Positions 1 to 64,000 of a stretch of DNA of 64,000 nt are shown here, piece after piece. The DNA is taken from positions 21,159,428 through 21,223,427 of the forward strand of contig CM037865.1 in the NCBI GenBank assembly GCA_021292105.1, written 5' to 3'. How positions within the stretch are numbered: the first letter of the stretch is position 1; each line of letters opens with the position of its first letter. Both the position numbers and the translations under genes were made by a program. The stretch is from Anadara kagoshimensis. Lineage: Eukaryota > Mollusca > Bivalvia > Arcoida > Arcidae. Under the pieces are notes generated by a model that searched no databases, was not told the DNA's origin, and was given only the letters and a program-made list of their open reading frames with translations.

Positions 1-278
1 TAGATGTGGTAAGTTCTCAAATGGTTGAAGAAACCGGGATTTCTGGAAAAAAACCACCGATCCTCAGCAAGCAAACTGAAAAACTTTCTCATACTAGGGT
101 ATACCTAAAAAGTCGATGAGAAGCGATGTGATCTTGAAAGAGAAATTAAACTGTAAACAGAGAAAATAGCCATAGTGCAATATTACTTGAATCTAATGTA
201 AGAGGTGATGGAACATAATCTTTGGCTTCATTTTTCTTCATTTAATCCGATGTTTTAAGATTTTAGGACTAAGAAATA
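1..278 (+). repeat. Left flank of the minisatellite, one arm of a dispersed element
   Basis: This stretch aligns over its whole length with 12583-12862: both start with GATGTGGT..AGTTCT, share AATGGTTGA, GAGAAGCG, CTAATGTAAG.GGT and a TTTCTTCATTTAA..CGATG block, and both run straight into a 47-bp-type unit. Here that unit is amplified about 230 times; at 12.86 kb it is present once and degenerate. No coding capacity is visible. The element type (MITE, Helitron-like or other) cannot be decided because its outer end lies beyond the window. The homology was seen by eye over roughly 280 bp with small indels. Confidence 0.75.
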
Positions 279-511
279 CGTCGTGTAAACTAACCTCTAA
301 TGGATAGGTCGTGTAGAAGGAAAAACGTCTTAGGAACTAACCTCTAATGGATAGGTCGTGTAGAAGGAAAAACGTCTTAGGAACTAACCTCTAATGGATA
401 GGTTGTGTAGACGGAAAAAACGTCTTAGGAACTGACCTTTAATAGATAGGTTGTGTAGAAGGAAAAACGTCTTAGGAACTGACCTCTAATAGATAGGTTG
501 TGTAGAAGGAA

Positions 512-2650
512 AAACGTCTTAGGAACTGGCCTCTAATAGATAGGTTGTGTAGAAGGAAAAACGTCTTAGGAACTGGCCTCTAATAGATAGGTCGTGTAGA
601 AGGAAAAAACGTCTTAGGAACTGACCTTTAATAGATAGGTTGTGTAGAAGGAAAAACGTCTTAGGAACTGACCTCTAATAGATAGGTTGTGTAGAAGGAA
701 AAACGTCTTAGGAACTGGCCTCTAATAGATAGGTTGTGTAGAAGGAAAAACGTCTTAGGAACTGACCTCTAATAGATAGGTTGTGTAGAAGGAAAAACGT
801 CTTAGGAACTGACCTCTAATAGATAGGTTGTGTAGAAGGAAAAACGTCTTAGAATCTGACCTCTAATAGATAGGTTGTGTAGAAGGAAAAACGTCTTAGA
901 ATCTGACCTCTAATGGATAGGTCGTGTAGAAGGAAAAACGTCTTAGAATCTGACCTCTAATGGATAGGTCGTGTACAAGGAAAAAACGTCTTAGAATCTG
1001 ACCTCTAATGGATAGGTCGTGTAGAAGGAAAAAACGTCTTAGAATCTGACCTCTAATGGATAGGTTGTGTACAAGGAAAAACGTCTTAGGAACTGACCTC
1101 TAATGGATAGGTTGTGTAGAAGGAAAAAACGTCTTAGGAACTGACCTCTAATGAATAGGTTGTGTAGAAGGGAAAAACGTCTTAGGAACTGACCTCTAAT
1201 GGATAGGTTGTGTAGAAGGAAAAAACGTCTTAGAATCTGACCTCTAATGGATAGGTTGTGTAGAAGGGAAAAGCATCTTAGGAACTGACCTCTAATGAAT
1301 AGGTTGTGTAGAAGGGAAAAACGTCTTAGGAACTGACCTGTAATGGATAGGTTGTGTAGAAGAGAAAAACGTCTTAGGAACTGACCTCTAATGGATAGGT
1401 TGTGTAGAAGGAAAAACGTTGTACAAACTGACCTTTAATGGATAGGTTGTGTAGAAGGAAAACACGTCTTAGGAACTGACCTCTAATGAATAGGTTGTGT
1501 AGAAGGGAAAAACGTCTTAGGAACTGACCTCTAATGGATAGGTTGTGTAGAAGGAAAAACGTTGTACAAACTGACCTTTAATGGATAGGTTGTGTAGAAG
1601 GAAAAGCGTCTTAGGAACTGACCTCTAATAGATAGGTTGTGTAGAAGGAAAAACGTCTTAGGAACTGACCTCTAATGGATAGGTTGTGTAGAAGGAAAAA
1701 CGTCTTAGGAACTGACCTCTAATGGATAGGTTGTGTAGAAGGAAAAACGTCTTAGGAACTGACCTCTAATGGATAGGTTGTGTAGAAGGAAAAGCGTCTT
1801 AGGAACTGACCTCTAATGAATAGGTTGTGTAGAAGGAAAAAACGTCTTAGAATCTGACCTCTAATGGATAGGTTGTGTAGAAGGGAAAAACGTCTTAGGA
1901 ACTGACCTCTAATGAATAGGTTGTGTAGAAGGGAAAAACGTCTTAGGAACTGACCTCTAATGGATAGGTTGTGTAGAAGGAAAAGCGTCTTAGGAACTGA
2001 CCTCTAATGGATAGGTTGTGTAGAAGGAAAAACGTCTTAGGTACTGACCTCTAATGGATAGGTTGTGTAGAAGGAAAAGCGTCTTAGGAACTGACCTCTA
2101 ATGGATAGGTTGTGTAGAAGGAAAAAAACGTCTTAGAATCTGACCTCTAATGGATAGGTTGTGTAGAAGGGAAAAACGTCTTAGGAACTGACCTCTAATG
2201 AATAGGTTGTGTAGAAGGGAAAAACGTCTTAGGAACTGACCTCTAATGGATAGGTTGTGTAGAAGGAAAAGCGTCTTAGGAACTGACCTCTAATGGATAG
2301 GTTGTGTAGAAGGAAAAAACGTCTTAGAATCTGACCTCTAATGGATAGGTTGTGTAGAAGGGGAAAACGTCTAAGGAACTGACCTCTAAGGAATAGGTTG
2401 TGTAGAAGGGAAAAACGTCTTAGGAACTGACCTCTAATGAATAGGTTGTGTAGAAGGGAAAAACGTCTTAGGAACTGACCTGTAATGGATAGGTTGTGTA
2501 GAAGGGAAAAACGTCTTAGGAACTGACCTCTAATGGATAGGTTGTGTAGAAGGAAAAACGTTGTACAAACTGACCTTTAATGGATAGGTTGTGTAGCAGG
2601 AAAAAACGTCTTAGGAACTGACCTCTAATGAATAGGTTGTGTAGAAGGGA
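512..2650 (+). repeat. Higher-order duplication 1, first copy (about 2.14 kb)
   Basis: The order of variant units here is repeated almost exactly in the next 2.14 kb. Landmark pairs are the GCATCTTAGG variant at 1273 and 3411, AACACGTCTT at 1461 and 3599, and GTGTAGCAGG at 2591 and 4727, giving offsets of 2136-2138. The block begins where two GGCCTCTAATAGATAGG units appear. The few differences seen between copies are single bases or A-run lengths, so this block was duplicated long after the 47-bp units themselves diverged. Confidence 0.88.
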
Positions 2651-4788
2651 AAACGTCTTAGGAACTGGCCTCTAATAGATAGGTTGTGTAGAAGGAAAAA
2701 CGTCTTAGGAACTGGCCTCTAATAGATAGGTCGTGTAGAAGGAAAAAACGTCTTAGGAACTGACCTTTAATAGATAGGTTGTGTAGAAGGAAAAACGTCT
2801 TAGGAACTGACCTCTAATAGATAGGTTGTGTAGAAGGAAAAACGTCTTAGGAACTGGCCTCTAATAGATAGGTTGTGTAGAAGGAAAAACGTCTTAGGAA
2901 CTGACCTCTAATAGATAGGTTGTGTAGAAGGAAAAACGTCTTAGGAACTGACCTCTAATAGATAGGTTGTGTAGAAGGAAAAACGTCTTAGAATCTGACC
3001 TCTAATAGATAGGTTGTGTAGAAGGAAAAACGTCTTAGAATCTGACCTCTAATGGATAGGTCGTGTAGAAGGAAAAACGTCTTAGAATCTGACCTCTAAT
3101 GGATAGGTCGTGTACAAGGAAAAACGTCTTAGAATCTGACCTCTAATGGATAGGTCGTGTAGAAGGAAAAAACGTCTTAGAATCTGACCTCTAATGGATA
3201 GGTTGTGTACAAGGAAAAACGTCTTAGGAACAGACCTCTAATGGATAGGTTGTGTAGAAGGAAAAAACGTCTTAGGAACTGACCTCTAATGAATAGGTTG
3301 TGTAGAAGGGAAAAACGTCTTAGGAACTGACCTCTAATGGATAGGTTGTGTAGAAGGAAAAAACGTCTTAGAATCTGACCTCTAATGGATAGGTTGTGTA
3401 GAAGGGAAAAGCATCTTAGGAACTGACCTCTAATGAATAGGTTGTGTAGAAGGGAAAAACGTCTTAGGAACTGACCTGTAATGGATAGGTTGTGTAGAAG
3501 AGAAAAACGTCTTAGGAACTGACCTTTAATGGATAGGTTGTGTAGAAGGAAAAACGTTGTACAAACTGACCTTTAATGGATAGGTTGTGTAGAAGGAAAA
3601 CACGTCTTAGGAACTGACCTCTAATGAATAGGTTGTGTAGAAGGGAAAAACGTCTTAGGAACTGACCTCTAATGGATAGGTTGTGTAGAAGGAAAAACGT
3701 TGTACAAACTGACCTTTAATGGATAGGTTGTGTAGAAGGAAAAGCGTCTTAGGAACTGACCTCTAATAGATAGGTTGTGTAGAAGGAAAAACGTCTTAGG
3801 AACTGACCTCTAATGGATAGGTTGTGTAGAAGGAAAAACGTCTTAGGAACTGACCTCTAATGGATAGGTTGTGTAGAAGGAAAAACGTCTTAGGAACTGA
3901 CCTCTAATGGATAGGTTGTGTAGAAGGAAAAGCGTCTTAGGAACTGACCTCTAATGAATAGGTTGTGTAGAAGGAAAAAACGTCTTAGAATCTGACCTCT
4001 AATGGATAGGTTGTGTAGAAGGGAAAAACGTCTTAGGAACTGACCTCTAATGAATAGGTTGTGTAGAAGGGAAAAACGTCTTAGGAACTGACCTCTAATG
4101 GATAGGTTGTGTAGAAGGAAAAGCGTCTTAGGAACTGACCTCTAATGGATAGGTTGTGTAGAAGGAAAAACGTCTTAGGTACTGACCTCTAATGGATAGG
4201 TTGTGTAGAAGGAAAAGCGTCTTAGGAACTGACCTCTAATGGATAGGTTGTGTAGAAGGAAAAAACGTCTTAGAATCTGACCTCTAATGGATAGGTTGTG
4301 TAGAAGGGAAAAACGTCTTAGGAACTGACCTCTAATGAATAGGTTGTGTAGAAGGGAAAAACGTCTTAGGAACTGACCTCTAATGGATAGGTTGTGTAGA
4401 AGGAAAAGCGTCTTAGGAACTGACCTCTAATGGATAGGTTGTGTAGAAGGAAAAACGTCTTAGAATCTGACCTCTAATGGATAGGTTGTGTAGAAGGGGA
4501 AAACGTCTAAGGAACTGACCTCTAATGAATAGGTTGTGTAGAAGGGAAAAACGTCTTAGGAACTGACCTCTAATGAATAGGTTGTGTAGAAGGGAAAAAC
4601 GTCTTAGGAACTGACCTGTAATGGATAGGTTGTGTAGAAGGGAAAAACGTCTTAGGAACTGACCTCTAATGGATAGGTTGTGTAGAAGGAAAAACGTTGT
4701 ACAAACTGACCTTTAATGGATAGGTTGTGTAGCAGGAAAAAACGTCTTAGGAACTGACCTCTAATGAATAGGTTGTGTAGAAGGGAAA
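2651..4788 (+). repeat. Higher-order duplication 1, second copy
   Basis: Second copy of the 2.14-kb block. The junction lies where AGAAGGGAAAACGTC leads back into the GGCCTCTAATAGATAGG units. Differences from copy 1 that I can see include CAGACCTC for CTGACCTC near 3232, TGACCTTT for TGACCTCT near 3520, and several A-run length changes. The match ends near 4788, where the sequence continues with a GGATAGATTGTG unit instead of another GGCC unit. Confidence 0.88.
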
Positions 4789-5739
4789 AACGTCTTAGGA
4801 ACTGACCTCTAATGGATAGATTGTGTAGAAGGAAAAACGTTGTACAAACTGACCTTTAATGGATAGGTTATGTAGAAGGAAAAGCGTCTTAGGAACTGAC
4901 ATCTTATAGATAGGTTGTGTAGAAGGAAAAACGTCTTAGGAACTGCCCTCTAATGGATAGGTTGTGTAGAAGGAAAAACGTCTTAGGAACTGACCTCTAA
5001 TGGATAGGTTGTGTAGAAGGAAAAACGTCTTAGGAACTGACCTCTAATGGAAAGGTTGTGTAGAAGGAAAAGCGTCTTAGGAACTGACCTCTAATGGATA
5101 GGTTGTGTAGAAGGAAAAACGTCTTAGGAACTGACCTGTAATGGATAGGTTGTGTAGAAGGAAAAACGTCTTAGGAACTTACTTCTAATGGATAGGTTGT
5201 GTAGAAGGGAAACGTCTTAGGAACTGACCTCTAATGGATAGGTTGTGTAGAAGGAAAAACGTCTGAGGAACTGACCTCTAATAGATAGGTTGTGTAGAAG
5301 GGAAACGTCTTAGGAACTGACCTCTAATGGATAGGTTGTGTAGAAAGGAAAATCGTTGTAGAAACTGACCTCTAATGGATAGGTTGTGTAGAAGGAAAAA
5401 ACGTCTTAGGAACTGACCTCTAATGGATAGGTTGTGTAGAAGGGAAACGTCTTAGGAACTGACCTCTAATGGATAGGTTGTGTAGAAGGAAAAAACGTCT
5501 TAGAATCTGACCTCTAATGGATAGGTTGTGTAGAAGGAAAAACGTCTTAGAATCTGACCTCTAATGGATAGGTCGTGTAGAAGGAAAAAACGTCTTAGAA
5601 TCTGACCTCTAATGGATAGGTCGTGTAGAAGGAAAAAACGTCTTAGAATCTGACCTCTAATGGATAGGTCGTGTAGAAGGAAAAACGTCTTAGAATCTGA
5701 CCTCTAATGGATAGGTCGTGTCGAAGGAAAAAACGTCTT

Positions 5740-8100
5740 AGAATCTGACCTCTAATGGATAGGTCGTGTAGAAGGAAAAAACGTCTTAGAATCTGACCTC
5801 TAATGGATAGGTCGTGTAGAAGGAAAAAACGTCTTAGGAACTGACCTCTAATGGATAGGTTGTGTAGAAGGAAAAAACGTCTTAGGAACTGACCTCTAAT
5901 GGATAGGTTGTGTAGAAAGGAAAAATGTCTTAGGAACTGACCTGTAATGGATAGGTTGTGTAGAAGGAAAATCGTCTTAGGAACTGACCTCTAATAGATA
6001 GGTTGTGTAGAAGGGAAACGTCTTAGGAACTGACCTGTAATGGATAGGTTGTGTAGAAGGAAAAACGTCTAAGAAACTGACCTCTAATGGATAGGTTGTG
6101 TAGGAGGAAAACCGTCTTAGGAACTGACCTCTAATGGATAGGTTGTGTAGAAGGAAAAACGTCTAAGGAACTGCCCTCTAATGGATAGGTTGTGTAGAAG
6201 GAAAAACGTCTTAGGAACTGACCTCTAATGGATAGGTTGTGTAGAAGGAAAAACGTCTTAGGAACTGACCTCTAATGGATAGGTTGTGTAGAAGGAAAAG
6301 CATTGTACAAACTGACCTCTAATGGATAGGTTGTGTAGAAGGAAAAAACGTCTTAGAATCTGACCTCTAATGGATAGGTCGTGTAGAAGGAAAAAACGTC
6401 TTAGGAACTGACCTGTAATGGATAGGTTGTGTAGAAGGAAAAACGTTGTACAAACTGACCTCTAATGGATAGGTTCTGTAGAAGGAAAAACGTCTTAGGA
6501 ACTGACCTCTAATAGATAGGTTGTGTAGAAGGAAAAACGTTGTACAAACTGACCTCTAATGGATAGATTGTGTAGAAGGAAAAAACGTCTTAGAATCTGA
6601 CCTCTAATGGATAGGTCGTGTAGAAGGAAAAAACGTCATAGGAACTGACCTTTAATGAATAGGTTGTGTAGAAGGAAAAACGTTGTACAAACTGACCTCT
6701 AATGGATAGGTTGTGTAGAAGGAAAAACGTCTTAGGAACTGACCTCTAATGGATAGGTTGTGTAGAAGGAAAAACGTTGTACAAACTGACCTCTAATGGA
6801 TAGGTTGTGTAGAAGGAAAAAACGTCTTAGGAACTGACCTTTAATGAATAGGTGTGTGAAGGAAAAACGTTGTACAAACTGACCTCTAATGGATAGGTTA
6901 TGTAGAAGGAAAAACGTCTTAGGAACTGCCCTCTAATGGATAGGTTGTGTAGAAGGAAAAACGTCTTAGGAACTGACCTCTAATGGATAGGTTGTGTAGA
7001 AGGAAAAACGTCTTAGGAACTGACCTCTAATGGATAGGTTGTGTAGAAGGAAAAACGTCTTAGGAACTGACCTGTAATGGATAGGTTGTGTAGAAGGAAA
7101 AACGTCTTCGGAACTTACCTCTAATGGATAGGTTGTGTAGAAGGGAAACGTCTTAGGAACTGACCTCTAATGGATAGGTTGTGTAGAAGGAAAAACGTCT
7201 TAGGAACTGACCTGTAATAGATAAGTTGTGTAGAAGGGAAACGTCTTAGGAACTGACCTCTAATGGATAGGTTGTGTAGAAAGAAAAAACGTCTTAGGAA
7301 CTGACCTCTAATGAATAGGTTGTGTAGAAGGGAAAAACGTTGTAGAAACTGACCTCTAATGGATAGGTTGTATAGAAGGAAAAAACGTCTTAGGAACTGA
7401 CCTCTAATGGATAGGTTGTGTAGAAGGAAAAAACGTCTTAGAATCTGACCTCTAATGGATAGGTTGTGTAGAAGGAAAAACGTCTTAGGAACTGACCTGT
7501 AATGGATAGGTTGTGTAGAAGGAAAAACGTCTAAGAAACTGACCTCTAATGGATAGGTTGTGTAGAAGGAACAACGTCTTAGGAACTGACCTCTAATGGA
7601 TAGGTTGTGTAGAAAGGAAAAACGTCTTAGGAACTGACCTGTAATGGATAGGTTGTGTAGAAGGAAAAACGTTGTAGAAACTGACCTCTAATGGATAGGT
7701 TGTGTAGAAGGAAAAAACGTCTTAGAATCTGACCTCTAATGGATAGGTTGTGTAGAAGGAAAAACGTCTTAGGAACTGACCTCTAATAGATAAGTTGTGT
7801 AGAAGGGAAACGTCTTAGGAACTGACCTGTAATGGATAGGTTGTGTAGAAGGAAAAACGTCTAAGAAACTGACCTCTAATGGATAGGTTGTGTAGAAGGA
7901 AAAACGTCTTAGGAACTGACCTCTAATGGATAGGTTGTGTAGAAGGAAAAACGTCTTAGGAACTGCCCTCTAATGGATAGGTTGTGTAGAAGGAAAAACG
8001 TTGTAGAAACTGACCTCTAATGGATAGGTTGTGTAGAAGGAAAAAACGTCTTAGGAACTGACCTCTAATGGATAGGTTGTGTAGAAGGAAAAAACGTCTT
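5740..8100 (+). repeat. Higher-order duplication 2, first copy (about 2.36 kb)
   Basis: A second and independent block duplication with another period. Landmarks are AAAAATGTC at 5921 and 8282, TAGGAGGAAA at 6101 and 8462, TATAGAAGG at 7371 and 9735, ACAACG at 7571 and 9935, and TTGTAGAAAC at 8001 and 10365. Offsets are 2361-2364, so copies differ by only a few indels. One difference is GGTGTGTGAAGG near 6852, which reads GGTTGTGTAGAAGG in the second copy. Confidence 0.88.
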
Positions 8101-10455
8101 AGAATCTGACCTCTAATGGATAGGTCGTGTAGAAGGAAAAAACGTCTTAGAATCTGACCTCTAATGGATAGGTCGTGTAGAAGGAAAAAACGTCTTAGGA
8201 ACTGACCTCTAATGGATAGGTTGTGTAGAAGGAAAAAACGTCTTAGGAACTGACCTCTAATGGATAGGTTGTGTAGAAAGGAAAAATGTCTTAGGAACTG
8301 ACCTGTAATGGATAGGTTGTGTAGAAGGAAAATCGTCTTAGGAACTGACCTCTAATAGATAGGTTGTGTAGAAGGGAAACGTCTTAGGAACTGACCTGTA
8401 ATGGATAGGTTGTGTAGAAGGAAAAACGTCTAAGAAACTGACCTCTAATGGATAGGTTGTGTAGGAGGAAAACCGTCTTAGGAACTGACCTCTAATGGAT
8501 AGGTTGTGTAGAAGGAAAAACGTCTAAGGAACTGCCCTCTAATGGATAGGTTGTGTAGAAGGAAAAACGTCTTAGGAACTGACCTCTAATGGATAGGTTG
8601 TGTAGAAGGAAAAACGTCTTAGGAACTGACCTCTAATGGATAGGTTGTGTAGAAGGAAAAGCATTGTACAAACTGACCTCTAATGGATAGGTTGTGTAGA
8701 AGGAAAAAACGTCTTAGAATCTGACCTCTAATGGATAGGTCGTGTAGAAGGAAAAAACGTCTTAGGAACTGACCTGTAATGGATAGGTTGTGTAGAAGGA
8801 AAAACGTTGTACAAACTGACCTCTAATGGATAGGTTCTGTAGAAGGAAAAACGTCTTAGGAACTGACCTCTAATAGATAGGTTGTGTAGAAGGAAAAACG
8901 TTGTACAAACTGACCTCTAATGGATAGATTGTGTAGAAGGAAAAAACGTCTTAGAATCTGACCTCTAATGGATAGGTCGTGTAGAAGGAAAAAACGTCAT
9001 AGGAACTGACCTTTAATGAATAGGTTGTGTAGAAGGAAAAAACGTTGTACAAACTGACCTCTAATGGATAGGTTGTGTAGAAGGAAAAACGTCTTAGGAA
9101 CTGACCTCTAATGGATAGGTTGTGTAGAAGGAAAAACGTTGTACAAACTGACCTCTAATGGATAGGTTGTGTAGAAGGAAAAAACGTCTTAGGAACTGAC
9201 CTTTAATGAATAGGTTGTGTAGAAGGAAAAACGTTGTACAAACTGACCTCTAATGGATAGGTTGTGTAGAAGGAAAAACGTCTTAGGAACTGCCCTCTAA
9301 TGGATAGGTTGTGTAGAAGGAAAAACGTCTTAGGAACTGACCTCTAATGGATAGGTTGTGTAGAAGGAAAAACGTCTTAGGAACTGACCTCTAATGGATA
9401 GGTTGTGTAGAAGGAAAAACGTCTTAGGAACTGACCTGTAATGGATAGGTTGTGTAGAAGGAAAAACGTCTTCGGAACTTACCTCTAATGGATAGGTTGT
9501 GTAGAAGGGAAACGTCTTAGGAACTGACCTCTAATGGATAGGTTGTGTAGAAGGAAAAACGTCTTAGGAACTGACCTGTAATAGATAAGTTGTGTAGAAG
9601 GGAAACGTCTTAGGAACTGACCTCTAATGGATAGGTTGTGTAGAAAGAAAAAACGTCTTAGGAACTGACCTCTAATGAATAGGTTGTGTAGAAGGGAAAA
9701 ACGTTGTAGAAACTGACCTCTAATGGATAGGTTGTATAGAAGGAAAAAACGTCTTAGGAACTGACCTCTAATGGATAGGTTGTGTAGAAGGAAAAAACGT
9801 CTTAGAATCTGACCTCTAATGGATAGGTTGTGTAGAAGGAAAAACGTCTTAGGAACTGACCTGTAATGGATAGGTTGTGTAGAAGGAAAAACGTCTAAGA
9901 AACTGACCTCTAATGGATAGGTTGTGTAGAAGGAACAACGTCTTAGGAACTGACCTCTAATGGATAGGTTGTGTAGAAAGGAAAAACGTCTTAGGAACTG
10001 ACCTGTAATGGATAGGTTGTGTAGAAGGAAAAACGTTGTAGAGAACTGACCTCTAATGGATAGGTTGTGTAGAAGGAAAAACGTCTTAGAATCTGACCTC
10101 TAATGGATAGGTTGTGTAGAAGGAAAAACGTCTTAGGAACTGACCTCTAATAGATAAGTTGTGTAGAAGGGAAACGTCTTAGGAACTGACCTGTAATGGA
10201 TAGGTTGTGTAGAAGGAAAAACGTCTAAGAAACTGACCTCTAATGGATAGGTTGTGTAGAAGGAAAAACGTCTTAGGAACTGACCTCTAATGGATAGGTT
10301 GTGTAGAAGGAAAAACGTCTTAGGAACTGCCCTCTAATGGATAGGTTGTGTAGAAGGAAAAACGTTGTAGAAACTGACCTCTAATGGATAGGTTGTGTAG
10401 AAGGAAAAAACGTCTTAGGAACTGACCTCTAATGGATAGGTTGTGTAGAAGGAAA
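8101..10455 (+). repeat. Higher-order duplication 2, second copy
   Basis: Second copy of the 2.36-kb block. It ends near 10455, where the array passes into GTTGTACAAACTG-type units arranged with a further secondary period of about 474 bp (TGTACAAACT at 10461 and 10935). Confidence 0.86.
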
Positions 10456-11165
10456 AACGTTGTACAAACTGACCTCTAATGGATAGGTTGTGTAGAAGGA
10501 AAAAACGTCTTAGAATCTGACCTCTAATGGATAGGTCGTGTAGAAGGAAAAAAACGTCTTAGGAACTGACCTTTAATGAATAGGTTGTGTAGAAGGAAAA
10601 ACGTTGTACAAACTGACCTCTAATGGATAGGTTGTTGTAGAAGGAAAAACGTCTTAGGAACTGACCTCTAATGGATAGGTTGTGTAGAAGGAAAAACGTT
10701 GTACAAACTGACCTCTAATGGATAGGTTCTGTAGAAGGAAAAACGTCTTAGGAACTGACCTTTAATGAATAGGTTGTGTAGAAGGAAAAACGTTGTACAA
10801 ACTGACCTCTAATGGATAGGTTGTGTAGAAGGAAAAACGTCTTAGGAACTGACCTCTAATGGATAGGTTGTGTAGAAGGAAAAACGTCTTAGGAACTGAC
10901 CTCTAATGGATAGGTTGTGTAGAAGGAAAAACGTTGTACAAACTGACCTCTAATGGATAGGTTGTGTAGAAGGAAAAAACGTCTTAGAATCTGACCTCTA
11001 ATGGATAGGTCGTGTAGAAGGAAAAAACGTCTTAGGAACTGACCTTTAATGAATAGGTTGTGTAGAAGGAAAAACGTTGTACAAACTGACCTCTAATGGA
11101 TAGGTTGTGTAGAAGGAAAAACGTCTTAGGAACTGACCTCTAATGGATAGGTTATGTAGAAGGAA

Positions 11166-11472
11166 TTTATCGTCACCACTTGTTCAGTCACATTTTGGCT
11201 TTTTAAGTCTGTGCCTTGAAAGTGTTTCGAAAAAAACCCAAATAAAAACAACATTATAAATATATACATGTACATAAACGTTTACTATGTAATAATTGTG
11301 TACTTCTCTTCCTGATCAGAGATAAATTCTTTAATTAGCGTTGGATTCATTATCAGGTCAGGCTTAATGTGTCCCAGGGGACAAACAAATACTAATCATG
11401 ACATTCCGACCTACGTTGACTGGAAATATTATAAAACACTCTGTTTATATCTAAAAATGGATGTTCCAGTTA
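11166..11472. other. Non-coding spacer, nothing recognised
   Basis: Right flank of the minisatellite. It does not resemble the sequence that follows the single unit at 12.9 kb. No open frame, RNA gene or repeat copy was recognised. Confidence 0.6.
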
Positions 11473-11703
11473 CAGTAAGACCTATCGAAAGTTTAACACT
11501 GAGCTAACGAAAAGGAGTCAAAGCTCAGATACTAAGTGGACGATATATGGATAGCTGGTGGCCGAAAACCTGGCGAAATATAGATAGCACCTTCCGAAAA
11601 AATGTCGGGATATATTAAATCAGGGGCCGAGATGAACTGTCGATTCGACTCTTATTCATAAGCTTAGTGTAATCTTTTGACAGGTCTGTACTATTGTAAT
11701 ATA
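11473..11703 (+). mobile_element. MITE family A, copy 1
   Basis: A non-autonomous DNA element of about 230 bp. The left end reads CAGTAAGACCTATCGAAAG (consensus CAGTACAGACCTGTCGAAAG) and continues to TTTAACACTGAGCTAACGAA. The right end carries the inverse (AAGCTTAGTGTAATC..TTTTGACAGGTCTGTA). A TA dinucleotide precedes the left end. Terminal inverted repeats of about 40 bp, CAGT tips and TA targets fit the Tc1/mariner superfamily. No transposase is encoded. The interior is rich in GGCCGAAA and GCCGAGATA motifs shared with the other copies. Confidence 0.82.
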
Positions 11704-12582
11704 TGTGTGTATTTTGTGTTTTCCGGACTTGCATAGTCCGTTATCATTATTTGTTTTTGATGTTATATAAAAGGGCATGCTGGGAAAAAGCATATGGTTC
11801 CGGCTGCTGAAACGAGACTGATGCGTTTGTGTTATATGTGTTTTGTGTGGTACAATTAAGCCACGCTCAAACCAATTCACAAACATAAAACTATATGAAT
11901 ATATTCTGAATAAATCTTAAGTGTATATATAAGATCATTGATGTTTCAATTATTTTATGTTTGACCGTATAGATTTTTTAATGTTTTATTGACTAAAATA
12001 GAAATAGAGTTTTACACGTGTCCGAATTTAATGCTTCCGGAAACTAAAATTTGAATATTTGATTAAAGTTCGACTTTATTCATAGATTCTTTCCAAACAA
12101 AAAACAAAATTATTTGAATTCCGAAAGTTACACATGCTTAAAATGTGGGGGAAAATTATAAATATATAATATTAAGACGTCAAGACGTGTACAATATAAT
12201 AATGTAAAAATGCAATATTTCCTAGAAGTACCCATGTTGAGATTTACACAAGGACCCCCAACATCAACATTATCTCTTATATCTAAATAAATGGTGTTTA
12301 CCCTACTTTTATCCCGGCTACTTGAAGATTTTTTTTAATTTCGAGTTTTTGTCTGTCCGCCCGTCCGTAGAAAATTCTAGTTTGCGCTAGTTCTCCAAAA
12401 CCACAAAGCGCTATTTCACGATACTCGGAGCAAAGCATCAACATTGATAGGAGATGCGCATATCGTTAGCCAGAGTTTATTTGCTCATTTTTCTGGAAAT
12501 TATGGCATAAGTGCAAATCACAAAAAATAACTGATGGCGGGGGATCCTAATTCACCGAATTTGCTTGTTTCCCACTTATATC
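11704..12582. other. Non-coding spacer, no recognised feature
   Basis: AT-rich to about 12340. 12340-12582 is less AT-rich (GTCTGTCCGCCCGTCCGTAG, then CGCTAGTTCTCC) and may be the upstream part of the dispersed element seen at 12583-12910. No second copy of that part lies in the window to confirm this. Confidence 0.5.
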
Positions 12583-12910
12583 GATGTGGTCAGTTCTGTA
12601 ATGGTTGAGAAAAACGGAATTTTAGAAGAAAAGCAAACAAACTGACAAAATATCTCAAAGTACGTAGGGTCTGCCCGAGTAGATATTGAGAAGCGCTGTG
12701 GTCCCGAAAGGGGAAATGAAATTAAAGAAAATAAAGATAGTACATATTTACTGGAAACTAATGTAAGTGGTAATGGAAAGATAATAATTTAATCCATATT
12801 TCTTCATTTAAATCGATGGGTGTAAAATTAAGATTAATATTACATTTGTACATCGAAGGCACTGACTTCTAACGGATGACTTGTGACAGGCGTAATAAAC
12901 ATCTGTCTTT
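12583..12910 (+). repeat. Paralogue of the minisatellite flank, with one unexpanded unit
   Basis: Aligns with 1-320. After the shared TTTCTTCATTTAAATCGATG block it carries one diverged 47-bp-type unit at about 12863-12908: CACTGACTTCTAACGGATG, then ACTTGTGACAGG, then AATAAACATCTGTCTTTA. This matches, in order, the CTGACCTCTAATGGATAGG, TTGTGTAGAAGG and AAAAACGTCTTA parts of the array unit. It therefore probably preserves the pre-expansion state of the locus or of a sister element. After the unit the sequence is unique. Confidence 0.72.
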
Positions 12911-13164
12911 ATAATCACGGGTGAGTAAAATAACGGGAACTATATATCTGTATAGCGTAGGTTTTGAGTCGTTCATAAATTGACGTTACGGAGAAGCAAA
13001 GATCTGACCAATCAAAATCCTCGGAACAAATAAAAAGGTGAATTGAAATTAGAAAAAATATATTAAAAACCTTTATACTTTATAACATTTATCCATTATA
13101 ATACAATTAACCGTTTAATTAACTACAGATTTAAGAACGTCTTTTGACCTATGGTGAAGAACAC

Positions 13165-13640
13165 GTTAAAAAATTCATCATGACTGACTAGAAGAACATC
13201 TCCAAACGAACCGAAGATGATATAAGTTTTGATAGATCTATTGGACCACGTTATGTTAAGGTCATTGTTAAGAACGTCCCCCCCCCCCCCCATTAATTGG
13301 TAAAGAAACCTGAAATCTTAAATCGATTATTTCAATGCATTTTTGTGGTAATTATTTAAACAAGCCGCCGAATCAATTCATTTTGTGATAGATTTATCTA
13401 TGAAAAAAATTACATTATCGTGACTGCCTAGATTCACATCTCCAATCAAACCGGAGTTGATAAAGGTTGTAGCACGTACTACAGGTCATTTTAAACCGTT
13501 TCCTTTTCTCCCTTCATTGCAAATAATCCGGGATTTTAAAATAATTATTCTTAAAGCGATTATTGGAAATACATTTTTGTGGTAATTTTTAAAACAAATG
13601 GCGAATCAATCCATTTTGTGATAGATTTATCTTACAAAAA
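13165..13640 (+). repeat. Two-copy tandem duplication, period about 233 bp
   Basis: Copies at about 13165-13400 and 13401-13640. Shared blocks are TGACTG.CTAGA..ACATCTCCAA, ATTTTTGTGGTAAT and AATCAAT.CATTTTGTGATAGATTTATCT; the last lies at 13371 and 13604. A 14-base poly-C tract (13278-13291) sits in the first copy only. The copies are clearly diverged. No coding frame. Confidence 0.8.
13278..13291 (+). repeat. Homopolymer C14
   Basis: Fourteen consecutive C residues, striking in such AT-rich DNA. Its length is likely to vary between individuals or to be a sequencing uncertainty. Confidence 0.95.
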
Positions 13641-13999
13641 CAGTTGGATGACGTTAGTTCTAGCATGTAATAGGATAATAAACAAGTCATAAACTCAGAA
13701 CAAAATTTAATAAAAATGAAAATGATTTTAAAAAATCGAAATAAATGAGGCGATTACAAGTTTGAAAACAGCCCATCAAAATATAAATCTTTATGATACA
13801 AATACACGGGCTTCATCAATAATAGTATCAAGTATAACATCTTTATGTCGTTTCTGCACGGATTTTATAATTTGATACAATTTGATACAATCAAAACAAA
13901 TAAAAGTGGATTATATCGTATGTGATCGATTGTATTACAGCATGTTAATTCTAACTTAATAACCAAATCGTTCTTTGTGAACTATCTAAAACGTCCCTA
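13641..13999. other. Non-coding spacer, nothing recognised
   Basis: AT-rich, with a short direct repeat of AATTTGATACA near 13872 and no other structure. Confidence 0.6.
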
Positions 14000-14203
14000 C
14001 AGTACAGACCTGTCGAAAGTTAATCAATCAGCTGACGAAAAGGGGTCGAATCTCTAGTGGTCGAGAAATGGTAAGCTTATGGCCGAAACCTGTAGAGAGA
14101 TAAAAACCAGCTGCTGAGATATAGCTAGCGATTGGCAGACATGAAGCGTCGAGTTGGCACAAATTTGTTAGCTTCGTGTTAAATTTTCGACAGGTCTGTA
14201 TTG
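14000..14203 (+). mobile_element. MITE family A, copy 2
   Basis: The left end is TA then CAGTACAGACCTGTCGAAAG at 14000. The right end reads TTAAATTTTCGACAGGTCTG then TATTG, ending at 14203. Length about 204 bp. The interior has the family motifs GGCCGAAACC, GCTGCTGAGATA and TAGCTAGCGA. This is the best-preserved left end of the family and shows the CAGT tip and TA target clearly. The 60-codon reverse-strand open frame across it is an accident of the repeat. Confidence 0.85.
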
Positions 14204-15122
14204 CAGCCATTGATTTTCATCTACGTCTTCTTGACATTTTTCCAATTACAGCTGTCACTGTTAAATGTTCATGTCATCTTTTGTCTCAATGAGCATTTCT
14301 TTGCACTTCATTTCACCCCCATTGCATATCGAGTTCGTTAAGATTGGTTTACAAAGAACTCGAAGCTACATTATAACTTTCCGATTAATCAAATTGTTTT
14401 AAAAATTCTTATCTCGTTTCATTTGCTAGTTTTTGAAATTCTGTTATTTTTATCAGTGGTGTTTTACGTCCCCGGCAAAATTCATTCATATATACATGTG
14501 TATCGAAGTGTCATTTTGAAGATCGCCTCAAGCTTATAACATGTCTTTGTCAAAAATGTTTATTTTTAGTTTTAAAATTCGCTTTTGAATCAGGAAAATC
14601 TTTATTAAGGGAAACAGAGATATATTTTATTCGTCTCTGATGGAAGGTTATGAAACTAAGAACCATTGTAAATCATTGAAATGCGTCCACCAGTGGTATT
14701 CGTGTCAATTTCATTCATTGTTTATCAATTTGTTACAGTGATTTCACGCCTATTATCGGGGATTTCTATTTTCACTCTTTTATATAGTGTCAATGCTAAA
14801 TGTCATAAAACAAATTCATTTAACTAGACTTTTTGGTGGTAAAAATAGAAAATAGTATTTTTTCTGTCTTTTAATAGAATAATTCGCATGTCAATGTATT
14901 TATTCCACTTAATTCGTTCTGACAAAATCACACAATATATATCGGAGAAATTACGTTGTTAAAATGGAACATTTCTTTTCAAATTGCGTTCTAGATATCA
15001 TAATTTGTCATACGGATTTAATGAAGAACTCGAACGCATCTAACCTTGGAAAACATTCAGACTTTAATGTTATAATATTTCTATTTTTGTGACTTTTTAT
15101 ATATCAAAAGACTTTTAGACTA
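14204..15122. other. Non-coding spacer, nothing recognised
   Basis: About 900 bp of AT-rich sequence with no convincing repeat, RNA or coding signal. Confidence 0.6.
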
Positions 15123-15420
15123 CAGTACAGATCTGTCAAAAGTTTACCATTGAGCTAATGAAAAAAAGAGTCAAGATTCGGCTGCCGAGTGGCCGACAAA
15201 TGGATTGTTTGTAATCAAAATTTGCCGAGATGCAGCTAAGGATGGGCCCGGATGATATGGGCCCAGATGAACTGTTGATTTAGCACTAATTCGTTAGATT
15301 AGTGTCATATTACAAATTTTGAATTTTGTGAATGAAATATTCAAAAATTTATAAATTGTCATATTATTGAGAAAATTCAAAAATTTATAATATGACATTA
15401 GACTTTAAACAGACCTGTAC
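15123..15420 (+). mobile_element. MITE family A, copy 3, right end rearranged
   Basis: The left end is TA then CAGTACAGATCTGTC at 15123. The interior has GGCTGCCGAGTGGCCGA and CACTAATTCGTTAGATTAGTG. The right terminal repeat is interrupted after TTAGTGTCATATTA by about 100 bp made of two near-repeats of ATTCAAAAATTTATAA and closing with TAATATGACATTAGAC, an inverse of the entry sequence. The element finishes in AACAGACCTGTAC, an outer end in the opposite sense to normal. An internal inversion or a foldback repair event would explain this. Confidence 0.7.
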
Positions 15421-15663
15421 ATTAGTTAAATTTGTTATTAAAATAATTGAAATGTGGATTCAGTCAATGATGCAAAGTAATTCTTTTAAGTGTATGTTGT
15501 CTAATTCTAATTAAATTTTCTTGATATTTATTTCAAATAATTAACATTAATGAGAAAATCAGCGAGTTCATTGAAGGTGAAATACTAGTAATCGGATATT
15601 ATTTTTTGTATTGAAATCAACAACATTGATTTTGTTGTGCAATGGACAAAGTAATTCAAAATT

Positions 15664-15780
15664 TACTTGCGACTATAAATATACGACCGAAACTTTTATC
15701 ATCTCTGGTTTGATTTGAGGTGTACATGTCATGAAGACATCTTCAATATGCCACGAAATGCCATTCAACACAAAAGACGG
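15664..15780 (+). repeat. Dispersed repeat K, copy 1
   Basis: Matches 37616-37745: both read roughly TATAAATA.CGACC (or CGACGAAC), then TTTATCATCT.TGGTTTG, GAGGTGT, ATGA.GA.ATCTT, and end in a CATTCAACAC or GTTCAACACCAG block. A shorter third copy lies at about 16720-16765. Immediately followed by repeat B, so K and B may be parts of one element. Confidence 0.6.
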
Positions 15781-15789
15781 TGAGTGTTA

Positions 15790-15952
15790 TAAGGATAAGC
15801 CTACAGGTGCTTACCCTTCCGGAGCACTCGGTCTCATTTCGCTGGTGGTTGTTTATTTTTTAATTTTTCCTAACTTGTCAGTTTCAACGTTTTTACTTTG
15901 CTTCTGGATTGTGTTTCGAACATGGATTAGTATGTTTGCTTCTGATTAATGA
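15790..15952 (+). repeat. Dispersed repeat B, copy 1, with a short open frame
   Basis: Contains the family core GGTGCTTACCCTTCCGGAGC, then CTAACTTGTCAGTTTC, TTTTTACTTTGCTTCTGG and ATTAGTATGTTTGCTTCTGA. A 72-codon frame (15731-15949) reads PSGALGLISLV. Other copies give similar but broken peptides (PSGAPDLTSLVEG at 38.6 kb). I recall PSGAPG-type peptides as common spurious predictions in bivalve genomes. Because other copies are frameshifted and indels are frequent, I read this as repeat sequence, not a gene. Confidence 0.7.
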
Positions 15953-17084
15953 TAAACTTTAAAAGTATAATTAAATTATATGTATGCATGTATTCTCTTA
16001 TACGACGATAAAGGTTTTTTTTCTCGAATTTATTTAAATGCATGTAGGACATAACATTTCTTGTTAAATTGACTTCGTAAATATGTGTACACTGTTTAAG
16101 GTTTTGCATTCGTTTCTAAAAGTCATTAAAATTACATGTACTTATTTTTAATTACTGAGCAGCTCAGATTTATGAATCATTATATAACACGACGCCGGTA
16201 TTTATGATAAATTGAGTAATAAAATATATAATAAATCATTTTTCTGCTATTAATTAATAATCCAGTTCGCAGTTACGGATTCTTCAGATCTTCTAAATTA
16301 CTAATATAATAGTTAATGAGTTATTTTATCGGATTCCGTCGCTTAGAAATGCTTTAATGATAATAATTCACTAATTCACCGAAGTAATTATAAACAAATC
16401 TCCGGTTTTAATTAAAATGTAAATGAAAAAACAATATCATTGTTAGAATTACTTTATTTTATTTTGATGAAGAAAACTGTACAAGAGTCTAGTTCGATAG
16501 AGAAGTTTATGGCGGGAATTTATTCAACGTGCAAGAAGAGACACCGGTCATGACGCGAATAACAACTAATGACGTAAGAAGTATTACCAGATGATCCCTA
16601 AGGATATTGAGCCAAAGTCGCCTTGCTGGCAGACGATAACAACTGTGCACTTTAACATCCTTATACTTGTGTATAAATAAAATTAAGAACTATGCAACTA
16701 ATTAAGTAATTAAAATAACCTATCATCTTTGGTCGGTTATTGGAGGTGTTCATTTTGTTGGCCACTTTAAAATTAATGCATTTAATGTCTTTCATCTACA
16801 TACCTCTAGGCTTTAAAATTAAGCAATATTCTAAGAACACAATGATGTTTTCTTTCATTTAACTTCATAATTCAACGACTGTTGTGATAAGGGAATTTGT
16901 CAGTTAGTTAGCTTTCCTCTGCCATCCCAGAACTAACTTCTTTGGGGCGTTGAAAAAATCATAAATCCAGACATTATTCACATGTTTTGGTTATCACAAG
17001 GATCATCGGTTGTATTTAAATTACTTTAAAAATGCTGTTGATTGTTATTGTGAATGCATGAACAACAAATATTACATAATATTA
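15953..17084. other. Non-coding spacer, minor repeat debris only
   Basis: AT-rich. 16720-16765 is a short K-repeat fragment (CCTATCATCTTTGGTCGG, then TTGGAGGTGTTCATTTTGTT). Nothing else recognised. Confidence 0.55.
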
Positions 17085-17240
17085 TTAGATGTTAATAATG
17101 TTATCACAGAAAGTGAAGCTTGTTTCAAAATCCAATTGTGTTAAAATTGATTTAAAATTGGTTTAACTTTCAAGTTGTTCAGTATAACCTAATGTCAAAC
17201 ATCTTTGATACAATGCGTATTTACTGTTAATCGCTTCACT
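17085..17240 (+). repeat. Dispersed repeat I, copy 1
   Basis: Aligns with 18415-18630: GAAACTTGTTT.AAATC, GATTGTG, AATTGTTCA.TATAA, TATGTCAAACATC.TTGATACAA. A third, more decayed copy lies at 24110-24210 (TCCCTGATATAAG, CAACAATCGGTTTTCGTG). No coding frame. Confidence 0.6.
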
Positions 17241-17572
17241 TTAATTCCATGAGAACCATTTTTGCGAATATCAACCAAAAATGATCTCGCAGAATGTGAT
17301 TTCCTCACAATATTTACAATATGACTCTCTTCGATGAAAAATTCAGAAGTAACTGTATTGCAATTCCCATGAAAGACAATTGGGGTCATGGCCCTTGATG
17401 TGTATAAATTTTCCTGCAATATCACGTCATGTCCTACACAGTGGGTGACGTGATCATGTTTTACGCCGACCTCGCATGGCAAAAAATCATATCTTACATG
17501 AGCAGGTATGAAAGAAATAGCGCCAATGGTTAAAACAAATCAAAATATTTATTAAAAGAAAGAATTGTAAAT

Positions 17573-17668
17573 TTCTGCTCATGGTATTTCAAGGGGTAAT
17601 GCAAGGTAGTGTGGCGCGTGCCAAATTCAAAATGAAGGGCTTCGCCCCTTGAAATACCATGATCAGAA
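17573..17668 (+). repeat. Inverted repeat (hairpin), about 23-bp arms
   Basis: CTGCTCATGGTATTTCAAGG at about 17575 is mirrored by CCTTGAAATACCATGATCAG at about 17648. The loop of about 50 bp includes GGGCTTCGCCCC, which can fold by itself. Possibly a small foldback MITE. The CTTCGCC centre recalls the larger hairpin at 19834-19990. Confidence 0.75.
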
Positions 17669-17869
17669 TGTCATTTCTTAAATGAAACGATTACTTGTGG
17701 TTTATCATATAAAGAGGTAATAATTTGGTTCTATGGTAGTATCAAAATTAATTTACATGTATCTTTGGATGTTGCTGTAATTGGTTGTCATTGTGAAAAG
17801 AGCAAAGTGCAAACATTACATAATATCATATTAGGTGTTAATGCAGCACTTGTAGCTAGCTTAACAGAT

Positions 17870-17970
17870 GGTGCCTACCCTTCCTGTGCCCCCGGCCTCA
17901 CTTATTTGTTGGCAGTTTACGTATGTATGTGATTGTGATTTGGAAATGGATTAGGATGTTTTCCGTACAT
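17870..17970 (+). repeat. Dispersed repeat B, copy 2 (decayed)
   Basis: GGTGCCTACCCTTCCTGTGC followed by GGCCTCACTT and GTGATTTGGAAATGGATTAG, in the same order as the B core. Confidence 0.6.
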
Positions 17971-18184
17971 TCTTCATAACCGTACTTGCAGGCAATGTGC
18001 AAAGAAGAGTAAGGCCAGCAGTGCTTGTAATTATAAATAGAATCACCTCAGCGCATTTTAAAGTCTTGGTCAGAGTTTGAACCCCGAAATCCAACATAAG
18101 AAAGTGTCAAAGGTTGAAAGTTTGAATGGCTTGCGGCTTTCATAAGGCTTCTTTACACGTGCGTCAAGTCTTGGTCAGACCCGG

Positions 18185-18250
18185 CTATGTTTTGAACTAC
18201 ATACTCTCACATACATACCGAACACGGTACCAATTGAGCTACCATAGTTT
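18185..18250 (-). repeat. tRNA-like SINE head (probable)
   Basis: On the reverse strand the sequence reads TGGTAGCTCAATTGGTACCG and, about 30 bases later, ATGTAGTTCAAAACATAG. These resemble the A box (TAGCTCAATTGG) and B box (GTTCAAAAC) of an RNA polymerase III promoter at the right spacing for a tRNA. The B box is off consensus and no clean acceptor stem forms, so it is not a working tRNA. TCTGACCAAGACTT occurs twice downstream (near 18175 and 18070), suggesting local duplication of the SINE body. Confidence 0.45.
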
Positions 18251-18414
18251 TATTTTTTGTGGAAATTTCAATGACTGATAGCATTGATGTAGGCTTTGTA
18301 CAATGTATTTGTTCAATACACAACGATTTCTAGTGATATTGAAATCAATTTAAGCCTGCTGTTTGTTGTCATCATAATTTAATCATGAAAACGCTTGCGG
18401 ATATTATATAATCT

Positions 18415-18630
18415 TATGTGGATATTAAGCCTTATTAAGATTGAGAATTAAATTATCCAAGAAGGAGAAACTTGTTTTAAATCTGATTGTGGTTTAATCA
18501 ATTTAAGATGACTTTAAATGAACTGTATTACTTGAGAATTGTTCAATATAATCTTATGTCAAACATCCTTGATACAAGATTAATTTAATTCCGTAACAAC
18601 AACAGTCGGTTTTCATTAATTAATGTTAAA
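18415..18630 (+). repeat. Dispersed repeat I, copy 2
   Basis: Best-preserved copy of repeat I (see 17085-17240), ending with CAACAACAGTCGGTTTTCAT, which is also found at 24.2 kb. It leads directly into repeat H at 18640, an order also seen, reversed in position, near 24.0-24.2 kb. Confidence 0.6.
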
Positions 18631-18639
18631 GGTAATGTC

Positions 18640-18830
18640 AACACGGAACTTCTTTGTTGGTAACATCTTATCACGTCCGTTCTCAAAATGGAATATTTCT
18701 TTAATTATTAATTTACTTTACGATAATAAAAGAAATATTGCGCAATTAAGAAGAAGTAGGTTTCAGAGATTGTTTTGATGGACAGGCTCCAGGCTTCAAT
18801 TTCACAATCATTCTTTAACTAAGATTTTCC
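18640..18830 (+). repeat. Dispersed repeat H, copy 1
   Basis: Signature blocks are AAAATGGAATATTTCTTTAA, TTATTAATTTACTTTACGAT, TTGCGCAATTAAGAAG and GGTTTCAGAGATTGTTTTGA. The same blocks in the same order occur at 22390-22540, 22680-22900 and 23700-23960. Confidence 0.7.
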
Positions 18831-19833
18831 TTAACTTTATCTGGCGTATTTGAAATTAGACATTTTTTTTAAAATCGTGAATTTAAGACGTCTAGTTGAA
18901 GATCATTTTAAGCTTATTACGATAAAAGTTCTATACAGTATCTTACAAACATTAAAAACTTGTTTATACAACGTACCTAAAAAATATGAGACAGTTGTAA
19001 AATTTCTGTACAATATATTATAAACCATAAAAAGACTAGATATAAGTTGAAGAAACTCTAAGTTAAGGATGGATAGTGAAACTGCCTCCAGGCCCCAGTT
19101 TCATATGTCTTAAAGGCAGAATCTCATACTTGTTTTTAAATGCAAAATATTTATATATAATTTAATTCCATGTATCTTTTCAATACCATCTTTTTCGGTT
19201 TATTTTGTGATAACCAATGTTGGTCATGTGATCAATAGCGAAAATGACGGACTACTTTTTGTGTTTGGTTGAAAAAGTATACAATGTAGCGCTTTCTACA
19301 TGTTGTGATTTTTGCGGTTTGTTTTGTTGTTTTGATAGCTCAGCATACTGATTTTTTATTTTCTAACAAAATCAAACCAATCAATTTGATCTAAGATGCA
19401 AATAAAATGTCCGCAATTGCCAGTATCTCTGTAGAATTTATTGTTAACAATCCACATCAGTGCCGTCCTCAACTTTCTGCTCCATATTCTGTGAACAACA
19501 GTAACTTTTGATTTCATTTTAAATTCCATTTTTAACAACTCTGTTTCCCAGTTTAAAAACTAATCGTGTCCACTGACTGATCAACGTAAAACTCCAGTAT
19601 ACCGTAAAAACGTTCATCATCATGTTTGATCATTGAACATGTGTTGCCGTCGCCGTCGGCGGTTGTTAATGGTAACGAGCTAATCATGCGTCATAATTAT
19701 ATGACGTCATTTGTATTGGTGCGCCATATGACGGTGGTAATTTGAATGTAAAATGTTGTTCAAATCAATTTAATTATCATTAAAATTATAAATATCATTG
19801 CAAAATTATTAAAATTGTTTTTTAATTAAATTA
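18831..19833. other. Non-coding spacer, nothing recognised
   Basis: AT-rich. 19702-19709 is a perfect TGACGTCA octamer (CREB/ATF-type), without a nearby gene. No repeat copy recognised. Confidence 0.55.
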
Positions 19834-19990
19834 TAAGAAATAACTTTGATATTTTTTTGGTTTATCATTTTTAACCCCAAAAACCGGTGTGCAAACTTTT
19901 GTATAACCCGCTTCGCGGGATTATACAGTTTGCACACCGGTTTTTGGGGTTAAAAATGATAAACCAAAAAAATATCAAAGTTATTTCTTA
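19834..19990 (+). repeat. 157-bp near-perfect hairpin (foldback element)
   Basis: The two arms are reverse complements over about 74 bp each. The left arm runs TAAGAAATAACTTTGATA ... AACCCCAAAAACCGGTGTGC; the right arm ends TATCAAAGTTATTTCTTA. The centre is GTATAACCCGC-TTC-GCGGGATTATAC. The only departures I can see are an extra TTT in the left arm and a single A bulge in the right. The outer TA on each side could be a target duplication. Arms this similar imply recent origin or ongoing correction. A transcript would form a long double-stranded hairpin. Confidence 0.92.
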
Positions 19991-20037
19991 AGTATTTTAA
20001 TATTTTGTATGATTTGTGACACGTAAATAAACACTTT

Positions 20038-20060
20038 TACTACTACTACTACTACTACTC
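20038..20060 (+). repeat. (TAC)7 microsatellite
   Basis: Seven perfect TAC triplets. Confidence 0.95.
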
Positions 20061-20260
20061 TAACAACTTTGGGTAATGTTTTATGTTACTACAAATCAGT
20101 CTTTTCATTATTACAATATACAATATCTAATCATAGTTTTATCTTCAATGTACACCTTAAATATATCAATATTTGGAAAACCAACAAAATTTTAAAGATT
20201 TCAAATTTGGCAGATTTAGGATAAGAAGAAACGCTAGTGAATCCTATTCCTTTTTATATA

Positions 20261-20508
20261 CTCAACATAAAAAGTTAGGGACTATTATGAAATTTGCAAT
20301 AAAAATCCAAAAACTGAAAAATGTAAAATTTATCTGTAATTCGTTTTCATTCTTTTCTTGTTTCAAATGATGTTATGAAATAAATGTTTTGTGTATGAAA
20401 TTGAATCTCCATCATGAAATTATGAGAAATGTGAATATGAAATGATATGATTTACGTTCTACAAAATTAAAAATGTTTTTGATGTGGTCCTTATTTGTTT
20501 TGGTTGAG
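20261..20508 (+). mobile_element. MITE family J, copy 1
   Basis: 248-bp element with TA on both sides. The left end is CTCAACATAAAAAGTTAGGG and the right end reads CCTTATTTGTTTTGGTTGAG, an imperfect inverse. It aligns along its length with the reverse strand of 34066-34316, sharing AAATAAAAATCCAAAAACT (with one change), TCTTTTCTTGTTT.AAATGA and GATATGATTTACGTTCTACA. It encodes nothing. The 65-codon frame at 20173-20370 starts outside the element and runs into it. Confidence 0.85.
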
Positions 20509-20599
20509 TACCTACCCATTAAATCTTACTATAGCGATGCATTACATTTTTTTGCCAAGTGATAGGAGGTCCGTTTCGCACATGTGCAATACAATATTC

Positions 20600-20960
20600 C
20601 GTATCACCATAGTAGCCGGAACTACTTTTAGGGGAATTCCCTTCTCCGACAACAATAATATGACGTCATTATGTGATACGTAATGACAACAATAAAATGA
20701 CGTCAATATGTGATAATACGTCATGTTAAGTTGGGAGAATTTACTCGAGTTGGGAGAATCGCGGACGATGTTAAATAATTTTGTAAACATGTGGAACAAT
20801 TTGTCCCATTTTCTAATTAGCATACGCCGCCATATTGGATTAACGTCAACGTTATAGAGACTATAGGCCAAATAGACAAAAATCTTTAGCTCGCCCTCTT
20901 CGATCCAATAAACATCCATTGGATATTTTCCGACAGGTAAAATTTGCCTTGACACCGGTT
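20600..20960 (+). promoter_or_regulatory. Cluster of transcription-factor-like motifs (unproven)
   Basis: GGGGAATTCCC (NF-kappaB-like palindrome, about 20632), two perfect TGACGTCA octamers at 20661 and 20698 inside a two-unit repeat of about 38 bp (20649-20724), and GCCGCCATATTGGA (YY1-like, about 20826). No gene is recognisable nearby. The 137-codon reverse open frame here (20542-20955) resembles no family known to me. I flag the motif density only; function is inference. Confidence 0.25.
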
Positions 20961-22009
20961 AGAATACGTTTATGTACTTTTCTAGTATATTTGTCTGGAT
21001 TTCGAGGTTCCCACTAAACTTAAATTTACGAAGCGTAAACTCGATTTCATCCAACAGTATTTTCTTTTAAAATATGAAAAAAGTCGAAATAACCGAGTTT
21101 TTGAAATTGTTTACTTCAACCAACTTACGACTTACAATAATTTCCGAAAAGAGAAACGGAATCACAAAAGATGTTCCGGATACAGTCAATCGAGTTCTTA
21201 AAATTTCACTCAAAAAAGTTCCCCGAGTTTTTTAAAATTGACCTATTTGACAAAGCTGACGTTTTTATTGAGGCACATTAGGGGATATTAAAAGTCCCGG
21301 TCCAAGACGTCAATTCATGCAACAGAACCTAGATGTAATTATTTCCATTCTGGGAGGACATATTTGATTTTATTTCGGTTTCTCTTGACACCGGTGCAAC
21401 AGAAGTTAAGTTGAGGTGCCATATGGGGAAATAACAATTACAAATCGATTGTTTTGGTATTCATAATTTCCCGGTAATTGAACTTGGGATCACGTGATGT
21501 AACGTCATGAATATTCATGAGCACAAAGGGAACTAATTTATTGGTATGATCAATGTTTGTTTTTTTTAATTCAGTTTTTCTCAGTGTTTACGATGGTATT
21601 AGTAAAATGTTAAACAATGATGTTTAAACGAAGAGTTATATGTTCTTTTTAATAACTTCTTTAGCAGTTTTTCCAGTCAGGTATCAGACTTTTCGAATCA
21701 GATCAAAATCAATATAAAATAGTTGATTGTGAATTCATTGACAGATTAAGCCAAAGAAAGCTTTTCGTTAAGTTTGGTAGGGTATGTGATAAATACAAAA
21801 CCACACATGTGTTTTTCTGACGTAGCTGATCGCACTCGTTTATTGTGTGAACGCATACATTACTGAGCGCACATGTGTAATGTATCCGTCCGCGCACAAT
21901 AAACACAATAAATAAAAAAAATTATTCACATCCTGTATATATTTACAGCTTTTAGAATATCCTGTATGATATAAATTAACATATACATGTACATATATAT
22001 ATGAATGGT

Positions 22010-22012
<3 letters not shown>
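20961..22012. other. Non-coding spacer, nothing recognised
   Basis: Slightly less AT-rich, with TTGACACCGGT near 20949 and 21386 and ATCACGTGAT near 21490. No coding exon or repeat could be supported. Confidence 0.5.

Positions 22013-22069
<57 letters not shown>
22013..22069 (+). repeat. (GA)n microsatellite, about 28 units
   Basis: Uninterrupted GA dinucleotides. Confidence 0.97.
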
Positions 22070-22070
<1 letters not shown>

Positions 22071-22389
22071 TTACAATCATTCAGCATGTGATTGTTATAA
22101 GTAATTAATAATTATATTTATAATAATGTTTTTGCAATAATTACATTGATACATAAAGACAAAAAACCCTTATTTCTTTCTGTTATGAAAATATATGGTG
22201 TTCACCTGTCATTTTTCTGAATTGTTCTACTTTATTTTTATAACAAACAATGTATTTTACAATATCATATAAATCTAACAAGTTGCAATTGTATTAAAAT
22301 TTTTCGAGCGATACATTTTGTTCATAAATATAGTGTTTACCATGTAAAATAACTAGGTTCTTCAGCCTATTCCTAATATTCTTAAATCT

Positions 22390-22540
22390 GACACTTCACG
22401 TATAGCTGGTGATGTGAACAATTCTTCACTTGAGCATAAACTCTATTCACTCTCAAAATAGATTATTGCTTTAATTATTAATTTACTTTACTAAAATAAT
22501 GGAAATTGTGTGCAATTAAGAAAATATTGACAAAATTGAT
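22390..22540 (+). repeat. Dispersed repeat H, copy 2
   Basis: CACTTCACGTATAGCTGGTG, then CTCTCAAAATAG, TTTAATTATTAATTTACTTT and GTGTGCAATTAAGAA. Confidence 0.7.
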
Positions 22541-22679
22541 TAAGGGATTACAACTCTGCATCTATATGTGTATATGATTTGAGAAAAATATTACCATACT
22601 TGAATGAATTGGTTATTTTAACCGGATCGGTGTCAGTGAACTTAATGCATGGTTAAGCGCTCAGTAGAACTAGATGCTA

Positions 22680-22900
22680 AATATTTTTGGTTCTGTCACT
22701 TGAGCTATAGTTGGCGATGTCTCAATATAAGTGAAACATTCTTTATTGGGAACATTTTATCACATCAGTGCTAAAAATGGAATATTCTTTTAATTATTAA
22801 TTTACTTTACGAATAATAAGAAAAACAGTGTGCAATGACGAAGATATTGATTGAATAAAATAAATAGGTTTCAGAGATTGTTTTGATGGACAGTGTCACA
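22680..22900 (+). repeat. Dispersed repeat H, copy 3
   Basis: TGTCACTTGAGCTATAGTTG, then ATTGGGAACATTTTATCAC, TTATTAATTTACTTTACGAA and GGTTTCAGAGATTGTTTTGA. It lies about 300 bp after copy 2, so the two may be a decayed tandem pair. Confidence 0.72.
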
Positions 22901-23699
22901 ATCAGTTTTCCTGACAACTTTCGGCAATGTTTAATGGTCCTACAAATAAAATTGTCTTCTGAATTAGATACAATAAACTTAAATAAAGTGTGATCTTTAT
23001 TATACGCCTTAAATTTATAATATGTCGAAAACTAAACAAATTATTGAAATTTCAAATTTGCAAGATTTAATTTAAGGAACAATGATTTGATATTCCACTC
23101 TTGTTTTAAAATAATTTCAAAAATGTAAAGAACTGGTGAAAATTGTTAATGAATTTAACAAAATTATTATGATCCCAATAAATTTTGTGAATAATATGTA
23201 TATGAATGTAGTGACATGGAGAAAATGGCCAGGTTCAGATCTTCCAAATTAATACACATCCCATATCAATTTTAGATTTTCAAAACTCTTTGATATGCAT
23301 TTGTACAATCATTTATCTTGTATTGTATCCTGTTTGTTCGAAAAACATCGTTCAAGAAATATTTGTAACAAAATATCTTCATTATTCATTTGACCGTCGA
23401 GAAAAAAAATTTAAAATTATTAAAACTTTCTTTACATATATGTATTTCAGGGAAAAGTATAAAAACGTTTAATTTAAGAATTGTGATTTTTTTAGAAATT
23501 GCCCCTTAATATGAATAAAAAGGGCGAAAACTGGAAAATTGTCAAAATAGGGGTATATTTAAACGACCTTAACGAAAAAAGTGGTTCACTACCATATGAT
23601 CTTTTCTTCATAAATCATTGTCCTTCCAAAAATTAGGCAAATGAAAAGTTTAATTCAGGTAATACCAGGCTTTAAGCTGTATACATCCTAAAGAAGAAT
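22901..23699. other. Non-coding spacer, nothing recognised
   Basis: AT-rich; only accidental short frames. Confidence 0.55.
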
Positions 23700-24210
23700 C
23701 GATTTTAAACCCGATTTCAAATATTCTTGAATCTGCCACTGTACCTATAGTTAGACTTAATTGTGACCCAAATTCTTACTTAAAACGGGATATTGTTTTA
23801 ATTTTTTTATATACTTCACGATAAACATTGCGCAATTAAGAAGGTATTGAAATGAAGAGGTTTGGATACTTCACGATAAAAAACATTGCGCAATTAAGAA
23901 GGTATTGAAATGAAGAGGTTTGGAAATTGGTTTGATGATCTACATGTATTAATGAAGATTAAAAATGCTGTCATACTTCAATTAATTGGAATTTTTTTAT
24001 CATCTCAGTAACAGTGAACGTAACGGTTAACTGCCCAATAACACCAGATGCCAAATATCTTCTTGATTCTGCCACGTCAACTATAGCTGATGATATTCCA
24101 AAATAAGTGAAATAAAATATTCTTTATAATGACATAAACCCCATTTAACCAATCAAAATGTCCCTGATATAAGAGTGATTCAATTTTCATACCAACAATC
24201 GGTTTTCGTG
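23700..24210 (+). repeat. Dispersed repeats H and I, decayed copies
   Basis: 23735-23960 carries the H blocks (CTGCCACTGTACCTATAG; GCGCAATTAAGAAGGTATTG). A second partial H head (CTGCCACGTCAACTATAGCT) lies near 24061, followed by an I-type tail (CCCTGATATAAG, CAACAATCGGTTTTCGTG) to 24210. Tandem or nested copies with heavy decay. Confidence 0.6.
23811..23926 (+). repeat. Recent 55/58-bp tandem duplication
   Basis: ATACTTCACGATAAA ... GAAATGAAGAGGTTTGG occurs twice back to back. The only visible difference is three extra A residues in the second copy. Confidence 0.93.
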
Positions 24211-24576
24211 TAGTTTTTCACAGTCGAGTTATTTTATAACAAATATTTCTCTTCATTAAAATAGACACACTTGTATCATTTAGCAATTTCATCCATTGAG
24301 ATTCATTTATAATTCAGTAAATACACGTTTGGGAGAACGTAATATATTCTAAAATACAAAATACATTGAACTCAAGGCAAACAAATTAATAATGTAACTA
24401 ACATACCTGGCTGTCGACGAACCCAATTTTTTGCCTTCATTTTTAGACCGATTTGGGCATTCATTACTTGTATAACGGAGTTTGAGAGACCTATGAAAAA
24501 AAACCAAGAAGCAAAGCTATCGAGGGACATTACTTTGAGGTTTTACTGCACTTTAATGGATTTCTGTTAATACATA
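24211..24576. other. Non-coding spacer, nothing recognised
   Basis: AT-rich spacer between repeat H/I debris and MITE A copy 4. Confidence 0.55.
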
Positions 24577-25112
24577 CATCACAGATCTGTCGACAATTTA
24601 ACACTGAACTAACGAAAAGGAGTTCAAGCTCAGCTGTCGTGTAGTCGAAATAGCTAGTGACAAAAACGCTATCGTAATCAAAAACAAACATACTAATCAA
24701 TGTCCGAATCACAATACAGAAGCAAAGTAAAAACTTTGGAACTGACAAGTTAGGCTAGACACGTGAACTTCCACTAGGGAAGTGAGGCTGGGTGCTCCGG
24801 AAAGGGTAAGCACCTCCTGTTTAGCTAACTACACCCGCCACGTGTGTAATCAAAATTGTGTGAAAGGAACATGGAACTATGAGACGTCAGATATACACAG
24901 GGCAATCCTGGACACAGAGACATCAAACTTATCAACAATACTGTGATGACGGCCATAAAACTTTTTGAGGGCCTTGATAAGCTTAGGCTTGCAATATCCC
25001 TGAGTAAGATAGATATTAGCTGCCGAACACATGCCAAGATATAGCTACTGAAGGAAACAGATTCAACACTAATTCGTAAGCTTGGTGTTAAACTTTTGAC
25101 AAGTCTGTACTG
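24577..25112 (+). mobile_element. MITE family A, copy 4, split by repeat B
   Basis: The left end TACATCACAGATCTGTCGAC starts the element at 24577. The right end GTTAAACTTTTGACAAGTCT then GTACTG closes it at 25112. Other intact copies are 200-230 bp; this one is about 536 bp because a B repeat (about 24655-25000) sits in the interior. Family interior motifs appear on both sides: AGTCGAAATAGCTAGTGAC before and TTAGCTGCCGAACACATGCC after. Insertion of B after A is the simplest reading. Confidence 0.75.
24655..24965 (-). repeat. Dispersed repeat B, copy 3, nested inside MITE A
   Basis: The reverse strand carries GGTGCTTACCCTTTCCGGAG, then CTAACTTGTCAGTTCC, AAAGTTTTTACTTTGC and TTAGTATGTTTGTTTTTGAT. 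The upstream part (GACGTCAGATATACACAGGG ... CTGTGATGACGGCCAT) is also found beside the B copy at 54.1 kb, so the element is longer than the core. The 72- and 98-codon reverse frames across it are repeat-derived. Confidence 0.75.
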
Positions 25113-25683
25113 TGTAAGCATAAAGTATTTATATAGATGCGAGCCCTGAATTTAAATGAATTATTATTATGGATACTTTAAAATAAACCAGAAGGTACAT
25201 TTAGCAAAAACCGTTTGAAATGCAAACTTATTAAGAGTCATTCGTGATTAAATATTAATTTGGAAGATGAAAATAATCTAGACACATGTTGAGTAAATGC
25301 ATTAATGAGTGCTACTTCGTTATTGAACCATGAACACATGAATTTTAAATTGTAACAGAAACATAGCTTTTTTAAAATGAACTCAACCGTTAAAACATGT
25401 AAATTGTTTTATTCGTAAACATCATGAAACCTAAACAAACCAGAATAAATAAAACATAGTGTACCACGTGATAACCAATATTAGTTTCGGAAGTATTATT
25501 CCATTAGATATGAATCAGTATCACGTTTTAACGAAAACAAACGGTTTAAACGTTTTCTTTAATGTAAAAGTTATAGGATATGAAAAACATGGTACGCCTG
25601 CGAACCCCATTGCATAGCTGTCAAACGATCAGAGGAGGTATCTCCTACTATGTCATGATATTTAAATGTCATGAAAGAAATAA
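25113..25683. other. Non-coding spacer, nothing recognised
   Basis: AT-rich spacer without recognised repeats. Confidence 0.55.
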
Positions 25684-25973
25684 AGTTAAAGTCTGTCCCG
25701 AGCCATTAGGCCCATCAGGCCGGAGCTTATCCCGGTTTCTGTGGCGTTAAGCGACTGAGAGTACAAGACTCTCCCCTGAATGGGACGCCGGTCCATCGCA
25801 GGGTTAACCCCCAGCATTTTTCTGGTACTCATTTATTTTTCAGCTGAGTGAACTGGAACAACGTGAAATTAAGTGTCTTGCTCAAAGACACAACACATCG
25901 CCCGGTCCAGGGATCGAACCCACGACCTTCGAATCATGAGTCCAACGCCTTAACCACTAGGCCACCCGCTTCC
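25684..25973 (-). mobile_element. tRNA-derived SINE
   Basis: The reverse strand begins with GGAAGCGGGTGGCCTAGTGG TTAAGG (A box TGGCCTAGTGG) and continues to GGTCGTGGGTTCGATCCC (B box). GACTCATGATTCGAAGGTCG lies between, so the head resembles tRNA-Met (CAT-type loop). The body has a conserved TTGAGCAAGACACTTAATT block, then TCACTCAGCTG, GGGTTAACCCTGCGATGGAC, and ends near CCTGATGGGCCTAATGG. About 290 bp, no coding frame, no A-rich tail visible. The head is much better preserved than most repeats here, so the insertion is probably fairly young. The precise SINE family is not named with confidence. Confidence 0.9.
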
Positions 25974-26104
25974 ATGAAAGAAATAATTGAGATTAAAATA
26001 GTATGGACTTCTAAGACTAAGCATTACCATTTGTAGAATTTCGTGACAAGTATGTATTTGAAGTTTTAATCGGCATACGTATAATTAGAAGTTCTAGCTC
26101 TGTC

Positions 26105-26190
26105 AATTTGCTTTGCGAATATCGTCGGTTTTCTACTTGTACTCCAGTTTCCTCCACCAACTGACTACCTCGATAGAAGTGGTGTCTTAA
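26105..26190 (+). repeat. Decayed dispersed motif (TTTTCT..GTACTCCAGTTTCCTCC)
   Basis: ATCGTCGGTTTTCTACTTGT then ACTCCAGTTTCCTCCACC resembles a GGTTTTCTCCGGGTACTCCGG-type repeat that I recall as common in mollusc and other marine invertebrate genomes. There is only one copy here, so this rests on memory. Confidence 0.35.
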
Positions 26191-27269
26191 AACACCATTA
26201 CTCCCTTCTGTAGGTACATGGCTTCAAAGATTTTTTTTGCAGAGGAAAGGAAACATTGCATAAATCATCTTGATAAAGGCAAACACTTTTACCAAACATT
26301 TTGAATATACCATAACACACATTATTAACTTCATACACGTTTACAAATATTTCGTTCTTTCATTTATTTCAAATTACCATGTTGAATTTAAAAAAAAACT
26401 GGAAAATTACACCCAAGTTATTACTTGGCTACATTCAGAGAACAACCTTGAGCGCGTTTTTAGATACATATATAAAATATACCAGTCAGAAAGCTCCCTC
26501 TTAACAAGAATAATTGACAAAGAAAAATATATAACACTCTGTGTCATCCCAGAGTGTATTCCCATCAGTGCAAATCACCTGGAAAGTTTCTACGATTAAA
26601 TTTTCTCAGGCTCAGACATATAAATCACGAGGAATGACCGTGGATTAATGACGATTAATGGTCAAATTTGGTGCTGTGTGCACATTCCCCTGAGAAATGA
26701 CAAGGCTTAAGTATGGTTTATTTGCTCATGTGGTCAATATTATTTAAACAAATAGTTTTTTCTGTTATAGTTATTTTACCAATTTCCTTTTTTATTTTTG
26801 TTTTATTTCATTAACAGGCCCAATTTGTTGTATTTTATGCGTTTCTAGTAATTGTCTTCAAGCTCTAACTCCTTTAAGTAATTCAATGGATTTTATGTGT
26901 TAAAGCCATTTTTTCGAAACGTTATTACAAAGTCTTTAAAAGACGTACTGTTATCTTGTAAGATAAATCATGAAATAATGGTTTGTTTAAGAAGCAAATA
27001 CAGAAAGCTTTAACGGGTTCAAAGTAAAAGAAAGAAATTTGCGACTGATAACATGTACTTGGCAACAGTCAGTGTAATTAAAACATGCACGTGTGAAAGC
27101 AAATGCAGGCATGGACACAACACAATACAAGTCAACGACTTCAGACTTGAAAGTGGGAAGTGACTGTTCTTTCGCCAACACTCGGCATTACCAAATGAAA
27201 GTCACGGTTCCTTCGTATGGGACCGAAAAGAGGACCCGTGTCATGATCATTGGAGGCTTGGTTGTATAA
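26191..27269. other. Non-coding spacer, nothing recognised
   Basis: Contains a 109-codon forward frame (26270-26599) of low complexity and AT-driven composition that matches no family I know; not called as a gene. Nothing else seen. Confidence 0.5.
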
Positions 27270-27360
27270 TGCCATAAGCTTAACGCACAGGCAACAATTC
27301 TGCATCTTGACCTATACCTGGCGACGTCTCGATATAAGTAAATTATTGATGACACATATT
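27270..27360 (+). repeat. Repeat H head fragment
   Basis: AACGCACAGGCAACAATTCT then GCATCTTGACCTATACCTGG and CGACGTCTCGATATAAGTAA matches the H head at 22680-22740 (CTATAGTTGGCGATGTCTCA, ATATAAGTGAA). Confidence 0.5.
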
Positions 27361-27704
27361 TGGTCTATCTACTAACAACGACTTTGGATCGGCACAGACA
27401 CATTGTCTTGGGTAAAGGTACGATGATCTATCAAGTAATCAAGTTTGGAAACTTCATTATTTCATTATTCAAAAGTTGGAGATGTATACGGTTTTACTAA
27501 ATGTTCTTGGTTTTTTTCCCCATGCCTTATCGATTGAAAGACAGATAATATTGCTTCCTGTATTAAAACTTAAGATCTATTAGTTTATCATCTATCAGTA
27601 AATATATATAAAAACATCAATTGCAAAAGAAGTAGTTAATAAACGTACATCCAGTTATAATCTACTCGCATATTTAAGGGGACTTTCACTTTGTTTGGTT
27701 AGAC

Positions 27705-27890
27705 CTATGTATCAAACACAACCGATACAATGCCATGCCTAAATCACAATCCTTAAAGCAAAGAAAAAACATTGAAAACTGGCAAATTAGGTTAAACACG
27801 TGAACTTCCAGCACACGTGAACTCCCAACAGTGAAGTGAGGCTGGGAGCTTCGGAAGGGTAAGCACCTACCCCTAACTAGCTACAATCTT
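27705..27890 (-). repeat. Dispersed repeat B, copy 4
   Basis: Forward strand: ATCACAATCCTTAAAGCAAA, CACGTGAACTTCCAGCACACG, AGTGAAGTGAGGCTGGGAGC and GGAAGGGTAAGCACC, the B core in reverse orientation. The CACGTGAACT(T/C)CCA stretch is duplicated locally. Confidence 0.72.
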
Positions 27891-28196
27891 ATTAATATAT
27901 TATTTCGTTGAAGGTTTATCGCCTACTTGAACTACAAATGCATTGACGAAAGGAAATAAAAACAAATACCATTGTGTAATCTTTTCAGAAATTTTTTACA
28001 AGCAATTTAACATTATATATGTATCTGAATTACATTGAGTTAGGGAGACAAGACAAAACCTGTCTGATTGAAAGACATAGTAATAAACCGAGAAATAGCA
28101 GAAACAGTTTAATGGAATCTAGAAGTAATAAAACTGTTCCTGGTCATATTTTCAATATATCACTATGCCTATATCATTCTATTATTGACAAACGTA

Positions 28197-28412
28197 CAAT
28201 ACAGACCTGTCGAATGTTTTGCTAACGAAAATAGGTCGAAATTCGGATAATGAATGGCCGAAATATATCGTTACCTAATGCCCGAAAAACTGCCGAACGA
28301 TGGATAGCAGGTTTTTCGTTATACTGTATATAGCTTATAAGAGGCCGAAATAAGCCCCCGACTCAACACTAATTCATAGGCTTAGTGTTAAACTTTCGAC
28401 AAACCTGTACTC
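28197..28412 (+). mobile_element. MITE family A, copy 5
   Basis: TA then CAATACAGACCTGTCGAATG at 28197. The right end is TTAGTGTTAAACTTTCGACA then AACCTGTACTC at 28412, followed by TA. Length 216 bp. TA duplications on both sides and family interior motifs (GGCCGAAATA, GCCGAACGATGGATAGC) are present. This is the cleanest copy for defining both element borders. Confidence 0.87.
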
Positions 28413-28511
28413 TATATGAAAAATATTGACCCGTTAGTTTTTGGTGTTAGTTAAATATACTTAACTAAATACTGAAATAGATTTGTACATAATAGTCATT
28501 GTTGAGATGTG

Positions 28512-28640
28512 CGGTCAATAATTATTTCTATAATAAAGGCAAACAACATTGACAAGCTCAATTGACCTTTTATTGGGAACATTTATATAAAATTGGGTTA
28601 GGATTCGCAGTTAACACATACATAATGCAGGTGTTTATTG
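28512..28640 (+). repeat. Dispersed repeat F, copy 1
   Basis: Shares with 30600-30727 the blocks GGCAACA, TTGACCTTT.ATT.GGAA.ATT, GGATTCGCAGT.AA(C)ACAT/GCATACAAT, then a GGTG or GGTGAAATAATG end. The two copies flank the 29.4-30.6 kb duplication. Confidence 0.6.
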
Positions 28641-29429
28641 GCAAAAAGTAATTATGTACCTATGTTTCCTATAGATAAATGAACTGGTCCATATTAAATA
28701 TTTAAATTAAAAGTCAAGCAACAGGTCAATGTTGTTTGGCTATATGGAAATGTTATGATGATCATAACGATAATACATACTGTCCATTATTGAGTGTTGT
28801 TACGTATTAGTGATTGTATTAATGATTATGGTCATTTCAATAATTCCGGACCTCGCTGACCGATGTGTCTAAAACGCTCACTTATTGATCACAACGCCTC
28901 TCATACTTTCTATGTTCAGAACCCATTTGGGAGAGATGCTAGTGTGAAGAAATTTGTTAGTTTGCTTACCAAGAAAATGTAGTTTCTCTGCTGGGCTTTA
29001 CTAAGTTGGGTTGGGAGAACGCAGATTAGTTGAGTCACATTCTTGGAATCCTTGTTGATAAACTGTGGATGATAACTGGTTTAAAGTTATTTCTCAGTAG
29101 ACTTGACTGTATAGGATAATTGATGTTTAACAATCTCAAAATTTTCTGATTTTTATTTGTCTTTTTGGGGTTTCACAAATTATAAAATTTGCAGGGTGAA
29201 TACCTGGTTCAAACCTCACAGCTATTTTGTAAAAAAAAATTAGACATTGTTTTGACTTTATAAATTGTAAACCATTGCCTCTCGGTTTGGGTCATACTTT
29301 CATTGATGCTGGCAAACTTGTGCTTAGGTATAAACTGCCATTAGCACTTTTTGATTGAATATGTAAGTAATTGAAAAATTTGAAAATCTTAAAGAAAGTA
29401 CAAGTGTACCGAATGTTCTTTATTGCAAA
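28641..29429. other. Non-coding spacer, nothing recognised
   Basis: No repeat copy or coding signal recognised. Confidence 0.5.
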
Positions 29430-30000
29430 CATGAAACCACATATACAAGTTTATGAATCATGAGAAATGTTAACATGACAATCATTGCCTGACCACTGCA
29501 ATCAAAATTGCCTTGATTAATGTGGGAAAACGCTTCGTGGCTGATACGCCTAAATGTTCAGTTAGAGAAATTCATGATTAGTTCACTTGTTACTGCCAAT
29601 CACACATTTGATATACTGGTAAGTTAAGGAAATATATTGAACTATGGGTAGTTATTGTATCATATAGCAAAATGAGTCGTTTGCATCGTCAGAGTCCATC
29701 ACTCTTTGCTATAAATAGAAGAAATGTATCGAAAAATACTAGTTTGCTAACACGGCACTATATTTGAAAAAGAAGCATTCTATTATTATCTAACGAACTG
29801 AGCCAATTATGTGTTAAAAACAAGAAATGTAAGTATCTGTTTAGCTTAAGATGTTAACGTGAAATTGAGCCAACATATACGCGACTTCATGACGCCATTG
29901 TGTAACCATGCGAATCCTATTAAAATGAACTATGTTTACTTGCACACAGTGAACAAAATCGTGCCAATCTAAAATGTTTTCCAAACATTTTAGTTGGATC
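29430..30000 (+). repeat. 571-bp tandem duplication, first copy
   Basis: Matches 30001-30570 in order: CAATCATTGC.TGACCACTG, TTGATTAATGTGGGAAA, ATTGTATCA.ATAG.AAA, TTGCTAACACGG, ATTATGTGTTAA and TTGTAACCATGCGAATCCTA. Attgcctgacc at 29484 and attgcgtgacc at 30055 give the period. The copies are well diverged, so this is an old duplication. Confidence 0.78.
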
Positions 30001-30570
30001 CGTGACATCCCATACACATGTATATAAATCATGAAGATAATGAACGTGGCAATCATTGCGTGACCACTGTAATCAATGTTTGTCTTGATTAATGTGGGAA
30101 ACTCTCCACGGATGATTCTCCTGGATATAAGTTAGAGGAATCCCTTAAAGTATGATTAAGACACTTGTAGCCGCAACTGACATAAGGTTAACATGTTAAG
30201 GAATTATTGAAGCATTGTTAGATATTGTATCACATAGGAAAGTGCGTCATTTTTTTTGTCAGATTGTTATAACACTATAATTCTGTGATGCAAATTATAG
30301 AAATTTATTGAAGCATAACGGTGATTTGCTAACGTGGAACAATCTTTAAAAAGCAACCATTGTTTTTTATCTAAAGATGTGAGCTAATCATGTGTTAACA
30401 AACAAACAAAAAAAGAAACCGGCAGTTAAGCTTTAAAACATGTTTTAATGAAATTGATTCTACATATATTCTACACGTGTCTTTGTGACGTCATATTGTA
30501 ACCATACGGATCCTATCAAAAATTAATTGTTCTAACTTACATACGATTAACACAAACCTTTTTGTTTATA
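30001..30570 (+). repeat. 571-bp tandem duplication, second copy
   Basis: Second copy of 29430-30000. It carries a perfect TGACGTCA at 30486-30493 where the first copy has the decayed TGACGCCA. Confidence 0.78.
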
Positions 30571-30599
30571 TAAATAAACCACGGTTCAGAAATGTGTTA

Positions 30600-30727
30600 A
30601 TATTGATACAGGCAACAGCAACTACCTGTCTGCTTGACCTTTCATTAGGAATATTCATATTAGAGGATCCACATGGGTAGTTTTAAGATTCGCAGTAATA
30701 CGCATACAATACTGGTGAAATAATGTT
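30600..30727 (+). repeat. Dispersed repeat F, copy 2
   Basis: See 28512-28640. Spacing of about 2.09 kb between F copies suggests that a larger segment was once duplicated here. Confidence 0.6.
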
Positions 30728-31519
30728 CCCCATGATGTTGACGGAATACACACTTGTGTTCACTATACAGAAAGTTACTGGTCCTTAATAAATATTTGAT
30801 TTAAAGGTCAACCAGACAGGCCAATGTTGTTGTCCCATACACTTGAATCGGAAAGACAACTGAAACAATCCTGAAGCAATTCCACAGTTTGTTTAAAGGA
30901 AAAAGATATCATGACCTTGGTATTATCAGATTAAGTGGCAGAAATTTACACTTCTCTAGACTAGAGCATGTCGTTTCTTATTAGTTTTCATATAACTCAC
31001 CTTTCCACTTAAAACTGAGTTCAACAGAGACATTATAAATGCCTCAGTATCTTGATCCATAGTACGCTTTTTCAAATTTTCAATATCAGAAATCTTTTTA
31101 AGATTGGTGTGAAGAGTTGTTTGATGTCCCCGTCAAGATATTTTTCGAGATAGTTAGTTCTAGGATTGGAAGGAAATCGGAGTGATTGGAGTACACAGAG
31201 AATATGAAATCGTTACTTTCTTGATGCATGGTATGCTTTTATCTTGTTGATAAGTGTGGTGTCTCTGTTTCCAAGATCGCCATCAATACATTTGACGTAG
31301 CATTGTTCCATGATCCTATCGATCCTATCATGGGCAATTTTGATTTTACATGTGGCGAATAACAGGAAATATTACCTTTCCCGTGAACCCGGTTCCTTTA
31401 TTGAAGTTAACGTGTGAAACTATTTTTTCAAAATTTTTATTCTAATTTCTATTTTGCACTTGAATTATAATTTAAATATGGACCAGTTTGTTTGTTTTTG
31501 ATTTTTACAAGAATTGGTG
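30728..31519. other. Non-coding spacer, nothing recognised
   Basis: No repeat copy or coding signal recognised. Confidence 0.5.
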
Positions 31520-31800
31520 GGGGAAATTTGATTTTATGCCCAGTTCTTTTATTGTGAAGCGGATGTTCTGGGATGAAAAGGAAACAGAAACCACTAACTT
31601 TCGGGTAACAAAATGGCAAATTCTCATATATGAATGTGTCCGAGTTTGATTTGAAAGTATGGCGATGAGAGATCTTGTGATCTGTTTGTCTGTACTATTG
31701 ACAACTCGGTCATAGACACCCAAAAGTCCAAATATAGTTCTTTTAATCTAATCCATCAAATTTTGACTATGTGTTCGACAAAAAAATATGAAACCATCTC
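31520..31800 (+). repeat. Dispersed repeat E, copy 1
   Basis: Aligns with 34900-35160: GGAAACAGAAACCACTAACTTT, GAGTTTGATT..AAA, TGTGATCTGTTTGTCTG, CAC..AAAGTCCAAA and AGTTCTTTTAATCTAATCC. Both copies then read ATCAAA.TTTGAC and run into a GAAAAATA.GA.ACTATCT-type end. No coding frame. Confidence 0.72.
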
Positions 31801-33009
31801 CAGACAATATGTTTTTAAATGCAGCTGATGTATAGTGTTTTTCTGGGTTTTCCATGGTGCTTTTAAGGTTTTAAATAATTTTTATTCCTCCAAAGTAAAA
31901 AAAAGTATTTGAAACCTAATGACCTCTACAATAATAAAATTTAAAGGAAGTTACTATGTATCCAAAACAACATGTCTGACAGAACTTGTCATCTGAGGGT
32001 TTCCGAAGAAAGTTATTGATTTATTGGCGGGAAAAAGATATGACAGCGAGCGTCTGCTAAATCTCGGTTTTGTCACGTTATTTGTGGAGATTTATAGTAA
32101 GGTTTTGTGTCCTACCGGAGATTACTTCGCACAAGAAAACTTTGATTGTTCTATCGGGGATATTTTTAAAAAAATAATCCTATCCCATATGTCAAGTCTG
32201 AGGAAAAAATCAAGATATTTCTTATTTTTATTGCCAATGACTTTTTAATGTTTCTTATATTGAATATAATACATTATTTCTGTTGATGTCTTACTTCTGG
32301 TACTGATAACATTTGTCATATCAATGTGTTGTTGTGTGTTTTTATATCATTGCACATAGCGAGATATGGCTTATTCATTTCAGCGATAAATCTTGACACA
32401 AGTTCATGTGACGCATTTATTCAGGAGGCTACACTGAGTGACGAAGTAAGGTTCGCAAATTAACTCCCGGATTATAAGTCCCATCCCCCATACATTTAAA
32501 GCAAAAAGCGAGAAACACGCACTTTTTTCTTTGTTTGTGATTTGATAGTGGCAAGAAAGCGAACCATTGGTCGCTCTTTTCCCTTAGAAACCTTACAAGT
32601 TTTGCCAGACATTGTGTGTAAACATGAAACATGCATAGGCTATCAGTGTAAGCAAGGGCCATTTTGTTTATCGTATATTGAGAATTTTTTTATTTTAATA
32701 GTCTAATAAAATTACACAAAATGTATGAATCTCTTTTTATCTTCTGTTTTATGATTCGTATTGCGTTATCGATAAAATAAATTTAAATGTTAATTGTGAA
32801 AAAATCACAAAATTTAGCGCCTATGTTGAACATTCTCGAAATTAATCCCCAACGATGCGAATAGTATGCGCTGGTGTTTGAGAATTCCGAACACTCTAGG
32901 TTCACCTATTAAACATTTCTTTCGGCGTAGGTTACAAATGTAGGTTACTTTTAGTTTCCAATTTTAAATTTTTAACGGATTTCAAGCAGCCTTTATGTCT
33001 AATATTTCA
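31801..33009. other. Non-coding spacer, nothing recognised
   Basis: AT-rich, with only accidental short frames (for example 32024-32248 and 32429-32662). Confidence 0.5.
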
Positions 33010-33214
33010 CCTGGTACAGACATGTAGAAATTTTTATAATGGACTAACAAAAGAGGGGCGAAGCTCGGCTGCCAAGTTGCCGAGTTATAGATAGCTAACG
33101 ATCAAAAAAGCTTCCAAGAGATAAATTGCAGCTACCAAAATACTGTGCATATAAGAAGGGACGAAATAAGCTGCCTTTTAATACTAGTGTTGAAGTTTTG
33201 ACAGGCCTGTAATG
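33010..33214 (+). mobile_element. MITE family A, copy 6
   Basis: The left end is decayed (CCTGGTACAGACATGTAGAA). The interior keeps CGAAGCTCGGCTGCCAAGTTG and GATAGCTAACGATC. The right end is AGTGTTGAAGTTTTGACAGG then CCTGTAATG. About 205 bp. More diverged than copies 2 and 5. Confidence 0.75.
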
Positions 33215-33675
33215 TAATTTTATTAAAAGTGTCTGGGTTTTGATTTATTGCCAGCCAAATAAGACAATAATTTCACATTTATTTTCCCATTACGTCAAAT
33301 TCCATCAATATAGAAATCGTCTGGCTTTAAAGAAAATTTGACAGGAATATATAATGAAATTCCTTTGAGTTTGAGATTAAAACACATTTTTCTTGAAAAA
33401 CATTGATATTAACTCGAAAACATTTACGATTTTGTGTCAGAATTTACGTCAGTACATGTAGTTTAAGATATCTTGCGGAGGAAATCACATAATAATTGAT
33501 GGAGAAATTGATTGAGTTGATGTTGAGTTGTATCATGAACATATTTCACGCGTGGGCTATTTCATTTGCAATTCTGACGCATTTTGTACATTTCTTATGC
33601 ATTCTCTAACTAAGCATGAAAAAGTTACTCTATGTTATATAAGTACCGACGAGACACTGTTTGCAGACTGTCTAC
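33215..33675. other. Non-coding spacer, nothing recognised
   Basis: AT-rich spacer. Confidence 0.5.
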
Positions 33676-34063
33676 GACTGATGCGAACAAATGTGCCCAT
33701 TTAGTACTATCACCTCACCTCACCTGTCCTCTTTGTGCCCGCTGGCACATACGGTCCCAATACACCTTCTCCATGATGCTCTGTCTTTGGCAGCAGTCCC
33801 TTGCTGACGCCGAGCTCTTTCATCCCAATTGTGTTCTTTCTATCTTTGTTGTTCTGTGCCATGTTGTTTTCGGTAGACCTATTTACCTCCTTCCTTCTTA
33901 ATAGCTTGGTGACATGTTATTGCGGTGGTACAAATCCTGCTGTTATTCATTATAAGAACACGTCGATTCCATCCCTTCTTCCTTATTTTTATTATTTCAC
34001 TTGCTATTTCAGATTTTGTTCTGTTGTGAAGTTCTTCATTTGTTATTCTGTCTGGCCATTTTG
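33676..34063 (-). pseudogene. LINE reverse-transcriptase C-terminal relic
   Basis: On the reverse strand three frames together give the familiar tail of one group of non-LTR retrotransposon proteins. First KWPDRITNEELHNRTKSEIA (compare WPDRISNEELW-type), then IRKKGWNRR at the WRWIGH position, then GLPKTTWHRTT (GRPKTTWRR-type), and finally AAKDRASWRRCIGTVCASGH before a stop (ADR..W...V.ALC-type). At least two frameshifts and in-frame stops separate these pieces, so it is dead. Only about 130 codons survive; no reverse-transcriptase catalytic core or endonuclease is present. MITE J copy 2 sits immediately upstream in the LINE's reading direction and may have split it. The two forward open frames over this region (33632-33901 and 33801-34214) are antisense to the relic and are not genes. 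Confidence 0.85.
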
Positions 34064-34065
34064 TA

Positions 34066-34316
34066 CTATACCTAACAAAAACTTCAGGACCACATCAAAA
34101 ACATTATTTGATTTTGTAGAACGTAAATCATATCATTTCATATTCACACTTCTCATAATTCAATTAAGGAGATTAGATTTCATGCACCAAAAATTACTTC
34201 ATAACATCATTTAAAACAAGAAAAGAATAAGAACAAAATACAGATGGATTTGACATTTTTTTAGTTTTTGGATTTTTATTTCAAATTTTACAATGGTCCC
34301 TAACATTTTTGTTGAG
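34066..34316 (-). mobile_element. MITE family J, copy 2
   Basis: 251-bp element, TA on both sides (34064-34065 and 34317-34318). On the reverse strand it begins CTCAACAAAAATGTTAGGGA and ends TTTTTGTTAGGTATAG. It aligns with the forward strand of 20261-20508 throughout. It abuts the WPDRI part of the LINE relic, so it probably landed inside that LINE. Confidence 0.85.
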
Positions 34317-34899
34317 TATTTTTATCATTTTTGTTGACATTGTACTTATACAACCAAATAGCAAACACGGATTGATTCCAAAGACCCTTGGTAACCAATT
34401 TTTATTATTTTTCTTTAACTTTTCCGACCACTGTCATAAACCCTTAAATTTCAGTTCCAGAGGAAGGCTAATTTAGTACTGAGTTTTACGATTTTTACAT
34501 TCGGATAGAACGATAACGATTCAAAGAAGACCATTATGCAAGGTCTTTACAAATGAGCCTTTGATATAGGTTTGCAAGTGCTAGTTGTCAAATGTTGATG
34601 ACAATTGCTCTAATAATAATCTAATTTTGACATGATAAGCTTTTACACATTTTTTCTTGTAAAATCACCCCTTTGAACAGTGGAATTGATGTAATGGTAA
34701 CATTAAAGGTTAAATTACAAAATAATTTAAAGATGAAATGTGTATTTAAAATTGACAACACTCGTGGCGGAATAACTCTTTTTTAATGCCAAATGTAACT
34801 GCAGAAATACCGAAAAACTCACACAACTGCTAAATCATTAACAGACAGAAACAATTAAATTGTGAATTAAATAGTGTCATCTTATTTTAAGTAAATATT
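34317..34899. other. Non-coding spacer, nothing recognised
   Basis: I looked here for the upstream part of the LINE relic (YGCETW-type motif on the reverse strand) and did not find it. Confidence 0.5.
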
Positions 34900-35160
34900 T
34901 AATTTAATCTGGGAAGGAAAGGAAACCACCAACTTTTGAGAAGTAAAATTACAATTTTTTAATGAGAATCAGTCAGAGTTTGATTATAAAATTGCATCGT
35001 CTGTGATCTGTTAGTCTGCACTTACGACCACTTGGCCATTGAGGACAAAAAATCCAAACAAAGTTCTTTTAATCAAATCCATCAAAATGTGACGTTGTTT
35101 CCACATGTTTCATTAAATTTGATTATACCTCATTAGAAAAATACGATACTATCTGTAATT
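34900..35160 (+). repeat. Dispersed repeat E, copy 2
   Basis: See 31520-31800. Shared blocks include AAAGGAAACCACCAACTTTT, GTCTGTGATCTGTTAGTCTG and AAGTTCTTTTAATCAAATCC. Confidence 0.72.
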
Positions 35161-35250
35161 TGATTGGATCGTTGGATCATGTGATCAGGGTGGAGAAAAC
35201 ATCGCGTATCCCTCTGAAAACATCATATCCCACCTCTTCGGAACACACCA

Positions 35251-35274
35251 TGACGTCACAATGATATGACGTCA
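35251..35274 (+). promoter_or_regulatory. Paired TGACGTCA octamers
   Basis: Two perfect CREB/ATF-type octamers at 35252 and 35267, 15 bp apart. Their use is unknown; no gene is seen beside them. Confidence 0.3.
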
Positions 35275-35440
35275 TTGATGGAGAATCTGTCATGACGTTC
35301 TAGCGTTTGCCTCCGATGAGTTCCGATAGGAGAAAAAACAATGAATCGGAGAAGAAATGATGTTTTCAGGCTGTCTTTTTTTAAAAATATTTTTCTTTCT
35401 GTCTTTCTTATACAATGGTTATCTTTCGGTATAATAAACA

Positions 35441-35508
35441 ATTTATTGCCTTTGAGTGAGGGAGATATAACCATTTGTTCATATCTCCCTCACTCAAAGG
35501 CAATAAAT
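35441..35508 (+). repeat. Perfect 28-bp inverted repeat, 12-bp loop
   Basis: ATTTATTGCCTTTGAGTGAG.. at 35441-35468 is exactly mirrored by ..CTCACTCAAAGGCAATAAAT at 35481-35508. The loop is AACCATTTGTTC. Each arm is flanked by a TATAATA stretch. It could be a small foldback element or a strong transcript hairpin. Confidence 0.95.
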
Positions 35509-36865
35509 GTATAATAGACCCCAGTTTCACATTATTTCTTTATTACAATTTTCCTTGACTTACATTTCGCAAACTTTGAGATCCCTATTAGAAAGATGAA
35601 TTAACGTTATTAAGTATTTAAATTTGCGTTAACATCTCATTAAGCGACGGTTTTGAAACCAAAAGCTGGCTACAAAAACAATCCTCTATTTTGGTAAGAT
35701 GTTTCTTAACTTAAATGTAGCAATTTTGAAATCTTAATAATTTTGTGATTTTTTTTTACAAAGATGTTCAGTAACTTGAACTGTCGATATCACTACAAGC
35801 TTCAAATATCTGTATTGATATTTTCAAAAACTGTTTATTTGTAATTCCTGAAAAATATGGTCAATCTTAGTTAAGAAATGATTGTTAAACCGGGGCTTGT
35901 TTGTGATTAAAGCATACTACATGTTTTGATGTGTTTCAAATGTTGTCAGCATCTAATAGTCCGTATAATTGAAACACTTTCACTTTGATACATCTTAATT
36001 GAAAGTTAAAGCAATGATCAGTTATCCTGTCAAAAATTAATTCAAACTGTCTTTGTCCAAGACATTGTTGATTGGAAGCTTTTTAACTTTGTTTAAGTCA
36101 TTTTCTGTGTTGTCATCTTGACATTTCAAACTCTTTTTGCACCAGACATTGTTGATTGGAAACTTTTTTAGATCTAGAGTTGTTGGAGGCATTTATCCGT
36201 TTTGTGCTGACAGTTATTGACATATATTTATTTTTCAATTTTTTAAAACAAATTTATTGAGTTTGGAACAAATGTTCGCTGTATAAGTAGACTATTTATT
36301 ACATAAACATGACTTGAACAATTTGAAGGCTGCAGTGGCCTTCACATTCATCGTTGTGTGTTATTAATGCGATCTAAGTAGTTAGCCATGCTACCATGCG
36401 ACCTTTTAGAGTGTAGAGTGCACTCACCCGGCACACACATACCCGTTCATTACACTGATGCTCATCAACCAACCAGTAATGGGCTACAACAAGGAATACA
36501 TTTTTTAACTTGCGCTTGATCGTTGAAGAACTCGCTGAGACGATTTTAATTTAAAGGTTAACGACTTATTACCTCTGCCACCATGCACACTATCTATAAA
36601 GGGAAAACTGACAAAGAAACTGTTAAAACAAATCATCAACGTCGTTTGTATGAAACCAACATACTTGTGAAAACAGATTATTAGAAAAAAAGAAACGAAA
36701 AAAGGAAAGAAAAGACCATTAAATGCCTACAGTTTAGCTGTCAACCCCATTACAATGGAGACTATGTGTGCAGAAAAGTATTTTTCATGTAAGTCAGACT
36801 TGTGTGAGAAATGCCTGTCAGACACAGAATCATGAGTCTAAAAATAACAACTAATTACAGGACAT
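35509..36865. other. Non-coding spacer with one short local duplication
   Basis: GACATTGTTGATTGGAA..CTTTTTAA/TT occurs at about 36062 and 36147, each preceded by TCAAACT.TTTT/GTC, a decayed duplication of about 85-90 bp. Nothing else recognised. Confidence 0.5.
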
Positions 36866-36975
36866 GTATATATTTTTAGACATTAAGACATTACCCGTCT
36901 GGGAGCATCTGCCAAACACAGAGATGCTTATTTAAAGTCATGGCCTGCATGGAAAGCAATAATTACAATATGAAA
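36866..36975 (+). repeat. Repeat D fragment
   Basis: TTTAGACATTAAGACATTAC, CGTCTGGGAGCATCTGCCAA, ACACAGAGATGC and CACAATATGA-like end match the 42187-42400 and 43093-43220 segments of repeat D. Confidence 0.5.
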
Positions 36976-37615
36976 CGGAAAAGATGATTAAAATGCGTAT
37001 TCCTGTATTATTATATATTGCACTATGGCAGACACATTAATCTTTCACAAATTGAAACATTTCTAACTTTACGAACAGATGCTGTCCCTTGTGCAGTCAT
37101 ACATCAATTGTTGATTACTTATTTTTAGGCTAGTTTATGTTTATTTATTCTATGTTCAAAATGTCTCCTTCATTGTTTCTTGTTATATGAAACTTGTCAT
37201 TTGATGTTTTTCTATTTTCACAGTGTTCATTGGTTTAAAAAATTGTATAAATTTGTTATTGTTTTGTTTTCGTCAAAGTGATATGCTTTAATTGTCTTTT
37301 TTATGGACATGTTGATTGAAAATTTCTCAAAGTTGTGCACATTTAAATTTTTTCCTCTATTCTTGAATAGGATAAGATATACTGTATAATGGACCAGAAC
37401 CTTAGTTTAGTTTGTCTTTTTCTTTCATATGATACTGCTTAATTATACATGTTCTCTTGTATTTTGTTATCATCACTACCCTTTCCAACACTATAATGAC
37501 AAAAATTATAAGTATATAAGTGTGTGTCTTTATCGGCATAGCTACTCTTGTTTCAATCATTCACTTTTGCATTTACTCTGTATTTGATCAGCAAAATAAA
37601 GGAGTTCGAAGAGAA
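36976..37615. other. Non-coding spacer, nothing recognised
   Basis: AT-rich spacer. Confidence 0.5.
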
Positions 37616-37750
37616 TTTTAGAACGTGCCACATAAATACCGACGAACCCTTTATCATCTGCGGTTGGTTTGGAGGTGTTAATTTTGTCCGTCATGATGAA
37701 ATCTTTAATTTGACATGACGTGTCGTTCAACACCAGTGCCCAAACGCCCT
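37616..37750 (+). repeat. Dispersed repeat K, copy 2
   Basis: See 15664-15780. Reads CCTTTATCATCTGCGGTTGG, TTTGGAGGTGTTAATTTTGT, ATGATGAAATCTTTAATTTG and CGTTCAACACCAG. Confidence 0.6.
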
Positions 37751-38459
37751 ACCACTGCGATTCGTACAGCATTATAAAATATGAAATAAAGCTTAAAGGT
37801 GTTAAATATTTTCTGAACGCCACCGTAAAGAACTGACAAGAAAGACAGAAATCGTATTAAAGGGACGAGTGATTAAAATTGTAAATTTGTAAAACTGTAT
37901 ATTTAGAACTTAGAAAGGTGTATTTTTGATTTTATGTAAAATAGATGATAACCCAGCATTTTTCTCAAGACAGAATTAATTGTTGACTCACTGATATTGC
38001 AAGCCTAGGCTTATCAAGGTTTTCGAAAGTTCTCTTGTACTAATTTGTGGTGAAGCTGCACCCAGAAATTGTACTTCTGAACACGGCCAAGCTCGTGTTA
38101 TAAAATCAATACTATTACACTTTAATATTATAAAGCTTGTAATTTATGAGTTGTTTTATATCTCTTTTATGGTATTACTCCGGATCTGTGAGCTGTGTGG
38201 CGAAAATAGCTTGGTTATGATATCGTGATAAAAAGTTAATTTACTTAATATTTTATGTCCGTGCATTTTGATAAATCTCTTTTAACAACTCATCATAAAA
38301 AGAGATATGTCCATTGACCGTCGTTCAATAGACTAACATTTACCTAGTACAAAGTAATGTAGTTCACCTTAGTAAAGTCACGGGTATTGTAATCTCTTCA
38401 TAGTTAACCTTATGTTTGTGTAAACAACAATAAATAAAAATATATTAATCTTTGTCTAA
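37751..38459. other. Non-coding spacer, nothing recognised
   Basis: AT-rich spacer. Confidence 0.5.
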
Positions 38460-38640
38460 ATAAAAATCCAGAGGTAAACTTCATAATTGGAAAAAAAGTT
38501 AAACACAACAGGTGACCTTCTCCAGAGGTAAACTTCGAAATTGGAAAAAAAAGTTAAGCACAACAGGTGACCTTCCACCAGGGAAGTGAGGTCAGGTGCT
38601 CCGGAAGGATGATTACCGCTTGTATAACTACCTCTATCAC
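38460..38640 (-). repeat. Dispersed repeat B, copy 5, with a 54-bp internal duplication
   Basis: TCCAGAGGTAAACTTC..AATTGG ... ACAACAGGTGACCTTC is present twice (38467 and 38521). The B core follows: CCACCAGGGAAGTGAGGTCA then GGTGCTCCGGAAGGATGA, in reverse orientation. The 64-codon reverse frame here is repeat-derived and shows the duplicated peptide. Confidence 0.78.
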
Positions 38641-38904
38641 TTATTTTCAAATTAACAGCTGATATAACAGCAGAAGTCGGTAGCTATTTTTTACTTTTTG
38701 ATTTTTGGAATAAGGCAATCTAAGCTACAGCATTAGCAGTGTAATTATTGTGTCAATGGGGGCAATCAACAAAACATATATTCGATTCTTTGAGTTATGA
38801 TAATAAAAGATCTCTAAAAAATTCAAAAATGTAGTCAGACTATACAAAATACGATTAATTCGTTTATCAAAAGATTCAGAAACTTACTTTTAAATATAAC
38901 ATGT

Positions 38905-38990
38905 GCTTACCCTTCCGGAACAACTGGCCTCACTTCCCTGGTGGAAGTTCGTGTATTTTACTACTTTTTGCCAGCTTTCAAATGTAGAAA
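38905..38990 (+). repeat. Dispersed repeat B, copy 6
   Basis: GTGCTTACCCTTCCGGAACA, then GGCCTCACTTCCCTGGTGGA, AGTTCGTGTATTTTACTACT and TTGCCAGCTTTCAAA. Opposite orientation to copy 5 only 270 bp away. It runs directly into repeat D at 39038. Confidence 0.75.
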
Positions 38991-39700
38991 TTGCGAGTAA
39001 TATCTATTATATATTTGCAACTGTAACAAGGAAGTTCCAAGACAATGACCGATCAAAGACATAGGTCTATTCGACAATCGCCCGGGAACATCTGTCGAAT
39101 ACAATGCACTTATGTTAGGACATAGTCTGGAGAAAATTTTTTAAACACAATTATATATTGAAAATAAATGGAGTGATATATTTCTCGTCAATATATGGTC
39201 ACAAGGATAATTACTGTTCTTATTTGTATCTTACATCTCAGCAGATGAACATTTGCCTTCAATAAGTGATTACAAATCTAAAATGTTTGTTGTAGTATAT
39301 ATTGATATGAATATATCCAGTACTGTACAGCAATTTAACTTTAGTTATGTCTTTTCCGGGAAAATAAAGGTTAATACTTGTGCTTTCATTTAAATATCTT
39401 TTTTTCAATAATGATCAAGTTTTAATGTAACCCAGAAGAGATTGTCTCTTTTGCTACTGTTTGGTTGTGGTAATAGGTCATTCTAAACAACATCATCAGC
39501 AGTGTTAATAATGTGTAACATTGAACCAGAGAAATCTGCACAAATGGTATTTATAGATCTGGCTTTGTGTCATCGTTATGTATAGGAATCTCTACTATCA
39601 GTTCCGTCAAAAGTCCAACAGTGTAAGTAGAGTCTTCAAAATTTATTTATTCAAAATTAAAAAAAATAACTAAATACATTTTACATTAAATTTGGGAATA
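38991..39700 (+). repeat. Repeat D unit 1
   Basis: Two landmarks define the D family. The first is a CAATGACC..GC.GACATA..TCTAT block, here 39046 (ACAATGACCGATCAAAGACA, then CGGGAACATCTGTCGAATAC). The second is a TTTGGTTGTGGTAATA ... CATCATCAGCAGTG ... GTGTAACATTGAACCAGAG block, here 39460-39530. The unit ends in GGCTTTGTGTCATCG. No coding potential. Confidence 0.68.
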
Positions 39701-39739
39701 ATTGCACTAAAAAAAATTTCTGAGTGTAATATAACGAAG

Positions 39740-40645
39740 ATAAAGGTATAACATCCAAGGCATCTTGAAAAATAGTTTTATAATTGGAGATACAATAAAG
39801 GGCAATGACCAATTGCAGACATATTTCTATATAAAGAAATCGTCCAGAAAACATTTGCCAAATGCAACTCAAATGTGTTAAATCATAGTCTGAAGACAAT
39901 TGCCAAAACATTATCCTATATTTATAACGGATAGTGATTTCTTGTCAAATGTTACACTATTTAGACATTGTTAGAATAAATGCTACCCACTGCCATGGCA
40001 CGCGTGTGTGTATCTGGCTCACTTCAAAGCAGTAAATAAAAATTTGTAATCTAGTTGGGGATTACTAATACATGTATATTAATAATTATCATATAATTTA
40101 TGTTTTTTTACATCAATACATTCACTACAACAAATATACACTTGTAATTATTTCAAAACCTGTTTTAGTTTTTTAAGCACTAGACGGCCATTTTTTAAAT
40201 AAAAATCCTCATCAGTAGTGCTCGGACCAAAATTGTGGAAATTTAAATATTTTTAAGATGTTGAAACGAGTAAAATGGAAGGATCAAAATTTATTTTACC
40301 AAATTTACTTGAGGAAATACTTTGAACAATGAAAACAAAACCTTTTGAAGAATTTTAAAATCTAAAAAAACGAAAATAACGAATAAATTTGATGAACAAT
40401 TGTATTTTTCATTAACCTCTTATTTTTAAATTATGATCAACCATTTATATAGCAACAGAATATAGTGTCTCTACTGTTCAGTCGTTTGTAATAAGCTAGT
40501 CTTAAATATATCATCAGTTAGTGTAAATAATGTTTAACATTCAACCGAAGCAATATTATGGTATATGACATTCACTTGGCTTTGTATCATAGCAATATAA
40601 TGTCGTTTATGTTCTAACAATGTTATTAGACTCTTTTGAAACCAT
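39740..40645 (+). repeat. Repeat D unit 2
   Basis: First landmark at 39798 (GCAATGACCAATTGCAGACA, AACTCAAATGTGTTAAATCA, GACAATTGCCAAAAC). Second landmark at about 40505-40545 (TATCATCAGTTAGTG, TTTAACATTCAACCGAAGCA), then TTGGCTTTGTATCATAGCAA. A hammerhead relic lies between the two landmarks. Confidence 0.65.
40176..40222 (-). ncRNA. Hammerhead ribozyme relic 1 (type I layout, core decayed)
   Basis: The reverse strand reads AGCACTA (stem I), CTGATGAG (conserved core), a decayed stem II and GAAA region (ATTTAAAAAA), GGCC, then GTC (cleavage triplet) and TAGTGCT. TAGTGCT is the exact complement of AGCACTA, giving a perfect 7-bp stem I. The GAAA box is lost to substitutions, so this copy should be inactive. 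Flanks (GGACCAAAATTGTG on one side, CTAAAACAGGT on the other) match the copies at 42.9 and 56.9 kb. Type I hammerheads with minimal stem III are known from Penelope-like elements and retrozymes of animals; no Penelope coding region is visible here. Confidence 0.68.
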
Positions 40646-40689
40646 CAATTCTTTAGTTCAGATAAAATCTGGAATTTAATCTATTCTTT

Positions 40690-41040
40690 TTTAAATTAAA
40701 GTATTAAAGTAAACGCTCTTTGACTTTCAAATGCATATGGATTGTTGAATGTCACGATGAAGATGTAGGCATTTCGTAGAAGATAATCAAGGTTCCGTAG
40801 TTCCATGTTTTTTCCTTTCCTAATTTTGATTAAACATAAGCGGGTGTAACTAACTAAAAGGATGGGCTTTCCCTTCTGGAGCATCCAGTCTAATTTTCAA
40901 ATGCATATGGAAACTTGGATGTCATAATGAAGATGTAGGCATTTCGTAGAAGATATTCTAGTTCCATGATTCTTCCATTCTCAATTTTAATTAAAACAAA
41001 CGGATGTGACTAACTAAAGGTATATCATTTAATATACTTA
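40690..41040 (+). repeat. Two-copy tandem duplication, period 180 bp
   Basis: TTTCAAATGCATATGG at 40725 and 40905, each followed by GATGAAGATGTAGGCATTTC (one base different at the start), GTAGAAGATA and later AAACAAACGG or AAACATAAGCGGGTGTAACTAACTAAA. CTTTCCCTTCTGGAGCATCC at 40868 is a B-core trace between the copies, so the unit probably includes a B fragment. Confidence 0.82.
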
Positions 41041-41049
41041 ATCATTGCT

Positions 41050-41306
41050 ACACAAACTAGACTTTGCAAAAGGTATCTCTTACAATGCTTTTATAATTGA
41101 AGATTGTAAGGTCCAGGGCAATGACTAACCGCAGACACGTTTCTACTTAGAAATCGTCTAGGGAACATCTGCCCAATGCAATTCAAATGTGTTAAATCAT
41201 AGTCTCGAGACAATTGCCAAAATATAATCCTATGTTTAAAACAAATGTAGCGATTGATTCCTTGTCAAATTTAATTTAAACATGGGTACAACAATAAATG
41301 CTTGTC

Positions 41307-41340
<34 letters not shown>

Positions 41341-41880
41341 TGCTTTACTACTAACAATGGGTACATTTGTCACGGGTTTTAGGTAACAACTTTGATCATA
41401 ATAAATGTAAATTCAAGTATTATATATATATATATTTTGTGTGAATGCTTTCAGTACAACAACAGCGGTATACTTTCATTTTTGTCTCGTCAGCGGTATT
41501 TAGATTGATACTTTTGTATTCTTTCTGTACATGACTGATTTTTTAATAATGATAAAAAGCCTATCAAGCAGTACAAAAACACTGTTTGTTTGTGGTAATA
41601 AGCAAGTTTTAACAACATCGCAGTATAAATAATTGTGTAACACCGAACCAGAGCAATCATCACAAATGATATTAACTTGGTTTTGTGCCATCGTATTATA
41701 TGTTGTCGCTTTACTATCTCTTCCAACATTGTAAGTGGCTTTCCGAAATACATTAATTAGTAAGTTCAAATGAGTTTTAAATAACATTAGATTTATACTG
41801 ATTAAAATTAACAATACTGTTGATATAAATAATGCCTGTGTATTTAAAAATTGGCCTGGATATATTTGACATAACATAGT
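41050..41880 (+). repeat. Repeat D unit 3
   Basis: First landmark at 41122 (GCAATGACTAACCGCAGACA, AATTCAAATGTGTTAAATCA, AGACAATTGCCAAAAT). Second landmark at about 41585-41655 (TGTTTGTGGTAATAAGCAAG, GTGTAACACCGAACCAGAGC), then TTGGTTTTGTGCCATCG. The 87- and 125-codon reverse frames (41490-41753 and 41500-41877) overlap each other within this repeat and are not genes. Confidence 0.68.
41309..41338 (+). repeat. (TG)15 microsatellite
   Basis: Fifteen perfect TG dinucleotides. A shorter (TA)n run lies at about 41420-41436. Confidence 0.97.
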
Positions 41881-41914
41881 TACATCTTTCTTTTATTCAT
41901 TAATTTGACTACTT

Positions 41915-42060
41915 GGCGGTTGTAGCTAGCTAAATAGGAGTTCCTTATTTTGCTGGAGCTCACGGTTGATGTTCACGTGTTTCACTGCATTTGCCAGTTT
42001 TCAAACTTTTTATTGAGATTTGAACATGGCCTTATATGTTTGTTTTTTAATACAATTGCC
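41915..42060 (+). repeat. Dispersed repeat B, copy 7
   Basis: TAGCTAGCTAAATAGGAGTT, then TGCTGGAGCTCACGGTTGAT, GTTCACGTGTTTCACTGCAT, TTGCCAGTTTTCAAAC and TGAACATGGCCTTATATGTT. It precedes repeat D unit 4 by about 130 bp, the same order as at 38.9-39.0 kb. Confidence 0.65.
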
Positions 42061-42186
42061 GAATATCATAATGAATATGATGTATCATCTACAAAATCAA
42101 AACACTTAATAATAATAGATGAACATCTCTAGACATTCTGAAAAATACCTAGACCTGCGAGAAATATTTAACAAAAACGCATTCAT

Positions 42187-42790
42187 ATTTGGTAGACAGG
42201 AGGCCAAAGGAAATGCCCCATCACAGACATGTTTCTATTTAGACATCGAGCAGGGAGCATCTATCAAGTCCAGCGATTTTATGTTTTGTCTTAATATGAA
42301 GAAAATGGGCAAAACACAATGTTAAATATTGACCCCACATGAAGTGATAGATTGTTTGCCAAGGACATAATTGTTTATGGTTACAAGGATAAATGATGAT
42401 TCCTTTGTTTGTTTTTTACCTCTTACCAGGAGGAAATCTTTCATGGGTCTTGTGATTACTTATCTGTTTATGTAGATGTTTGTTCAAGTATAATTTTGAT
42501 TCAACTTAAATATGTGTTGTCAATGAAGCACCAAAAATTGCGCATGTTATATTTATTAGATTATCACTTTTGATTAATTATTAAAACATCATTGACAAAA
42601 CATGCCATAAATGCTCATAGTTAACTTTATATGTTAAGGATCTCCAGACTTTTGGATTGGTCATTGTAAATCAATTCTCGAGAAACGTTATTGAAAACGC
42701 GTTTTTGCAAATGGCAAACATGTGTAGTTTGCAACTGATAAATCAATCAATACATCTATAACTTATTCATATTATTGCATCAGGTAGATT
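42187..42790 (+). repeat. Repeat D unit 4 (partial)
   Basis: GGAAATGCCCCATCACAGAC, ATGTTTCTATTTAGACATCG, GGGAGCATCTATCAAGTCC and TGGTTACAAGGATAA match the first D landmark in units 1-3. The second landmark is not recognised before the hammerhead relic at 42.87 kb. Confidence 0.55.
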
Positions 42791-42869
42791 TGGTAAAATC
42801 AATTTTCGTTTTTCCATTTCTCTCATTTCTACATGTTAAAAATATTTGTTCTGCCACACTTGTAGTCTA

Positions 42870-42900
42870 AGCATTACTGATGAAACCGCCTGCTAGTGCT
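42870..42900 (+). ncRNA. Hammerhead ribozyme relic 2 (stem II deleted)
   Basis: AGCATTA, CTGATGA, AACCGCC, TGC, TAGTGCT. The two outer heptamers pair along all 7 positions with one G-U pair, and the CTGATGA core is intact. Stem II and the GA of the GAAA box are missing, which looks like a deletion of about 15 bases between CTGATGA and AAC. The GTC triplet is TGC. Downstream AGAAAATTAAAACAGGTA matches the other copies; upstream ACATGTTAAAAATATTTG matches relic 1's ACATCTTAAAAATATTTA. It cannot cleave as it stands. Confidence 0.62.
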
Positions 42901-43092
42901 AGAAAATTAAAACAGGTAAAAATTACTTTTAAATTTCTCTTAAAATTTATCGGCTAAAATAAAGACCCCAAAAGACTTCAAACTTTATTGTTTATATCAT
43001 TTTTGTTCTGGTACATTTGAACCAAGACATTACTAAATAAGACCTAAAGACATTTCAAAATAAAACTTAAATACACACAATGTATTGTGTGA

Positions 43093-43525
43093 AAAAGTCG
43101 AGAAAGTAATCCATGCGGTATTGACCAATGGAAAATCTGTCAAAAACAGAGGTGTTTGTATCAAGCTATGGCACAAAACACAATATGTTAACCAAGGACA
43201 TGTTTATTGCTTAATCAGATATCTTATTATTTTGTAAGTGAATATATTACTTTCTTGGTCAAAAGTCATTTCAATGTAAAGAAATAAAAAAACTACCACA
43301 TTAAGTTGTAAGAAATAAATCCGATGAATTAGTAAAGAATATTTACAACCAGTTTGTGAAAACTCCAACACAAATATACTGGTATATACTCTTTAGCCAG
43401 CAGTCTAGCGAAATATAAGAAATCCTCTCGCGTGGTTGTGATAATCAGCCAATATGAATATTAACTGTGTAACATAAAACCTGAGCCATCATCACAAATA
43501 ACATTTGTAATTTGTCAATGACACA
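43093..43525 (+). repeat. Repeat D unit 5 (partial)
   Basis: GGTATTGACCAATGGAAAAT, CACAAAACACAATATGTTAA, CCAAGGACATG, then at 43430-43500 GGTTGTGATAATCAGCCAAT, GTGTAACATAAAACCTGAGC and CATCATCACAAATAACATTT. Most decayed of the forward D units. Confidence 0.55.
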
Positions 43526-45760
43526 AGTCTATGTGACCCGTGACAATTTGTTGTCTCTTAAGTTTAGGTTCCGTTCAATTTTCGATTCTTAAATACGTGT
43601 GAATATTTGGAAATTTCTAGAACCTAATTACTAAAGGATTTCCTTCATGGCTTTGAAATACACAAGGGTGTCGAATGTCATACAAGTTCATTAAGTGTAG
43701 ATACAAGTTAGGGTCATAGAAACGTGACACTAAGTAGATACTAAGGTTGTAATCTCTTTCTGTCCTTAACTTGCCTTTAACTTGTTCTTGAATCTGTTTG
43801 TTGTCACCAAGTACAAGCTATTAGCTATTATCGATTAAGGTTCAAATCCGACACTGATTTTTATGCTAGTTTTTTTTGACAAACAATGACACATAACCAT
43901 AAACATTTATCATGAAGCTTTGTTTAAAAACAGTACAACAATAAGCCCTTCATTACATATGTTATCCATACAAAATTTAAGAATATTTTTTCATTATTAC
44001 TTGATTATTTTGATTTTTGTTGATATAAGAAAGACATTTGCAACTAACAAACATTATATTATGATAAAGAAAATGCAACCAAATTACGACGATAATATCA
44101 ATTAAATAATAAGCTGCAAAGACGCACTAGATAGTCACAAAAGATCGTTCTATGAATATAGTATTATTTATAGAATTTATCATAAACGCCGATGTGTACT
44201 TTAACAACACAAAGGAGGTTTTATTATGTAGGACAATGATTACCATCTTAATACCGATCAACACTTTCAACTGACGTAGATCTCAAAACACTTGGGAATA
44301 AAAAACACTTTATGGAAAATTAGAACATTTAACCGCATTTAGCACGTAGGCTAGAATTTCTTTGCCATTCATAAATGTATGGCAATAAATACTTATTATA
44401 GTGTCATTTATATAACCCAGTCTAAAAGCTATCACTTTCTTTAAAAAAATAATATATATGTATGGAATACATAACTGCTTACAGAAAGCAACTTCTAAAT
44501 TACAACCTTAAAAGCTCTTAAATGTTGGTGTTTTATTTTGTTTTTTAGTTTTATTTATTTTCATTAGGTAAGAAATGTTTGGAAATACACATAATTAAAA
44601 GAAAAACCTTCCAGAACTAATATTATAAACGGAGAAAAAACTTTTCCATAAATGTAGTGATAAGAAGTGGTTTTTGTTGGAAATGTCTTAATAATTTCTT
44701 GAAATACAATTTTATTAAGAACCATAATTGTGATTTGGTCATCATTTGACGATAAGTGCAGCTCTATTGAGACAATATTTGGAATGAATGCTCCTACTCC
44801 CCAGCTTAGTTTATCCTAAATATAAAAAATATCAAAACCTGATGTTATCTTTGTAATGAATCCTCACAGCCTCTTGACTAGCTACAAATTAACAAATGGC
44901 GTGTAAATTGTTGGATAATACCCCCAGGTAATATTCTATTTATTTTTAAAACCGGTGGGGATTATTAAAATAATGCACATTTTAAATAATTGATATTTTT
45001 TCGCGTAAATATACGCTGGCTGCTAACATTATTTGAATTATCAAAATTTCGATTTGGCATGAGGCTGCGAGGATTCATTTCGAACTTTACTTCAAGTTTT
45101 GGTATTTTGAATTTTAAAATTTATCTCTCTAGGTTTAAGGGCATTAAAATGTAGTATCGTCTCGTTTGTGCTGTGTATACCGTATCTGGGTTGTAAAAAG
45201 TAAGCCAGAATTGCCATTTGGGTGCATAACCAGAACAATAACAGTCAGCTGTAGGTCACTTTGTGATTACATACTTCTGAAATAATTTCTGTCGTATTAG
45301 TAATACATTTGTTGAAAATGTTTACAAAACATTTAAGATCTATATTCTTTATTTTTATTGATGCTAGTAAAACCGCTTAAAGTGCAGTGGTAGGGACGTC
45401 CACTACTTGCGCTGGAGAACTGTTTGTGCCATTATGAACATTTTCAATAAAATCATAAATAAACAAAGTTTTGTTGTGGCGTCTTTGACCACACCCATTT
45501 TTCAGAACATGTTCTTTCCTTTTCTTCTCCATCTAAATAATAATAGGAAAAAATTTAAAGGCTAAAGCTGACAAACTATTCAAGATAAAACTGAATGGAA
45601 ATATTATAAACAATCATATCAAAACTGTCGAGTTTCAAATCTAAGTTTTTAGGTAATTTGATCTAAATCATGTTATAGACGCTTTCATGCTAACGTATCA
45701 CAGTGCCTCCTACCGCCTACGTTCAAATCTTAAATCGGGACAGATTTTAATGTGATAACA
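43526..45760. other. Non-coding spacer, nothing recognised
   Basis: About 2.2 kb of AT-rich DNA with only accidental short frames (for example 43920-44105). No repeat copy, RNA or coding signal could be supported. Confidence 0.5.
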
Positions 45761-45773
45761 TTTGTCAGTTCGC

Positions 45774-46329
45774 ATTTCTAGTCAAGAAAAATTGAACAAA
45801 GAGTTAAATGTAGATATTCATTGGAAATTTGTTAATAGAAATGTAATGAAATTTACACCTGATGTTAAACTAAGGTGGTTTCAATTCCGAATTGTTCACA
45901 GAATTTTGGCTACAAATGATTTCTTATATAAAATTCAAATAAAAGAGTCTGCAAAATGTTCTTTTTGTGCATCATCAAATGAAAGTCTTCTGCATCTTTT
46001 TTGGAATTGTAATATAGTAACATCTTTTTGGGAAAGTCTTCAACTTTGGGTTCTACAAAAAACAAATAAAAGACTAATTTGCACTAAACAGTGTGTATTA
46101 CTAAGTACTAGGTATATCAAATAACGCCACAAATACTATATTGTGTTTGGCAAAATTACATATTTATCGAAAAAGGCTAGCTAACTCTGTTCCACCTTTA
46201 AAATCATATCAAAATTTCCTAATGAATTACCTAAAAAGTGAAAAATACATGTATATAAGATTAGGAAATCAAAAGGATTTCTTGGAGAAGTGGATTGAAT
46301 ATACAGAAATTATCAAATATTTCCAAGTA
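45774..46329 (+). pseudogene. LINE ORF2 C-terminal fragment with zinc knuckle, frameshifted
   Basis: Frame 1 (to the stop at 46124) encodes about 115 residues, including KLRWFQFRIVHRILATNDFL and a CX2C-X8-H-X4-C motif (CSFCASSNESLLHLFWNC), the signature of the zinc-binding region that follows the reverse transcriptase in L1/Tx1-type LINEs (zf-RVT). A frameshift between about 46100 and 46140 moves the rest (LAKLHIYRKRLANSVPPLKS..., about 60 residues) to another frame. The apparent start at 45762 lies in the target duplication, outside the element, so the frame has no natural start. No catalytic reverse-transcriptase motif remains. Not functional. Confidence 0.9.
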
Positions 46330-46454
46330 TAAAAACTATTGGTTATGTTGGTATGGATGTGTGTATGTGCGGGAGAATGTTGTATCTAGTCTTTGTTATT
46401 AAGTCTGTAAAATATTTAAAAATATTGAAAATAAAAAAAAAATTTAAAAAAAAG
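45774..46454 (+). mobile_element. 5'-truncated L1/Tx1-like LINE with 13-bp target duplication
   Basis: The target duplication TTTGTCAGTTCGC lies at 45761-45773 and again at 46455-46467. Between them is the very 3' end of a LINE: the end of its second open frame, a short untranslated tail and an A-rich terminus (from about 46419, AATATTGAAAATAAAAAAAA). 5' truncation, an A-rich tail and a target duplication are the hallmarks of target-primed reverse transcription. The perfect duplication suggests a fairly recent insertion, although the frame is already broken. The sequence across the empty site (ATAACA-TTTGTCAGTTCGC-TTGCCG) can be read directly. Confidence 0.93.
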
Positions 46455-46467
46455 TTTGTCAGTTCGC

Positions 46468-47124
46468 TTGCCGAAAGTAGGTGGTTTTCTTCTAAAATTG
46501 CTACCTCGATATCAGTGTAAAAAGAACTCCTTCAGGCTAGCATCTACAATATAAGTATCGTATGTACATTTAATACTACTAGACATGTAAAGGTCATCAG
46601 AATGTTCGACATTGAATCAATATATTCATTGGATAAACTAACGGACTAAAATCAGATTTTCATTCATAAATGACTATTATACTCTAACGTATATTTAATC
46701 TCTCATGCGTATCAAAAGGTCATATAGACGTACAAAATGCATTTCATACCTCAGGGGACTGTGGTAGGATAATTATATTTTGTTTTAACAGACAGACCGG
46801 CCCTTGTCCAAATTACAATCCCAAAAGCAAAGCAAAATCTTAAAAATTAGATTAAACACATGACCTTTTACGTTCTTCTTTGAAGATATACATATTGTTG
46901 AATTGTTGTTCAATAATAGAACAATAATATGTATTGTCAAATATTCCAAACGGTAAATGTCTAATCAGAAATATTCTACATCACTGTCTTGGATTTCAAA
47001 CGCGCGACAATATGAATAAAATGTTTCATGGTAATTCGCCTACATGTTTACACGTTGACGAAGGCTCAGCGATGGAGGTGACAATATGTCGTCCGGTTTA
47101 TCCAAAGTGCATAACGTGACATAC
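46468..47124 (-). repeat. Spacer containing a decayed repeat B copy (8)
   Basis: 46795-46870 reads ACAGACCGGCCCTTGTCCAA, ATTACAATCCCAAAAGCAAA and TTAGATTAAACACATGACC, the outer half of repeat B in reverse orientation, without the CCGGAAGGGTAAGCACC core. The rest is unrecognised. Confidence 0.45.
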
Positions 47125-47480
47125 ATGTTTAAACTAAGGTGACTAAATGTATTGATTTCATTACAAATATTTGACAAATACAGATTCTCCTTGATGCATT
47201 TACATTGTTTAATATGAAGAAAGAAATATAGGTAACACAATAAGTTGTTTATGATGAATCAAGACTTTATTGAATGTATAGCTGCACAAAGTTGTTTGTA
47301 AATTTTAAACTAAAGTGACTGAGTTTAATGATTCCATTATAAATATTTGTCAAAATATAGCTTCTGCTTGATGTATTTACATTGTTCAATTTGGAAAAAG
47401 GAATATAGGTAACGCAATAAGTTGTTTCTGATGAATCAAGATTTTATTCAATGCATAGCAGCACATAGTTGTTGCTAAAT
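47125..47480 (+). repeat. Two-copy tandem duplication, period about 176 bp
   Basis: AAACTAAGGTGACT at 47131 and AAACTAAAGTGACT at 47307. Both copies share TCTCCTTGATG or TCTGCTTGATG, ATTTACATTGTT.AAT, GAATATAGGTAAC.CAATAA (GAAATATAGG in copy 1) and GATGAATCAAGA.TTTATT. The TCTGATGAATC in copy 2 is not a hammerhead; no GAAA box or pairing heptamers exist. Confidence 0.88.
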
Positions 47481-48189
47481 ATAAATGAAAAAAATCCCAA
47501 AGTTTAGTTGGCTAAACCATACTTCACTCTTCTTTTCCTAGAACCCCCTTTTCCCCTCGATTGAAAATACCCAGTATAATGAATTTAAATACCCGATCAT
47601 ACAACATTAGAAAAATACAAATTGTACATTGTTTGATCACTCAAGATTAAATTTTTGGTGATTTATGAAAACCAGTGGTCATGTCTAATGACAAAGTAAA
47701 CCTAAATACCCAATACATCTAACAGCTTTGACCAAAATTAAAAAAAATACATGTTACTCACAGATCGTAAGTCCGTATTGCTATGTGAAATATATAATTA
47801 AGATTTCCAATGGCGGAAATTTTACAGTAAAGTACGTGATTTAATGATGCAAACTGGAAGATTTATTTGCAGCCATTCCTGGCTTTCATACCGCGTAAAC
47901 AAACCTTTTATCAATAAAAAAGAAAGAAAATGTATTTTTATTAGATATATGGAAATATAAGGAGTATGAACTTCAAGTAACATTTATTGAAGCGTAGAAG
48001 TCACAAGTTAACGCGTAATTTTATAAACTACATTGAAGCATACTTCTCTTTAAACAAAATATATTTGTTTGGACAAAAATATCTGAAAGGGAAATTCTGA
48101 TTTCAGATCAGGTTTACTTAGTTGTCAGGTCACAATTGATATCTCCATAGAAACCAGAAAAAACGAAACATAAATCAACTGGTGTTAAT
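47481..48189. other. Non-coding spacer, nothing recognised
   Basis: AT-rich spacer. Confidence 0.5.
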
Positions 48190-48955
48190 TCTGAAGATTG
48201 TGGTTCCCTATGCACCTAATGTACATATTAGTATTTAAGTCTCTGAATCATGTTGTGCTTTTCAACTTTTTTCATGAATTCACGCTTTTTTGGACAATTT
48301 AGATTTGTAGTAATAGATTAATAGAAAACTACTTTTGGTTTTATCACAATCTTCGATAGTTTGATAATAGCCAATTTGGTTTATATAAATCATTATAAAC
48401 ACTTTTATAAAAGCAAAACTAAAAGCAATTACTGTTTAAAAAACCACAACACGTACATTACCCTTACATGTCTTAAATTGACAGAACAGCAACTGAAGAG
48501 AATTTATATTACCATGTGACAAAGCCAAATCAATGTTATTTACGATTATTGCTCCGTTCCAATGTTACACAGTATTTACACTGCTGATGATGTCGTTTAG
48601 ACTGACTGATTATCACAACCAAACATTAGCAAATGAAACCATGAATTGACTGCCATATAAAAAGAGTATTGTAATCTGTCTGTCAACGTATCATAAACTG
48701 AACGGATCTTGGCTAATATATCAGAAACTGACCATGTGTATAATGTTTCTAATAAAACGATGAACGAATAATATTTCTAGAAAATCAACAATTTTATGTA
48801 CGAGTCATTTGACTTTAGTTGCTCTTAGAACGTTTTATTCTGTATCAATTATTTCGAAACATTTTTATTAAACATCAGCAATTATAAAGCCCTATCATGA
48901 ATTTATTTTCCTGTTGTTGGTGTTAAACAAGTGCTTTGCACTAGGGATTTTTGTC
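48190..48955 (-). repeat. D-related tandem array, unit A (uninterrupted)
   Basis: First of three tandem units. Landmarks are ACGTACATTACCCTTACATG, ACAAAGCCAAATCAATGTTA, AATGTTACACAGTATTTACA, CTGCTGATGATGTC, GACTGATTATCACAACCAAA, CTGACCATGTGTATAATGTT, CAGCAATTATAAAG and CCTGTTGTTGG..TTAAACAA. Read on the reverse strand these are the repeat D second landmark (CATCATCAGCAGTG, GTGTAACATTG), so the array is in inverse orientation to 39-43 kb. Unit A carries no insertion and serves as the empty-site reference for units B and C. Confidence 0.85.
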
Positions 48956-49376
48956 ACGTTTGTCATATAGCTTTAAATGTTGTCTTTCGTTGCTGGGTGT
49001 CATAAGTGAGTTGTTAGTCTAAAATTGAAGCACATATGCACCTGTTGTATATTTTAATCTCTGCGTCTTTGACGCTTTATGAGCTAATTTCATGAATTCA
49101 GCCTGTGGACAGATTGGATTCGTTAAAAGAAAAAAATCATTTGATTTCATCACGATCCTCGACAGTCTAAAAAGATACATTAACAAAGCAAACCTAAATA
49201 TTACGATTGTTCGAAAAACACGACCCGTTCATTACCTCTTACATGTCGTAAATTGACGGAACAAAACATGAGGAGAATTTATATTAGCCTTTGACAAAGC
49301 TAAATCAATGTTATTTACGATGATTGCTCCAGTCCAATGTTACACAGTATTTACACTGCTGATGATGTCCTTTATA

Positions 49377-50000
49377 AAGAATGGAACAATCTAGAGGATT
49401 AGTGACGAATTCATTCGGAACATCCTCTGGATGTGAAATGATAAAGGCGACAACTTTCTCATTTTTAGCAGCGTATTACAGCACTTTTGAGGAAGTTGAG
49501 AAAAAAAATTCAGGATTTTGCTCAAACTTTCTGAGTTTATGGAGTCTAATGCGATCCAGCTATCTAACTTGATTAGAATTTTGGTAAAACTTCGGATCAA
49601 TACTTAATATTAGGATGAAACATGCAAAAAATGGATTTTTCAGAAAACAATAACGTTAAACGCACTCCTGTTCAATAACCGTTCATTGTACGAAAAAGTC
49701 GTCCATTGACCGAAAAAAGTTTAAGATCTGACGGAAAAGACGGTATTTTTATATTTTTTCTATCTTGCACATAAAATCCACAATAATTGTATCATCACAA
49801 TAAATATAACGTACCGTTTCGAATTCATACCCATAATAAAGTAAAAAATTCTTTACCGAATTATTGGTAGGTTTGGCACTTATCCGTTAGGTCTGTGTTA
49901 ATCTTTTGAGTGGCAAGTTCTGTGGATGAGCTCTACTAATAGAAATCTTCTAGATTGTTCCATTCTTTCCCGCGAAACCCCTAAAGGTGTCGCCACACTA
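49377..50000 (+). mobile_element. Transposon G, short copy (624 bp)
   Basis: Starts AAGAATGGAACAATCTAGAG and ends with TCTAGATTGTTCCATTCTTT then GGTGTCGCCACACTA, so GAATGGAACAATCTAGA is an inverted repeat, near-terminal on the right and terminal on the left. TA lies on both sides (49375-49376 and 50001-50002), and the empty site is readable in unit A. Relative to the 1480-bp copy it lacks two internal blocks (counterparts of about 50468-51155 and 51220-51395). No transposase. The short open frames here are accidental. TA targeting suggests Tc1/mariner-type mobilisation. Confidence 0.87.
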
Positions 50001-50060
50001 TACTGACTGATTATCACAACCAAACGTTAGAAAATATAACTATGAATTGACTTGCAGATA

Positions 50061-51540
50061 AAGAATGGAACAATCTAGAGGATAGTGACGAATTCATTCG
50101 GAACATCTTCTGGATGTGAAATGATTAAGGCGACAACTTTCACCTTTTTTGCCGCATATATCAGGACTTTTTAGAAAGTTGAGAAAAAAATAAAGGATTT
50201 TCCTCAAACTTTCTGAGTTTATGGAGTCTAATGCGATCTAGCTATCTAACTTGGTTAGATTTTTGGGAAAACTTCGGATCATACTTAATTTTTGGATCAA
50301 ACATGCAAAAATGGACTTTTCATCCCAAATTTCTGTTTAACCCACTCCTGCTCAATAACCGTTCATTATACAAAAAAGTCGTCCATTGACCGAAAAAAGT
50401 TTAAGATCTTACGGAAAAAACGGTATTTTTAGATTTTTTCTATCTTGTACACAAAATCAACAATAAGTGTTTAAAGTTGACCCTATCGCCCAAAATAAAA
50501 GTTCCGCTACTTAGCGCGTGCAGACTGTGTGAGAATGAATTTTCTCAAAAAACGCAGTCATGTCTTTAGTTACCAACTTGAAAGTCGGTCAAAATATGTT
50601 TTAAAGTATTAAGAAAATAATGGTATTTTCATAATTTTTTTTATTTTATGTACAAAATCAACCCGGTCTTCCAATACACAAAGTGCGCCAAGTTGCACGT
50701 GTGATTTCTGCATATCATTATAATTATCCAATCAGCGAACGGCATCTGAAGATGCCTTCAACGGCAAGAAGCCATGTCGATGTTCTTTGATGACACTGGC
50801 GGTTAGTAAGGTGGCGTTACTAGACATTATTATGGTGTGTTATCTGCCGTAAGTAACATAATAGAATGATTAAACACATACTAAACAAAAGACAAAGATT
50901 TTTGATTGAGAAAAAACTGATTTTCATTTGGTGAAAAAAAAGCCAACTGTCCGATCTCTTTATGAAGTGTTGTACAGCGTACGAGTCCAACTTTCGCAAC
51001 TGTGTTTACAAAATTATTCTATATCTGAATTTCATATGATCCTCACAAGTTGACGATTGTCCTCTGATCTTCACACGTTTATTTTCACACACCTTATCCA
51101 TTTTAAACTTCACAAGACCAATGACGTCTGTTTAAAAACTTGTGTGGTAGGATTTAACGTACCGCTTTGAATTCGTACCCATTAAAATATAATCATTTTT
51201 TTACCAAATTATTTTTTGAATAAATACAAATAAAATAATTATGTCGAAATGGTTCCAAAACTCGGAGCTGCCGAGGGGCCTGTGGGAGGTCTATAGCTGC
51301 CAAGGGACAGAATGAGCTCCAAACATTTGACTGGACAGCTTCAACATGTTGACTTCTCGAGGGACCAAGCTGTCCAAAGCTCGGTTCCCCCGGTAAGTTT
51401 GGCACTAATTCGTTAGGTCAGTGTTAAACTTTTGAGTGGCAAGTTCTGTGAATGAGCTCTAATAAACTTGTGTAGAATCTAGAAATCCTCTAGATTGTTC
51501 CATTCTTCTCGCGAAACCCCTAAAGGTGTCGCCACACTAG
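50061..51540 (+). mobile_element. Transposon G, long copy (1480 bp)
   Basis: Same ends as the short copy: AAGAATGGAACAATCTAGAG at 50061 and GGTGTCGCCACACTAG at 51540. TA flanks at 50059-50060 and 51541-51542. The first 420 bp match the short copy closely (TCGTCCATTGACCGAAAAAA, GTTTAAGATCT). The block 51220-51440 resembles MITE A in style (CTCGGAGCTGCCGAGGGGCC; CACTAATTCGTTAGGTCAGT then GTTAAACTTTTGA), so G and A may be related, or G may have captured part of A. No transposase frame is visible, so it is non-autonomous although longer. Confidence 0.85.
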
Positions 51541-51814
51541 TAAAAAAAAGTATTGTAATCTTTAAGTGAACACATAATAAACTCGACAGATCTTGGCTAA
51601 TATATTAGTAACTGACCATGTGTATAATGTTTCGAATGAAACGATGAACGAATGGTATTTCTAAAAAGTCAACAATTTTATGTTCCAGTGATTTGACTTT
51701 ATTAGTGGTTATAACGTTTTATTCCTTATCAGTCACTGTTTATTAAACATCAGCAATTATAAAGTCCTATCATGGATTTATTTCCTGTTGTTGGTTTTAA
51801 ACAAGTGCTTTTCC

Positions 51815-52059
51815 ACCAGGGACGTAAAACAGGGTATTCTGGAAGGGTAAACACTTTTTATCTAGCTAGCTATATGCGTCTTGCGTCCAATTTAGTTAAC
51901 ATAAGAACATGAGAATTGAACCAGTCCTCCACAAGTGCAAGTATGTCCTGACTAGCTAGCTACATTCGCCATGTGTAAAAGAATTAATTTAAATTAAAAC
52001 AAGAGCTCGAGAGGCAGGTACAGTACTGTGTAGAAACGAAAGTTGAAACACTTAATTCA
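51815..52059 (-). repeat. Dispersed repeat B, copy 9, at the unit B/C junction
   Basis: CTTTTCCACCAGGGACGTAA, then CAGGGTATTCTGGAAGGGTA, AACAC, and TAGCTAGCTA twice (about 51872 and 51953). The A/B junction (48.95 kb) keeps only a trace (TTTGCACTAGGGATTTTTGT), so part of a B repeat belongs to the original tandem unit and was largely deleted there. Confidence 0.62.
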
Positions 52060-53770
52060 CCACATTTGTCATATAGATTTTAATCTTGTCTTCCGTGGGT
52101 ATGTGTCATACTTGAGCTGTTGCTTCAAATATCAAGCAGAACTTGAATAATCAGTCGTATCTTATTCGAAGCTAACTTAGATAGTGGTCAAATTGGATTT
52201 GTCAGTATAACCTCCGAAAACCGATGGTCCTCTGGACCGGAAAAAAATTCGGTTTTGACAGGTTTCGGTTTACAGAGGTTTAACCAAGAGGTATTTGTCC
52301 CTAATGATAATGAAGGAATCAATGGAAATAAGCTCCCTTGGGATGTATTATTGCCATACGTAGTGACCAAAGCCACTCTGTGTATTAATAAAATTGACAG
52401 TTGTACATGAACTTGATATTTTATTTTGAAAATGTAATTTCAAATAAGGTGATATAAAATTTTAAAAAAGTATTGTTGTGTTGAGCTGTTACGGTACAAT
52501 TGCATCATCCACATGCCGTGATGCACGTGGTTTTCTTCGGAAGAAAATTAATTGTCAAATTAATGGTGTTTGTAAATGTGACACCTGTCAGTACGTCGAA
52601 CTTGCAATAAAAATCCATGGGGACTCGATATGTCGCTTCAATACACAATGACTTTGTTCAATTGAAAAATTAACGTTTTCAAGATGTGTCTATGCCGGTT
52701 GGGATATCTTTTAGGCCGATATGTTGCTTTTTCATTTTATAGTCCTTTTCGGTTTTCTAAATAATAAATTCGCGTTGTTTGCACAAAAATGTGATTTTCT
52801 TTATGAATGGAGATACAGTTTGCTGCGCAGTGTTATGTTGTAACAAAGCCTGAAGGGTACCTTTGATCTTTCAAATGTTTAGATACAAAACCGAACGCAC
52901 ACCTGACCTGAATAAACAAAATTTAAGCGGTTCCCATTTTCCGAGTGTTACTGACACCTTTTCGACAAAAAGTTTTGAGCAGTATTGTTTCTTAATTGGT
53001 AATTAAGATCGCTATTGTTTGTGTTGATTAAATGTCCCGTCCGATTGTCAGGTAACTTTAAACAAAATAAACAAACGAAAATACGACGAGAACAAACTTT
53101 ATTAAGTACTGTACTGTATCGATTAGAAGCATGGTTTTTAACATATAGAATAAAGGGTAAAAAATTCGGAACCGACAGATCCGGCCGGTTTTGACAGGAA
53201 TTCGGTTTTCAAAGGGTTCGGTTTCCGGAGGTGTAACAAACATTTGATTTCATCACGATCCAGGCAGTTTGAAAAGAACAAAGTTGTTCAATGAAATCAA
53301 TAAAACAATATTTTAAAAGCAAAATTAAAAATCCCTTATTGTTTGAAAACCACGACTCTTACATTACCCTTACATGTTTCAAATTGATAGAACAGCAACT
53401 GAAGAGAATTTATATTACCCTGTGACAAAGCCAAATCAATGTTATTTATGATGATTGCTCCGGTTAATGTTACGTAGTATTTATACTGCTGCTTATTTCG
53501 TTTAGACTGACTGGTAATCACAAATATTAGCAAATAAAACCAAGAATTGACTCCCATATAAAAAGAGTATTGTAATATATCTGTCAACGTATCACAAACT
53601 GACCACAATGTGTCTATTTTATCGCAAAATTTACAAAAGCTTATTGTACGTTATTTTACTTACTTTATTTTTTATAATAATGTTTGATTCTTAGCCACTC
53701 ATTTTAAGACATTAGGTATTACACATCGGGTTTTATAAAGTCCAATTGAGTGTTTATTTTCTTGTTGCGG
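52060..53770 (-). repeat. D-related tandem array, unit C (one transposon inserted)
   Basis: Starts ACATTTGTCATATAG, matching the start of unit B at 48.96 kb. It stops at CAAATTGGATTTGT (52201), resumes with CATTTGATTTCATCACGATC after the Tigger-like insertion, and then follows unit A/B landmarks (CCACGACTC..TACATTACCC, TGTGACAAAGCCAAATCAAT, GGTTAATGTTACGTAGTATT) to about 53770. Confidence 0.82.
52202..53236 (+). mobile_element. Tigger/pogo-like non-autonomous DNA transposon (about 1.03 kb)
   Basis: The left end is CAGTATAACCTCCGAAAACC then GATGGTCCTCTGG ... TTCGGTTTTGACAGG. The right end, as written, is TTTTGACAGGAATTCGGTTTTC ... GGTTTCCGGAGGTGTAAC, an inverted copy. CAGT tips with an AACCTC block recall Tigger/pogo elements. 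The interior shows no DDE transposase frame. Borders are confirmed because sister unit B reads GATTGGATTCGTT ... CATTTGATTTCATCACGATC without it. The TA target is not clean on the left side, so the exact base borders are uncertain. Two 61-62-codon reverse frames at the ends translate the inverted repeats and are not genes. Confidence 0.78.
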
Positions 53771-53773
53771 GGG

Positions 53774-53799
53774 TTATTATTATTAGTAGTAGTAGTAGT
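53774..53799 (+). repeat. TTA/AGT trinucleotide microsatellite
   Basis: TTATTATTATT followed by five AGT triplets. Confidence 0.92.
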
Positions 53800-53954
53800 G
53801 TTTTATTTCATGGTTGTTGTTGGGTTTATTTGCTTTTGGTGGCCAAATACATGTTGTCAAAAACAAATTCATTTATCGTCTTACTTTTTTAATCAAACAC
53901 TAACGGACCGATTTATGTCCAGAAAACAATTCAAGAAGCAAAATAAATAACTGA

Positions 53955-54150
53955 TTTATTAAAATAAACACGCAAACTTCAACTAGGGAAGTGACGCCGG
54001 GTGCTCAGAAGGAGTAAGCACCTCCTGTCTAACAAGCTACTCACCAACTGTGAAATTGAAGTTCAAAATGAAAGGACCACAGAAGTATGACACGTCAAAT
54101 ATATTCAGGGTATTTTTTATGATAACATACTTTGCAATACTGTGACGACG
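53955..54150 (-). repeat. Dispersed repeat B, copy 10
   Basis: CAACTAGGGAAGTGACGCCG, GGTGCTCAGAAGGAGTAAGC, ACCTCCTGTCTAAC, then GTATGACACGTCAAATATAT, CAGGG and CTGTGACGACGGCCAT. The last blocks match the extended B copy nested in MITE A at 24.9 kb, which shows that the element runs at least 100 bp beyond the core. Confidence 0.75.
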
Positions 54151-55849
54151 GCCATTAAGGTCTGGTGATAACTAACATTGAAACAGTAAGAATACATAAC
54201 AAGAATCGAGAGTCCACAAATCTGTATATTTTCTTTTATCAAACTATGATACAAGCATTAATCAACTATGACGCATGAACATAAAAAACAAATGATACTG
54301 ATATATTGCTTTCTTAATCAACTAAATTAACTTCTATACCAAGCTGTCGTAATGAAATGAAACAAATTAATTTTTGTATTGAAGGTAATTGCAACGAAGG
54401 ATTGCCATAAAAGAAACATAAACATCTTATGACATAAAATGTTTATATTAATCGGAGGGTAATAAATATGTTGATTTCATGTCTTAAGATAATCTAGTTT
54501 GGCAATGTAAATTGTAAAAAGGAAACAAACGGCTGTCAAAAGAACGACGTAGCTTGAGTGAACATCCACACCATTTAACTGTTTTGCAAAAACAATTTTG
54601 TCAATGATAAGTTTTAGCATTACAAAAACAATCCTATATAACACAGATGTGTTTTGGTGTCTATTCACTGACGACGTCTGAGGCTGCGGTGACATTATGG
54701 ATAAAACCTACAATTTCATTGCCTCTCACAGCTGTGAGTTGGGGCCCCGCTTAGACCACATGTGGGAAAGTAAATTTTCTTTGTCGTTAGCCTTTACTGT
54801 TTCACCTGGTCTTAGTATAATATGATCTGGGGAGTGGCACGCTTATCTGCGGCTTACTGACTCTGTGAACTAGCACGTTAAAGTCGCCCTGAGTGCGCGC
54901 TAGTAAAAGGCAGACCATACACAATCGCATAGAACACACGCGCACTTCACAGGCATACACAAACTTGTTAATAGATTTATCCATAGAGATTAATAAAACA
55001 GTTCGGACGTGCGAAAAAATATGCAACATTAAGCAACATTCAAACAACCAACCTTACGATATATGCAAGAATGTATCTTTAATGTCTATATATAAATATA
55101 TCGGCGATTGATTGTTATTGTTGCTTCTTAACCATACTTGACTATATTGTAAAAATGAAACTTCAATGAATATTAACATATACTAGCAAATGTGATTCTA
55201 GAATTCAACCAGAAAGTATTGAAAATATTGAAATAGGTAAATGTCACGTCTTAACTGCATAGAAGGTAAACAAACAGTAGCTGATGCTATTCAGAAAAGT
55301 TTGGTTACAATTTTCAATAAAAATATTAAATTTCTCAGGACTTAACTAAACGCCTAGATACATGTCTTATACTGATAATAAAAAGTTTCCTTACAGTTTT
55401 CAAGTGAACTCATGCAATTGAAAAACACTAATGTGGTTAAATTCCATATACACAGGCAACTGACACAGATATCGATTAGAGCACTGAGGGATAACATACA
55501 TATTACAGTAATTTACACTATTTAGCCACATTTAGCATGTTGGCGCCTTTTTACATATAAATGTTTCAATTTTGGTTTAATATATATAGAAATATTAACA
55601 GAAGTAGATATTGTTTATGAATCGAAATGGTCTGTACATAAACTTCATACCACTGTTTCAAAATAGATTGGGTTATAATTCCAAACAATTCTCGAAAACC
55701 TTTCTGTAAATTGTCTCTATGTACATAGAATAAAAATGTACTTATTTTAAATAAAATGAGTGGATACGCATCCAAATAACAATTCAATAAACCAGACAAA
55801 GCAGTAAGCAGTATTTATGACTTATAAAATATTGCTTAACTGACAAATT
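54151..55849. other. Non-coding spacer, nothing recognised
   Basis: AT-rich, except for a small less AT-rich patch near 54715-54910 (GAGTTGGGGCCCCGCTTAG, CACGCTTATCTGCGGC). Opposed short frames (54802-55047 and 54893-55111) overlap on both strands and are not supported as genes. Confidence 0.5.
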
Positions 55850-55920
55850 AAGTAAAACATAGTAACTTCCGATGGGGTGCTCCGGAAAAGTAAACACCTC
55901 ATACCTACGTCCTACACTAA
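55850..55920 (-). repeat. Dispersed repeat B, copy 11 (short)
   Basis: GTAACTTCCGATGGGGTGCT then CCGGAAAAGTAAACACCTC: B core in reverse orientation with the middle deleted. Confidence 0.6.
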
Positions 55921-56850
55921 ATAAAAAAGAATATTTACATATGCACATTAAAGTAACAATGAGTCTTGTTTTCAAAATATAAACACAACTATTTGGGTTC
56001 ATAATTTGATGCTACGTCTTTTACTTTATTTGCCAGTTATCAAAAAGTTTAATTTGAATTGTCGTTTGAACATTGCTTATACTTGCATTATGAACTTTAA
56101 CTTGGAAGTTACGTGGTAAATATTGATTGGATTGATTGTCCAAATTTTGTGCTGAGACAAATACCTATACATACTCTTTTAAAAATATGATTTATTTGTT
56201 TTTATCTTGCTAAAAATCCTCTACTATTGATATGAAATAAAGTTGTTTTTTTTAAAAAAAAAAATCATGTATTCTAACTAAATAAAATATTTGTAAACCA
56301 AAAAACTTACACAGCAATTTAAAAAACATTTATATTTAATTACCCAATTCATTAACCAATTCCAAAAAGATGGAAATTGACAAGCCAATTTAAGATAAGA
56401 CAAGTATATATTAAGTCCAATCATATTCAAGTGATTGAATTTCAAATCTATTTCCAAGTTAAATTAATCTATTGATAGCATTGGTGTTTTTGCGATTTCT
56501 AGAAAAGATTGACATCAAATATAATTTAAGTTGTTAAATGCAGCAAGAAAAGCAATCAAAACACTTCAAATTTCTCGTCAGAGTTTTTGATGAAATTGAA
56601 GCATTTTATTCCAATCATTCTTCTAAACATGACTTAAAGAAGTGTAACATTTCAACCATATACATCAATCATTGTGTTAACATTGATGTTGAGATCTTAG
56701 CTTAGTTCAATGTCTGAGTTAAACATCTTAAATTCTGGTCGCTATAAAGAATTTAAGTTAGAGTACTATTGCTTTGCAAACATTCTTTAATCGGCAATTT
56801 GCAAGTCAAAACACACAGTGCATCGTATATTTTATGTCCAACGTGTCGTA
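55921..56850. other. Non-coding spacer, nothing recognised
   Basis: AT-rich spacer. Confidence 0.5.
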
Positions 56851-56880
56851 TTAATTAACATATACCAGTTTTAATTTTAT

Positions 56881-56926
56881 AGCATTAGCCGGTCGTTTCG
56901 GAATACAATTGTTCATCAGTAGTACA
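56881..56926 (-). ncRNA. Hammerhead ribozyme relic 3 (both core boxes intact)
   Basis: The reverse strand reads TGTACTA, CTGATGA, a stem II region ACAATTGTATT, CCGAAAC, GACCGGC and TAATGCT. This is the only copy with both CTGATGA and CGAAAC intact and about 15 nt apart, as in the known minimal hammerhead. Stem I is weakened (five of seven pairs, one G-U) and the cleavage triplet is GGC instead of GTC, so activity is unlikely. Downstream ATAAAATTAAAACTGGTATA and upstream CACAATTTCGGTCC match the other two copies, showing one dispersed family. Confidence 0.7.
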
Positions 56927-56989
56927 TGGACCGAAATTGTGAAACTAATTTTTCCAGGATGTTGAAAAGATGGTTATTTCGTCTAGCAC

Positions 56990-57269
56990 CAAACGTAAAG
57001 CAATTCAAAATAAATTGAAAATACAATAATAGAATGCTAGTGGGTTTAATAGACAACGCATATATTTTGTTTGGAAATGTAATTTTTCAACAAACAATTA
57101 GTAGCCCTATGTGCACATACTGTACACCATTGTTTGCTGTTTTTTTTACTTATATGAAAAAGAGTTAATATAAATTTACAGTACATTCAAATATATAGAT
57201 AACTTTCTATCTCTTTATATTCATTAATTTATAGAACATGCGAATGTCATATATTATAATTGTTATTCT
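56990..57269. other. Non-coding spacer, nothing recognised
   Basis: AT-rich spacer. Confidence 0.5.
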
Positions 57270-59230
57270 TCAAGTGCCGTTCTAATATAGGTTTTACCGC
57301 AAGCACTGTTTTCTTTAAATATTTTGGTTTTCTTTCGAATGTTCTAATTATTGTCAAGTACATTTAACAATTTGAAAAATCTTTCTAAAGAGTCAGGCAA
57401 ACAATTTGGGCTTAGAAATACAAATACTTTGAAAAAGCATTTTTGATACATTCAGCGTGAAATTATTCAAATTGTAATATGAGATTTCACAGTAATTGCT
57501 AATTACACGCATGTATGTCACGTTGTACACTTTAGGTGCAATAACATGAGGTTAAACCACTCACATTGCTGACTGAGCGTCGTAAATAAAACAATGCAGG
57601 TGGTTGATTTCTTCTCTCAAAGTGCAGTGAGAATATCTGGTACTTGTACTCTCAAAAACTGCTATAAAATAACTCTGGTCAGACATCGATTCTTCGGATT
57701 TTTGCCTTGGACATATGTTTTATTTATTCCTTCATCGTTGTTTATCTTTAGAGTGGTAATAAACTTAACAACGTTATTCATTCTTCTAGTTTGATTGAGA
57801 AACCAATGTCATTATCCTTGAAATGTTCACTGAAAACTTAATTTCGATTTCTTAAACATCTGTATTTCCATTATTTTAAGAATCTTTGCCAAGTGCAATT
57901 TTTTTTGTCGTTAGTTATGTTTTATTTTGATTTTTTGGTGTTGTTTCTCGAATGTTCCGGTGACTTCTAAGTATATTTTACATTTTAACAATCATTCCTT
58001 ACCAATTCAACTACCAGCCATAAAAACCCAAAAACTTGTGATACCTTCAACAAGAGACGCATATAACTAGAAATGAATAATTTGTTATACAAGTCTCTGC
58101 CCCAACATAAAAATAGTCGAATTGTAATGTGAGAACTAACAACAATTGCTGATTTAACACATTGAAGTCACGTTGTACACTTTGTGTGCAATAACAAGAG
58201 GCACATCCGCCAATATTGCCGAAATGCGAAGAGCGCCATAAAATAAACGAAGCAGGTCGTTGAACTATTCTTGTAAAATTTCAGTGAGAATATCAAGTTC
58301 GTGTAAACTTTAAAACTGCTATAAAAATACCTCGCTGGCCAGACAGCGAATCTTCAGATTTTCGTCAAGGGCATATGTTTTTTTATTCTTTTATTGAATG
58401 TTGTTTATCTTTAGACTCGTGATATGCTATAAGCGTTATTCATGCTCAATGTTTTATTAAGAAGTCAATGACATTATCCTAGTAATGTCCTCCAAAAAAG
58501 TTAATTTTGATTTCTTAACATCTGTATGTCAATAAACTCAAACAATATTTGCCAAGTACCGATCCCAAATTTGAATTTGATGATTCTCCTTAAAAAATTT
58601 GGTTTTCGTTTTAAAATATTAAATTTTGGTTATTGTCAATTACATGTAACATTTTTAACAAAACTTTCATAGCCATTTAATGCTACCAGCATTAGAAACC
58701 GTCAATACTTTGCATAATAGCTTTTTCTGATACCCGCTTATGAAAATAATCAAGTAGTAATATGAGAATTCACACCTTATGCTGAATTTACGCAGTTATG
58801 TCACGTTGTACACTTTGGGTACAATAACATGAATTATATCTACCCACATTGATGACTCGAGTTCGTTAATTAAACAATGCAGGTGGTTGGTCTTTTCTCT
58901 CTCAAATTGCAATGAGAATATCGAGTTCTTGTATCTCAAAAATGGCTATAACATATCTCTGGTCAAACTGTAAATCTTAAATTTTTGTCGTGGACATATG
59001 CATTATTTGTTCTTTCATTGAGATTGCAGTGAGAATATTTAGGTTTCGTATTCTAAAAACGGCTGTAAAAGTATGATTGGTCAGACGGTTTTCGCCTTGG
59101 GGATATGCATTTATTTATTCTGTCATTGAATGTTGTTTATCTTTAGGCTCGTAATATGCTATGTAGAGCGTTTTTCTGTCTTCTTGTTTAATTTTAAAGT
59201 CAATGACATTATCTTAGTAGTGTCCTCCGA
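57270..59230 (+). repeat. Three-copy tandem array, period about 640 bp
   Basis: GTCACGTTGTACACTTT at 57517, 58167 and 58800 (spacings 650 and 633). All copies share GCAATAACA.GAG (or GAATT), CAGTGAGAATATC (CAATGAGAATATC in copy 3), AAAACTGCTATAA, GGACATATG, TTGTTTATCTTTAG and AATGACATTATC (GTCATTATCC in copy 1). Copy 3 contains an extra internal duplication of about 120 bp (58908 and 59025, both starting near GAGAATAT). The 66-codon frame in copy 1 (57594-57794) is closed by stops and indels in copies 2 and 3, so it is not a conserved gene. Confidence 0.9.
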
Positions 59231-59475
59231 GAGCTAAATGTGTCTATGTTTATTCTACAGAGTATACATATGAAAAATTAGATAAACGTTACATTTTAGT
59301 GGTCAATTATGACGTCGCATTTGGTTTAATCTGATAAATGTAACCCGCGAGATCATCAAAGCCCGTCAAAATATGTCTATGCAACATGTATATGAATCAG
59401 TGAACACGAAACCCATGATTGTATCGAAACCTCCTAAAACATTAATGGCTATTGTTATACCATTATATATATTAT
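59231..59475. other. Short non-coding spacer
   Basis: Nothing recognised between the tandem array and repeat B copy 12. Confidence 0.5.
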
Positions 59476-59745
59476 GGCCTAAACATATCATAAAAAAACA
59501 TACCAATCTATGTCCAAATCAATATTCCAAAGCTAAATAATCAAAAACAAACATACTAATCCATGTCAGAATCACAATCCAGAAGCAAAGTAAAAACTTT
59601 TGAACTGACAAGTTAGGTTAGAAGCGTGAACTTTTACCAGGGAAGTGAGGCTGGGTGCTCTGCAAGGGTAAGCACCTCCTGTTTAGGTAATTATATCCGC
59701 CACGTGTGAACTCAAAACTAGTATTTAATAAACATGGAACTATTT
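59476..59745 (-). repeat. Dispersed repeat B, copy 12
   Basis: Outer end duplicated: ACATACCAATCTATGTCCAA..TCAATATTCC (59499) and ACATACTAATCCATGTCAGA..TCACAATCC (about 59547). Then AAGTAAAAACTTTTGAACTG, ACAAGTTAGGTTAGAAGCGT, CCAGGGAAGTGAGGCTGGGT, GGTAAGCACCTCCTG and CGCCACGTGTGAACTCAAAA. With the copy at 24.7 kb, one of the two best preserved B copies. Confidence 0.8.
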
Positions 59746-60825
59746 ATTGGATGTCAAATCAAGCAAATTAAGAATATTTTAAGTTATGTGGAAGCAAATT
59801 CCGCAATGTAGTGGATGCACTGTTTGAGACGAAAGTGTTATATTTTGCAAGTTTTCCATCAATTCGCTTTTTAAAAAGAAACATTATCAACGTTCATGGC
59901 ATTTGCGATCACTAACGCACAGCTTAGAACATAAACCACGATCTTTACATCATATTTACGCTATAATTGCTGCATGTACGAGAAAAGTACATGTAACGCA
60001 TCTCTAATTCAGATGTATCGTTGTCCAAACAAAAACATCGTCATTTTTCAATTTCATATCAAAATCTGACGCAAAATCATAAGTGTTTAAACCATTTTGA
60101 TTACTTTTCTTGCCGTTTCTGACAAATTATATCATGTTTGGCTTCCATCTTAACAAGAAATTGTACAAAATCTATAAAGTAAAAGATTGGGGATTTTAAA
60201 CTCAACAGTTATCATTTGATTGGCTGTAACAAATATCTGTGTAATCTCAATTTGTGTCTTTTGAAATTGGTTAACGATTTCTTTTTTTTCATTTTGTGAT
60301 CTATGGAGATTACATACATAAATGGTTTTTAAATTACCAGGATTTTTGTGTGATTTTTAAATCATACAGGTTTAGAATGTGTGTTGATTTATATTATTAC
60401 AGTTTGATAACATCTGATTTCATATCAGTATGAAATGATTTCTTACCAATAAATTGCATATTTCAAATGAATTTATAAATAAAATTTGTTGAATAAAAAT
60501 CGGTCTTGATCACTTATTTGTGCACTAAAGACAACTCTATTAGCATTGATAATGATTATGTTTTATCCTTACTTCACTACTTGGCTACCGAGGCATCTAT
60601 TTGTTTAAGAGCGCCCTTTGTTCATTTGCCCTCGGTTGTCTCAAGAGACATCGATGACAGAGAAATCAAAAGCACACATAACTACTGTTTGAGTTTGAAT
60701 CCAGCTTAGACAGATCCTAGTATGTATGAGAAAATATCTCTGATATTTCACTTGACATTAGTTGTTTCTCCACCATCCAGAATATCCTGGTTATAAGTGA
60801 AAGAATCTTGACGTAAAAATATCAT

Positions 60826-60827
<2 letters not shown>
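59746..60827. other. Non-coding spacer, nothing recognised
   Basis: AT-rich. A 67-codon forward frame (60506-60709) resembles no known family. Confidence 0.5.

Positions 60828-60869
<42 letters not shown>
60828..60869 (+). repeat. (CT)21 microsatellite
   Basis: Uninterrupted CT dinucleotides. Confidence 0.97.
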
Positions 60870-60870
<1 letters not shown>

Positions 60871-61379
60871 AAAAAAGTTTCTTGTCATCATATCAAAGTC
60901 ATAAGTTGATGCACCATATAGACGACTTATTAATTTTTCCAACATAAGAAAAACACAAGTTCATCATTTCGCCTTTTTATTTTTGTAGTGATTGTATAAA
61001 CATGTTAGACTCAGGTCAAACACTACACTATACATATTTTCATATTATTTTGGTGACATAAAATTACTTCAAAGACGCTATTTGACATGACTTTTTGAAA
61101 TAATTGCAATGTAAGCATGCACACTATAAAACAATAACTATTAAGAGCTTTCAAACATGTCTGCTATTTCCGAAATATTTCCGTAAACATTTAAAAAATA
61201 ATCAATCCCTTGAATAAATTACATTTATTTGTTTTATTTTTAGTGTATTTTGCTACAATGCACATGAAACCAACCAATATTTTAGTGGAACAGATTCGTT
61301 CTCAGCTGGTTGTTCCTTTATTACACAGAGAATTTAACAATTTTTTTTTAAAAAGTTAAAGGAACTTTCTAAATAACAG

Positions 61380-61515
61380 TGTTTACAGTTTTTGTTGAAC
61401 TGCAAGTTGTCACTTTAATACAGATTACAAAATCGATTCCTAAATTTAAAAAATTCAGATGTTTCGTTGAACTGCATTATTTTCAGCAAATTGTCACTTT
61501 AATACAGAGTTTAAA
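61380..61515 (+). repeat. Short two-copy duplication, spacing about 85 bp
   Basis: GTTGAACTGCA followed by TTGTCACTTTAATACAGA occurs at about 61395-61430 and 61467-61510, with an insertion of ATTTTCAGCAA in the second copy. Confidence 0.7.
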
Positions 61516-61674
61516 ATATATTACACATATTTATTCTACTGGGTTCATATAGAAGCCTTACAATAGAATATCTCTGATCTCTGATTGTTTCACAATGCTA
61601 TATCATGATGGTTTTTATTAATAAGTCTTCAACTCTTTATATGGTTGTGATAGGATTTCCTAATGACTGGTACA

Positions 61675-62126
61675 CAGTACAGGCATGTCGGAAGTTAAGC
61701 AATAAGCTAACGAAAAGGAGTTGAGGTTCTGATTCCGAGTGACTGAAGTATGGACAGCTAAAGGCAAAACCCCTGTAGAGAGATATATAGAAAGTTTTGA
61801 AAAGCTGGCGAGTTAAAACTTATTAACGAGAGGTCTTGATGAGTATCATATCCCGGTTTAACAATAATTTCATCACTAAGAACGAGTATCTATATATTTC
61901 CTACTTTTAAGATATTAAGGAATTTTACGTGGATTATTAAAGAATTCTTCTCGCTTAAAACATTTGTTTGTCTAAAAAACTAATTAGTAGTTACAAAATA
62001 AAATTACGAAAATAAGCTAAAATTAAGTTTAGGAAAATCCTTGTTATAAGGAATGGTTGTGAAACTATAGCCTGATTCGGCATAAATTCGCTAGCTTAAT
62101 GTTAAACTTTCGACAGGTCTGTACTG
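61675..62126 (+). mobile_element. MITE family A, copy 7, with a foreign interior
   Basis: The left end is CAGTACAGGCATGTCGGAAG at 61675. The right end is AATGTTAAACTTTCGACAGG then TCTGTACTG at 62126, followed by TA. About 452 bp, twice the usual family length. Family motifs stop near 61820 (AAAGCTGGCGAG) and resume near 62080 (GGCATAAATTCGCTAGCTTA). About 240 bp of unrelated AT-rich sequence between them suggests an insertion that I cannot identify. Confidence 0.8.
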
Positions 62127-64000
62127 TATGTAGTTTATTTGCACTCGAGTCAGATGTATTAGGTCAAATACTTAAATCTTAAAATGAAGCCTTTTCAATG
62201 ACATAACAGACACTTTTGATGAACAAAACGAAACATAACGTTTTGAAGCCTGATAATAAGTCTATAACACCGATCCTTAGATTTTTGTGACACACTTAAT
62301 AGACGACCCTAATATAATCAAGGTCGCTAAACCTTTGATAATTTTCTAAAATAATGAAGAAGAAACGTTAATGAAAAAGAAACTGAAAACCATGTTTTAG
62401 GAATAAGCCTTACCAAGATCACACACTAATTGTAAACCAGATAGCCCACGATCTTCTTGTTCATCTAGTCGATCACTATAAAATGTTTATAACATCTGAG
62501 TGCATTGCATGGGACAAGAGTTCTTCTTATTAGTCTTGTCTAAACTTTGTATTGTCGTATATGGCTGTTTCATCACTAACTGGTATAGTTCCTTGTTTTT
62601 GGTTGTCAGGTACATGTTAATAGTTGCTTATTTCTTTTTTTTAATGCTGTGAGTGTGATTTATATGTCTTGAAACTGTTTTGAGTACATCCTTATAATAT
62701 ATAGGCAAGGCAAAAAAATTGGAAATGGACAAATCAATCGTATAAAATATACCTGTTTTGGCGAATGAAATACGAATTTGATCTTTAAAAATAGATAAAT
62801 ATATAAATACACATTTTAAAGTGTAGTAAAAACAAATTTGGCGCACAAAACGTGACATTTTATTTCTAAAACCTGGTACCATCTCCGTTTCACTTATTAT
62901 CATATTTTGTTAAATAATTATTTGGTTGACTTTCAGATTTATTATACTTAGTGCATAGGGTAATGAACCCATTAATCTTATTAAATGCAAACGTCAATAT
63001 GGGATACATAAATCTAAAAATAAGGTTACAGATAATTGGTGTCTTCGTCATTTTTCTTATGTTTACGTTAAGCTGGGGTTTATGTCATTATCTTTTAATG
63101 AGTGTAAGTGTCTTGAGTAATGAATGTATTTTTTAAGAAAAAATACAATAAATAATGAATGCATTAAATATATTTTTGAATAATGAATATATTGTTGACT
63201 AATAAATGCATTTTAATAGTTAATGTATATGTAGTTTTAAGACTTAATTTATTTTCAAAAGCTTTAATAATGTATATAGTTTTGATTGGTTAATGAATTT
63301 TGAATAATGAATTAATATTTATTGTATTAAGTATATCAATTTTAAACTAATATCATTATACAAACGTATTTTAATGTTTCCTTGACAACAGTCGAAGACA
63401 TCAGTTAATGTTCCGGCTTCTACAAATTATCATAATCCGTAAGATGGAGATTTGCCTTTCACTTGTGGTTGCTTTATTGATAAGATTATATTAAAGCATT
63501 GACCTTAATACTTCTTGATTGCTTTTATTGGTGAAACAAAACGGGTATTTCATAGATATTCCTTTCTGTTATGTTTCTTACTAATGTGACAGAGAAACAA
63601 ACGCCTATTACAGACTATATGTTTTTCTTCGTTTCCCCTGACAAACATTATTAATAGTGTTTCATGATGATCATTTGACTCTTTTAAATTTTATCATTTC
63701 ATAACATTTGTTCGGTTAAGAAATTTTGATTGAACCGGGTGTGTATCAAAAGTAAACCGCCGACCTTTGGCGAGCAAACTTCCACCTTCTTATACTGGTA
63801 TCTATTGCGAGTAGATTCGAACCTAGGCGATCAGAAGACCTGTTATCTGTAACTCGGGGCTCTAAACCAAAGACAACCTTGAAATCTGCTAATACATGTA
63901 TTTGTGTTGCAACGATATCAATAATATATACATATACTATATAACTTAGAGTACAGGATAATGAACCCTAGCCTAATGATCTGTTACTGGGTAAGTCAAA
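62127..64000. other. Non-coding spacer, minor repetition only
   Basis: 63100-63330 is very AT-rich with irregular TAATGAAT and AATGCATT motifs. TAGGGTAATGAACCCATTAA near 62958 is echoed by CAGGATAATGAACCCTAGCC near 63954. A tRNA B-box-like CTAGGTTCGAATCTACT lies on the reverse strand near 63825 without a convincing A box. Several 60-90-codon frames are accidental. Confidence 0.45.

Follow-up and report, generated by a model that had tools for sequence, protein, structure and literature searches.

The window, by which we mean the whole 64,000-nucleotide stretch of the Anadara kagoshimensis genome analysed here, contains three mutually homologous insertions, each with a hammerhead ribozyme remnant, which, judging from their sequence, are old, 5'-truncated copies of a small, non-coding animal non-LTR retrozyme. 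Copy 1 (40146..40362, minus strand; nhmmer match 40158-40362, E 1.7e-28, and alignment to the unit) has ~82% identity with the reference unit across 204 aligned positions and a decayed 3' tail, with final letters ...TAATT and an end judged by eye. Its hammerhead remnant (40176..40222, minus strand; 43.5 bits, E 7.6e-11 with our covariance model, R1) retains intact AGCACTA/TAGTGCT heptamers, CTGATGA and GTC, with the GAAA box gone and stem II broken. Copy 2 (42763..42924, plus strand; nhmmer 42763-42919, E 3.2e-15, end by eye) has 79% identity with the reference unit across 158 aligned positions, and its hammerhead remnant (42870..42900, plus strand; R1 26.5 bits, E 1.6e-5) keeps CTGATGA and the stem I strand TAGTGC, stem II having been removed by a 15-nt deletion. 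Copy 3 (56853..56971, minus strand; nhmmer 56861-56971, E 4.3e-28), which is 87% identical to the reference unit across 114 aligned positions in an alignment that extends to the unit end, has both CTGATGA and CGAAAC in its hammerhead remnant (56881..56926, minus strand; R1 44.1 bits, E 5.1e-11), together with a damaged stem I and a change of GTC to GGC. A first-pass annotation had placed three hammerhead relics at these sites with these motif states, and both were correct when the sequence was reread, with R1 matching at the same sites. With the catalytic core or the cleavage site partly lost, the relics should be inert.

The shared flanks reported in the first-pass annotation are likewise borne out. 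The homology of the three copies extends beyond the motif: local alignments among them score 142, 103 and 72, where the best of 500 dinucleotide shuffles in each case reached 55, 61 and 41. R1 was built from 42 copies from elsewhere in the genome, none from the window, and its E-values are rough (short calibration); its top matches in the window are exactly the three relic hammerheads, the next three having E 0.22, 0.28 and 1.6. A profile from 48 whole copies likewise picks out these three relics, with the next match at E 0.3 and the best match in the reversed window at 5.3. A query of a phage database with copy 1 returned three short, weak matches, which were taken as chance. A LINE-like frame fragment was also noted by eye inside the window, at 45759-46124.

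Rfam hammerhead models gave no match in the window at the gathering threshold, nor any at E up to 10 over 12000-64000 or over 40100-40300, and the whole-genome Rfam search gave 0 matches, as did searches of 14 control genomes. In the genome-wide covariance-model search suggested in the first-pass annotation, the Rfam type I model returned nothing; within the window, R1 recovered the three sites. When six loci were scored against RF00163 (Hammerhead_1), the best reached 28.1 bits, the gathering threshold being 34; the array units at locus L003 resemble the model, scoring 28.1 and 17.9 (x3) bits, but all fall under that threshold. The Rfam blank for this family is thus due to sub-threshold scores, an example of how a family of hammerheads, though numbering thousands of copies, can escape notice under Rfam's gathering threshold.

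The first-pass annotation had allowed that the match would be chance if other genome copies lacked CTGATGA and GAAA; copies that keep both are abundant, the hammerhead-plus-stem-I pattern having 6,370 exact matches genome-wide and 2 in the reversed control. The tail sequence, with one mismatch allowed, has 17,480 genome-wide matches (control 10). The repeat unit is ~339 bp and partly tandem, with spacings of 339, 357 and 325 bp and an array of 339-bp units at C1:310274-311966; one natural unit has a GC content of 33.6% and a longest stop-free stretch, read round the circle, of 83 amino acids, i.e. it is non-coding. Retrozymes are recognised by units of ~150-450 bp with one type I hammerhead each, some in tandem, by low GC and by the absence of protein coding, and the repeat has all of these features; being non-coding, it lacks the reverse transcriptase plus GIY-YIG frame of Penelope-like elements. 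The repeat is an animal non-LTR retrozyme, a kind already known (PMC7229834) and represented here by a new family. Of the two homes suggested for the motif, the retrozyme therefore stands, as ~339-bp non-coding units, some of them tandem, and the Penelope-like element does not. The term relics proved apt for the window copies, the best-scored units elsewhere being mostly 95-98% identical to two query units. Abrupt limits at positions 290 and 49 of the unit were rejected as element ends: seven fetched junctions show the repeat continuing beyond them, and they arose because the search tool cut its candidates there; we use that unit search solely for the size, tandem arrangement and identity of the units. 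Cervera and de la Pena (2020, PMC7229834) describe retrozymes of Mytilus galloprovincialis, numbering ~5000 copies and with a repeat length of ~350-390 bp, that share with the present family a type I hammerhead and an AT-rich, non-coding repeat that is tandem and present in thousands per genome; in this comparison by description, the unit here differs in its length of ~339 bp.

The genome copies read AGCACTA-CTGATGA-GGAATTGTATTCC-GAAAC-GGCC-GTC-TAGTGCT and have the parts of a type I hammerhead in the right order, i.e. CUGANGA, stem II, GAAA, a short stem III, NUH and an open stem I. The ancestor implied by the window relics, a type I ribozyme with open stem I and very short stem III, is the layout seen in these copies. 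Among 42 hammerheads, chosen for CTGATGA, CGAAAC and TAGTGC, standard pairs occupy 90.3% of cells over 15 pairs, which is not above the 90.6% obtained with shuffled 3' letters, and changes on both sides occur in none of the 15 pairs, the 42 sequences being too alike for stem covariation. The minimum-energy fold contains stems I and II in four of six folded copies. The family hammerhead is predicted to be of type I and to cut at GTC^TAGTGC.

Most hammerhead-anchored terminal copies of the retrozyme end at one point past an unbroken cleavage site, an observation that is new here; the consulted part of PMC7229834 makes no mention of a fixed 3' end of copies for the mussel family. Among 73 distinct hammerhead-anchored copies, 11 continue into another unit and 62 are terminal, and 53 of the latter have a common 3' end (-2 to +5 nt) that reads ...ACTGGTATAATATGTAATT and lies ~38 nt downstream of the cleavage site; eight others stop 7-25 nt earlier and one stops 8 nt later. 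The hammerhead- and tail-anchored sets required TAGTGC or the tail and are thus blind to copies that stop at the cut. The sequence up to GTC is matched exactly 3,061 times; 2,447 of these matches (79.9%) continue with exactly TAGTGC, whereas exactly GCACTA, the mutation control, precedes 2,566 (83.8%), and the deficit of 3.9 points (119/3,061) means that a few copies may stop there. When lists were matched by hand over the first 13.95 Mb of C1, TAGTGC followed GTC in 40 of 49 cases, and the tail lay 50 nt on in two more. A fuzzy scan of fetched loci, which had been picked by pattern or tail, yielded 91 hammerheads, 84 with both the stem I strand and the tail downstream, six with stem I only, one with the tail only and none with neither. 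At most a small class of copies would thus have its end exactly at the cleavage site. We infer from the shared end past the unbroken site that copying starts inside the unit and crosses an uncut or re-ligated site, the shared 3' end being the putative start of reverse transcription.

Junctions were analysed in 69 terminal copies, retained from 124 candidate rows after units followed directly by a further unit, duplicate detections of one copy, copies with poor end matches and copies at the edge of the aligned stretch had been dropped. The first 9.9 Mb of contig C1 supplied all of the loci L001-L100, some of which overlap, and near-identical pairs whose flanks are also similar (L051/L056, L054/L057, L082/L083, L098/L099, L068-L070) are counted in. 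The copies are 5'-truncated and 26-577 nt long, without a peak at one unit: one of the 69 is 330-348 nt long and nine exceed one unit, the latter count being a lower bound from which the longest arrays are absent, because copies that continued or reached the edge were dropped. In the nine longer copies, the two passes share rare variants at 6 of 791 positions, as against 3 of 6,258 between insertions. A 5' end within 3 nt of the cut was found in 1 of the 27 copies able to show it (18 tail-anchored and 9 over-unit), a weak test. A clustering of 5' ends slightly past one unit length rests partly on the unit search and on about a dozen fetched insertions, and we make no claim for it. The best direct repeats at the junctions average 4.10 nt, compared with 3.48 nt in reshuffled pairs (maximum 3.85 in 200), and repeats of at least 7 nt flank 5 of 69 copies, compared with a control mean of 1.4 and maximum of 5 in 200, individual duplications thus being weak; there is one perfect 26-bp target-site duplication, at L015, those of retrozymes being >4 bp when present. 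The AT content of insertion sites is slightly raised (70.7% versus 67.5%, sign-flip p 0.023) and was not used as evidence.

The genome also contains Penelope-like elements, which are separate from the retrozyme and carry another, smaller kind of hammerhead close to their 3' ends. Penelope-like elements with minimal type I hammerheads are said to have been described in 2014 by Cervera and de la Pena. Intact retrozyme copies, of the sort that the first-pass annotation proposed to look for, exist, some of them in tandem; the elements with reverse transcriptase and GIY-YIG carry this other ribozyme. One minimal Penelope-like hammerhead sequence has 25 genome matches (control 0), 7 of which, compared by hand with the 50 GIY-YIG places listed, lie 98-106 bp after one. 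Three Penelope-like loci gave no hammerhead in a strict scan, because it required consecutive pairs starting at the very first one of stem II; hammerheads came to light when the 3' ends were read directly. A looser scan, devised after three of the loci had been seen and needing the core, GAAA, the cleavage triplet and at least 5 stem I pairs, with stem II left free, found a hammerhead in 6 of 8 three-prime regions from 7 Penelope-like loci and in 6 of 2,400 shuffles. Stem II is missing in L102 and L104, and the L102 core starts with A instead of C; L106 has a hammerhead by eye with only ~3 stem I pairs and was left out of the count, and L105, without a hammerhead, is unlike this Penelope-like element. 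The two kinds of element are alike in that a hammerhead lies upstream of an internal start and copies end tens of nucleotides past the cut (PMC11167929). They differ in that Penelope-like elements encode a reverse transcriptase and GIY-YIG, the retrozyme unit having at most 83 stop-free amino acids, and in their hammerhead and tail sequences; the retrozyme unit has no similarity to three Penelope-like loci, and Penelope-like 3' ends mostly enter (TA)n, whereas retrozyme ends do not. On these comparisons, the shared mode of ending is a resemblance and not a sign of membership.

The account that we consider probable as a whole is that the window relics derive from a retrozyme copied from an internal start, on a circular or multimeric template, by a Penelope-like enzyme. 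Tandem units would be transcribed, the type I hammerhead would cut each unit at its GTC^TAGTGC site and the monomer RNA would be closed into a circle, the latter two steps as in the retrozymes of coral, mussel and axolotl. Synthesis of cDNA would begin mostly at the one internal point downstream of the cleavage site and proceed 5'-ward across the unbroken site, with scattered stops and sometimes beyond one full unit. The template may be a circle or a multimer left uncut; if that multimer is linear, its copies would not differ from those of a circle. The enzyme may be a Penelope-like reverse transcriptase, a kind known to begin at an internal site close to its own hammerhead; internal initiation has been demonstrated for a Penelope-like element (PMC11167929). 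That retrozymes use Penelope-like enzymes has already been proposed by others (PMC7229834, PMC7761336), and the present copies appear to support that proposal.

A different template, which we think somewhat unlikely, would be linear repeat transcripts that end naturally at the tail with the hammerhead simply uncut, as for an Anolis Penelope-like element in vitro. The ATTAAA within the tail, ~25 nt upstream of the copy end, would fit such transcripts, as would the finding that unprocessed RNA was the dominant substrate (PMC11167929); however, a run of at least 6 A within 12 nt after the copy end occurs in 0/69 copies, leaving no trace of polyadenylation, and the 9/69 over-unit insertions with scattered 5' starts need a multimer or a circle. 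It is also improbable, in our judgement, that a LINE-type reverse transcriptase moves the element via ordinary target-primed reverse transcription. The window does contain a LINE-like fragment, and 5' truncation with a fixed 3' end is a hallmark of LINEs and SINEs too; but the start is internal relative to hammerhead-cut RNA, which is unique to Penelope-like elements according to PMC11167929, and 30 examined tail loci (of 17,480; three of them just 26-28 nt long) were all retrozyme by eye, with no LINE bearing the 18-nt tail among them. Lastly, that the hammerhead-like motifs of the window are chance in AT-rich DNA has next to no likelihood, for although every window copy taken alone is without part of the motif and Rfam is blank, the homologous flanks, the thousands of intact copies, the contrast of 6,370 with 2 pattern matches and the hits of an independent model at the exact sites refute it.

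The favoured account, copying of the retrozyme from an internal start by a Penelope-like enzyme, may be taken further, albeit tentatively and with doubts that about balance or slightly outweigh its appeal: retrozymes may parasitise Penelope-like elements, as others have already suggested, by presenting a circular RNA to their reverse transcriptase, with a fixed start ~38 nt past the cut and more than one round possible. The hammerhead would then adjoin the start in both partners because it helps to form or expose the start site. The shared 3' end beyond an unbroken cleavage site agrees with the conjecture in the literature that retrozymes rely on Penelope-like enzymes, and with it a single genome suffices to put the published model of a circular template to the test. 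If the parasitic reading is true, the copies in any animal genome would map the start site of its retrozymes and reveal the enzyme family that mobilises them.

The first-pass annotation described three sites in the window (copy 1, 40176-40222, minus strand; copy 2, 42870-42900, plus strand; copy 3, 56881-56926, minus strand) as relics of one family of type I hammerhead ribozymes, and inspection of the sequence bears out both its coordinates and its motifs. The sites are homologous to one another beyond the motif (best local scores of 142, 103 and 72 versus shuffle maxima of 55, 61 and 41), and align with a reference unit at 82% identity over 204 positions (copy 1), 79% over 158 (copy 2) and 87% over 114 (copy 3). 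With R1, a covariance model trained on 42 hammerheads from the genome outside the window, the top three window matches are exactly these sites (E-values of 5.1e-11 for copy 3, 7.6e-11 for copy 1 and 1.6e-5 for copy 2); a nucleotide profile built on 48 whole copies also recovers all three, the next match having an E-value of 0.3. The reading of the sites is thus supported by homologous flanks, by independent model matches and by a genome family with the hammerhead parts, and the hammerhead finding in the window is sound. Adjoining copy 1 is a direct repeat noted by eye (40728-40790 and 40898-40960, ~170 bp apart).

Other features of the window include a 47-bp satellite (288-11165; ~230 copies, 92% matches, strong strand GC skew) and a tRNA-like stretch (25903-25966, minus strand; 28.9 bits against an Rfam cut-off of 29) that may be the head of a tRNA-derived SINE. 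Two long near-perfect hairpins (19853-19971 and 35436-35513) may be small DNA transposons of the inverted-repeat type; the miRNA labels given to them are apparently due to chance. A 121-aa open frame (45759-46124) resembles, by eye, the final part of a LINE reverse transcriptase.

Contig C9, which carries the window, belongs to a 1.115-Gb assembly. Across this assembly CTGATGA-N6-34-CGAAAC-N2-20-TAGTGC is matched exactly 6,370 times, versus 2 for the reversed pattern. In their commonest form, the copies taken are built like a type I hammerhead, with stem I (AGCACTA/TAGTGCT), stem II (GGAAT(TGT)ATTCC), GAAA, a stem III two or three pairs long and the cleavage triplet GTC. Stems I and II are present in the minimum-energy folds of four of six copies folded, and in the fold of one natural unit treated as a circle. 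As expected because the copies are near-identical, the stems of 42 hammerheads displayed no covariation (double-sided change in 0 of 15 pairs) and pairing equal to that of shuffles. The ~339-bp units are found in tandem; one natural unit has a GC content of 33.6% and no stop-free stretch over 83 aa. With Rfam's hammerhead model, RF00163, units of one array reach 28.1 and 17.9 bits, under the gathering score of 34, which accounts for Rfam's silence on hammerheads in the window and the whole genome. This anatomy (hammerhead, ~339-bp tandem non-coding units) matches that published for animal non-LTR retrozymes (PMC7229834); the family is a new one of a known kind of element.

The copies have a common 3′ end. 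The tail ACTGGTATAATATGTAAT, with one mismatch allowed, has 17,480 genome matches versus 10 for the reversed pattern; in 30 tail-anchored loci viewed by eye, it is preceded by retrozyme sequence of variable length (only 26-28 nt in three) and followed by other DNA or a further unit. Anchoring on the hammerhead was chosen so that the tail was not presupposed, and yielded 73 distinct copies, 11 of which run into another unit and 62 of which end. Of the 62, 53 stop at TGTAATT (-2 to +5 nt), which is ~38 nt beyond the cleavage site; eight end 7-25 nt earlier, including three with alike flanks that are probably duplicates of one insertion, and one ends 8 nt later. Patterns requiring TAGTGC or the tail are blind to copies ending at the cut, and a separate count was therefore made. 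Exact genome matches to the commonest hammerhead as far as GTC number 3,061, with exact continuation into TAGTGC in 2,447 (79.9%) and, as a mutation control, exactly preceding GCACTA in 2,566 (83.8%). The excess without TAGTGC over the control is 119 of 3,061, so that copies stopping at the cleavage site are a few per cent at most. The cleavage site is unbroken in the templates copied.

The 5′ ends are scattered. The 69 terminal copies kept out of 124 candidate rows are 26-577 nt long, with one at 330-348 nt; 51 come from hammerhead-anchored loci, most being necessarily long enough to hold the hammerhead, and the 18 tail-anchored ones are 26-331 nt long. A 5′ end at the cut is detectable in only 27 copies (the 18 tail-anchored and nine longer than a unit), one of which has its 5′ end within 3 nt of the cut. 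Nine of the 69, a minimum since the filter dropped longer arrays, are more than one unit long. In the twice-copied part of these nine insertions, rare variants are common to both passes at 6 of 791 positions, compared with 3 of 6,258 between different insertions; one monomer sequence therefore lies behind both passes. Two kinds of template fit: a circle read more than once, or an uncut multimer derived from a homogeneous array. Direct repeats at the junctions are slightly longer than those of reshuffled pairs (mean 4.10 versus 3.48 nt, maximum 3.85 in 200). One 308-bp retrozyme insertion (L015, C1:700055-703092) has a perfect 26-bp target-site duplication.

The resident Penelope-like elements carry hammerheads. 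A GIY-YIG search of the genome listed 50 places; among the Penelope-like loci, L101 and L103 have both RVT_1 and GIY-YIG over Pfam cut-offs, and the L102 frame has GIY-YIG only. L101 (C15:54985500-54990900) holds an uninterrupted 762-aa frame with RT and GIY-YIG domains, and neighbours an inverted partial copy, 97% identical. When 3′ regions were scanned for minimal type I hammerheads, six of eight (from seven loci) gave a hit, versus 6 of 2,400 shuffles. One such hammerhead sequence has 25 genome matches with two mismatches allowed (control 0), seven being 98-106 bp downstream of one of the 50 GIY-YIG places (lists compared by hand). Among related copies, few in number, homology reaches beyond the cleavage position by ~42-54 nt in some pairs, and by ~75 nt in another, before breaking off. 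No sequence similarity was found between the retrozyme and the three Penelope-like loci compared, and the resident elements mostly have (TA)n ends, whereas the retrozymes do not.

A Penelope-like element of Anolis initiates reverse transcription internally, at a pair of neighbouring sites that lie 3′ of the hammerhead and coincide with genomic copy ends, and its main substrate is uncut RNA (PMC11167929). The retrozyme ends obey the same rule, lying downstream of the hammerhead, a likeness of mode. Both a circle-template model and Penelope-like elements as retrozyme movers have already been proposed, in the Discussion of PMC7229834 and in PMC7761336. In such a cycle, retrozyme RNA would be cleaved by its hammerhead and may then be closed into a circle, which would serve as the template for copying, the putative mover being a Penelope-like enzyme. 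We found no literature on a shared 3′ end of retrozymes in openly accessible main texts. The shared 3′ end probably marks the start of reverse transcription, and the map of this probable start is the part for the specialist to test.
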